A DNA stretch of 64,000 nt from assembly GCA_963920705.1 (NCBI GenBank), contig OY987228.1, positions 19,414,565 to 19,478,564 on the forward strand, read 5' to 3'. The notes beneath the pieces were generated by a model. That model was not told where the DNA came from. It saw only the letters and a program-made list of their open reading frames with translations, and did no database searches. Shown here piece after piece: positions 1 through 64,000 of this stretch; position 1 is the stretch's first letter, and each line of letters starts with the position of its first letter. A program made the translations under genes and the position numbers. Source of the DNA: Odiellus spinosus. Lineage: Eukaryota > Arthropoda > Arachnida > Opiliones > Phalangiidae.

Positions 1-180
1 GTATACGAAAAAGCTTTCAACCTCGAAAAGTCTTACAGTCTGATCTGCGCAGAAAATATTACAAAGTTCTAAGGCTAACAAAAAAATACAAGCGCAATTT
101 CGACACAGTCTAAACTTTTGAATGTTTAAAAGCCCTCCTCGTAAACATGAAACTTGGGTGTAAAAATTTAACATAAATCG
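1..180. repeat. Diverged dispersed repeat, inverted partner of 8,700-8,880
   Basis: The reverse complement of about 1-90 matches about 8,808-8,880. Both share the block GCGCAGATCAGACTG, a preceding run of T then AGCC, and a following GAGGT..AAAGCT segment. Similarity weakens but seems to continue to about 180. No coding potential is visible. These may be two copies of an old dispersed element or the ends of a larger unit; the divergence suggests age. Confidence 0.5.
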
Positions 181-736
181 TTATATTTCTAAAGTGTATT
201 TTTCATATAAATAGCCTTAGCCAAATTAGCAATTTACCATAGTTTTTACCCTTCGAATTCATTGAAGATTTCTATACGAACAAAATTTTGACTTTAAAAT
301 GGGGGCAACGTTAAAAGTCGCGACTGAATTTTTTTTATTTTATTTTTTTATTTTAAACATCACATCTTTATTAATGGTTTTCTTCTCAGCGTCGGATAAA
401 TGGCGTATGGGGAAGGGAAAACCTTTCTCGTTGAACATGCTTTATTGTCGTTTCGGATAGAATAAAGACGCGTTTTCGCAATCCATAAACAATTTTTCAA
501 AACTTATGGCGGTAATGATAAGAAAACCTAAAACATTCAAACTTCTATTGGCTTTAAAAAAAAAAGAGGGGTTATTAATTAGATGTTCCTACATTTATTT
601 ATCATCATTGCCCCTAGTAGGAGCCGATTTACGTTTCTCCCAATAAATATTCTTGTAGAATTAATGAAACGTTGAATTGAAATTGAAAAAAAAATAGGGA
701 GAGGTCGAGGTGTAAGACACGTCTTATCATTATTAT

Positions 737-1075
737 CAGAAGCCGATGAAACCCTCCTTTGAAGTCTATTACTCCCGGGTCTTGTTTACCCCTCTCTGTA
801 TGGGTTAGTTTCAAAAAGCGCGATTCGTACGCCTCCTAACGGTAGATATTTTCGGAGCGTGATTTCGTCGAGCGAATATCTCTAGCAGCCTTGGAGTTCG
901 TCAAAAAAAGCGTCGTCGTTTGTGGAGAGAGAGAATTTCCCAATTTTCCGTAGACAGGGGGTGTGAAGTAGGACCCCTCCGATCTCGTAAAATTGTGAAT
1001 TTTACCCATACAGAGAGGAGCGCTATATGGAACATTAGAGTAGTAGACTTCAAAGGAAGGTTTCATCGGCTTCTG
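737..1075. mobile_element. MITE-like inverted-repeat element, about 339 bp
   Basis: The ends are near-perfect inverted repeats beginning CAGAAGCCGATGAAAC and ending GTTTCATCGGCTTCTG. The arms extend about 70 bp inward with mismatches and share CTCTCTGTATGGGT. Both flanks contain ATTATTAT, a possible target-site duplication, although the right copy is offset by two bases. There is no transposase ORF. CAG-type termini and an 8-bp duplication would suit a hAT-derived MITE, but that class assignment is inference. Confidence 0.65.
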
Positions 1076-4000
1076 TAATTATTATGTACAGGAGCTTTAG
1101 AGATTTCAAAGCTGTTTTTGGGAGTGTTATAGGAAATTCCAAAAATAATTCCCTTTGCGTATGAAAACGTAGCTTGGGACAGAATTCTCGATCTCTTTTA
1201 GAGAAAAGGGCCTTTACCGCCGCATGCTCTTCAGTTTCTATCGTCTTAGTTTTTCGAAAAGAAAAAAGTAAAACGAGTGAATTGTCAGTGATGTATCGCT
1301 TCGTAACAGAAAGGGCGGTTGCGCCAATGAACGCTTTAAACCCTGCTCAAAGGGAAGATGAAGAGGAAAATCGTTTGCCTTTTTACATCGATTACGCTAA
1401 TAAAAATAAGCGATATTGTAAAAATCTTCAGGTTTATAGGGTCTCTTAATTGTGCCATACTGAATTTTTCAGTTTATTACAAACTGAATGACAAAATCCC
1501 ATAAAATCTCCGCAACACTTAATGTGCCAAAATTTAAATATCTTCCGTTTTTTTTACAAAGAATTTACTCAGTTGTACGTCACGCAAACGGGTCCACTTT
1601 TTTAGTAAAAGAATCGATAAAAAGTTAATTGATTTCCTTTTCATCCTTCCTTTAAGCTTATACGCATCTTTCGGATGCCGAGAGACTGATACCGTGATTA
1701 ATAATCGCTTGATAATCACGAAATTTGGGATACCATACCAGCCACGGTCATTTTTAACACACTGAAGAATTACAGAGATTGAACTCCACTAATCTATATA
1801 CCGTATAATAGCTCGTCTATTAGGTGTGTGTAATCACTTTACATAATCGTATCAATTCGACTGATTTATAGGTTCTGAAAACTGATCGCACTAATCAACG
1901 GAATTAATCAAAATGTTATGAAACTTGACCAAATTGTTTCAAGAGCAGATGGCAAATTTAAAGAGGTTTAATATTGCCTGTGCTTATCTCATTTTGTAAA
2001 CTATGCTATAACATCTTGTATATAACCTAGCTATATTGTATAAATCCTTGTTTTAACTAGTATACTTTGATTTGGATACAATTTCCGCTACACGTCAACA
2101 TTCCATGGAATGATTTTTAGTTTTTACCTCACTATCTTTACAATAAATTAGTCAACCCATCCTCTAAAAAAATTCTGATCTTGAGTAAAGATTATCAATT
2201 GACTCAACGTCACGCGAGGCTGAAGGAAAGTCTAGACTCGAATTGCACTTTTTGGCGCAATTTGAACAAGATTTCTGTCAAGTAGGCCTAGTTATATCGG
2301 ATGAAATTCCAGAAAATCATGGGCCCCCCTTTTTTTACAACGGTGGTATATAATCTTTATGTAAGCATTCCTTCTTTTAGAAACACCTGTTTAAATTTTT
2401 TTTTTTTTGGGCGAACGAACTTTAACCTCCTATATCCTTTCTCCGTCTACCAAAAATTATACGCTTTTTTGTTGGTCTCCTCCTACAAAATCTTTATAGG
2501 TCCTCAAGAAGAGGGGGTGAACAAAAAAATACATTCTATACCGTCTGTTTTCAATTCGGACGTGATCCTACATAAATATATCTCGACTTCTCGATTTGCC
2601 TCGTCTATCCATATACGTTCTTAAAATTGCCTCACCGGAAACGGAGTCGTAGGTGGGTGGTAATCGGACATATTAGACTATTCAGACAAGAAGGGATATA
2701 ATAATAATAATAATATATAATCTGCAATATCGGGTCTTGCGGTTCCTATTCATTCATTCCTTATTCGCAAACATGGGTTTGATGTTTCATGATGGAAAAA
2801 GAAAGCTATATCGATAGGACGTATTTGCCTGTTATACAAACTTTACATTTGATCCTATTTAGTTTTATTTCATTATAGTTGAGATGAAAGGGAATAATGG
2901 AACACTCGCAAGAGCTATAAATATGTTTGAAATTTATTAATAATATACGAATGTATTTCGTATTTTTGTAGAAATTGTACCAACCAATTTCAAATATGTC
3001 TTTACAACCTGGGTGTTGTAAAAAACCCTCAGCCTTCTAAAGGGGTACCTAAATTACAGTTTATACTAACCTTTCTCGTTCTTAAAGGGAGAATGCAACC
3101 TAACAAGTGTTTTTTATCGATTCCTTACCTAATCCAAGAGTAAAAAAAATTACAATCAAATATTAAATTAGAAATACCGGAAAAAGGTTTAGTTTCTTTC
3201 ATGGAGATCTTGAACTCCACATATATGGACTAGCGACCAAAGCTCAGGATTATTTAAAACGTTGTAAACGAAATCGCTATTTGTAAACTGCACCATTACC
3301 ATCTCGACCCTGTGACGTATCCTGTAACGTATGAGCTGATTGGTGGGGGACATTAGCTACCCTTATCTAGGGCTAAAGATAAAACCCATAGAAATGTTTT
3401 TTTCTGTTTATAAATCAATTCATTATGGCCTCCTCCGGGTGAAAATTTCAAACATCAATAACTTGTAATTAACGTAAATTGAAAAGATTAACGGTTTGGG
3501 TTTTTTGCGATTTAAAATGATTTGAGAACCCAATTTGTTTTCTCTTGATATGTAAATTTAAATCTAAACAAAAGGATTATACGAGTATGCCATAAAACAG
3601 AATTTAAGATGGTGATAAAAAATATGTTTTTGTCCTCCATGCCAGGTGTCAGGCGGTGACAGATTTCTGATGGATTAAGCACTCTCGGAAAGTGTCCGAT
3701 ATTTTTCTTTATTTTTGTACTCCTCCCGAAATCTTTCTCGACTAGCGAAAGGACCCGATAACAACACTCCGGACGCTAAAAAAAAAACTACATGAAAAAG
3801 GCCTGTCTGTAGCTCTCTAGCTTATATAGCCTCCCCGCCCGTGTTCAAACTCAAAAACCTTTAGAGATAAAACGTTTATCTTATGACGTATCGTCGCGAG
3901 CTTCTTGTGACACGCGACCTTTTTAAAAAAAATATTTTTTCCTTAAGCCTAATTTTTCACTATTATTCAACATAACGGGTAATTTGTTTGTTTGGGTGTC

Positions 4001-7000
4001 TGCCTCGAGCGCGACGCGTAATTGATAATCGTTAAAAAGCGCGTAACGTTACGCAAAATCATAATAAAATTTGAATATATAGATTACAAAGCCTCTGTAA
4101 GAGACTTTAATTTTTCTTTTAGGGCGAAAACTGTCTATGTTGATTTATTTTATCGATTCTTTATCGTTAAAATAGGCCTAATTCATTGGTAAAAATTACA
4201 AACAAATTCTTAAATTATATCCAGTGAGAGTTTTCTGTCAATCATGCGAGAAGCGCTCGCTTAATTTTGTCAATAAAACATTTCAAACGAGGCTTAAGAG
4301 ATCGCACTTTCGCTGACTCATTATCGTCGAAATGTAAGGAATTGTCAATTTTTTATTGGAAGCTATATCCCCACAATTCTACGTCATCGCTATGGTCGCC
4401 TGTCTATTATAGAGCCTACAGTAGATTCTCGCTCTTTTTGTCACGTGATATGGTCGCTTTCACGCGGTCTTTTTTTCGTAAAAGTACTTAATTCATAAAC
4501 GTATCGTTAATTACGTTCTAGAATAATTGTATAATATTATTAATTGCGTACAGGCCTTTGATAAAAATGGTGTCAGACCTTAGTTTCAGATTCATAATTT
4601 TCACAACAATCAAGACAGAAGTGTTTTTGAAGGTTGCGAGTGACTTTACTTAAATATTGAATCCAAGCAATTTACAAAACATTTCCATTTACAATCCACG
4701 GGAATATATATATATAAAGTTACGTGAAAAATAAGACGCGCTATAGGAAGGAACAAACTCCATTCGAAATCAGTTCGTGTAAATAAATTCCAATGTCTGG
4801 ATATCACTTCCTTGGCCTCTTAGCGCCTTCTAGAAGTAATAGCTTTAGTACTTTGGAGGAAAATTTGGGAAAACAAATACGTGAAATATGGAAGTAGATA
4901 AAAGACCGAGTTTCTAGCCGAGCTATAAATGAATTGGGGGTACAACAAATGCTTGACAAATAGCCGCTGAAATCTTATTAATCAATATATATAGCTCGAA
5001 GAATCCTGTTTCTACGGGCGTTTCGTTGTTAAAAGCTTATAGAATCCGGGGGAAGGGACGAAGGAGGAGAGAGAGAAGAACATGGTCGCCTATAAAATTC
5101 CCCCCCAAAAAAAAACCAAAACAAAAAAACTTGAATCGGACGTAAAAACTGAAAACTTTTTCTAATCCGCTTCGAGGGTGATGGGCCAAGAAATCGTGCA
5201 GGTTTTTTTAGTTTTCAATGCCAGTTTTAAAACTTTATAGCGAGGCGAGGATGGGGAGAGATAAGCTTCCTCTTTTCGGCAAATCGTCGAAACTATGGCG
5301 TCACTTAAAATAAGACACTAGAAAAGATTAATAGAGGAAAACAACGGGATTTCCTTTTCTCTCTTTCTCTCCGTTTTATTTATTTTAGTTTTATTCTTAT
5401 ATTTCCATGCTGTTAGAATAGCTTCCGCGCTATCGTTATTGACCGTTAGGGAATATAGGTCTGGTTTAAATTTGGTAGCTAAATTTATGGTTCTTTTTAA
5501 AAGTAGGCCACTAATGCAGTTTGGGGCTTAATTTTTGCGATCCCGTTATCCGAGTTTACCCTCTCCCTTAGGATGGATATATATGACTAGACATTATTCA
5601 TTTTTCTTTAAATTCGACCGACGCGATTCCTTGATAGTTTTCAAGACGTTTATATGACAAACGAATGATTTAATAATTAGTCAGTCGTTTTTTTAAATGG
5701 AGCTCAATGTAGCTTTAATAACGCGGAAGTGAGCTGGCGTGGCTATCTAGATCTACAACGACGCGACGACGAGTCATTAGGTTAAATTAAAAGCAAACTC
5801 GCTACATTTTGTTCTTTAAGTCTCCTTTTTCTTTAGTCTTCTCTCTCTCTCTCTCGACTCTTTCTTTCACTCTCGCCTTTTCGGAATAACGCCGTTAATT
5901 GAATATTTTACGCTATTCATCCGTAGCCATTCGCTTAAAGAGGCCAGGCGCCCTCGTGTCCGGAAATTTGCTTTTAACACTAATCTATTGTTTATCTATC
6001 CAACAACCCCCCCCCCCCCCCCCACCTCTTTCCTTGTTTTACACTATATATGTCTTCAGCGAAATACAAGTTAACCGTGTGGCTGCTATGGTGTTGTAAG
6101 CCGCAACAGTTCTATTTGTTAACTAATTTTCAAGCAATAATAATTAAACGACAGGACTTCATTATGCCTTTATCTTTTTCCGTATCTTCCATTATATTGA
6201 TTCGACCATGAGAAAAAAAAATATATATATTTATTTTCTCGCGATTCGATCTAAGAAATTGGCCAGATTTTATTAGATTCAAAATGTCTCAATTCAATAA
6301 ATATTGTTTCTTCTTTCGACATCAAAAAATCGAAGGATGTCTAAACCAAACGAAAAAATATATGTTATCGAGTGCGACGTCTTGTTTCATAAAGCCCTCT
6401 ACATAAGCCGCGTTCACCCTTGATACTTTGAAATTGTTTTTAACTTTTTCGGAAAGGTCAAAATGTAAAATTTTTAGGGTCAACCATAATATAGAGATCA
6501 TTAATGGAATTATTAGCTTGAACAATTGTTTTGAACATTCAAAACGTACCTAAGCTACGGTCACACTAGCACTTCTTAATCGTTTTGAAACGGTAAAATC
6601 AAACCGATATTCAAATCGCCAAGAATCGTTTTAAGCGTCACGTGTTCACACATTATCTTTATAAATCTATTTCTTGTAGCTTCATCTACCGGTTGTTGAA
6701 ACTGAATCGGTAAGGTTCCCGAAGCAGTTTCGAGAAATCGAATCGATTCGAGAAAAGACAGTTTCCCGTTCACACGACTCCAGTGAAACGGTTTCGGACA
6801 GACATTGTAACTTAGAGAAATGTAAATTTTAATAGTACGTATGTAATATATAATTATATTTAATAATAACGTAATTAGTAAATCAAGCCTACGTACCCTT
6901 CATAACGTAATTTTAAAAGCGTATGTGAAATTTATTAGTTATATATATATATATAATATTTATTTTGGCACAGAATAATTTAAATTGCGCGAAAATTAAT

Positions 7001-9868
7001 TCATTAAACATTAACGAACAGTGTAGGATCCTCGTTTCAAAGTATGTTCTACTTATTAAGAGTCTGCCAAAAATTTGGTTTTTCTTCTTTTAGTCAAATG
7101 CAATATCACCAAACTGGTAAACAGACTACCTACGGAAAATGCGCAAGTTTCAATTAAAACCTAATTAGAAACTATTTTTATCTTTTGAGATTTAATCAAG
7201 CTGTTTGAATACGTATTCGCTTTTGTTAGTTTAAAGGCAGGGAAAATAAGAAAACCTGAATTTTTTTAATTTATGTTAAATAGCGTAATGAGAATTCCTA
7301 TTAAGCTCTTAGGCCTAATAATTAATAATTCAAAATTCGTTAAAAATTAACTATAGGATTTCCTAGCTGAACAAAGTTTTACTATTGACTAAAAATGATA
7401 TCAAATGAAGGTCTTTTTTATTTTAAATAGTTATGTAGTTCTTTACTCTAAATTCCCTTTGATACCGACCAATGAGGTTCGAAACGATTCTTTTCTTCAC
7501 TTAATAATTAACGGAACTAAATAATGTTAAATTAAATGCATGTAAACATCGTAAAAATCAATATTACCTCTCTTAAAACGCTAAGTCTAAATCAAGCCTA
7601 AATGAAAAAATGAAATTCAAACTCGCACTTCGAATTCAATTTAAAACCAAAAGTCAATCACTTTATTTCATAAAACGTCCAGTAGCTTAATAATATCAGC
7701 AAAAGGCCAGGTAGCCCATCATTTAAAACTAGTCAGAAAAGTCATCACCCCTGTCTGCCTCGAGGGATTTGAACTCTTCCTCGATATTTTGAGTTGGGAG
7801 AGAGGGACGGAACTTAGGCGGGCCGCGCTTGGCTATATTGTCTCCTCCCCCAACTCCCTAAGAATGGAGCTTCCGATTTCATTATTTACCCCGACTTTGG
7901 CCGCTAGAGTGTCTCAAATAAGAATTTACCGGTACTTTTACCTGGACCTTTGCTGATAGTATTAAGCTACGGGGCGGTTTATGTTTACTTTCATCGAATA
8001 AAGTGATAGATTTTTGATAAAACCACATTTCATTCTCCCTTTTGCGGCTTCAAATATCTTTCGTGAAACGCGAAGGATTGAAGCGCAATGTTTAAGAAGA
8101 AAGCGTATCATCAATTCTCCGGCATACACTGGCGCGTACACACCACTTGGTTGGCGTTAAGTTCTCCCATACCTATGGTCGGAATCATTCGTGATTCATA
8201 ACTAGCAAAGCTATACAAGCCCCACTTACGCCCGTTTCTTATAGAGACGTACAGTGTCCGTCATTGTACGCGATGAAAACTCAAAAATGGTTCTGACTAT
8301 AGCTCAACCCTCTTCTCCGCTAGTTTACAATTCTTTTCCCGAAACCCCATAATCGGTGTAGACTATACGCCGCACGCAAATATGTCATCATCTCTCTCTT
8401 GGCGAAACTTTAGCGCAGAATCATATTCCAACATAGCCCGCTATAGCGGCTACTGTTAGAGACTATAAAATACATTACACGTGGCATGAACACGGTCGCT
8501 TAGCCTCATAGATCGAAGGAATAACCCCCTAGTACTACACTACGTAAAGACGTAAAGGAATAGTCTCACGATACATTATTCAGATAGGTAAAAATAAAAT
8601 AAAATGACTTTCTTAACTTGCTTTTATTTAGTAGATTTAAGTTAAAAATAAACTAGCCATGTTGAAACTTTATCACATTGTTGAAAAATTCATGTCTAGT
8701 GAGGACACGAGATAGATTACAACGAAGCACGTTTCATAAGCTTGGAGTTTTTTTAAATTTAAACCTAGGCATAGTATTCTTGCAATCCAATTTTTAATTT
8801 ATTTTATATTTTTTTAGCCAAATAAGTTTGTAAAGTATTCCGCGCAGATCAGACTGAAGAAGAGCTTTTGAGGTCAAAAGCTTAGAAATTATATCACGAA
8901 TTATATATTTTGAAAATATTATTCTTTCAATAAAATTTTCAAAATATATAATTCGTGATCTCGAAAAGTTTACAAAGACTTCATTACAAAGTGGAGAAAG
9001 GTGAAAAGTGAAGTATTTTTTAGATCAACTTGCCATGAACCCGAATGCGGAACTTATTGTATTTAAAATAGTGAAATTTTACGATACTTCGTCTTTAAAA
9101 GGGTTCAATGGGAACGCTAAAGAGGAGAGGGTGAAATATTTTGAGGGGTATAAGAATGAAGAAATGACGGAGCTATGAAAAAGAAGGCATATAGAAGAAG
9201 TGAAGGATCGTCTGGGCCCGCAGTTTGGCCGCCTTCTTGGGCTATTCAATGACCTTTCAACTGAACCTTTTATAGCCACTAACTGCTTCGCGCGATTTCG
9301 CTTACTTTTAGCCATCCCCGCTCTTGGTAAACAGAGGAAATTTCTAGCTAGCAAACTATAGATCTCGGGTCTCCAGGTTGAAGCTTCCGATGTTGGTAGT
9401 TCGGCGTACTTCTCCTTTTTTCTCTCGAGTTTCTATCCTCGGGCAGTCACTTTTTCCCTTCACATTCTGTTCTAAAAAAAACCCCCAACTGTTCCGCTTA
9501 AAATTTAAGTACTAAAGGGGTTTTTGAATATCTTGTTAGCATAGGGTCTTTCAGCGACACCATCTTCTTCTGCACCCTTTTCCTCTCTTCGTATAGTCAA
9601 ACACCCTCCAAGGAGAGAGGTGGAAACCTGTTACTATAAATTTCAATAAGTATATGCTTACGTGTTACTATATTTCTTGTATAAAGGCAACTTCATTCGC
9701 TTACAACATTGGGAACCTAAATATACATTGGGAAATCTCTTTTCTATGGTAATTTGAAACTTCTTCAAAGTCCTAATTGAAAATAGTATAATTTTGTCTA
9801 TGAGGGTTAAAGGAAGTATATAAAACTGTGGCCCAAGGTGGAAGGTACAGTTCGACATTCATGCAACT
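1076..9868. other. Gene-poor interval, no supported gene
   Basis: Open frames here are short (under about 110 codons), lack recognisable domains and do not chain through splice sites. The sequence is AT-rich with small homopolymer tracts (poly-C near 6,007-6,023) and a short ATA microsatellite near 2,700-2,720. A segment near 4,376-4,490 resembles, in reverse orientation, the TCACGTG-containing repeat at 10,077 and 23,075. I see no RNA gene or exon I can support. Confidence 0.5.
8893..8959. repeat. Perfect 25-bp hairpin inverted repeat
   Basis: Arms 8,893-8,917 and 8,935-8,959 are exact reverse complements (ATCACGAATTATATATTTTG...) separated by a 17-bp loop. It abuts the repeat partner of the window's first 90 bases. 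It could be the tip of a foldback element or a cruciform-forming site; there is no gene context. Confidence 0.8.
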
Positions 9869-10389
9869 ACTTCCGCCTTCAGACTAACCAACTTCAGTCA
9901 TCCGAAGAGGTCAGACTGACAAAAAAGCGCCGACCAGAATCAAGCTGAGAGTCAGAAAAACAATAAACCAATCAAAAGAAAGATAATTATGACGTCCTAG
10001 GTCGTCCTAGGCGCTTTTAGGGAGCTCATACTTATTGGTTAAAACTTTCTGGAGGTATCTCTTCCGGGATTAAGTTCATTTACGAAAAAGACCTTGAGAA
10101 AGCGACCTTATCACGTGCCATACTAACTGTTGTCTTTACAATAGCTTCTCGACCTTAGTGATGACGTAGTATTTCGGGGAATTTTTATTATAAAAAATTG
10201 GCGATTATAAAATATATATTTTTACTGGCAGTAATTTTATCTATGACATATGTATATATATATATTTTGAATCGTATTTTAACGACCATTCTGAAAATGC
10301 TACTCAGTTTCCATTTGGAGTTCACGAAAATTCCGTGACAGCCTCACTTTAAGAAACTCAAACGATGTAATGTTGTTGAAGGCGGAAGT
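9869..10389. mobile_element. TIR element ACTTCCGCCTTCA, about 520 bp, containing a family-B fragment
   Basis: Perfect 13-bp terminal inverted repeats (ACTTCCGCCTTCA / TGAAGGCGGAAGT) bound the segment. Inside, 10,077-10,350 is similar to 23,075-23,310 (TACGAAAAA..., TTATCACGTGCCA, ATGACGTA). It ends with GTGACAGCCTCACTTT at 10,335-10,350, the reverse complement of the start of the copies at 22,886 and 43,799. This looks like one non-autonomous element nested in, or related to, another. No ORF is supported. Confidence 0.5.
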
Positions 10390-11431
10390 AATATAATTGG
10401 TTAGATTTTTCTCTTCACTCGAGCTGAAATCCAGCCAAACTAAAGAAAAATTTTAATATTCAAAAGCTGTAGTGGCGTAATTCTGATTAATATCCTAAAT
10501 TAATTTTAATGTATGTTTTAAAATTCACTAAATTTCTTGACCTTAATATCCGCATTCTATATTTACTTAATATTTCCAAGAGCTTTGCAAACAGTTCTTA
10601 CTTTTTTTTTTTTTAAATCTTTCTCAATGAAATTAAACTCGGTATATAATTATGAGTTATGGCTTAGGTTTGCCCTTTTCCCTTTCGACTTCAAAAATAT
10701 AAGCGAAATTAATTTCTGTTATAAAATTGAAATTACCGGTATATGGCAACCTTTTGTTTAGGAGTATCGCGGGTTTTTGGAACAATACGTTCGTACGAGT
10801 ATGAGCTACTCTAGAAAACCGTTTAATCGTAGAGAGTTATGTTTAGAGAAAACATTACCCAAGTTTTTGCGGGAATAAAACGAAAGTATAGAAAGAAAAG
10901 AAACATTAAACGTAGTGTTAACGACGAAAAGGAGAAAACGCTATCATTTGAGTAGGCGCGTACATAGTCGTGACTAGCCTTCATAAAAGTTTAGTGGGCA
11001 GCGGGACTCTCTCTTTTTTTTCTTTTCCATTTTTCCCTATATTCTTTGGTTTTAGTGGTCTTTATGGATATAAGATTATCTTAAACCATTGCTGGCGGCC
11101 CGTTTAGATTTAAACGAAGAGGTGACCCGAAACCACGCGGGTTGAAATAGGTTTTAATGTCATTATATAAAACCGCACTAAAGAAACGTTAGTCGTTATA
11201 GATATGTCGGAAATTCTCTCTACCATTGTACTATAACCTCCTGTCACCTTTTAAGTTTTATCATAAGTCGATCACCTTATTTCAAATTTTTACGATTTGG
11301 CGCGGTTCAGAGGGGAATCGGCTCTCAGGGTTTTCGTTTAGCCTAGATTTACCGCTGAGCGCCTGTAGAAGTGTTCTACTTGCAAGGCAACTATGTTCAA
11401 GGAAAACACTACAAACAGGAGAGGTATTTTG

Positions 11432-11592
11432 AATTGATTAGGACTTGCCAATTTTGAGTCTATTGGGATTTCTAAACGTTTTTGTTTTATAAAATATCAA
11501 TGTTAATTTCGCATGGAGTGGTTAAATGGATTACGATATTTTGAGGTATCAATCCAAATTACCGAAAATTTTGGCAAGTGTCCAGCCCCTGG
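11432..11592. mobile_element. Small element ending GGCAAGTGTCCAGCCCCTGG
   Basis: The right end GGCAAGTGTCCAGCCCCTGG matches the right end of the element at 37,525-37,812 and, more loosely, the ends of 51,139-52,212. The left end (GGACTTGCCAATTTTGAG) is a diverged inverted counterpart. It is a non-coding MITE-like relic; the left boundary is approximate. Confidence 0.4.
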
Positions 11593-12291
11593 TATTTAAT
11601 CGAAAGTAAAACCCTGTTTTATAAGTACGAAATTTCAGAAAACCTCTTTTTTTCACATGTATCAGTCACTGAAAAAATGTTGACATTGAATAAAGTCTAT
11701 AGTTTTTAGTTAAGCCTTTGCTCCTTTTGGTTTCAGGGAATGTCCGCTTGACTATATATTTATAATTGATTCGATTAGAGCTAAAAATCAAATGGTTTGA
11801 AAGATGTCCTTCTATTCAGACCAACTTTTCATTCGTCTTTTTCTCCTGTGAGGTCGATCTCCCCTCTTTTCTTTCTCTCTCTTTCTATCTCTTTCTCTCC
11901 TGCTTTCTAAACTATTTTAACCCTCACGATCCACCCACCAACGTGCCCTCCTTTTTTTACCAGAATATTCCAATCTCCAGCACGAGACAAAATGAGAACA
12001 CAAGAATATAAGAGAATCGGCGGCCCGTATAGAAGAGTGAGATATAGAAAAAAACTTTTTTTTTTTTTTTTTTGGTTGAGGACGATTTACAACTGGCAAT
12101 ATTTGGCATCTATCCAAAGTACTGTCCAAGCGAAAGAAATCGAGGGTCAGTTTTCGTATTATGAACTCTCGTATAGTTGTAAGAGAAAAATAAAAGTAAA
12201 AATAATAAACAAAAATAAAAATAAAAATACATATCGCTAACCCTACGAAATCTAGGTCCGGACAAATATAATTTTTTTTCTCTGGCCTTTT

Positions 12292-14131
12292 TCAACCCAT
12301 CTTTTTTTTTGTTCATTCGTTCGTTTGGTATCTCTGAAAATTTAACCAAGGGAAAGAATTTTTTTATTTTTTTAAGGGTTATAAGTAATGTTCTTGTATG
12401 GAAGAAAACGTTTTTTACGTTTTTTCTCTTAGATTATTTTTTATTTATTTAGGGTTTTTTTTTCGTGAAGTATGGTGATGTCCCACTGATAAAAACTTTG
12501 TTCCTAGTTAGTCCGTTTCTCGCAGAGAATACAGCGCTGCCTAAAACTGGTTCATTCTCGAAATAGGACGTATCGTGTATGTAGATAACCTTAGCGTAGC
12601 TTTATACCCGGTGAAAACTCTGAATAGAAATGTAACCTCGTCTTTAAGACTATCGCGTCCATTTTTTTTGCCCTTCCTTCGTATTCTACGTTTCTAATAG
12701 AAGGGAGTAGAAGGAGAGGTTTTTCTTCGCCCGGCCGCAGATTGGCGAGAATAAAAATCGGACATAAGGTCTGTCGAAAAATATAGCACCCCAATCTCCT
12801 TATAGGCCTATAGCTTCTTATCGTTTCATATTCGAACGCCGTCAGTCCCCCAACCCTCTGGTGGGTGCCGCGTGGTAGTAAAAAAGATTTCTCCACCACT
12901 CCTGCCCCTCTGCTTTAAAGAAAAGTACTTTGTTTATTCCCTTCTTTTTGGACACGAAAGTCCCTGGCCATTTTATACTATTTCTATATATACAGTATAT
13001 ATGTTTCGTTCATTTTACGATACTTTTCCCCCTTCGTTCCTTCAATTTAGAGATACTTTTTAAATAAAAAGAAAAAACGTACTGTACTGTTGGGCTTTGA
13101 GGTTCTGTAACTCGAGTTCGTTTCAAACGGGGTGAGGAATGTTGGCGAATGCTACTTTAGTATCTCTTTCAATCCTTAAAAGGTTTCTATAGTTTCTAGT
13201 TTCGGAAGTGGAGAAAATTTAGGATAGAATCAACCCCCCCGTAAGAAGTTTTATATTTTTGTTGAGTTTATGAAAGGGAAGAAAATACATAAATACGAAA
13301 TGAATTTGGATCTACCCTTATCCGTCTATATCTAATATAATAATAAAAATTCCGAAATCATGATGAAAAACAAGATTTTCCCCTCATTTTCGTAAATATT
13401 TTTCTTCAGGATGGAGGGCGAATCTCCGAGAAGAAAGAACGGAAAAATAATGTTTATAGCCTGGGTTGGCGTCAATGAACGATTTATTTAACCCCGTCCA
13501 ATGAAATATTCGCTAGAAAGCTCGAGCGAGAGAGGACTGGTTACGATAAGTGTTTATGGTAAGTAGAGGAGCGGAGGTCAATCTAGATGACGCGTCTTTT
13601 GGCTTTCCATAAGGGTAACATTTAGGACAATTCGAGCCTCCGAGGTCGAGAGACTTAAGGAAAGGGTCAAGAATTGGCTACTAAACGTATATACCCAAAG
13701 TACCAGCTCCGTCCGAATGCGCGACGTTGGAAGGTTGTTGAGGAACAGGGTCAATTCGTAACGTTTCTTTTGTTCTTTTTTTTTTCATCGGGCCGTAAGT
13801 TAACTGCAGTCTCGCCTCTGGTGGTACCGAAGCGACGTTGGCCTATAGCTCGGCCCCTCGTTTCTCTTTCTCCCATCTTCTCAATCCAATTCTTCAATGT
13901 ACCCCGTACATTTTAGCCGACGAGATTTCTTTTTTCTCCATCTTTCTCCCCTCCCAGTCATTTCTCCTCGATTCTGTAAGCTACGGTCTCTGGTCAGTAA
14001 GCTAGAACGCGGCGCTGGCGGTCAAGAATGATATTCCGAGCGAGCTCTACTATTCTATAGGTTTTTCATCTCATTCTCCTCCCATTCTGGCGCGACGGAT
14101 GACTCCGGGGTTGAGTAAAACCTGGCGGGTA
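12292..14131 (+). repeat. Tandem duplication, copy 1 (1,840 bp)
   Basis: This block recurs immediately downstream at an offset of exactly 1,840 bp, with no difference seen in the lines I compared, homopolymer tracts included. The copies meet at ...GCGGGTA|TCAACCC, and the second copy ends at GCGGGTA|TCAGTCT, so the trinucleotide TCA is shared at the breakpoints. The block is non-coding as far as I can tell: its short frames (63-102 codons) have no domain and are duplicated with it. Confidence 0.95.
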
Positions 14132-15971
14132 TCAACCCATCTTTTTTTTTGTTCATTCGTTCGTTTGGTATCTCTGAAAATTTAACCAAGGGAAAGAATT
14201 TTTTTATTTTTTTAAGGGTTATAAGTAATGTTCTTGTATGGAAGAAAACGTTTTTTACGTTTTTTCTCTTAGATTATTTTTTATTTATTTAGGGTTTTTT
14301 TTTCGTGAAGTATGGTGATGTCCCACTGATAAAAACTTTGTTCCTAGTTAGTCCGTTTCTCGCAGAGAATACAGCGCTGCCTAAAACTGGTTCATTCTCG
14401 AAATAGGACGTATCGTGTATGTAGATAACCTTAGCGTAGCTTTATACCCGGTGAAAACTCTGAATAGAAATGTAACCTCGTCTTTAAGACTATCGCGTCC
14501 ATTTTTTTTGCCCTTCCTTCGTATTCTACGTTTCTAATAGAAGGGAGTAGAAGGAGAGGTTTTTCTTCGCCCGGCCGCAGATTGGCGAGAATAAAAATCG
14601 GACATAAGGTCTGTCGAAAAATATAGCACCCCAATCTCCTTATAGGCCTATAGCTTCTTATCGTTTCATATTCGAACGCCGTCAGTCCCCCAACCCTCTG
14701 GTGGGTGCCGCGTGGTAGTAAAAAAGATTTCTCCACCACTCCTGCCCCTCTGCTTTAAAGAAAAGTACTTTGTTTATTCCCTTCTTTTTGGACACGAAAG
14801 TCCCTGGCCATTTTATACTATTTCTATATATACAGTATATATGTTTCGTTCATTTTACGATACTTTTCCCCCTTCGTTCCTTCAATTTAGAGATACTTTT
14901 TAAATAAAAAGAAAAAACGTACTGTACTGTTGGGCTTTGAGGTTCTGTAACTCGAGTTCGTTTCAAACGGGGTGAGGAATGTTGGCGAATGCTACTTTAG
15001 TATCTCTTTCAATCCTTAAAAGGTTTCTATAGTTTCTAGTTTCGGAAGTGGAGAAAATTTAGGATAGAATCAACCCCCCCGTAAGAAGTTTTATATTTTT
15101 GTTGAGTTTATGAAAGGGAAGAAAATACATAAATACGAAATGAATTTGGATCTACCCTTATCCGTCTATATCTAATATAATAATAAAAATTCCGAAATCA
15201 TGATGAAAAACAAGATTTTCCCCTCATTTTCGTAAATATTTTTCTTCAGGATGGAGGGCGAATCTCCGAGAAGAAAGAACGGAAAAATAATGTTTATAGC
15301 CTGGGTTGGCGTCAATGAACGATTTATTTAACCCCGTCCAATGAAATATTCGCTAGAAAGCTCGAGCGAGAGAGGACTGGTTACGATAAGTGTTTATGGT
15401 AAGTAGAGGAGCGGAGGTCAATCTAGATGACGCGTCTTTTGGCTTTCCATAAGGGTAACATTTAGGACAATTCGAGCCTCCGAGGTCGAGAGACTTAAGG
15501 AAAGGGTCAAGAATTGGCTACTAAACGTATATACCCAAAGTACCAGCTCCGTCCGAATGCGCGACGTTGGAAGGTTGTTGAGGAACAGGGTCAATTCGTA
15601 ACGTTTCTTTTGTTCTTTTTTTTTTCATCGGGCCGTAAGTTAACTGCAGTCTCGCCTCTGGTGGTACCGAAGCGACGTTGGCCTATAGCTCGGCCCCTCG
15701 TTTCTCTTTCTCCCATCTTCTCAATCCAATTCTTCAATGTACCCCGTACATTTTAGCCGACGAGATTTCTTTTTTCTCCATCTTTCTCCCCTCCCAGTCA
15801 TTTCTCCTCGATTCTGTAAGCTACGGTCTCTGGTCAGTAAGCTAGAACGCGGCGCTGGCGGTCAAGAATGATATTCCGAGCGAGCTCTACTATTCTATAG
15901 GTTTTTCATCTCATTCTCCTCCCATTCTGGCGCGACGGATGACTCCGGGGTTGAGTAAAACCTGGCGGGTA
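14132..15971 (+). repeat. Tandem duplication, copy 2 (1,840 bp)
   Basis: Direct head-to-tail repeat of 12,292-14,131, apparently identical. Such identity over non-coding DNA means either a very recent duplication or an assembly artefact from unmerged haplotypes or a mis-joined long read. Confidence 0.95.
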
Positions 15972-17900
15972 TCAGTCTCGGAGTCGGTAAACTAAAGAAG
16001 GATAGTACCGAGGCCGAGTATAAAAATAACCGAGTTAGTTTCCTAAATTCGCGCCAGCGGCTTGGCTAGCTTCTTTTGGCGCTGACAAATGACCAGGGTA
16101 CCGGTCGTACGGCCGGTCGGGTCTTCTTTATCGCGACTAGGGCGGCGTGGGTCGACTTCACCCACCCTTCGACAGCCCCTTTTACATAGATGTCGCTGAT
16201 GTTCGTCCCACTTTCGCGCCGGGTACCGATAAATCAGAGGAGAGCTAGAGAGAGCGGCCCCGACCAGAGTCCCCCGAAAAGATTTTTTCCCATCTCTTTT
16301 TCCTTCTTCTTCTCATTCTCTTTCCTAACTCCGTTCTTTTCCTCCTCCCTCGAATACCCATTTTATATCGCCAAAGCGTCTCTAACCTTTTCTTTTCTTT
16401 GTACCGCGCGGAATCTACCCCCTTAGTCCTGGTATAGCTAGTCGGCGATTCTTCAAGCCAATTCCTCCCCCCTCCGTTCCTAAATGGAGGTACGGGATGG
16501 AGCTTTTGGTTAAAGGGCGTTGTTTTGGGGTCTGAAGCGGGAGATTCGCCCCGAATCTAGGTTTTCCTGAAGTGCATTCCTGAAACATTAGGTACACTAT
16601 ACTCTCTTTTCTATCGATATTTATTACCGAGTTCGAAATCCGTATGGTACGTTACCAACTTACCATTTTGAATATTAAGGGTATATACGTTGCCCTGTTA
16701 TCGGATGCAACGTCGTACTCGAAGAGTTTTTTGTAAAAACCTTTCGAGGTTACCATGGAATACTACTTTCCATAAATTGATGGCGTGGTATAAAACTTCC
16801 TTTAGATTTTGAACGTTTAAAAACGCTAATTTTTAAATCTTATTACCAAAATCTTGAAATTGAACATCTGGCGTTTTAAGGAAAAGTTAAAACTTGAGTG
16901 AAATATAATTAATATAATATTTATATTTCGTATGCTCTATTAAATATCGAAAGAAACCAAATAAATTCCGCAGTTTTACTCCCTATTTCGAAGCCCTAGG
17001 AGCGCAAAAATTAAAATTAAAAAATAATTAGGATACAATACAATTGAAATGCGTAATAAAATTTTATTAAACTTATAAAAAGGTTTCGCTAAGCCTAAAT
17101 TAGTGTCAGAATATAAAGATTGTTGAGAAGTTGGGAATTGCTCATGCCAATGAGAGTTTCTCCTATAGAAATGGCGCCATTTCTTAATACAATCTTCAAG
17201 TTTTCGCATCCCCATTCTCGAATCCATGGCATCAGCAATTTTTCAATCTGAAATTTCTAAGATGTTAAATTCACCAGGAATTGCCTCGAAACCTCTGAGT
17301 TTGAATAATAATTCTACGCATATTTAAACAGTACTATGAATCGATTAAAAATCACTCGCGATTCAGTCTTCTTAGTAATCCTTTAAACCTGAAAATTAGC
17401 CACTGTGAATATACAATGTTGTTCATTTGTATCACTAATGTATCGGGATCTTATTAGAGGGGTGTGTGTGGGAGAATAGCATCAAATTTAGTTGGAAGTA
17501 GGAAAGGGCGAATTCGTAATGAATCCGTTATTAGGAATTAATGTCTCGGGGAATACGATCTTTCGAAGCGAAGACAAACAATATATAGGGCACGCGGGCG
17601 GTGGGGCGCCATGGTTCCGTAATTAAATGTATCGTTGACTTGTTTACGGGGGGGGGGGGCAGCTAGTGACGATATTAGTTATTAGGATGACTGAGCGAGA
17701 TCTATCTCTCTGTGTCCTCTTCCCTTCTCTCGCGCGGGCACTTGGTCGATTACCGAATCCCTCTTTTCCTCCTTTACCCGATCTTCATCCGTGGGATCGT
17801 CTCTCTTCATCCCCCGTATCCTTTCGCTAGAGCTCGCGCGAGATCAGAAAGCTAAACGAGAGAAAAGGAGCGAAGTCGCGTCACTTCGACATCGGCGTCT
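15972..17900. other. GC-richer, CpG-containing intergenic stretch
   Basis: From about 16,000 to 16,600 and 17,580 to 17,900 the sequence is visibly richer in G+C and CpG than its surroundings (for example CTCGCGCGAGAT near 17,830, and a poly-G run near 17,650). The longest frame (about 16,190-16,426) is low-complexity S/F-rich and unsupported. The interval could hold promoter sequence for the ADAMTS-like gene to its right; otherwise I see no feature. Confidence 0.35.
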
Positions 17901-17921
17901 AGTCTGCTGATCGAACCACGC

Positions 17922-17928
17922 TATAAAA
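17922..17928 (+). promoter_or_regulatory. Candidate TATA box
   Basis: TATAAAA follows a CpG-rich stretch and lies 68 bp before the ATG of a short frame encoding a signal-peptide-like segment (17,996). Spacing would place initiation near 17,950. It would serve the ADAMTS-like gene if that frame is its first exon. Motif and position only. Confidence 0.3.
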
Positions 17929-17995
17929 CCCTTGAACGGAAAATCCTCACGTCTGTTGAGATTGTTCACCTCTCGCTACTTTTCACTCTCAATTA

Positions 17996-18103
17996 ATGAT
18001 TCCATTGGATACGCGCGGCAAAGCGAATCGACTCTTTTCATTTTTCCTGTCGTTCACTTTTTCTCTCGCTTTATTATTCTTTATATTAGATATAAGAGTA
18101 CTC
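17996..18103 (+). CDS. Candidate first exon (signal peptide) of the ADAMTS-like gene
   Basis: An ATG opens 36 codons beginning MIPLDTRGKANRLFSFF and continuing with a run of hydrophobic F, L, S and A residues. This is a basic n-region followed by an h-region, as in a secretory signal peptide. A plausible donor (CTC|GTAAAT) follows codon 36 in phase 0, matching the phase in which the next recognised exon (22,294) is read. The intron would be about 4.2 kb. An alternative donor lies two codons earlier (AGA|GTACTC). The assignment is inference: no conserved domain is in this exon, and a different upstream exon could be used. Confidence 0.35.
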
Positions 18104-20214
18104 GTAAATCTTCGAAATAACGCGATTTTCCATACATAAATACATACATCACTAGCTTTTGTTTTGTTTTGTAAATACTGAAATGTTGCGTGGTTATTAC
18201 GCGCATGTACAATCCCACCCAAACCTTTTTTTTTCAATCATATTTTTCTAGCTTATAAAAATTATATTCAAGGGGTATATATACTATTTTGGTGGTGTGC
18301 ACTCTTAGCTATTGAAAGCTCGGGTCGTACTACAGTAATTTAGACATAACTTTGGCAAATAAATCTAGAAGCGATTCAAAATTCTGAAACCTGTTTGGGC
18401 TTCCTATATTCAATTTTATAAAGGAATTAATGCCGACTACTTTCTTCTCGTATGATGTTTTATATTGTGTATCAATCCCCCACAGCTTTTCTCAGTATAC
18501 TAAGTCCTTTTGAAACAAAACAATATTAGAATATAACTTTTACAGTTCATATACTTTTAGAGTAAATATAATAGTTTTGCTTTTACGATCCTAAAGAATC
18601 TTTTAAAAAGAAAAAAGAAAAAATACAAACAGTGCTATATGTGGATTCTAAAAATTATCCAGAACAAGTGCCCATAGGAATAAAAACATTTCTCTAAACT
18701 TCAGAAATTTTTTCCTAATAAATTTCCTGAAATTACCGCACTTGGAGTAGCGGCAATTAAACAACGCGAAAAGGTCGCCCAAATGCAACGAAAACCGCCC
18801 AATCTAGCAACCCCCTTAGGGGGGAAGAGTTGGTTCATTCCCTTTGATTGTTTTACTTGTTTTCTAAAGTAAATAAGCACCCTCTTTTTTTTTTTTTCAG
18901 AGCGTGACCAAAGGGCATGCACTTGGCGATTCTCTTTTATATTCCGCCCTTTACGGAATACATTTTTCTTAGAATTCTCTAAGGGGAGTTTTGGTTTATT
19001 CCAGTTTTTGGAAAATTAAGATGTTTTCCGAGCCGAGAGGGAACGGTCTTTTTGAGAGGTGTAAGTTTGCCAGGGTGGAGGATTGTCCAGAGGCGATATA
19101 AATCAATAAGAGCCGGATTGTCTCTACGGGAAGTTAAAAACAAAAATATAGCGCACCCTATATACTTATATAGCTTGGCATTTCGTTTCGCTCTGACTTT
19201 CGCTGACTCCAGAGATACGCCAAATAGCGGACGAGGGGCTAACCTTATCATCTCTGAAATAGATCCTAATGAACCGCCCAAGGAGGTCCGGAAGACCATT
19301 TTTCGTATTTATTGTTTTCACGTAAACTTTTCCTCCCCTTACATTCGTACACTCCTCCTTTCGTCTCCGTCATTCTCGAATTGAAGGAGAAAGAATAGGA
19401 AGAAACACGTGGTGAGAGGCTCTCGGAGAGTCTCTTGAACCTTAACACGCGCTAATTTGATAAATCGTGATAAACTTTTGCTTTGGAATTCCCAAAGAGG
19501 CTTACGAAAGTTCGAACGTGCGCGGTTCGATTTAACGAAACTTTTGATGATAAAGAATTTGGTGAACTTTAAACTCTTTATTAAACTATAAATTTAATAA
19601 TCTAAGGGTTTTGAAGCAGAATCAATAAAAAATCTTAATTTTTCCCTTCAATCTCCTTTTCATCTAGAAAATCCACCTTTAATTTGAAATTATTAAATTA
19701 ATTTTTTTTGGTTGTTCTTATATTGAAGTGACTTAAAAATTTACCCATCCGAGAGTTTAAAATTTTAATAAAAGTTTTTAATAGTATAAAAAAGTTAAAA
19801 TATATGGACCTTCTAAAAAAAATAGTACCGAATTACTTTAGGAAAGCCAGATGTTCTTTTTTTCATAACTTCTAAAGTTATCGGGATTGATTTGAGCTAT
19901 ATAGGGACTTCAATTTTATTTCGGCGAAATAAATTGGCCTTAGAAGTAATAATAATGTCTCTCAAAGAATAAGAACTAGAATTTTTCATCATAGACAACC
20001 CACATTACTTGAAGATCAATGGGGAAAGTACGTGGTAATTTTCCCCTTTCTGGTACGTTTATTAACGGTTAAAGGTCACGTTTCAAGCTTCCGAAAAAAA
20101 TCAAATAAATAGCGCTTGGGAACTTATTTCAAATCGGTTAGAGGTAATTAGAAACTGGTAGTAATAAAATTACTGCATGGGTATAATAAAATAAAACTTT
20201 TCTGGCGTCCTTCG

Positions 20215-20515
20215 GACTACCAGACCAAGAAGGATCAGATAAGGAGAGGAAATGTGGGGCTGCGTTGAGTTAGAGAGAGAAGAGCCAACCTCCCACTCGG
20301 GTGGAAAGGGGGGATAGGAAATTCTCGGGGTAAACTGTTGTCACGTGGTCGCTAGCTAGCGCGTCTCATAAAGGATTCGTTTTACCCACGTGACAACATT
20401 TTACCACGAAACGTCTCTACCCCCGTTCTCCCAGAGTGGGAGTTTAGGCCGACGCAGTAGGAACCGCGCCGTCCCCACATTTCCTCTCCTTATCTGATCC
20501 TTCTTGACCAGACTT
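20215..20515. mobile_element. Foldback/MITE element, about 300 bp, with nested inverted repeats
   Basis: A 33-bp perfect inverted repeat pairs 20,227-20,259 with 20,473-20,505. Inside, a 13-bp pair (TGTTGTCACGTGG at 20,336-20,348 and its complement at 20,386-20,398) encloses a loop of about 37 bp. The arms have diverged in between. There is no coding content; the frames seen here are by-products of the arms. It lies in the putative long first intron of the ADAMTS-like gene. Confidence 0.7.
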
Positions 20516-20939
20516 AAAAGAAAAAGACCATTTTGTATAATAGGCACCAATAGACAAAAAGTATAAAGAAAAATGGGACGGGAAAACCATAGAAATATGA
20601 CGGGATGATGGGAAATCATTTTGAAGAATAGTCGACAAAAGAAGACTTTGCGAAAGAGTTCGTAGACGTGAGTGGCGAAAATCTCTCTACTCTTTGCGCT
20701 CCATTTAAGTTCGAATATTAATAAAAAAAATTGAAAGAAAATCGAATAGACCGTGATTCGTTTCACCCCTTTTAATTTTTCTTTACATTCTTCCAATAGA
20801 AAAGAACCAACCAATTCTGTTCTTTTTAGTTTCGCAAAAACTTGTTTTTGAGTCGCTGTTGCGTTTTGTCAAAGGCAGGGATACTTACGCGAAAATATCA
20901 GAGATAGATTCTTCACTGTCAGAAGCACTGGTACGGATC

Positions 20940-21086
20940 TTAAAGGGACTATCTGTGATTTTTAAAACCCCTTTAAAGTCGCCTTATTTTTTAGATTAGC
21001 AGACGACGTTGACCATAACAAATTGTACAGTTAAAGCTAGTCTGTGTTGATTAGAACATTTTAAAGGGGCAAATTGTAGAGCAGAT
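20940..21086 (+). mobile_element. Half-copy of the family-C inverted-repeat element
   Basis: The segments CCTTTAAAGTCGCCTTATTT, AGCAGACGACGTTGACCA and TTTTAAAGGGGCAAATT match the left arm of 35,848-36,139, including order and spacing. Only one arm is present, so this is a solo half rather than a full hairpin. Confidence 0.6.
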
Positions 21087-22293
21087 AGCTTGCGACAAAA
21101 TTCATGGAGTAATAATAAGGGGAGCAACAGACGTAAAATCATGGAGTAGAGAGAATAAAGGAGAGACAGACGTCATCATGGAGTTCCACTCTTTTGCAAC
21201 TTGTAAATTTGGCCGCGGTTTTAATTAACAACTTAACATCAGAGGCAAAAAAAAGTCTTTGCGTAACTACTCTGGTGACACCCATCTTGTTTACTAGCTG
21301 TCTGATCCTTACGAATCCTCATGAACAGCGGAAGAAAATGAAGTTTCATCCCCAATCTTTTTTGATTCTTTCTCTAGTTTCCTCTCTTCTCTAGAGATCC
21401 CAAAAAGTCGCTCTAGACATTTAATTTTTTTTTTTGTTCCATTTTTGTGGTATTCACTGAAGTTTCTGACCATCATATAAAAGCTCGGACTAAAGATGAA
21501 TGGTTATAGGATCACATTATATAATTCTTTCTTTAAAGGGATAGTAACACGCACGATCTAATCGATCTGTTCAAAATCTATTTCGGATTTTTATTTCAAC
21601 CAGGTATACTTTATAACGGAAGCATTCTAATCAAGTGCTGTACAAATAATTAAGTATTTTTTCTCATGAGCGCAAAATCTCAATTAAAATAAATACATAA
21701 TGAAAATCAATGCTATAATTTAAAATAGGTAGTTAAAATAAAAAACAACGAAAAATTAAAGATCATGAATTCAATGTCATAAACCCTAAACGACTCAACC
21801 TATTTTTTTCGTTTTTAAATTATATCCTAAGATATATTTTTTCTACGTTATCTAACTATTTAGAAGCGATAGAGTGAACAGCAGACGTAGAAAGAGAAAA
21901 ACAGGTATACCCTTATATCTTTCTCCTCCCCTTTACAGTATGGCGTCTAAATCACTAGACGGTATACCTTTAAGTATATATCGAGGTATATACTTCTCAT
22001 ATCCCTTCGTAAAGACCATTAAATTTCAATTACACTCTTGTTCCTGGAGTGATAAAAATCCGATGCTATATATTCATGGCATCTCGTAAAAATTGAAAGC
22101 TATATAGGCCCTCTTTCATCCTTCCTAGTAGTCACACTGGCAATGCCGGCGTGGAGGGATATTTCAACGCTCCCGCGCTACAATTTCGTACCTAGGAAGG
22201 TTTAAGATTAGTATAGGAGGAAGCCAAACTTAATCTGGGACTCCGGTAAATTTCTTTGGTGATTAAATTTGTTGTTTTTATTTTTACTCGCAG

Positions 22294-25200
22294 TCTCTTC
22301 GGGCCTTGGGTACTTTTGCCTTAGAGGAGACATTGTCCAGTGTTAACAGTACCCAGAAAAGGATAAACAATGAAGATGTTTCTTCTCTTTCATCAAACGT
22401 AAGTTTAATAATTAAATTAATTGCATTATATAATCGATGTTACTATTTCCAACTTTTTATTTTATTTTAAAATATAATGAAAATTTTCCGTCCAATCCAC
22501 TCTTTTATTTTTTATATAACTATGTTTAAATCTTGGATCGAACTTGCCAATTTTAATAAAAATCCCTTATTCGTGGCTAGTTTGAAGGGTAGCTAATATT
22601 ATATATCAATGTCTGTCTGCTTTAAATTCAAAACTTTATAGAAATCATAATTTAATTTCTGAAAACCCGATATTTGAAGCGATAGAAGCTTAAAAATGTC
22701 ATCGAAAATAAATTTTAACAGTAAAATTTTGACAAATTAAATCAGTTATATTTAGAAAGATATAAAATTAGATTAGATTTCTTAGGAAGGATTAATATCA
22801 TAAACCTAATTTTACAAATAATATTTCTTCTAAAATAAAAATAAAATAAAATCTAGACCATATATCCATTTGATAAACTTTATTTAAAGTGTGGCTGTCA
22901 CCATTTTTTCCAATGCCTATGGATTATATTTTTAGTTTTATCATATTATTAAAACGACATATTCAAAATTTTATACCTCTAGGTTGACGCGTGAAGTAAG
23001 AAACTTCAAAATGAAATGGTCAAAAAGTATTTTAACTATAATTTTCATGCGAAATGTAGGAATTTCTGGACTAAGTACTTTTACGAAAAAAGGCGACGCG
23101 AAAGTATCCTTATCACGTGCCAGAACGTGCGAGAATCAACTGTAAGCTCTAGAATATCCACGCGACCATTGTCATGACGTAATATTGCGGGGGATTTTTT
23201 TATTTTATAAATTTCGAGAATACCGATTAAATATTTTTAGTTTTTTAACAATCTTCTCGAAAATGGTATTGAAATTCATTTGAAGTTCATGAAAAATCAT
23301 GTCGCCGTCTAGCATTCAGATGGAACATTTCCACTGGTGTAAAGTAGCCGTCTAAGTCTCATTTTTAGAAACTACTTGTTTTTTCAATATCCACTTCTTC
23401 GTAGAGAAGTAACTTATTTCGAAAAAAAAAAAAAAAAAAATGCAGGCTATCAGTAAGCTAATCTTTTATTCGAAAAGAGATTCAGCTGGCGAAGGTTCCT
23501 CTCTTTTTTTTTAATCGATTTGAAAATGGATTTCCTACACTCACCTTTAGCCGGTTCGGGAAATGAGTGCAGTCCTCAACGTGGCTCACCATTCTTTAAT
23601 TAATCCTAGGAAGGTTTTCTCAATTAGCTATTAAGCCTTTTTATCTGGCATGAAACTTTTCGCCCGTCACCCCTGATACAATTGTTTTCAGTTACGGATT
23701 GAATTGACCCATTCCCCTGTATAAATACGACAGTATCGAGCTAGAAGAAAGAGAAAAAGAGACTGAAAATACTTTAAGCTCTTTTCCTGACTTAATCCGC
23801 TTTCACGAAATTGTCATAATTATTAATTATTTTTAGTAGTTTTATCCATAAACAATTAACGTTAGTTTTTTCTTCTTTTACTTAATTTAATGCTAATATT
23901 AGTGTTATTATCTTGAAGGATATTTTCAAGTGTCGGGCGCTTTGGCTCCAATATGCATTATATAGTAAAACAGGTAATCATTTAAAGGTAATGGCAACCC
24001 CCCTCATCCACATTTGGTAATGGATACCGTTTATTTTTTTATTGGGTGTCCCCTGTAGAAATGTTCTACTTGCATAGCATTTGTATTTACGGAAGAGCTA
24101 AGGAAACATACGGACTTTTTTACAGATTTACCTTGGTGCTGCGCAAAAAAACTGGGTGCTCTATTATCTGAGGTTTCAAAAAGATATATTTTTACTAGGG
24201 CTTTTAGAGATTTTTAAATATTGACAGTTATATAAAATAACTTTGATATTTCTTAATACTTTATCTTGATATAACCAATTATCTAAACCTAAATTATTTT
24301 AATTAAATTTTTTAATTAATTTCTTACCTTAAAAAGTTCAGTTACATACACGTGTCAGTATTTCAGATGAGTTACTTTAGGCGGGTTTAATATATTATAA
24401 ACTACTGTACAATTAAATGAATATCATATCTTTGAATCTTTGGTGAACATTTTAAATCCGAGAAAATATATTATTTAAAAAAAATGCGCTCTAAAATGGC
24501 CCACAGGTAAGTTTCCTCTATACTTTAATTGAAAACTCCTAGCAATTCACCTGTCGTTGACACTTCAATTACCGGTATAGTAGAAAAGGCCTTCGGGTAT
24601 AATACATCTTACTTGAAAATTCTTCGTCGACTCTTTATATACCAATACACGAGTGACAATAGTCAAAACAAAATCCGTTTTGCTCGAACAAATTCCATTT
24701 TTTTTTACGCCTTACGACGTGACAGTGACTACGATCGAGAAACGAAGGAAAAAAGATAGGCCTAAATCATATTTCCCAATTCGAATTCTGGATAAGAACT
24801 ACTTCCCTTCCGGGCTTAGTATGTCTTTCAATTATATCATGTCGAGCGTACTGATATTTTCATTTAGTTTTTGCGGACTTGGAAGTTTTTTCGAGTAAGA
24901 AGCTCGGAAGAAATATTAATTGCTTAGTTTTTTTTTTTTTTTTTTTTGTTCTTTTGTCCTAGTCAAATCACCATTTAATTATTTCGCTCGGGTTTATTTT
25001 CAATTTTAGTCCGAAAAGAAGATTTTAATTCCGCCGGAAACGGACGGTTGGGCGGAGTGGAGTCAATGGAGTGTGTGCTCTCGAAGTTGCGACGGGGGCG
25101 TAACAACTCAACTTAGGAAGTGCGATCGTAAAACAGGATGTAGAGGGGCATCGGTTAAATACCGAATTTGTAATATGCAGGTAAATTACAACTTTATATT

Positions 25201-28200
25201 CACTCGAAATTGGATAGCCAGGATACCTCTTTAGTTCTAATTATTCCGCCGTTGTTGGAGTCAAAGTTTTGATACGAGTCTACCGACGTATCTTTTCAAT
25301 GTTCATTCGCGCGAAAGAAAACCGCAACCTTTTTATTTTTTATTATATTTTTCAAGAAACAAACCTCTTGTACGAGTAAAAGAAATCTAGAAAACCTCGA
25401 AAAGCCAATCTTTCGATCCTTTTCAGAAATATGTTTTCGGTTACTCGTCTTCTTCCGCTTAAACGCATTCAGAAGTTCGAATCCGTATGGATTGTCGATA
25501 CGCGCTTTTAGGCACGAACCAGCTACCTATACTCGACTCGAAAGAGAGAGACTCGCTCGAGAGGATCTATAGGATATACCTATACGTACAGAGCTCTTAT
25601 TAAGGCCAATATTCCTCGAATAGTTTTAACTTTGACCTATCTTTTTAAACCTTTCTAAATTTGGCACTTTGAACTTTTATTTACGTTAGCTTTTTTTATA
25701 AAGTTTCTTGAATTTTGTACGTAGCCCTGTCCCGACGTGGTGGACTTTCGAGCGACGCAATGCATGGCCTACAACAATATCCCTTACCGTGGCACTTATT
25801 ACGAATGGACGCCGTTCTACGACCCGGAGGACCCTTGCAGCCTGACTTGCCAATCAACGACTTACAAGTTCGTGGCCAAGTTGGCTCCAAAGGTCCAAGA
25901 TGGAACCCGGTGCCGAGACGGTGCCCTCGATATGTGCGTGGCGGGCAACTGTTTGGTAGGTTCCGGCACTATCGCCTTCAATAAGGTGATAAAACAACGT
26001 CTTGTAGGTTAGAGCGATATGGGGAAAACAAATACCGCCCACGAGAAGAACCTTCAATATGTTTAATTAACGTTTAACCGTAAAGCTGCCTATGTCTTCT
26101 TTCGCGAAGCTTATTTTCCTCATTTACCGCCACTTTCTAGACTGGGTTTTATATTAGTTTTCCCATTTCGCGTAGTCTGTCGGATGCGATCTCCAATTGG
26201 ATTCCACCAAAAGGATAGACGATTGCGGTATTTGCGGTGGTGATGGCTCTTCCTGTCGCGTTCCCGTTTATAGCTGGGGAGAATCTCAATTTTCTCCGTG
26301 TTCGGTCAGTTGCGGTGGTGGTGAGTTTTTCTTAAGTATAATAAATTGGTTGATCAGTGTGATGTGACTAATTATTTTCTTTTAGGTTACCAAATGTCTC
26401 GCCCAGTATGCGTTGACAAAGACGTCGACGAAGAAGTAGACGAAAGACTATGCGATCATTCCCTCCGGCCACAAGCCAGGGTTAGAGAGTGCAATACCTT
26501 CAAATGTCCAGCTCAGTATGTTATACTTGAACAATTTCAACTATATACCTTGAACTTAAAAATCAATTTCAATCAGGTGGATTACGGAGTCTTGGGGTCC
26601 TTGCACGCAATCGTGCGGAGGCGGAAGACAGATGCGCCTGGTGTATTGCACTCAGGGAGGTACAAACGGTACCAAAGTGCGGGTTAGCGATCACCATTGT
26701 CCTCGTCAGAAGCCCGCCAAGGAAAGGCCTTGCGGTACAAAAGAATGTCCAATATGGTTCGAAGGCCCTTGGACTCCAGTAAGTACTTTATAGCGAAATT
26801 ACCAAAATTACGAGACGTAACCAAGTCCGTAGTGTTCTAAATCTTGCGCAACCGGATACCAAACGCGAACCGTCGTCTGCCGTGATAGCAAAGGTATGAC
26901 CAGCGAAGAATGCAACCCAACTACGATGCCATTGACGAAGCAGCCGTGCGTTCTGTCGACTACTTGTACCGAAGAGCTTCAGTCGGCAGGTTCGTTTAAT
27001 TTAAGAATTTAATAGGAATAAGATCTTGATCGCGCGTGCTTCGTTTAGATATGGTGAAAACACCGCAGGAAGACGCGCCGCCGATGTACGTGGGTAATCC
27101 ATATACGCAGAAACTGGTGGCCAACCCTTCCGTCTCGACGGAACCAGAGTATCTAAGAGTATATTGCGACTAAATAGAAATCCGAGCATATCCAGCAATG
27201 ACTGCTCTTTTTTTCTTAGATTTAAGACCGATGAGTGGGGCCCGTGTAGCGTCACTTGCGGAGAGGGAATTCGGAAACGAAAAGTTCGATGTTTGATCTT
27301 TCTCAAATTCTCCAGGACCACGGCTCCCCTTCCCGAAGATAATTGCGCTGGTAATGTTGACTTGATTTATTTATATTGTAATAAGTTTCGGAAAAGAACT
27401 AATCTCTCGTAATAGGTCCTAAACCGGCGGTGATCGAACGGTGTTCACTAAGACCTTGCGCCATGGATCAAAACATAGAAACGAAGAGCAACGAAATCCC
27501 AATAACGGGTATCAAAATTCCTAAATTAGGCTATAAAAACAACAACGTGGGGATCGAGGTTACCTACTCTTGGAGTTGCAGTGAATTCACTCCATGTTCC
27601 AAAGCTTGTCTCGGAGGTTTGTAAACTTTAATTTCTTATTTGACGCTTCGGTATCTAGTTTTAAACTTTGGTTACCATTTAAGGTCATCGCGAGTCCATC
27701 GTCAAGTGCGTTCGTGATCACGATCAAGCAAAAGTCAGTCCTTACTTATGCGATATCTCGAAGAAACCCGACGCCATCACCGAAACGTGCAACGATCGGC
27801 CGTGCCCTCCTAGATGGAACGTCTCCGACTTTTCCCCTTGCTCAAAATCTTGCGGCAACGGAATTCAAACGAGAGAGATTCAATGCATTCACGAGATGAC
27901 CAGGGGAGCTCTGAACACGCTGGTAGTTCATAATCGATACTGCCCTCACCCACCACCCATTACAACCCAATCTTGCAACCGAATCGAGTGCCCCTCTCGT
28001 TGGCACCCGGAAGCGTGGAGCAAGGTAATAGTCTTCTTATAGAAATATTATCGTTTTAAAGGTAAAAGTCGTAGTAAATGAAGGATAACCTTTACAGTGC
28101 TCAAAGAGCTGCGGAGGAGGAGTTAAGACGAGAAAGATCCACTGTCAAAAAGAAACGATACTTGGAACGGTCATGACGTTACCACCTTCCAGTTGCACCA

Positions 28201-30428
28201 AAAGACGACCCAAGTCTACAAAACCATGCAACAGAAAACCTTGCATTAACAATATATTTAGTGGCAAATCGGATATCTACGTTTCGCCAAACGTTTACGT
28301 TCAAAAAGAGCCTCAAACCAAAGTTTCACTCAAAGTCGGTGGTCGCGCTATCGTTTATAAAGGGACTAACGTGAAAATCCGATGCCCAAGCCGGAGAGGA
28401 AACAAAACTAGAATTTCATGGTAATTAGTATAAACTATCGTTACGCTGTCTTATACTTGGCCATGAAATGATTTATATAATTTTTAGGCTGAAAAACAAT
28501 TACCCTATTGAGTCTACCAATAAGTACCGAATTACTAGAAAAGGTACATTAAGAATACGGAAAATATCTTTCGGAAGTAGCGGTACTTACAGTTGCGTAG
28601 TTGGAAAATCGCGAGCTGATATCAGCATCAACGTTAAAAATCTCCCTGTTGGATACGGTTTATCCGAGGAAGACAGGACAGTGGAAAGGCCGAAAGAAGT
28701 TATTGGTATAGTATTTTTCTCGAATTATAATATAAAGGTTCAAGATTATATATTTACGCGCCGCCTTTATTCTCTTAAGTCTCAAACAACCCCGTTTTCA
28801 AGACGATCGAAGAACCAGATTACAGCCACGAATACCATAGAGAAAATGCAAAACTGTACAAAGACAAATTCAGAGATCCTAATCGCAGTCATTACACACT
28901 CACGAAAGATCGCCCATTGATAAGCAAACATCAAAACTCGTTCGACCCGAGCAGTGACGAGAAATACGGTCTGAGAGGCTATTACGAGGACAAAGACGCC
29001 CAACGAGAGAAACCGATGGACATGGAAATCAAGCAAACCGATCCGACTCGTCCAGTCAGTACGGAACCCGAATTACCAGTACGAGAAGATCCTAGGACCG
29101 TTGACACGTGGGAATATCAACACGGAGGAACGCTCTTTGGTGACCAGGACAGTGGAGAATTAAACGCTGGTTCCCCTCACATCGAAGAAGGCATCACCGA
29201 AAACGAAGAGCCGGCCAGATCGGGAGCGTCTAGTCAACATTCGTTACCGAGGATCGAACAGCTGTTGGTCAACATCAAAAGTTCACTGGGAGTTCCGAAG
29301 AAACCAGCCCTGACCGAAGACGTGGAAGACGAACCGATGAGAGGTCCCAACCGGAGATTCCCGACTGAACTAGGAACCAACCGAGAAGTTCTGGGGAAGG
29401 GCAAACCAGAAAATTTGGAATTTGACTGGATGACGACAGACTGGTCCGAATGTTCTAGGCATTGCGGGGGATCAGGCTTCCAGGTAATTATACCCGGTTG
29501 TCAGTTGACAGAAACCGTTAATCGCGTTATATCCGAAACTGTCTACAAAAAAGCCTTGACGTCCGCAGGAAAGATCCATTCAGTGTTTAGTAACGCTGAG
29601 GAACGTTTCGAAACCAGTTGACCGTAATCTGTGTGAAGACGCGGGTTTACCGGTTCCACCCACGGAACAAAAATGCGGGTTTGGCCAGTGCCCTTCGTGG
29701 GGTGCCGGCCCTTGGGGGCTGGTAGGTTTAACGACGCGCCCGATTTCAAAATTCGAGCTTCAATAACCGAATCTTACGATATTTCTTTGGTTCACTTTAG
29801 TGTTCCGTTTCAAACTGTATCTCGTTCAGAACATCCTTCCAAGAACGCAGCGTTTTCTGTCAGCTAACCAACCAGACCATAGTCGACGACAAATACTGTG
29901 ACGAGTCGGAACGCCTACCTAGAGGGAGGGACTGCTATAACGAGCAGTGCAAGGGGACGTGGATTGTCGGAGATTGGTCCGAAGTAAGCCTAACATACGC
30001 CACAAATTTATATCAGCTTTAATCGCCATTTACTAAAAAAATTAAACTGGTTCTTAGTGTTCGGTTAGTTGCGGCGCTAACGGATTCCAGTCTCGAATTC
30101 TCCAGTGCGTCTGGTATGGTACCAAGAGACCAGCTGGAACCTCATGCCGGAGTGAGCCCCGTCCTTCCGTCACGAAACCGTGCAACGGGCCTCCTTGTCA
30201 TAAAGGTATTTAAGAATAATTGGTTAAGTAGTTCGAGTTCGTTTTTGGAAAAGTTAGAAATGTGAACTTGCTTTGGCGTCGACCGGCGAAGTCATACGTG
30301 TCTCTTTTTTCTTTTCAGTGGAAGATTTGTGCGAAGATAGGTCCCAATTTTGCAACGTGGCCAAAGGACTCATGTGTCGGATGTCCAATTACAGGCAACA
30401 ATGCTGCGAGTCGTGTAAAGGAACCTAA
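22294..30428 (+). CDS. ADAMTSL1/3-type ADAMTS-like secreted matrix protein (fly nolo-like)
   Basis: Eighteen phase-consistent exons give 1,245 codons: 22294-22398, 25010-25180, 25725-25955, 26176-26320, 26386-26515, 26577-26778, 26833-26989, 27049-27148, 27220-27350, 27416-27616, 27684-28024, 28098-28420, 28488-28705, 28780-29483, 29584-29721, 29801-29983, 30058-30205, 30319-30428. Domain order: a thrombospondin type-1 repeat (WAEWSQWSVCSRSC), a cysteine-rich ADAMTS module ending CGICGGDGSSC, seven more TSRs (for example WGPCTQSCGGG), one Ig domain (W split across the exon junction at 28,420/28,488; GTYSC), a long acidic linker, three TSRs and a C-terminal PLAC domain (six cysteines, ending CCESCKGT). 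There is no metalloprotease domain, so it should be a structural ADAMTSL, not an enzyme. The family acts in extracellular matrix. The spacer module expected after the cysteine-rich domain is missing: exon 26176-26320 runs straight from DGSSCR into the next TSR. The 5' exon is uncertain (see 17,996). Confidence 0.9.
22886..23312 (+). mobile_element. Family-B TIR element, about 427 bp, in an ADAMTS-like intron
   Basis: It begins AAAGTGTGGCTGTCACCATT and ends near GTCGCCGTCT, a decayed version of the inverted terminus (GTGACAGCCTCACTTT) preserved at 10,335-10,350. The internal landmarks CCTATGGATTATATTTTTA, AAAACGACATATTCAAAATT and TTATCACGTGCCA recur in the copies at 52,590 and 10,077. It is non-autonomous and lies in the intron between the first two recognised exons of the ADAMTS-like gene. 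Confidence 0.65.
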
Positions 30429-32327
30429 GTTTATATAAAACGCGCCGGACGATTTAATTTTACATTTACTCGAGCACGAGCCAAAAGAAAAAACTTGAAA
30501 CATTCCACTTGGTGAATTGCGCGTCGAACAAAAACTGAAAATGCAAGACAATCCGCAAAACGATTCGTCCCGATTGCCCTTAATTTTTTCGAAAGGATAG
30601 GAACCAAAACTGAGCGCCATTTCCCCAATTATTCCTCTCATTCCTCTCGAAACTGTACGTTCCAGATGCGTACGGTTTTGTTTTACACTAAGAAATACTC
30701 CCTAAGGAATGTTGTTGTTTTTTAATTACGTAACGGAATTAAGACCACACTGCCAAGTACAGAGCGTAGCCCGGTTCGCCAAAGATTTTGTTTCCGGAGA
30801 ACCATTGTATAATATTGATAAAGGTATATAAAGTAAGTAATAAGGTTGTGCAAGATCTCAAAACAAAATCGCCATTTAAAGATCATTCTTTCTCTATCGA
30901 ACCAAAGGTTTTAATTTATTTTAAAGATTTATTTTTTAAATCTTTTACGTCGCTTAGTTATAAAAAGTACTGTTACGAAACTTCGCGCTTTTTAAGCTAA
31001 TTTAAAATATAATTCTTACCAAACGATCAAATTACAAAATCACTCTCATTTTTGACGAATCATTGCCTTTAAATCGTTTTTAGCGTTTTTCTCGGACGTC
31101 CGCGTGTGGTTTTTGAATTTTCCCCAACATTCCCTCCTATTAATATTATCAGGATCATTTTTGGGCCTTTCTTAACTGATTTTTTTATAACATATCAGAA
31201 GGTGAGTGCCAGAATGAAGTTTTAAATATAGAGGAACGCGATTCGAAAGCTTCTCCCCCACCTAAGTCCGCGAGGTCTTCTAGGCCTTGGCCTCTGGAAG
31301 TGTTAAAATTTGAAAGAGGCGTATTTGTTCACGCGTGGCACACCCACTGTTCGATTTTTCCCACACGTTTTAATATTGCCATAAAAGCGAGTTGCCCCGG
31401 CTATGTTCTCGTCATTTTGCGTGGCCATTTTTAATTAAATACGTATATATAAATATATATAGACATTTTCCAAATCACGGAGAATTCGTAATTTAAAAAA
31501 AGTCTGAAAGCAATAACGTTGGTTCCTTGTTGGCCCTTCTAAAAACAAAAGATTTCGTATGTCAATAGTAGCGTGTAAATTCTTTTTGTACGATAAATAT
31601 ATCGCGAACCATCCAGTGTTATAACGAAAAATATCTTCACGAAAGTCTATAGCGCGGTTTTGAAAACAAAATAGGCCAAAGGTCTCTTTCTCTAGCGAAA
31701 TTCCATAACGATAGGCACTGAGACTAAAATAAGTATATCTCAACATTCCACTCGATAATTTTCATTCATTTTGTTTCACCGAACTTGTCCTGGAACAATT
31801 AATTCCACGTAATTTAAAAATAAAGTCTTTTTTATTAATTATAATAAGAGCCTCGTTAGACCCTAATAAGACATTTTTGCGTAATAATCGTCTTTCTTAT
31901 AGAATTTTTCGTGTTAAGTGTTTTTTAGAAATAATGAGAAAAAAAAAGAAAAAAAGAGCTGATCGCGATTAGGACTCTTGGTAGGCTGAGAAATAAAAAT
32001 CGATGTTCCTACCGAAACACTTCATTTGTGTTGTAATATTATGTAAGAACACTTTGTTGTGATAAAAATAAAGTGTTAATGTGAAATTTGGAATTTTAAA
32101 TTTTAAGCTCAAAATAGCCTAGCACACCTGAAGTGGCTGTTTGAATTTTCGCAACAGAATTCCAGAACAGTCATGCGCAGAACATATTCATCTTCAAGAG
32201 CAGATCAGCAGACGAATTTTTACTGGCTTAATAACAAATGAATGTGGTGTTGGACTAATTATGAACGCTTAATTTAAAAAATAATTAAACCATTAATTTT
32301 ATTTTATACTCTAATTAATAAAAGGAT
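30429..32327. other. Intergenic/3' UTR interval between the ADAMTS-like gene and SIRT6
   Basis: AT-rich sequence with several AATAAA hexamers (near 31,818, 31,992 and 32,066) that could serve polyadenylation of the upstream gene. Short open frames on both strands show no domain and no splice partners. No RNA gene recognised. Confidence 0.5.
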
Positions 32328-33707
32328 ATGTCTTGTAATTACGCTGAAGGACTGTCTGAATATCACGATAAAGGAGTTTGTGGACTACCAGAAGTGAGAA
32401 ACATTTAACCCTAATTTTTGCTAATTGTCACTGTCAAACATGATTTTGTTTATTAAAATACAAGCGGCAGCATTGAATAGTTTTAATTACATTTTAGATT
32501 CGTGATAGTTCGGAAGAGGTTATATCAAAAATTGCGGAATTAGCAAACTTAATAAAAGAAGCCAAGCATGTTGTATGTCACACTGGCGCAGGTATTTCAA
32601 CTTCCGCCGGAATTCCAGACTTCAGGTGACCATTTTTATTATTTTGGAAATCTTATTGTAAAAGAAAATTAAATTTTTAATTTTGATGTATAGAGGGCCA
32701 AAGGGAGTTTGGACACTGGAAAAACGAGGAGAAAAACCTCACGTCAACATCTCATTTGACGAAGCTAAGCCAACATTTACTCATATGGCGTTAGTTGCTC
32801 TCGAACAAAATAATCTTCTTCATTATGTGGTAAATCAAAATGTGGATGGCTTAAGCGTAAAATCAGGATTTCCTTTTGAGAAACTCTCAGAGCTTCATGG
32901 AAATATGTTTGTAGACAAATGCCAGATATGTGAAAGGTAAAGGGGGAGGCTTTATAATAATTGTTGTAATTTACGAAAGATGCGTTATATCATTGTATAG
33001 GCTATATGTTAGAAAAAGCCCTTCAAAGACAGTTGGTCAGAAATGTACGGATGTTCAATGCCCTTTACCTAAGGTCAACAAACGAGGCTGTAGAGGAAAA
33101 CTTCATGATACAATTCTCGATTGGGAAGGAGAATTACCCATAGATGACCTTGAATTAGCCGAGTTAAATTCAAGGTAATTAAATTTTTAACCCTTTATTA
33201 AGTTGCTTGTTTTGTTTTATTGATTATTTAGTAGTAATCTAATAGTACATCTAATAGGCAAGCTGATTTATCAGTTTGTTTGGGTACTACACTTCAGATA
33301 AATCCCAGTGGAAAACTTCCCTCGCTGAACAAGAAAAATGGTGGAAAACTTGTGATCTGCAATTTGCAAAAAACCAAATATGTAAGACAAAATTTAACAA
33401 AGAAAAATCTTGATAGTTTTGATTTGGTACAAAGTAAATTTTCCAGGACAATCAAGCCCATTTAGTAATTCATGCCGAAGTTGATTTTGTGATGGAAAAG
33501 CTCGCTGATCTACTAGGAATCAAAGTGGAAAGTTATAACGAAGATAATGATCCAACAAAAACTAGTTTTATTGTTGAACTAAAAAGAACCAAATCATTAG
33601 CGTATTTAAACAAGACACAATTGGGAAAATTTAAAGCAAAATCTAAAAAGATAAAGGAAAATGATAATGAAAATGATATCAAGAAAATAAAGTTGGAAGA
33701 AAAGTAA
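32328..33707 (+). CDS. SIRT6: Sirtuin 6, NAD-dependent protein deacylase
   Basis: Six exons (32328-32393, 32498-32625, 32694-32936, 33001-33174, 33258-33381, 33447-33707) encode 331 residues, against 355 in human SIRT6. The N-terminus [22 protein letters not shown] is nearly that of SIRT6. The NAD-binding GAGIS motif falls at residues 52-56 and the catalytic histidine in ELHGN at 133, both at the human numbering. The zinc site starts with C141-x2-C144 and continues with cysteines near 161-176. [13 protein letters not shown] and the NLQKTK loop complete the Rossmann fold. SIRT6 is a chromatin deacylase/mono-ADP-ribosyltransferase acting on H3K9 and H3K56 in telomere, repair and metabolic control. 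The C-terminal tail is short and lysine-rich, a plausible nuclear-localisation region. The start is the only in-frame ATG before the conserved N-terminus. Confidence 0.96.
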
Positions 33708-34443
33708 TTTATCCCTCTAGATTTTTTTTTTTTTCTCGAATTCGCGCGTTTTTCAGACAAAGTATGTTCATCTTAATTGGCTGTGGATAAAGTAATTAGG
33801 AATGTAAATAAGAATATTTTCATATTGGACAATAGTCCAGTAACTACTCTTCACGAATTCAAAATTTATTAGATTTCCTTTACCAGTAGGAATGTTCTTC
33901 TTATCGGACAATTGTCCAGTGGCCTCGATTCAAAAAAACGAAATATGAGACATTTGGAAAATTTATTGGACAATGTCCACTGCTTATTTCCATCTCTGAC
34001 TATTGGTGACATTGAACCGGAAATCATGTGGCCTTTAAAGTGAGTAATAAGCATGTGTTTATCTCAACTCTTTTTGTTTACATTATAGCATAGATTCCAG
34101 CTGGTTCTTGTTGAAAGGGTAAAATACCCTCATGTTTATTTAATATCTTAAAGATTATGAGAAAGGGTGAAGGCCGTTAGATTCTTATATAGATATTTTA
34201 AGAAGAATCGTTACTGGGATATATTCCAAACTGATGTGTAAGTCTTGCCATTTTTAAAGTATATATTATATTAAATTTAAGCCTCGGCGTATACTTGTAT
34301 TAAATTGGGGGAGGGTCATTTGAATTGTGGTTGACTGGTTGTTGTTTGGAAGGTTATTGTACGTCTACGCGTTTGAACTTTTGAAGACTTACAATTTTTT
34401 TATCAGGACTCTTCTGGATTGAATTCGTGCACTAAATATCAAC
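33708..34443. other. Intergenic interval between SIRT6 and the ZIP gene, with three near-palindromes
   Basis: Three related inverted motifs occur within 152 bp: GGACAATAGTCC (33,827-33,838), the perfect palindrome GGACAATTGTCC (33,906-33,917) and GGACAATGTCC (33,968-33,978). They sit between the SIRT6 stop and the ZIP start and could be repeat debris or a regulatory cluster. No gene is seen here; 5' UTR of the ZIP gene probably occupies the right end. Confidence 0.5.
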
Positions 34444-35490
34444 ATGGCATTAAAATTGGAAGCCGTGAAAGGCATTGGTCTTTTGGTTTTGTTTGTGGCG
34501 ACATTTTTCTTCAGCTTCTTGCCTCTTATAATCACTAAAAAAGTCACAACTATGCATGACCCAGTTAGAAGAATGTTTTATCAACATTTGATGGGTTTCT
34601 TCAGTTGTTTTGGCGGTGGAGTCTTCCTAGGAACTTGTCTTTTGGATTTATTTCCGGAAGTTCAAGAGCAGCTATCTACAGCGTTTGAAAAGCTTTATCT
34701 GAAAATAGACTTTCCCGTTGCGGAATTTGTGGTGATAGTTGGCTTTCTTCTTGTATTAATATGCGAACAAGTAAGAGAACCGAGAAGAACTTAATCTTCG
34801 AAGAAGCTTACTAAAATTTAAAAATTTTATGAAAAGGTTGTTTTGTCATGGAAAGAAGGTCACCCTCTAAGCCATCCTATTTTGGGACATCATCACGATC
34901 ATGATAGCCAAAATTCTGATGAAATAGAAAGGGTATTGCAACGTCAGAGCAGCTACGGTAGTCTTAATGGCATAAGCGATCACGCGCACAATGACGATTT
35001 TGGGTATTCAGTCCACGAAGATCTTAATTCTCATTCGAGTTTAAGAACGACGTTACTCGTCCTGGCATTATCGTTGCATTCAGTTTTTGAAGGAATAGCG
35101 ATTGGACTTCAGTCTAATCTTCAAGAAGTCTTAAAAATTTTAATCGCAGTACTTATCCATAAAAGTATAATAGCTTTTACGTTGGGAATTAACGTAGTTC
35201 AAAGTAGGTTACGCATAAAGGGCATTGTAGAGTGTATCGTATTATTCTCGGTCATGTCTCCTTTAGGAGTCGGAATTGGTATGGCCGTGGATAATTTTGA
35301 TAAAGGAGTAGAGGTTTATCTAGTTAGTGGTATACTTCAAGGAATAGCCTGTGGAACTTTTCTTTACGTGACATTCTTCGAAGTTTTGCCTCACGAGTTA
35401 AACAGTGGTAAAAGTAGACTTTTGAAACTATTGTGCGTTATATTAGGGTTTTCGTTAGTTAGCCTTCTCATCATGTTTTTTCCAGCGTAA
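34444..35490 (+). CDS. ZIP-family (SLC39A1/2/3-type) divalent metal importer
   Basis: Two exons (34444-34770 and 34837-35490) join in phase 0 across a 66-bp intron to give 326 residues, typical of ZIP subfamily II. Predicted membrane segments lie near residues 7-29, 45-67 and 92-109. A His-rich cytosolic loop follows at about 118-132 (HPLSHP, GHHHDHD). The metal-binding transmembrane helices IV and V carry H190/E194 (HSVFEGIAIG) and H217-K218 (HKSIIAFTLG), and three more helices reach the C-terminus. The family imports zinc, and sometimes iron, into the cytosol across the plasma or organelle membrane. The two parts lie in different frames only because of the intron; the GAACAA|GTAAGA donor and AAAAG acceptor explain the apparent stop. 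Which human paralogue (ZIP1, 2 or 3) is orthologous cannot be settled here. Confidence 0.94.
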
Positions 35491-36803
35491 GTTATAAAAT
35501 TTGGCTTGCTCTTAGACTAATTTTAGTGCAATAATTTAAATGTTACATATTTTTATATTAAAGTTTAACGTATTTATTTCCCCTGAAAAAAACCTAAAAA
35601 TATTGAAATACTCTCGCGAATGATGTACCTAATCTAATTGGGTATTTCTATTGTTAAAATTGTTAACTGGAGTTAAAAAACACATTGAAAATAAAAAATT
35701 TAATTTTTTTATCAGAAAGGTGTTATAGAAATACTCTATAGAGTACTGAAGCCAAAGGATAAGTGAGTATTTAATTATGGCATGGTCAGGAATGGGAGGG
35801 TGGTGGTAACATCAAGAAGTCGACTTTAAGAAGGGTTTTGCAAATGCAGATAGTCCCTCTGATTTTATAGCTCCCTTAAAGTCGCCTTATTTTCTTGCTT
35901 AACAGACGAAATTGACCGTAAGAAATTGTGATGTCAATCAAAGCTAGGCAGTGTGCTTTTAAAGGGGCAAATTCTAAAGCAGATAAGGCCTTTAAAGGCC
36001 CCCTCTGCTCTGAAACTTGCCCCTTTAAAATGCTCTTCCCTTCTGTACTCTGCTTAGCTTTGACTGTACAATTTGTTTTGTGCAACGTCGTCTGCTAAGC
36101 TAGAAAAGGGAATTTTAAAATAGATAGTCCCTTTAAATGGTAAAAAGCTTGGTGGTAGGTCACTAGGTCTGATTTTAAAATGATTGGTAATTAGAGTTTT
36201 CTTAAATTATTGTAAAAATTCAAAATTTAAGGTCTTATTGTTTTTATTTTTGTAGCATAATTTATTTTCCATGATTTTTTTTAACTTGTACTTGAAACTA
36301 TTTAAGTCAGTATCCATGTAAAAAAAAAGAAAAAAAAAACGAAAATTGATATTGACCAAAATAGTGCCACAGAGGGCACTGGACAACTATGATTTTTGGT
36401 CCCGGAGTCGGACTCCCGGTCTCTTTTTATAGTGGTTAAGGTTTAGTGGAAAGACGTGTTTTGATGATAAAATAAATTTAGTTTATATAATTTTTATAAC
36501 ACACTAATATTAAACTTGTCGCTATGGTGAAGTAACTAGTAAAGGCTACGAGTAAGTTCGTTAATTTTAATGGTCGTTAACTCTTACTTTTTTGATTCTG
36601 ACAAAAAGTGACAATAGAACCAAGTCTTTAGGGATGTGAATGTGAATTTTGGTGTGCCCGATTCCTTTCCTTGTCCTAAAATCGTTTTAAGGAATACTTA
36701 GGAAAGGCCATATTCCATAATAATTCTTAAATTAGGTAAATTACGAACTTATTTAATCTTTCTTAATTACAAATTAATTTATTGCTGTCAAGGTTAATTA
36801 ATA
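35491..36803. other. Intergenic interval between the ZIP gene and ATXN7L3
   Basis: It contains candidate polyadenylation signals for the ZIP gene (ATTAAA near 35,556; AATAAA near 35,690) and the family-C hairpin element (35,848-36,139). A small GC-rich inverted motif (GGAGTCGGACTCC) lies near 36,405. No coding gene is seen. Confidence 0.55.
35848..36139. mobile_element. Family-C long-hairpin MITE, about 290 bp
   Basis: The two halves are diverged reverse complements around a centre at about 35,990 (GGCCTTTAAAGGCC). They share CCCTTTAAA, the AGCAGACGACGTTG-type block and AAGGGGCAAATT, and a GATAGTCCCT motif occurs near each end. A one-arm copy lies at 20,940-21,086. Transcribed, it would fold into a long imperfect double-stranded RNA. 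It has no ORF of its own. Confidence 0.65.
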
Positions 36804-39719
36804 ATGCAACAACCAAGCGCTGAAAATCCGCCAAAGACTTCATTACTGGCAGAAAATGAAGCCGAGGTGGGATGACTTGTTCACGTATCGTAAGAAATGG
36901 CATAGACTAACATCCAAATTTATTCAGTCAACTAGCGATGCGGTTCTTGAGGAGATAATAGACGAAGTGATTTTAGGGTTGTGTTTTGAAGTTCATCGTG
37001 CCTGTCGTTTAGGATTTTTTCTCATAGACGAACCGAAAGAAGAGTGAGTTAGTTAGCCAGATATACTTAAAACAATCTTTTACAATATTCATGTTTTTTT
37101 TTTATAGCGAGAAAAAATATGGTAGTAGCCCTAGCTTTATTCAAAAGTTCTATCAAAATTTTTTTCAAGCAAATGTTTTAAATAATCAAGAAATAGTAGA
37201 CGAAATTGGATTAGATGTTTTTGGACAAGTTCCTTTAAAGAAGCAATTTGAATGCGTTTGTCCAAACTGTTCTAGAAATTTAGCGGCTTCCCGGTTTGCG
37301 CCTCATTTAGAAAAATGTATGGGAATGGGCCGTAATAGTTCCAGAATCGCTAGCAAAAGGTGAAAGTATTTCAAAAACAATTTGTTGATGAAAAATTATA
37401 ATCAAATTTTTCTTCATCTCAGAATCGCTAATACTGGAAAAGTTGAAAGTGACAATGACGATTATGACAATGACAGCGATTGGAACTATACTTCAGATAG
37501 AAAGGGTTATTTTTTTATTTACATCCTGGGGGGTTGGACACTTGCCAAAAACCCTTACACATTCCCCCAAATCCTCAAAATCTGTTTAAAATCAATTAAT
37601 AATAAAAATCCCAAGAGCACTTTATAGATTTTGAAACCTCAAAACTTTAAATCAATTAAGAAATCATGTTTAGAATCATAAAATCAATCTAAAAATCATG
37701 TACCGATTTTGAATTCATGAAAATGAAAAATCAGTATAGCGGATTTTTAAATCAATATCAAAACCGTGAATAAAAAATCCTGTACACCAAAATAGCAAGT
37801 GTCCAGCACCTGGTTACAGCCCCTTTAAAATCTTCGAATAATTAACATTATTATTACGATCCAATAGCTGGTTCCAAGAAGAAAAGGGAGAAGAATTCTC
37901 CGCGTCGAACTAAATTGAAAGGAAAAAATGGTTATAGCATGAAATCCAGATAATTCGCATAATTTAAAAAAAAAGAAAAAAAAGACTTAACGATAGGAAT
38001 TAATTTATTTATTGCTTCTTTAAACGATTAAAAAGAAAAAAACGTCTATTCATTGAAACGCTTTTTGTTCTTTCGTTAAAAAGGGGAAGGCAGTGGAACT
38101 AATACAGCTTCTACGGAAAGTCTGAATATGTTTGCGAATTACGAAACAGTCTCTATTGGTATAGAAACCAAAATTAAGCCCTATAATTAGTCTATTTTAA
38201 ATTTAAAATTGCGATTAACGCCCGCAATATGAGCTAGGATGTTTTTTTTACACTTAAATGTATTTACAGAGGACCGAAAGGCTCTACTTATTCAGGTATA
38301 TCTAATTATTTGCGCAATTGGTATTCAAATATTTTGAATTTAATATAATTAGAATAGTTCCTCTTAGTTTTTAAATTTTTTTTTGTTTAAATCGCAGATG
38401 TGCGGAGTTATTTCCGAGCACACGAAAAAAATGTGTACTAGATCTCATAGATGCCCTCAACATACTGATGAACAACGGAAATCAGTTCGTTCATTTCTAC
38501 TGGGAAAGGCAGGGTGAGCTAGTTGGTCCTTTCAAAATCTTTTTACGGTTTTATTGATTATTTTACATTAATTAGGGTAATGGATGATGAAATTGTAGAC
38601 ATTGACACTTTTGATGAAAGTGATAGTCAAACTCTGAGGGACTCTGTCAATCGTCTTTGGGAGTCCAGTAATTCTACCAATCCTAGTCCGGCTGATTCAG
38701 CTTCAACTGCCAGTGGTAAATGCGTACTATAATAATTTATAGGGGTGTGCGAGCCGTGATTTGTAAGTTTCGAGCCCTGGAAAGGTTTGTCAACCTTCAA
38801 GTCGAGCTCTGGTTTTCCTGTCATGTTCGAGCTTTAATTGTAATTCTGGTTTCTAGCCTTTCTTTTTACAAGGCTCAAAAATCTTAAGCATTGGTCTCGA
38901 GCATTAGGCTTGGCTCGAAACCCTGAATTATCTCTTGATAAACATTGAGCCGATCGCTCAATACATTTTTAGCTCTCGCACACCGCTAATAAGAATTTAG
39001 GGTTGGCCAAGTTTGTAAAATTTAACCAATACTGAAGCGACAAAATTTATAAATCAAAACCAATAATTATATTTTGAGTTTTGACCGCACTTTTCTATAG
39101 TTTACAAAATGCCATCTATCTTAGAATATTGGTATCGGTAGATATTGATTTTTAGATAGTAAATCCTTGTTATAACGAAATTTTTGTTATTCCCCGCCGT
39201 ATCGTCTGCAAAGCCAAGGCCTAGCAACTATAAGGAAATGCAATTTATCCCCCCCCCCCCCCCCCCCAGAATTTTGCTATAATGTGATTTTAATGGATAA
39301 TTAAATCCGAAAGAAAATCGGGGGCTCCATCTATTCTCCGAGTAAACAAATCAGCAAGGTGACTGTTTCTAAAACTGTAATTTCATTGGCTTGTTGGTAA
39401 TGGTAATGAAATTACCATTTTATCACCCCAGAATTTTGTTATAACAAGGTTTTCAAACCTTCATATTGGTAAATGAGATTACAAAAAATTAGGAAATTCT
39501 TAGTCTTCTGAATGTAATAATTGCGTATCAAATATAATTATTATTACTTCTATTTTAAAATTAGGTTCCTCAACTACAAAGAAAAAGGAAAAACGTCCAG
39601 TTTCTAATTCGAGTCGTAACATAGGAAGTAAAAAAAATAAAGCCAAACCTTCTCAGGGGTCAAACAGTGCCAGTTCAAATCAAGGGGTGCTCAATTTATT
39701 AGGAGCTGATATCGCCTGA
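36804..39719 (+). CDS. ATXN7L3: ATXN7L3/Sgf11, SAGA deubiquitinase-module adaptor
   Basis: Ten exons (36804-36866, 36928-37043, 37108-37359, 37423-37505, 37868-37930, 38090-38158, 38270-38295, 38398-38513, 38576-38715, 39565-39719) encode about 360 residues. The N-terminal SGF11 helix ([15 protein letters not shown]) is followed by the SGF11 zinc finger ([20 protein letters not shown], then [13 protein letters not shown]). An acidic then basic linker follows ([12 protein letters not shown]), and then an SCA7 domain ([15 protein letters not shown]...CPQHTDEQR). ATXN7L3 anchors and activates USP22 in the SAGA H2B/H2A deubiquitinase module. The start is ambiguous: [10 protein letters not shown] (36,804) needs a weak GAG|GTGGGA donor, whereas an unspliced frame from the ATG at 36,856 reaches the same helix. 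The last two exons encode a serine/lysine-rich tail. Confidence 0.93.
37525..37812. mobile_element. TIR element in ATXN7L3 intron 4
   Basis: The ends are inverted: CCTGGGGGGTTGGACACTTG at the left and CAAGTGTCCAGCACCTGG at the right. The right terminus matches that of 11,573-11,592. The interior carries several AAATCAAT/AAAATCATG-type motifs resembling the unit of the 30-bp array at 51.2-52.1 kb. It occupies most of the intron 37,506-37,867. Confidence 0.6.
38742..38986. mobile_element. hAT-like MITE in ATXN7L3 intron 9, about 245 bp
   Basis: It starts GGGGTGTGCGAGCC and ends GCTCTCGCACACCGC, an inverted pair of the kind often seen at hAT-derived MITE termini. The interior is rich in CGAGC/GCTCG motifs. 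I see no clear target-site duplication. It lies in the 849-bp intron 38,716-39,564. Confidence 0.6.
39165..39449. mobile_element. Pogo/Tigger-like MITE (TIR CCTTGTTATAAC), about 285 bp
   Basis: Inverted ends read CCTTGTTATAACGAAATTTT and GAATTTTGTTATAACAAGG. The interior includes TCTGCAAAGCCAAGGCCTAG, which recurs inverted in the shorter copy at 40,580-40,673, and a poly-C run near 39,250-39,267. It is the second element in the same ATXN7L3 intron. The pogo/Tigger assignment rests on terminus style only. Confidence 0.6.
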
Positions 39720-40011
39720 CGAAATATCGGGTATAAATTAAAGCTCTTTCGATATTTTTCTCCCCTTTAAAAATTTTATCAATTTAATTCTGATGTCAGT
39801 GTGGGCTTAATTCCCCATTCTCTCGTACAAAAAATTTGACCCGAGAAATGTACAAATATATAGGTATCTCGGATTTTTGAATCAGTCCGCTAATAGTCTC
39901 TAAGAAGAAAAACGTTTTTTAAATGTTCTGTGATATTTTTGTCTAGAAGAAAAAAAACCTTAATTAAAGAAAAAAAAACATTTTCAAAATTTATTTCTTC
40001 AATAACAAAAG

Positions 40012-41826
40012 TTATGTTGATACAGCTGGTAACGTGTATTGAAGAGAGACATCATCGTGCAATAGAAAGAGATGCAACATTTTCTTATGAATTATATCTG
40101 AAAAAATATTGGAATCATTCTTAAAATAAGAATAGAACCCTGAAAAGTTATCGATTCATAATTAAAATAAGACTGATTCGCTAGTAAACATCAAATAGTA
40201 ATCAATTAACTTACTCGCAGAGTAATCTTAGCACGGATATACAGAAAGGTTGATCTCTCTCTGATCATCAAACAAGACTGGTTTTTAACTTACTCATAAT
40301 GCAGGCTTAGCATGGATCTACAGAGTTATATATCTCGCTGATAAAGAGTCACATCAAATAAGAGCATTCCCCTCTTAAGTCTAACTGGAAACATTTTACT
40401 GTTGGTGTAAAGAGTGTGATTGGCCAGAGACCATTTAGCCACGAGAATTCAAACTCTATCGATCCAAGTTAAGCCTACTTTCCGAGAAAGTTAAATAATG
40501 ATGTCTAGCTTTAATATTTAGGTTAAAAGTTTTTACCAGTGAAAAAGGCCTATTTCACTGTTAACTGATAAGAAATATACAGTAAAACCTCAATATTCTT
40601 TAGGGTGGAAAACAAATTTCCTTTTAGCTGCTAGGCCTTGGCTTTGCAGTCGATACATTTTTTAGGTTTTACTCTAGTAAATCACTTGTCAGGGTTCATT
40701 CTCCCTTTAATTAATATTAATCTTACTGCAAATGGTGCGGGTAGGATTTATTTGTTGTCCTGTTAGAAACTGGTTTAATTTTCGCAAATCTATCCTAGCT
40801 TCAGCCCACTGTGTTTGTCTTTGACTGATATCATGTCCATTAACTTTAATTTAAATTTCATGTTAGATGAGGAAAATTTTAAAATAAGGATTAAAATTTA
40901 AGATTACCTTCTGTTGGATTATCCAAATCTTTGAAATGATTTTGAACCATGGTGGTATCCGTTTCTATTTTAATAGTCATCTCTCCATCTTGGCTAGCTC
41001 GTAAAACCTGTTTCAGAGGTTGTGTTAAAATACTTAGTAAAATTAAACATAAATAGGAAATTTAAGGAATTTTTTTTTTTTTTCTTTTTTGTTACTCCAT
41101 AAGGATTCATGTTCTTCAATCGATCAACTATATTCTTGAGCATTTTCAGATGTGGCATGTATATTGATACCTAGAAATAGTTTGAATTAAATTTTTTCTA
41201 GAATTCTTTTTACTTTTTAGGCGACTGACATGAAATTGCAACATTTTTGGCTCTTCATATTCGTGCCATAATCGACTAGCGATGAGAGAAACTGGAATGT
41301 CATGAATCAGAGGCCAGGAATTAACTAAAGACGGCTGCGTATAACATAAAGTTAGTGAATAATTTATTAATTTTATCTACTAACTTACAAGCTCAACTTC
41401 GAGGGTAAGACAAGGGGTTTGTTTATTGGTTAGTTTAATTTTTAAAGATTTAGCATTAACAGCTGTTTTCATGGCTTCCACGAATAAGTCTATAGCTAGT
41501 TCCATATAAATTTCGTCTTTTTCTGGCGAAACACCTTGCATAAAATATTCGTTAAAGAAGTTGGCTTGTTTCAATTCACACCAAATATTAGTTTGTGTGC
41601 AGGCCGCTTGTTCAGTCATTATTAAATAGAGATGGTCTTTTGTTATTCTTAGAGCGACTAGTTTGGAAAGTCTCGAAACAGTCTGAATGATTTCTGAGTT
41701 TTAAAGAAAAACGTATTTTGAGTGTAAATTTTATAATTAGACTTTGTTTAAGTAATATTTTAGTTATTTTTTACTTGAAAAATGCTGAATAGCATACGCC
41801 TCGACCATTTTACTTCGAAACTTCAT
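40012..41826 (-). CDS. HUS1: HUS1, 9-1-1 checkpoint clamp subunit
   Basis: Seven exons on the reverse strand (41775-41826, 41389-41693, 41230-41334, 41096-41170, 40908-41007, 40727-40843, 40012-40097) give 279 residues, against 280 in human HUS1, and align end to end. Landmarks are the start MKFRSKMVEA, WCELKQANFFNEYFMQGVS, ALKIKLTN-like KSLKIKLTNKQTPCLTLEVE, VSIYMPHLKMLKNIV, HFKDLDNPTE, DLRKLNQFLTGQQINPT and the C-terminal LLHDDVSLQYTLPAVST. The fold is a PCNA-like half-clamp. With RAD9 and RAD1 it forms the ring that loads at damaged DNA and activates ATR signalling. The 629-bp last intron carries a MITE. The gene is divergent from CDK5RAP3 (323 bp between start codons) and converges on ATXN7L3. 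Confidence 0.97.
40580..40673. mobile_element. 94-bp MITE in the last HUS1 intron
   Basis: The termini CAGTAAAACCT and AGGTTTTACT are inverted. The interior shares TAGGCCTTGGCTTTGCAG (inverted) with 39,165-39,449, so this is probably an internally deleted relative. The flanks begin or end in TA, fitting a TA-targeting Tc1/mariner/pogo-type element. Confidence 0.55.
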
Positions 41827-42149
41827 CTTGAAATTCCCGCGATATTGTCTTTGGCGCAAAATGAAGTGTTATTTGAGGTCAAAAGTCAATGACCTCTTTT
41901 AGGTTAGTAAAAAATCCGCTTGGGCCCAAAGCTTTCCACGTGTCATTTGTCGACGACAAATTGTCGTCTGCTTAGATTTTTTCGCAGTCCAGTTTCTGTT
42001 TCAGATGGTTTTAGCGACTTTAGACTGTCTTTACTTCCATATGTTTTAGTAAGTTTGAAGTAATTGAAATTAATTTATTTGAAATTGATCTGTTATTATA
42101 CTATAAGTGTCACTAATTAATCTTGGTCCGTAAAAATCAATCAATAAAA
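41827..42149. promoter_or_regulatory. Bidirectional promoter interval HUS1/CDK5RAP3
   Basis: Only 323 bp separate the two divergent start codons, so both 5' UTRs and core promoters must lie here unless upstream non-coding exons exist. There is no clear TATA box. A 17-bp palindrome GACGACAAATTGTCGTC lies at 41,952-41,968, and CACGTGTCA lies close to its left. Co-regulation is inference from spacing. Confidence 0.6.
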
Positions 42150-45100
42150 ATGGTAAATATTCATTATATATGAAACTGCTAAGATATATGATAAATCTAA
42201 GCCTTGGTTTTTTATAGAGTGAACACATACCCATTGACATACACAGTAATAAACTGTTGGGTAAGAATTAGATTTTTGAATTCGATCAAAGTCTTGTTAG
42301 TTAAAATCGTAAATATCTTTACAGATTGGCTTGTTAGTCGTCGTCACTGTAATCGTGACTGGCAAAATTCGGTGATTAACATTCGTAAAAAGATAAACAG
42401 TGCCATTCAAGACATGCCCGAAGTCCAAGAAATTAAAGAGCTGCTAGCTGGAAGCTGTAAGAGAAAAACTATTCTTTAAATTGAGTGTTTCCCATAAAAA
42501 CCTTTTTTATTACTTAGACATCAATTATTTTCACTGCCAACGAATCATTGAGATTCTCAGAGAGACTGAAAAAAACTCTAAGAACATTTTTGGCCAATAT
42601 TCTTCTCAACGCATGAAAGATTGGCAGGAAATACTTAAGCTTTATGAAACCAACAACATTTATTTGGGTGAATTGTTCTTTTATACCTCTTTCTCTCAAC
42701 TAATATAATGAATACTTGCATCATTTCTTGTTATTTAATAGTCATATTGATTAATCAATCAATTTAACCAGTTGAAACGCACCATTGCTCAGCTTTAATT
42801 CTACTTCTAATTAAGTTTTATTTTTTTTATAAAAGCCGAAGCTGCCCAGATGTTAAGTAGAAATATCAGTTACGAAGTTCCTTCCCTAAAGAAGCAAATT
42901 TCCAAATGCCAACAAATTCAAGAGGAATGTGTTAAAAAAGAGGGTGAATACGGAAAAATGGCCCATGAGTTAAAAGAGAAGTATTTCACCGCCTGCAAAG
43001 AAATCGGAATTGAGGGAAATAATTTAAGAAAAGAACTTCTGGACCTTTTGAAGGACTTACCAGAGTCTTTTAACAAAGTGACTGAAAATGCCAAAGCTTT
43101 GAAAGAAGCGAGAGATTTTTACGTGGCATTTTTAATTTTTACCCTCGAAAAGTAATTAGACTAAATTACCATTTTAAGTTATATTCAAATGTAAGTATTA
43201 ATTTAAGAAATTCTTCTTTCAATTTAGCGTCGAGGTTGCAAATTCTAGTTTACCTCTTTTGAAACACGTAATCGACAAAGGAAATACTACCGTATATGAA
43301 TGGAAGTACAAAGATGCTCCTGAAGTAATTGAGGAAACAAAACCGGAAATTCCTATTGATGTGGAAAGCAAAAATGGAGGATCGGATGAGGTGATTATTT
43401 TAAATTTATCAAATGTTTATTTTACTGTCGTCTATTTTGGCTTAGATGAATATTTTTAATCAATTCTTATTCATTTAAATTAGATTGACTTTGGAGATGA
43501 CAGTGCGGGAATTGATTTTGGGGATGAAAATTCTAGCAGTACGACCAACGGAGATTTTGTACACGTTGAAAAAGTACATAATATATTTAAGTTTACTTAA
43601 GTTTAAACGAAGCCACTGTCTCCGTTAGTAAGTTCATTAATTTGTGCAATTGTCACTTTATTTTTCTTAGATAGATTTTGGCGATGAAGATCAAATAATT
43701 GAACTTGGCTCTCCAGCAATATCGGAATCTAATTTTGATTTCCCATCTGAAGTTTCTGATATACCTCCAGGTAAATTATATTTGACTCGTTATAATTTAA
43801 AGTGAGGCTGTCACCATTTTTTCGAATGTCTATAGATTATGTTTTTAGTTATATCATACTAATAAGAGCGCCTTAAAATTTTTATGGTTCTGAAAATGAA
43901 AATGTCAAATATTTATAGGTATTTTTCCAATATATATTTTTGGAATGTAGATTTTCTGGATTCAAATTTTTGGCGGGAAATATTGATTTTTAAATTTTAA
44001 TAAATTGAATAAAATTTTTAAAATTTAGAAAGCAAGGTTGCTAAAGGCATAAATGCTTTATCAGTTTTGGATCACCAAGAAACGAGGAATGCGTTTTTAA
44101 ATGATCTTCGTGAGGTAAGAATTAAAAACTATTGATTATAAACTAAGAATACACCCAGTATTAAATCCAAAATTACCTAACTGATCTACAATTTAAGCTT
44201 AATTGCTATACTGAATGTTTGCAGTAGCTCTGACCCAATCGTCTTGATTATTTATTATTTAGCTGGAGGGTTTTTTGGAACAACGTCTATTGGAAATGCA
44301 ACTTGAAAGCGACGTTCTATCAGCCAATCAGTTTCAATCAGCGCCACAAATTGTTCAGCTTCAAAACTCCGATTCCTTGGATGGAATGCTGAGATGCGTT
44401 CACGATGTTCTGTCTCAAATGGTTACGCTAAAAATGCAACATCTCTATTTGATTCGGGAATCTCCAAAATACGTTGACAGACTCGTGGAGAATTTACATC
44501 AGAAGCTTAGTTTGTCAGAAAAAATGCTGTTATCGCAAGAAGCCATTAAATGGAAAGAAGCTGAAGCGAAAGAGGAACAGAGGTCCTTAGCACCAAGGGT
44601 TAGTCTCATTGTGGAAAAGACTAAAATCTTGCAAAAGCAGGTAGGATTGGAATAATTTTATTACCCTGAAATTTACATTATATTTGATTGAGTTTAGGAT
44701 TTTGGGCAAGTTTTGATATATCAAAATTTTGTTAAGCCTGGGCTTTGTAGGTAAGAGTGATTTGTCACTGGTCAGTTTCTCTAGTTATGCCAAAAAGGTT
44801 ACTTTTAGGACGAAAAGGGTTACTTTTAGGACGAAAAGGGTTACTTTTAGGACGAAAAGGGTTACTTTTAGGACGAAAAGGGTTACTTTTAGGACGAAAA
44901 GGGTTACTTTTAGGACGAAAAGGGTTACTTTTAGGACGAAAAGGGTTACTTTTAGGACGAAAAGGGTTACTTTTAGGACGAAAAGGGTTACTTTTAGGAC
45001 ATAAAGGGTTACTTTTAGGACATAAAAGGTTACTTTTAGGACATAAAGGGTTACTTTTAGGACAAAAAAGGGTTACTTTTCAGACAAAAAATGGTTACTT

Positions 45101-45762
45101 TTTAGCCTTTTAGGACAAAAAATGGTTACTTTTTAGCCTTTTAGGACAAAAAATGGTTACTTTTTAGCCTTTTAGGACAAAAATGGTTACTTTTTAGCCT
45201 TTTAGGACAAAAAATGGTTACTTTTTAGCCTTTTAGGACAAAAAATGGTTACTTTTTAGCCTTTTAGGACAAAAAATGGTTACTTTTTAGCCTTTTAGGA
45301 CAAAAAATGGTTACTTTTTAGCCTTTTAGGACAAAAAATGGTTACTTTTTAGCCTTTTAGGACAAAAAATGGTTACTTTTTAGCCTTTTAGGACAAAAAG
45401 AAAGTTACTTTTTAGCCTTTTAGGACAAAAAGAAGGTTACTTTTTAGCCTTTTAGGACAAAAAGAAGGTTACTTTTTAGCCTTTTAGGACAAAAAGAAGG
45501 TTACTTTTAGGACGAAATGGATTACATTTAGGACGGAAAAGGGTTACTTTTTGGGCGAAAAAGGGTTACAATTAGGGCGAAAAAGGGTTATTTTCCAATA
45601 TAAATTTTGTTCAATCGAAATATTTATTTAGAAATTTCAATGAGTCGTTTGATTCTTATTTTAAAACCCATCTACGTATTTGGTTTTTAGATTGAAAATG
45701 ATATTTCGAAAAAATACAAAGATAGATCCGTTAACATTCTCGGTGGAGTCAATACTCTCTGA
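42150..45762 (+). CDS. CDK5RAP3: CDK5RAP3 (C53), UFM1 E3 ligase complex subunit
   Basis: Eleven exons (42150-42152, 42218-42260, 42325-42456, 42518-42667, 42836-43151, 43228-43390, 43484-43573, 43671-43770, 44029-44114, 44263-44640, 45691-45762) encode 510 residues, against 506 in human. Exon 1 is the ATG alone. The protein aligns throughout: IPIDIHSNKLLDWLVSRRHC, NIFGQYSSQRMKDWQEI, SYEVPSLKKQISKCQQ, GNTTVYEWKYKDAPE and the C-terminus KYKDRSVNILGGVNTL. CDK5RAP3 joins UFL1 and DDRGK1 to direct UFMylation of ER-bound 60S ribosomes and ER-phagy. The disordered middle carries three I-D-F-G motifs (residues 270-273, 279-282, 300-303) where human has I-D-W-G UFM1/ATG8-binding motifs. The last intron (44,641-45,690) holds a large minisatellite, and intron 8 holds a TIR element. 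Confidence 0.96.
43799..44020 (+). mobile_element. Truncated family-B TIR element in CDK5RAP3 intron 8
   Basis: It starts AAAGTGAGGCTGTCACCATT, the best-preserved left terminus of family B, followed by GATTATGTTTTTAGTTATAT and a diverged interior. The right terminus is missing. It fills nearly all of the 258-bp intron 43,771-44,028. Confidence 0.6.
44797..45090. repeat. 21-bp minisatellite in the CDK5RAP3 last intron
   Basis: About 13 head-to-tail copies of a 21-bp unit whose core is GGTTACTTTTAGGACGAAAA. The rightmost units drift to GGACATAAA and GGACAAAAA before merging into the 31-bp array. The period is a multiple of three, so spurious frames run through it. Confidence 0.95.
45091..45595. 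repeat. 31-bp minisatellite derived from the adjacent 21-bp array
   Basis: About 13 copies share GGTTACTTTTTAGCC plus TTTTAGGACAAAAAAT. The unit equals the neighbouring 21-bp unit with about 10 bp (TTTAGCCTTT-like) inserted. The right end shows AAAGAAGG variants, then decayed 21-24-bp units to about 45,595. Confidence 0.93.
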
Positions 45763-46125
45763 GTAAGCTATGGGATTGTAAAATTTTGTAGTATTGAATG
45801 ATATCAAATGTTCAACATGTTTATTATGTATGTATATACATTATACAATTATATTACATCTTTCTAAATCTATTTCTTACACTTTCTAGTTACAATTGGG
45901 TTTTGAAATATATTTCCATATTACAATTACATTTGAATACGTATAATTTTATTGATATTGGTTAGTACCCATCGGGAATTTATTGATTCAGTCAGTCAGT
46001 CGTTCAATTATAAATTTTACACCATTGATATAGAAGTTAAGTTAAACATTTAATCATTTTGATCCGCGATTTAAGCCACGAATTTATTCGTTTGGTTTGC
46101 TTATACATTCGTTTAGCCAACGAAT
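45763..46125. other. CDK5RAP3 3' flank
   Basis: AT-rich sequence between the CDK5RAP3 stop and the GAATTC satellite, presumably 3' UTR. It contains short runs such as TCAGTCAGTCAGTC near 45,990. Nothing else recognised. Confidence 0.45.
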
Positions 46126-47086
46126 ATGTTTAACCCGCGAATTCATTCGTTTGACCCGCGAATTCATTCGTTTGACCCGCGAATTCATTCGTTTGACCCG
46201 CGAATTCATTCGTTTGACCCGCGAATTCATTCGTTTGACCCGCGAATTCATTCGTTTGACCCGCGAATTCATTCGTTTGACCCGCGAATTCATTCGTTTG
46301 ACCCGCGAATTCATTCGTTTGACCCGCGAATTCATTCGTTTGACCCGCGAATTCATTCGTTTGACCCGCGAATTCATTCGTTTGACCCGCGAATTCATTC
46401 GTTTGACCCGCGAATTCATTCGTTTGACCCGCGAATTCATTCGTTTGACCCGCGAATTCATTCGTTTGACCCGCGAATTCATTCGTTTGACCCGCGAATT
46501 CATTCGTTTGACCCGCGAATTCATTCGTTTGACCCGCGAATTCATTCGTTTGACCCGCGAATTCATTCGTTTGACCCGCGAATTCATTCGTTTGACCCGC
46601 GAATTCATTCGTTTGACCCGCGAATTCATTCGTTTGACCCGCGAATTCATTCGTTTGACCCGCGAATTCATTCGTTTGACCCGCGAATTCAATCGTTTGA
46701 CCCGCGAATTCATTCGTTTGACCCGCGAATTCATTCGTTTGACCCGCGAATTCATTCGTTTGACCCGCGAATTCATTCGTTTGACCCGCGAATTCAATCG
46801 TTTGACCCGCGAATTCATTCGTTTGACCCGCGAATTCATTCGTTTGACCCGCGAATTCATTCGTTTAACCCGCGAATTCAATCGTTTGACCCGCGAATTC
46901 AATCGTTTGACCCGCGAATTCAATCGTTTGACCCGCGAATTCAATCGTTTGACCCGCGAATTCAATCGTTTGACCCGCGAATTCAATCGTTTGACCCGCG
47001 AATTCAATCGTTTGACCCGCGAATTCAATCGTTTGACCCGCGAATTCAATCGTTTGACCCGCGAATTCATTCGTTTGACCCGCGAA
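46126..47086. repeat. 21-bp EcoRI-type satellite, main block
   Basis: About 45 copies of a 21-bp unit with core GACCCGCGAATTCATTCG. Two variants differ in one base (GAATTCATTCG or GAATTCAATCG). The ATT form dominates on the left and the AAT form forms a run near 46,880-47,060. All frames stay open because 21 is divisible by three and the unit lacks stops, so the 328-353-codon frames on both strands are artefacts. The array lies between the 3' ends of two convergent genes. Confidence 0.97.
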
Positions 47087-47545
47087 TTATTACACGTGAA
47101 AACTTTGAGTCGGCAAACCTATTCCTTCTTCAAGCAAGCATGGGCCAAGAAACGATAAATCCAGGACATGACTCTAGCGTCTACTAAAAGAAACAGGCTA
47201 CGTCATCACCGTACCGTACCCGCGAATTCAATCGTTTGACCCGCGAATTCAATCGTTTGACCCGCGAATTCAATCGTTTGACCCGCGAATTCAATCGTTT
47301 GACCCGCGAATTCAATCGTTTGACCCGCGAATTCAATCGTTTGACCCGCGAATTCAATCGTTTGACCCGCGAATTCAATCGTTTGACCCGCGAATTCATT
47401 CGTTTGACCCGCGAATTATTACACGTGAAAACTTTGAGTCGGCAAACCTATTCCTTCTTCAAGCAAGCATGGGCCAAGAAACGATAAATCCAGGACATGA
47501 CTCTAGCGTCTACTAAAAGAAACAGGCTACGTCATCACCGTACCG
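46888..47545 (+). repeat. 329-bp direct duplication (satellite plus partial MITE)
   Basis: About 46,888-47,216 recurs at about 47,217-47,545, offset exactly 329 bp. Each copy contains satellite units, then GCGAATTATTACACGTGAAA, then the left part of the element that is complete at 47,468-47,721, ending at CATCACCGTACCG. 329 is not a multiple of 21, so this is a separate event from unit-by-unit expansion. Confidence 0.9.
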
Positions 47546-47721
47546 TGATGACGCGTTTTTTGGGGTCAAGTTTGTACAGTCAAAGCCATGGCATTTTGGG
47601 AGCAAAGTGACGTCATATGACGTCACACGCTGTACGAAGGCTGTTTGTTTGGCCGACCGAGAATTTTATTCCCTCAAACAGGGAAGAGTCATGTCCTGGA
47701 TTTATCGTTTCTTTGCCCATG
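47468..47721. mobile_element. MITE with 36-bp TIRs, 254 bp, beside the senseless stop codon
   Basis: Terminal inverted repeats start CATGGGCCAAGAAACG and end CGTTTCTTTGCCCATG, with one mismatch over about 36 bp. The interior holds TGACGTCATATGACGTCA, a double CRE-like palindrome. GCAAG occurs at both flanks (offset by 2 bp on the right), a possible duplication. Only 10 bp separate the right end from the stop codon of the Gfi1/senseless gene, so the element lies in its 3' UTR. Confidence 0.8.
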
Positions 47722-47731
47722 ATGCAAGGTT

Positions 47732-53553
<5,822 letters not shown>

Positions 53554-56500
53554 CTAAAGAACCGAAAGATTATTTTGGTGAGATAGATTAGACTCTTACA
53601 CGTCCAAATCCGACTAAATATCTTAAGATACGAAATACATATGTGCCCGTAATGGAGTTTATGTTAAAAGGTTTTATTTAAAGTTACTATTGATGCTATG
53701 ATACTTTGGAGTTTTACGTATTATCGCGTCATTATAGTTTTCTTTGTCGGACTTTGACGTGTTTGAACCCATTTAATCATAGATGTCTTTGTTTGTAGTA
53801 GAAATATACGTCTTTGGCGTAATTGAAATATATTTACCGGCCGGCCTACTCATATCTATCGTGACGAGAGTAAAAGTTTTAACGTTGTTCGCGGAAGTTG
53901 AATTTTTGGCGAATCTTTATTCCGGAGGAAATCCGATCGAGGAGAAATCGGAAAGAGAAAAGGCTTGGTTACGTATATATAGTAGAAGAGCGGAAGCGAT
54001 CCCCGCCTCCTTTTCCAAGGAGAAGCCAATCGCGGAAGAATCCCGGCAAGATTAGTGTCGAGACCCAGCATCCAATCTTCTGCTCCTCGGCCTCTTGATG
54101 GAGAGCGTCGGGAGAATGATTGGTAACGTCTCCGCCTTTTCCTTCCCAATCTTTCGAATCGAGAATAAACGGCCACATCTTTTTCCCGCAAGATTTCTCC
54201 AGTCTCCTCCTTAATGGAAAGCTATATCACGGGAAAATCTTTATAGAGCAACGCGACCAACGACGATATTCGACTATTTTTAGTCTTTCAAAATATTCAG
54301 TAAACGGGGGGGGTGGGGAAATAATATTTGAACCGTTTGATGTTGTTAAAGACATAATTTTTTTAGCCTCGAAATGATCACGAAAGGGACTATAGAAACC
54401 ATTTACATTCCTCTTTTTGAAAGTTTAAAGACGAGATTTTTGAAGAATCGGTTTTAACAGGCCCGTATCGTGGATTTGCGGTAAAATATATTTAAAGTTC
54501 GTACGTAATTAAACCTCTCAAGTATGGGGGCTAAATTTCACCAAACCATTTCCGCCAGACAATTTTTGTTTTAGCGGTGGAAAATTTAGTAAATAGTTTG
54601 TACCCGTAGAATAACTAAACACAGTTTATTCTTCGTGAAAGGCGGTTGTTCCAAACGCCCCCTAGCGGAAACCGGAAACTTTTGAAAGCAGGTACCATAC
54701 TAGACTATGTACAGGGTTCATGCAATCATCGGAAAACCAATTTCCATGATTTTTCCTGATATTTCCAGGTGCAATAAATGGTTTGAAAAACCCTAATTTA
54801 GCTAATTGAGCTTGTACCAACTTGGTGCCATTGTAGTTTGCGATCAAATACTCGCATTTGCATAAATTTCCATGATTTATGCCACTTTTTTAAGAGTTTC
54901 CCTGATTTTGGACAACTTTCAAATTCCCTGATTATCCCAGGTATTCCAGCTTTGCACGAACCCTGATATAGCTTACGTTACCTTTGAGGTTTTCAATGAG
55001 AGAATTATCCTCGCGAGAATTTTCAATCCATTTTCTAAGGTTTTTTTCGCTGGATCGTTTTTTTGCTTTTAAGGGATTTTACAGTTGTTTAATTAATACT
55101 GATATTAAGCTGAAGAGTGAAACTTTAAATTGTAAGACCCAACATTCTTGTTTTATTTTTGACTTACTATATGTAAGGGAAGGTGAGGAAGATATCGAAC
55201 GTAGGGTTTCGGATCATTAAACTGATACGGAGCGGCGATCTGGTTACGCGGATAAAAAGAGCGAGCGAGAGGAAAAGTCCCAGCACCTTTTGGGACGACA
55301 GGGAGCATTCATTCCCGATAGTGTTCCGAAGCATCGTTGCCTCTAACTCTATTACGAGTCAGACCGTAATTATTGTACCAGTGACACCGAATTTGCACGC
55401 ATGGAAGAGCCACGGAAATAATCTCGCTGAGACGCCATTTTTCAGGTGCGACGGAAGCAACCAGGTGTGGAAAATTTGAAAGCGGGAGTCACCTTCGAGA
55501 AGCGCTAGAGTACCCGTTTCCATCACTATTTTTTCATTTCCAGCGAGGAGAGTATAGGAGCAAACCCGAACCGAGCTTCAAAATTCCTCGCACCGATAAG
55601 TCGACTGATTTTTCCACGCAAAAACGTTTCTCAAATTACCGAATAGCGATTACGTTTTCATATTTCATGTGAAAATTAATATCCAGTTAAGATTCTCCGT
55701 GAATATATATTTATATTATTACAGAGAATTTCCGAACTGATCTTTTGTCGCTAGTAAACCTTTAAGCGGGGAAAATAATAATCGCAGTGGGACTGAAGAG
55801 TTCTAAATCGTTTATTTACTGTTTTCTCCAGTTATAATTTAAAACTTTTTGGGTTTAAATTATACAAATTGGTAAAACAGGTCAAAATATAACTAAATTA
55901 ACGACTAAACTCGTCTACAAGTCTGCTTTTCAATAACTATGGGCATAATCATTTTTTTCAGTATGATTTCAATGCAAAGTCAATTGATCAAAACATATTA
56001 TGATTTATTTTTTTATTTTTCACGATTGTATAGTGTTGGCAGTCAGAATTAAGAATTTGGAAGCGTTGTTTGATCAAAGAGGAAATCCGCCTTTGAAACA
56101 GTAGAAATTCAAGTACAAATCATTTCGTGAATACCGGTAAATAACAGGGAGACGGTAAATTATAAGGTAATTTACCCATTTAAATTTTAGAACTCTACAC
56201 GAATCATTCCTTCTTGTTCGAAGAACGAACTACGCGACCAAAATCGATTTTGAGTTATTAAACCGAAGATTATTAGATGGTGGTTACGGGTCAGGTTTCG
56301 GAAAAACATTTGATCTATTATCTCCGCTCATTCTCGGTGGTAGGATCAACTCTGAAGCTTTTAGTTTTGGGTAGTTTTTCCATCCCAAATATCATAGCGA
56401 CGATAATCGGCTTACGAGACTTTAATAATCCTCTTTGCCCTTAATGGTAAAAGCTTTTAGGAAAGGATCTTATCCGCTCGATTTGGCTCAAATATTTTTC

Positions 56501-58300
56501 TCGAAGTTTAGAATCCCCGAGGTCTTAATCAACAGAGAGGGGTTAGAGGGTAACCAAGAATGAATTGAGCTCCGCTTTCTTATTGGCCAAGCTTCTCCGC
56601 AACCAACTTAGATCAGCTTCTCAGTGGATTTAAGTTGGCCGTGGTTTGGCGTGGCTAACAAATAAGCGGGACTTGTTTTACGATAAAGTACAAGAGCTTG
56701 TTACCAGTGGCTAAAGCTATAGCTCAACGTTCTTAGAAACTTTAATATCTTCTTGGAGTAGCCTTAAAAATAAAATATATATATATATACACAAAAATTG
56801 CAAGTGACCGAACCCTCGAATTTGACCACAACTGATCGGCTCCAGCCACCAGGATCGCCGCGATCGCGCTGGAGTCACTTTGCTCCATTGAAGTTTCTAA
56901 TCTATATACGTTATTTATTTTATCTATGTCTAAACTCGTCATGGTTTCTTGTAAAGAATACTTTACGGGTAATTCTTTACAGAAGTGAGAAAAGTTAATT
57001 TTACCGTAAGGCAAATGAAAGGAATAATCCAAAATATTTAAAAATAATTGGGTCTAAAAAATCTTAAAGGATGGGTTTAATTCTAGAAGGGGCTAAAACT
57101 TTCCAAATTATAAATTACCAATTTATTAATTTACTCGAGCAAACCCTAAATTACTATTACCTTAGTAATTTACAGAGTAAAATATCGATTTAGAACTCGA
57201 TTTACTTTCAAGAATAGTGTAGTTTTATCTATTTTTTTTTTTTTTTACGAAATGTCTAAATTGAAATATAAACCATTATCTTAAAAATGAGAATTTGTAT
57301 ATGAACAGGGAGTAGTTGTCTAAATTGGTGTGGAACTAAGTGTCGCAAAAAAAAAAAAAAGAACAATAGAATTTCTTTTACCCGAAGAAAATCGATCCAG
57401 AAATTAAGAATTTTCGCCCAAATAATCCAAGAGTTTTTTCTTAGTAAAATTGTTTTATTTGTATGACGTTTCAGATTTGTATTCGAAAAATGTACAACTG
57501 CTACAAAGTATATTAGATTTTGACCCAGTTTATAGACTAAAGAATAATGGAAAATTTATTTCCTGGACTGACCGCAACGAGTGAAAATTAAATCTTCGAC
57601 GAAAATATAAAAATTAAAAAAAAAAAAAAAATTAAACAATAATAATATTAAATATACTTTCGTAATTTGCTCCAAGATCAAATCTAGCTGTAGCATTTCT
57701 CTTCTAATGTTTCCGTAGAGAACAAGAGCTTTTGAATTTGTAATTGTAATATAAGAAGCGTATATATTCGTTTGACAATATTGTAATGAGAAATTCTTCG
57801 ATCTTTCCAAGCGTGAGCTCGTCTCTATGGAATGAAACAATATAAAACGTTTTTTAGGATGCAAGAGCGATCAACCTCGAATATTTTTTTATTTAAACGG
57901 TTTAAAGTTTTGATCTTCTCCGACGTGCGTGGCGACTCGGGCGCCATATACTTTTGTACGTATAAATGCAACAAGGTCATGGTCAACTCTGTAATAATAA
58001 TTCAGAATGTAGGCATAATACTTTAACGAAATTGCTGTAGTGGAAACAGTATTTGATGTCATTAAGGGGAAGAACTTGTTTATCATAGACTTTATTTAAT
58101 TCCTCAGAGATTACAAGGGATTATTTTACGATAATTGAGTAACTATTTTAGAAATGGTTCAAATAATTCCAAAAAAAAAAAAAAAAAAAAAAAAATTAAT
58201 TTCGGTGTAAAATTATTGAAAATATAAATTCATATCTGGAATAATGCTTAAAGCGAGGGATGATGACGGCTGGAATTATTTAATTTTTTTTTTTTTCAAA
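53554..58300. other. Upstream region of the senseless gene, no supported exon
   Basis: No open frame chains by phase to the exon ending at 53,553. A GC-richer patch at 53,850-54,250 carries overlapping frames on both strands but no domain. A MITE lies at 54,712-54,965. AT-rich, with A/T homopolymers (for example poly-A near 58,171). The missing first exon(s) and promoter of the senseless homologue may be here or beyond the satellites. Confidence 0.45.
54712..54965. mobile_element. hAT-like MITE, TIR CAGGGTTCRTGCA, 254 bp
   Basis: The ends CAGGGTTCATGCA and TGCACGAACCCTG are inverted with one mismatch. Internal motifs TTCCATGATTT, CCTGATATTTCC and CCCTGATT recur. An internal part recurs inverted at 48,332-48,380. 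No clear 8-bp duplication is visible. Confidence 0.7.
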
Positions 58301-58307
58301 GGGTGTG

Positions 58308-58379
58308 TTATTTTCAAAATGGTTTTTATTTTCAAACGGGCTTTTATTTTCAAACCGTGTTTTATTTTCAAAACAGGAT
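58308..58379. repeat. Four diverged 18-bp units related to the 60.7-62.7 kb array
   Basis: Four consecutive 18-bp units begin TTATTTTCAAA and vary after it (ATGGTTT, CGGGCTT, CCGTGTT, ACAGGAT). The second differs little from the main array unit TTATTTTCAACGGGTCTT. They lie about 2.4 kb left of that array and just before the GGGGTGTATTTATT satellite. Confidence 0.85.
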
Positions 58380-58488
58380 TTTTTCCAAGGGATATCCAAG
58401 AGCAATTTTTCAAAGGTACCATTTGTAAAAAAAAATAACTACACCCCCCTGTAAAATAAATAATCAAAAATTTTTCAAGAGGTACCCT

Positions 58489-60085
58489 ACAGGGGGTGTA
58501 TTTATTATTTTTTTTTACAGGGGGTGTATTTATTATTTTTTTTTTTACAGGGGGTGTATTTATTATTTTTTTTTTACAGGGGGTGAATTTATTATTTATT
58601 TTTTTACAGGGGGTGTATTTATTATTTATTTTTTTTACAGGTGGTGTATTTATTATTTTTTTTTTACAGGGGGTGTATTTATTATTTTTTTTTACAGGGG
58701 TGTATTTATTATTTTTTTTATAGGGGGTGTATTTATTATTATTATTTTTTTTTTACAGGGGGTGTATTTATTATTTATTTTTTTTTACAGGGGGTGTATT
58801 TATTATTATTTTTTTTTTTTTGCTGGGGGTGTATTTATTAATTTTTTTTTACAGGGGGTGTATTTATTTTTTTTTACAGGGGGTGTATTTATTATTTTTT
58901 TACAGGGGGTGTAATTATTATTTATTTTTTTTACAGGGGGTGTATTTATTATTTATTTTTTTACAGGGGGTGTATTTATTATTTATTTTTTTTACAGGTG
59001 GTGTATTTATTATTTTTTTTTTACAGGGGGTGTATTTATTATTTTTTTTTTTACAGGTGGTGTATTTATTATTTTTTTTACAGGGGGTGTATTTATTATT
59101 TTTTTACAGGGGTGTATTTATTATTATTATTTTTTTTTTACAGGGGGTGTATTTATTATTTATTTTTTTTTACAGGGGGTGTATTTATTATTTTTTTTTT
59201 TTTTTTTGCTGGGGGTGTATTTATTAATTTTTTTTTACAGGGGGTGTATTTATTTTTTTTTACAGGGGGTGTATTTATTATTTTTTTTACAGTGGATTTA
59301 TAATTTATTTTTTACAGGGGGTGGATTTATTATTTTTTTTTTTACAGGGGGTGGATTTATTATTTTTTTTTTTACAGGGGGTGGATTTATTATTATTTTT
59401 TTTTACAGGGGTGTATTTATTATTAATTTTTTTACAGGGGGTGTATTTATAATTTTTTTTTACAGGGGGTGTATTTATTATTTTTTTTATAGGGGGTGGA
59501 TTTATTATTTATTTTTTTTATAGGGGGTGTATTTATTATTTTTTTTTTTTTTGCTGGGGGTGTATTTATTATTTTTTTTTTTACAGGGGGTGTATTTATT
59601 ATTTTTTTTTTTATAGGGGGTGTATTTATTATTATTTTTTTTTTTTTTGCTGGGGGTGTATTTATTATTTTTTTTTTACAGGGGGTGTATTTATTTTTTT
59701 TACAGGGGGTGTATTTATTATTTTTTTTACAGGGGGTGGATTTATAATTTATTTTTTACAGGGGGTGGATTTATTATTTATTTTTTTTTACAGGGGGTGG
59801 ATTTATTATTTTTTTTTTTACAGGGGGTGGATTTATTATTATTTTTTTTTACAGGGGTGTATTTATTATTAATTTTTTTACAGGGGGTGTATTTATAATT
59901 TTTTTTTACAGGGGGTGTATTTATTATTAATTTTTTTTATAGGGGGTGTATTTATTATTTATTTTTTTTACAGGGGGTGTATTTATTATTTATTTTTACA
60001 GGGGGTGTAATTATTATTTTTTTCAGGGGGTGTATTTATTATTTATTTTTTTTACAGGGGGTGTATTTATTATTTTTTTTTTTTT
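58489..60085. repeat. Satellite A: ACAGGGGGTGTATTTATTAT plus variable poly-T
   Basis: Roughly 50 units of ACAGGGGGTGTATTTATTAT followed by a T-run of variable length (unit about 26-34 bp). Variants include GGTGGATT, GGGGTGAATT and TTGCTGGGGGTG. The TTGCTGG variant recurs near 58,821, 59,207, 59,552 and 59,649; its spacing and neighbouring variants show duplicated blocks (about 385 bp between the first two). At the left edge an inverted unit (ACACCCCCCTGTA near 58,441) faces the array. Confidence 0.95.
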
Positions 60086-60097
60086 ACAAGGGGTAAA

Positions 60098-60629
60098 AAT
60101 CTCAATTTTCCAAATCTCTATTTTCCAAATCTCTATTTTCCCAATCTCAATTTTTTCCCAAATCTCAATTTTTTCCCAAATCTCAATTTTTTCCCAAATC
60201 TCAATTTTTTTCCAAATCTCAATTTTTTTCCAAATCTCAATTTTTTTTCCAAATCTCAATTTTTTTTCCAAATCTCATTTTTTTTTCCAAATCTCAATTT
60301 TTTTTCCAAATCTCAATTTTTTTCCAAATCTCAATTTTTTTTACAAATTTCAATTTTTTTTCCAAATCTCAATTTTTTTTCCAAATCTCAATTTTTTTTT
60401 CCAAATCTCAATTTTTTTTCCAAACCTCAATTTTTTTTCCAAATCTCAATTTTTTTTCCAAATCTCAATTATTTTTTTTCCAAATCTCAATTTTTTTTCC
60501 AAATCTCAATTTTTTTTCCAAATCTCAATTTTTTTTCCAAATCTCAATTTTTTTTCCAAATCTCAATTTTTTTTCCAAATCTCAATTTTTTTTCCAAATC
60601 TCAATTTTTTTTCCAAATCTCAATTTTTT
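60098..60629. repeat. Satellite B: CAAATCTCAATTTTTTTTC, about 19 bp
   Basis: About 27 units of CAAATCTCAATTTT with a T-run of 4-9 before the next C. The left units are shorter and include CTATTTTC variants. It directly follows a decayed satellite A unit (ACAAGGGGTAAAAATCTC) and ends at the tRNA-derived segment. Confidence 0.95.
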
Positions 60630-60644
60630 AGTTAATTGTAATTC

Positions 60645-60720
60645 AACCAATTCGTAGCCCAGTGGTTAGGGTGTCGGGTTATCGAACAAATGGGCTCGAG
60701 TTCGATCCCAGCCTTTAATG
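60645..60720 (+). repeat. tRNA-derived SINE-like segment
   Basis: It contains a perfect pol III A box (TAGCCCAGTGG, 60,655-60,665) and a good B box (AGTTCGATCC, 60,699-60,708) at tRNA-like spacing. The acceptor and anticodon stems do not pair well, so it is more likely the head of a tRNA-derived SINE than a functional tRNA. It lies exactly between satellites B and C. Confidence 0.65.
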
Positions 60721-60748
60721 TTATATAATATTGCCCGAAATTTCAATG

Positions 60749-62668
60749 TCTTTTTCAACGGGTCTTTTATTTTCAACGGGTCTTTTATTTTCAACGGATC
60801 TTTTATTTTCAACGGGTCTTTTATTTTCAACGGGTCTTTTATTTTCAACGGGTCTTTTATCTTCAACGGGTCTTTTATTTTCAACGGGTCTTTTATTTTC
60901 AACGGGTCTTTTATTTTCAACGGGTCTTTTATTTTCAACGGGTCTTTTATTTTCAACGGGTCTTTTATTTTCAACGGGTCTTTTATTTTCAACGGGTCTT
61001 TTATTTTCAACGGATCTTTTATTTTCAACGGATCTTTTATTTTCAACGGGTCTTTTATCTTCAACGGGTCTTTTATCTTCAACGGGTCTTTTATTTTCAA
61101 CGGGTCTTTTATTTTCAACGGGTCTTTTATTTTCAACGGGTCTTTTATTTTCAACGGGTCTTTTATTTTCAACGGGTCTTTTATTTTCAACGGGTCGTTT
61201 ATTTTCAACGGGTCTTTTATTTTCAACGGGTCTTTTATTTATTTTCAACGGGTCTTTTATTTTCAACGGGTCTTTTATTTTCAACGGGTCTTTTATTTTC
61301 AACGGGTCTTTTATTTTCAACGGGTCTTTTATTTTCAACGGGTCTTTTATTTTCAACGGGTCTTTTATTTTCAACGGGTCTTTTATTTTCAACGGGTCTT
61401 TTATTTTCAACGGGTCTTTTATTTTCAACGGGTCTTTTATTTTCAACGGGTCTTTTATCTTCAACGGGTCTTTTATCTTCAACGGGTCTTTTATCTTCAA
61501 CGGGTCTTTTATCTTCAACGGGTCTTTTATTTTCAACGGGTCTTTTATTTTCAACGGGTCTTTTATTTTCAACGGGTCTTTTATCTTCAACGGGTCTTTT
61601 ATCTTCAACGGGTCTTTTATCTTCAACGGGTCTTTTATCTTCAACGGGTCTTTTATCTTCAACGGGTCTTTTATCTTCAACGGGTCTTTTATTTTCAACG
61701 GGTCTTTTATTTTCAACGGGTCTTTTATTTTCAACGGGTCTTTTATTTTCAACGGGTCGTTTATTTTCAACGGGTCGTTTATTTTCAACGGGTCTTTTAT
61801 TTTCAACGGGTCTTTTATTTTCAACGGGTCTTTTATTTTCAACGGGTCTTTTATTTTCAACGGGTCTTTTATTTTCAACGGGTCTTTTATTTTCAACGGG
61901 TCTTTTATTTTCAACGGGTCTTTTATTTTCAACGGGTCTTTTATTTTCAACGGGTCGTTTATTTTCAACGGGTCGTTATTTTCAACGGGTCGTTATTTTC
62001 AACGGGTCTTTTATTTTCAACGGGTCTTTTATTTATTTTCAACGGGTCTTTTATTTATTTTCAACGGGTCGTTTATTTTCAACGGGTCTTTTATTTTCAA
62101 CGGGTCTTTTATTTATTTTCAACGGGTCTTTTATTTTCAACGAGTCTTTTATTTTCAACTGGTCTTATTTTCAACGGGTCTTTTATTTTCAACGGGTCTT
62201 TTATTTTCAACGGGTCTTTTATTTTCAACGGGTCTTTTATTTTCAACGGGTCTTTTATTTTCAACGGGTCTTTTATTTTCAACCGGTCTTTTATTTTCAA
62301 CGGGTCTTTTATTTTCAACGGGTCTTTTATTTTCAACGGGTCTTTTATTTTCAAAGGTGCTTTTATTTTCAACGGGTCTTTTATTTATTTTCAACGGGTC
62401 TTTTATTTTCAAAGGGTCTTTTATCTTCAACTGGTCTTTTATTTTCAACGGGTCTTTTATTTTCAACCGGTCTTTTATTTTCAAAGGTGCTTTTATTTTC
62501 AACGGGTCTTTTATTTTCAACGGGTCTTTTATTTTCAACGGGTCTTTTATTTTCAACGGGTCTTTTATTTTCAACGGGTCTTTTATTTTCAACGGGTCTT
62601 TTATTTTCAACGGGTCTTTTATTTTCAACGGGTCTTTTATTTTCAACGGGTCTTTTATTTTCAACGAG
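60749..62668. repeat. Satellite C: 18-bp TTTTATTTTCAACGGGTC, about 105 units
   Basis: An 18-bp unit with clustered variants: TTTTATCTTC runs (near 61,068, 61,457-61,520 and 61,580-61,675), CGGATC, GGGTCGTTT, and 22-bp units with an extra TTTA (near 61,228, 62,030, 62,050, 62,110, 62,383). Because 18 is a multiple of three and the unit has few stops, frames up to 729 codons cross it; they are artefacts. The right end decays into satellite A. Confidence 0.97.
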
Positions 62669-62935
62669 TATTTATTAATATTTTTTTACAAGGGGTGTAT
62701 TTATTAATATTTTTTTTACAGGGTGTGTATTTATTTTTATTTTTTTACAGGGGGTGTATTTATTATTATTTTTTTTACAGGGGGTGTATTTATTATTATT
62801 TTTTTACAGGGGGTGTATTTATTATTATTTTTTTACAGGGGGTGTATTTTTTATTATTTTTTTTACAGGGGGTGTATTTTTTATTTAGTTTTTTTTACAG
62901 GGGGTGAATTTATTATTTATATTTTTTTACAGGGG
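62669..62935. repeat. Satellite A, second block
   Basis: About eight units of the GGGGTGTATTTATT-T(n)-ACAG type reappear right of satellite C, with ACAAGGGG and ACAGGGTG variants at the boundary. They grade into the 17-bp satellite D. Confidence 0.93.
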
Positions 62936-64000
62936 GTGTATTTTTACAGGGGGTGTATTTTTACAGGAAGTGTATTTTTACAGGAAGTGTATTTTTACAG
63001 GAAGTGTATTTTTACAGGAAGTGTATTTTTACAGGAAGTGAATTTTTACAGGAAGTGAATTTTTACAGGGGGTGAATTTTTACAGGGGGTGAATTTTTAC
63101 AGGGGGTGAATTTTTACAGGGGGTGAATTTTTACAGGGGGTGAATTTTTACAGGGGGTGAATTTTTACAGGGGGTGAATTTTTACAGGGGGTGAATTTTT
63201 ACAGGGGGTGAATTTTTACAGGGGGTGAATTTTTACAGGGGGTGAATTTTTACAGGGGGTGAATTTTTACAGGGGGTGAATTTTTACAGGGGGTGAATTT
63301 TTACAGGGGGTGTATTTTTACAGGGGGTGTATTTTTACAGGGGGTGTATTTTTACAGGGGGTGTATTTTTACAGGGGGTGTATTTTTACAGGGGGTGTAT
63401 TTTTACAGGGGGTGTATTTTTACAGGGGGTGTATTTTTACAGGGGGTGTATTTTTACAGGGGGTGTATTTTTACAGGGGGTGTATTTTTACAGGGGGTGT
63501 ATTTTTACAGGGGGTGTATTTTTACAGGGGGTGTATTTTTACAGGGGGTGTATTTTTACAGGGGGTGTATTTTTACAGGGGGTGTATTTTTACAGGGGGT
63601 GTATTTTTACAGGGGGTGTATTTTTACAGGGGGTGTATTTTTACAGGGGGTGTATTTTTACAGGGGGTGTATTTTTACAGGGGGTGTATTTTTACAGGGG
63701 GTGTATTTTTACAGGGGGTGTATTTTTACAGGGGGTGTATTTTTACAGGGGGTGTATTTTTACAGGGGGTGTATTTTTACAGGGGGTGTATTTTTACAGG
63801 GGGTGTATTTTTACAGGGGGTGTATTTTTACAGGGGGTGTATTTTTACAGGGGGTGTATTTTTACAGGGGGTGTATTTTTACAGGGGGTGTATTTTTACA
63901 GGGGGTGTATTTTTACAGGGGGTGTATTTTTACAGGGGGTGTATTTTTACAGGGGGTGTATTTTTACAGGGGGTGTATTTTTACAGGGGGTGTATTTTTA
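62936..64000. repeat. Satellite D: 17-bp ACAGGGGGTGTATTTTT, reaching the window end
   Basis: About 62 units of a 17-bp core that equals satellite A without the TATTATT spacer. Variants come in clean blocks: two standard units, then about seven ACAGGAAGTG units, about 15 ACAGGGGGTGAATTTTT units, then about 40 standard units with no visible change to position 64,000. The array is truncated by the window end. Confidence 0.97.

Follow-up and report, generated by a model that had tools for sequence, protein, structure and literature searches.

An interior minisatellite cluster of Odiellus spinosus, probably grown from displaced subtelomeric sequence

The ancestor of a satellite family is usually no longer visible. 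Chromosome-end DNA is met at interior sites in the form of interstitial telomeric sequences. A study on squamate reptiles describes SINE-derived satellites, recognised from the SINE families of the genome, with a preference for subtelomeric regions (PMC10702118). Work on Lathyrus sativus reports satellites grown from short tandem arrays within LTR retrotransposons (PMC7004042). In sciarid flies, repeats with units of 31 and 47 bp lie close to the chromosome ends, and one of the two is interstitial as well (PMC7694509).

The window analysed here, a stretch of 64,000 nucleotides of Odiellus spinosus, lies in the interior of C4 (19.47 of 25.33 Mb), and the block of arrays at its right end is probably an interior minisatellite cluster grown locally from displaced subtelomeric seed sequence. 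It looks like displaced, locally expanded chromosome-end DNA because its tRNA-like repeat sits mostly at chromosome ends and two neighbouring arrays seem to be end-derived. Like the squamate satellites, the tRNA-like repeats are SINE-related, tandem and preferentially subtelomeric; the squamate unit, however, was recognised from SINE families, whereas no dispersed SINE appears here among the 88 matches listed, and the interior monomer, unlike the squamate unit, is not what its neighbouring arrays are built of (PMC10702118). Short seed arrays expanding at particular places are common to this genome and to Lathyrus sativus, the seeds lying inside LTR retrotransposons there and, as proposed, in subtelomeres here (PMC7004042). 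Short repeats near chromosome ends, some interstitial, are likewise shared with the sciarid flies; the genome here, unlike the sciarid ends, has TTAGG telomeres (PMC7694509).

TRF and unit decomposition gave the array order old C, A1, B, tRNA-like segment, C, A2 and D, the order that the earlier note had read from the letters; all features lie on the plus strand unless stated otherwise. The diverged 18-bp units of old C (58288-58372; 4.7 copies, 81% matches by TRF) are real and begin at 58288 rather than at 58308, where they had been placed. Their proposed relationship to C is supported by listed alignments to the C array of 81-85% over 84-88 bp. A single inverted A-like unit of 41 nt on the minus strand (58427-58467, 80% complementary to 58501-58541) stands between old C and satellite A1, which comprises 54 units of about 30 bp (58488-60083; TRF, unit decomposition). 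Satellite B, with 28 units of 15 to 22 bp of which the last is cut (about 60095/60110 to 60629; unit decomposition), is followed by the tRNA-like segment (60625..60750). The remaining arrays, placed by both methods, are satellite C with 105 units of about 18 bp (60752-62666), satellite A2 with eight full units of about 30 bp (62668-62928) and satellite D with 63 units of 17 bp, running beyond the window (62929-64000). Arrays A to D are minisatellites by the TRF result, their tandem units measuring roughly 10-60 bp. The present analysis gave no sign of function for the block itself; Rfam miRNA matches in the arrays were under gathering scores and look repeat-driven, and exact-pattern scans of viral contigs for A, the tRNA-like segment, C and D returned 0 matches.

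Consensus similarity of the arrays was compared with shuffles in 132 tests. By sequence this revealed three families, one uniting A and D and the others being B and C, where four had been supposed. On the plus strand the A-B, A-C and B-C values were 0.052, 0.517 and 0.605, not clearly above shuffles, and the idea that A, B and C go back to a single repeat was rejected on that ground. The A2-D similarity exceeded shuffles (0.004) and, together with a transition at 62897-62945, supports the suggestion that D is A with its spacer deleted. The G-rich strand of D had suggested a telomeric repeat, a candidate discarded with the telomere here being TTAGG; a kinship between C and the 18-bp E repeat of the subtelomeres was likewise rejected (p 0.12 and 0.29).

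The tRNA-like segment is a single, diverged copy of the 131-bp monomer of a tRNA-like satellite (best identity 89%, query 7-124, to C3), of the subtype GGGTGTCGGGTTATCG in the monomer alignment. An internal Pol III promoter, a pair of box A (from 60655) and box B (to 60709) matching the box consensus, is present at one place in the window; none of 100 shuffles produced such a pair. The reading of this segment as a tRNA-derived SINE stands for its tRNA-like character and fails for the SINE, as the repeat occurs in tandem clusters and has no flanking duplication: no 7-mer was common to 60560-60656 and 60705-60800. The many dispersed single insertions expected of a SINE were not seen among the 88 matches listed, in which the window holds the only single copy and all others stand in tandem clusters. 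The RF00005 covariance model found no match in the window copy or in loci L002 and L006, and scored three monomers of locus L007 at 22.8-26.2 bits against a gathering score of 29 bits; ARAGORN called no tRNA. An exact-pattern scan for the segment in a genome contig collection, from which the records of this genome may be absent, gave 0 matches.

The 131-bp satellite has at least 88 listed matches in at least 21 clusters, both counts being lower bounds. Nine of the 21 listed clusters lie no more than 6 kb from the end of a contig, a further seven are the outermost on their contigs and are probable ends, and five, the window among them, are interior. With its tandem arrays close to the telomere the repeat is a subtelomeric satellite, and the window copy is by its sequence a member of it. 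No insect tRNA-like subtelomeric satellite was found in the literature searched, with most subscription papers outside its reach.

Arrays of the window were also compared with nine loci. B, the tRNA-like segment and A2/D scored above 100 of 100 shuffles and A1 alone above only 98 of 100; C, old C and the six other window minisatellites, the last serving as negative control, gave no match above shuffles, and the window flank at 44.6-58.5 kb had no match in the end loci with the low-complexity filter on. Among the eight end loci opened (C3 and C17 for only about 3 kb), (TTAGG)n was present in all, B units in four, and A/D units in two, a third carrying a related form. Neither B nor A/D units were found at the C10 end (to 9 kb) or the C4 end (to 8 kb). 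The left end of B resembles a subtelomeric B patch (0/100 shuffles), and 62920-62960, across the A-D junction, is identical at 41/41 positions to the C2 subtelomere (L010 8720-8760). The C2 and C14 subtelomeres have identical flanks and carry two versus one A/D units.

At the C14 and C2 ends the order on one strand is A/D, B, tRNA-like repeat, telomere, and A1, B and the tRNA-like segment of the window keep this order and strand, although the agreement could be due to chance (about 1 in 24). Interstitial telomeric sequences are likewise end DNA at an interior place, but the window has no TTAGG block; no 8-bp array or E array was found in it either. Stray single matches in the window are E-like at 32675 and 19-bp-like at 54764.

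The same resemblances would arise if dispersed short elements, namely a GGTACC-centred palindrome seeding A, the B patch, the tRNA-like repeat and C, had settled independently here and in subtelomeres with no movement from the ends, which is possible but rather unlikely. The 44.8-64 kb interval is minisatellite-prone: arrays make up about 46% of its bases, and six further minisatellites lie in it. C has another interior array at C5:8707155-8709072, and the matches listed include four more interior clusters of the tRNA-like repeat; what independent settling leaves aside is that B and the tRNA-like segment adjoin and are, together with A1, ordered and oriented as at two chromosome ends, and that 16 of the 21 listed tRNA-like clusters are verified or probable ends. 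With nine loci covered by the comparison, A, B and D may be dispersed elements and not specific to chromosome ends.

The edges of A bear on two further explanations. The left edge of A1 (58402..58436) is like the left end of a palindromic A-like element with a GGTACC centre in the C13 subtelomere, an alignment score matched by 0/500 shuffles of 58401-58520. The right edge (60074..60095) carries ACAAGGGGTA, the form in which that element ends on its right (1/500 shuffles), so that A1 is bounded on both sides by sequence like the termini of a single subtelomeric element. A 16-base direct repeat, TTTTTTTACAAGGGGT, lies on both sides of the B-to-C block at the facing A edges, with ACAAGGGGT at 62688 in the left edge of A2, and ACAAGGGG is present in 2/125 A/D cores, exactly these two edges. 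This pattern would suit the proposal of the earlier note that one A array was split by an inserted B-SINE-C element, the repeat being its 16-base target duplication. The TTTTTTTACAAGGGGT form, however, also ends the A-like element of the C13 subtelomere, and the tRNA-like part is a satellite monomer in mid-block without a duplication of its own, which makes the split quite improbable. Since the same form ends the C13 element, inherited ends of a subtelomeric element are the simpler reading of the ACAAGGGGT variant at the facing edges and would explain it better than insertion. No single part of A1 stood out as nearest to the A2 units. A duplicated ancestral C-A module, also proposed from the fact that A is preceded twice by C-like units, was not borne out and is hardly credible: the old C-A1 junction extends over 115 bp with the inverted A unit and the subtelomere-like palindrome, the C-A2 junction is abrupt and within a unit, and the two have only short A strings in common.

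Growth within the block is also recorded. Within A1, blocks are duplicated at lags of 357, 385-386 and 446 bp. The longest exact repeat of A1 measures 148 bp, whereas shuffling the unit order 100 times gave none longer than 97 bp; the whole-unit lag analysis of A1 gave no signal above shuffles. The unit length of B rises from left to right (rho 0.67, p 0.00015). In C and D like variants stand in runs (0/10000 shuffles each), in agreement with the local amplification suggested for both. If the cluster did grow from displaced subtelomeric seed, chromosome-end DNA would have been carried to the interior C4 site through rearrangement, repair of a break or ectopic exchange, and the material in between (TTAGG and the 18-bp E, 8-bp and 19-bp arrays) would have been lost or would never have arrived. 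Local growth of A, B and D would have followed, through slippage and through unequal exchange involving blocks some 12 to 15 units long, with D expanding after the loss of the spacer; C would have come from a separate source and expanded too. A wider reading is considered improbable, in which the window would be an internalised chromosome end (a relic of fusion, inversion or break repair with subtelomeric DNA), the 131-bp repeat a Pol III-transcribable end satellite with arrays passing between non-homologous ends, and subtelomeric DNA the seed of new minisatellite families.

One to a few units in the subtelomeres of today are likely the surviving founders of A/D and B. Because these likely founders persist there while the expanded arrays stand at an interior site, the steps from seed to array, namely spacer loss, block duplication and kept edges, are readable and testable here. 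The analysis also uncovered a tRNA-like satellite that adjoins the telomere at many chromosome ends. Across five ends on separate contigs its first monomers share 99.4% identity, so that exchange among chromosome ends can be tested directly.

The tandem arrays between 58.3 and 64 kb of the window (coordinates without a contig name are window positions) were analysed by TRF and unit decomposition. The analysis bore out the presence of the arrays and the order read in the earlier note, namely old C, A1, B, tRNA-like segment, C, A2 and D, with 54 units in A1, 28 in B, 105 in C, eight full units in A2 and 63 in D. The similarity of unit consensuses was assessed for 132 combinations of pair and strand, each set against 500 shuffles. 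The kinships A-A2, A-D, A2-D and C-old C were supported, and A-B (0.052), A-C (0.517) and B-C (0.605) were not clearly above shuffles; the arrays therefore represent three families and not the four counted earlier. The derivation of D, the 17-bp form, from A was upheld, as its kinship with both A and A2 lies above shuffles and the spacer between the T runs is lost after A2. Directly left of old C, A25 and T13 tracts pair as the arms of a perfect inverted repeat of 17 bases, 80 nt apart (58171-58296).

Within A1, stretches of 148, 107, 93 and 84 bp recur exactly at lags of 446, 357, 386 and 385 bp respectively, about 12-15 units, and the longest exceeds the maximum of 97 bp in 100 unit-order shuffles; no excess over shuffles was seen when the identity of whole units was compared at fixed lags. 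Like variants were clustered in C, with 40 runs against a shuffled mean of 58.3, and in D, with 5 runs against 31.2, each reached by 0 of 10000 shuffles. No such clustering was seen in B (1461 of 10000 shuffles), where unit length rises rightward (rho 0.67). Six other minisatellites, two of them mutually related, lie outside the old C-to-D block in the interval that starts at 44.8 kb, and tandem arrays occupy 8774 bp of the approximately 19.2 kb of this interval. The unit of the minisatellite at 44792-45594 passes from 21-22 bp to 31-32 bp and back to about 22 bp, which suggests that growth of a derived unit can split its parent array without any insertion. By eye, some 125 bp of unique sequence are duplicated along with part of a 21-bp GTTTGACCCGCGAATTCATTC array (47088-47212 and 47416-47540), with an inverted piece near 47670-47730.

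The assembly comprises 443 Mb in 286 contigs, and the window corresponds to C4:19414565-19478564. Animal genes are present in the window: Pfam matches, obtained for 8 of 10 submitted proteins, were to TSP1/ADAMTS-type domains, SIR2, ZIP, Sgf11, Hus1 and CDK5RAP3. A perfect head-to-tail duplication of 1843 bp (12292-15974, 100% identity) reflects either a very recent event or an error in the assembly. The stretches 20226-20506 and 35890-36107 are MITE-like and self-complementary, and 20960-21087, close to the former, is 74% similar to 35863-35985.

The tRNA-like segment, earlier read as SINE-like, carries box A and box B at normal spacing; it was not scored as a tRNA, and no duplication flanks it. 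A DNA search gave at least 88 matches in at least 21 clusters across the assembly, the counts being lower bounds and the grouping our own. Among the matches listed, nine of the 21 clusters lie less than 6 kb from a contig end (starts of C2, C10, C13 and C14; ends of C2, C3, C4, C17 and C18). Seven more, not among these verified ends, are outermost on their contigs among the matches listed (C1, C5, C6, C7, C11, C12 and C15), and five are interior (the window, C17:9.906 Mb, C6:7.816 Mb, C5:22.578 Mb and C12:23.631 Mb). The tRNA-like strand runs outward at all nine verified ends. The telomere repeat of the assembly is (TTAGG)n, the arthropod telomere motif according to PMC8977481. TTAGG is present in all eight ends opened of the nine verified, and these eight are taken to stand for all chromosome ends. 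TRF gave a single outward order at all four ends analysed with it: 19-bp repeat, degenerate TTAGG, 18-bp E array, 131-bp tRNA-like array, 7-bp/8-bp repeats and TTAGG. The motif map gave the same order at the remaining opened ends as far as scanned, and the C4 and C10 ends have a second E array on the inward side. In L009, L010, L013 and L014 the 19-bp repeat and the E array are separated by a degenerate TTAGG/TCAGG block, inward of the tRNA-like array. TRF made no call in the initial 2500 bases of L010, the C2 subtelomere, and the motif map showed no match in the initial 2500 of either L010 or L011.

When the window copy was aligned with 54 monomers taken from nine loci (eight ends and the interior L007), conservation was 0.93 for box A and 0.92 for box B against 0.89 for the remainder of the tRNA-like part and 0.82 beyond it, a small difference. 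Between five ends (C2, C13, C14, C17 and C18) the first monomers share 99.4% identity (10 pairs), and different monomers inside one end share 79% (65 pairs); these sequence comparisons suggest that the arrays are shared between ends. The window copy reaches at best 81.7% identity over the aligned length including flank (89% locally) and joins a group of 39 tips basally, so it probably departed from the satellite long ago. L007 (C17:9.906 Mb) is an interior array of 138-bp period with no telomere repeat and no E array within 3.1 kb. Window pieces 3081-3176 and 4141-4217 match its positions 823-934 at 74-82%; they are a dispersed repeat adjoining that array.

Counterparts of B and A/D, probable founders of the window arrays, were also present in some of the subtelomeres. 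At the C14, C2, C13 and C18 ends the E array encloses three to seven ATCTCA units of B type (own count); the C10 and C4 ends showed none, and the C3 and C17 loci scanned were only about 3 kb long. At one site about 8.3-8.8 kb from the end, with nearly identical flanks, C14 has one A/D unit, C2 two A/D units and a GGTACC palindrome, and C13 a longer palindromic form terminating in TTTTTTACAAGGGGTA; no A/D unit occurs in C10 (to 9 kb) or C4 (to 8 kb). The A2-D junction of the window equals C2 in 41 of 41 bases. Alignment pairs the A1 left edge with the left end of the C13 element, adjoining GCA included (0 of 500 shuffles). Where A1 ends on its right and A2 starts on its left, both show the ACAAGGGGT form of that element, a score against C13 reached by 1 and 2 of 500 shuffles respectively, part of this likeness being expected of any A unit; only these two facing edges carry it among 125 A/D cores. 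Against the nine loci, the B left end, B middle, tRNA-like segment and A2/D each exceeded 100 of 100 shuffles, as did, by a narrow margin, the old C-A1 junction (35.6 vs 34.6 bits), and A1 exceeded 98 of 100; C, old C and the six other window minisatellites did not stand out. A 31-base C pattern has 147 exact matches in the genome (reversed-pattern control 0), of which, among the 100 listed, 57 lie in the window C array and 43 at C5:8.707-8.709 Mb.

The outward order at the C14 and C2 ends is A/D, B, tRNA-like and telomere, on one strand throughout, and A1, B and the tRNA-like segment of the window have the same order and strand; the block is therefore read as subtelomere-derived. That a whole chromosome end was internalised here is not supported on the left side of the block, as the motif map shows no TTAGG, E or 8-bp array there and the 44.6-58.5 kb flank has no match to the loci compared, with the low-complexity filter on. 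A subtelomeric seed leaves satellite C unexplained. For the remaining arrays we infer a route by which a subtelomere-derived seed sequence would have arrived at the interior site of contig C4 and would then have expanded there.
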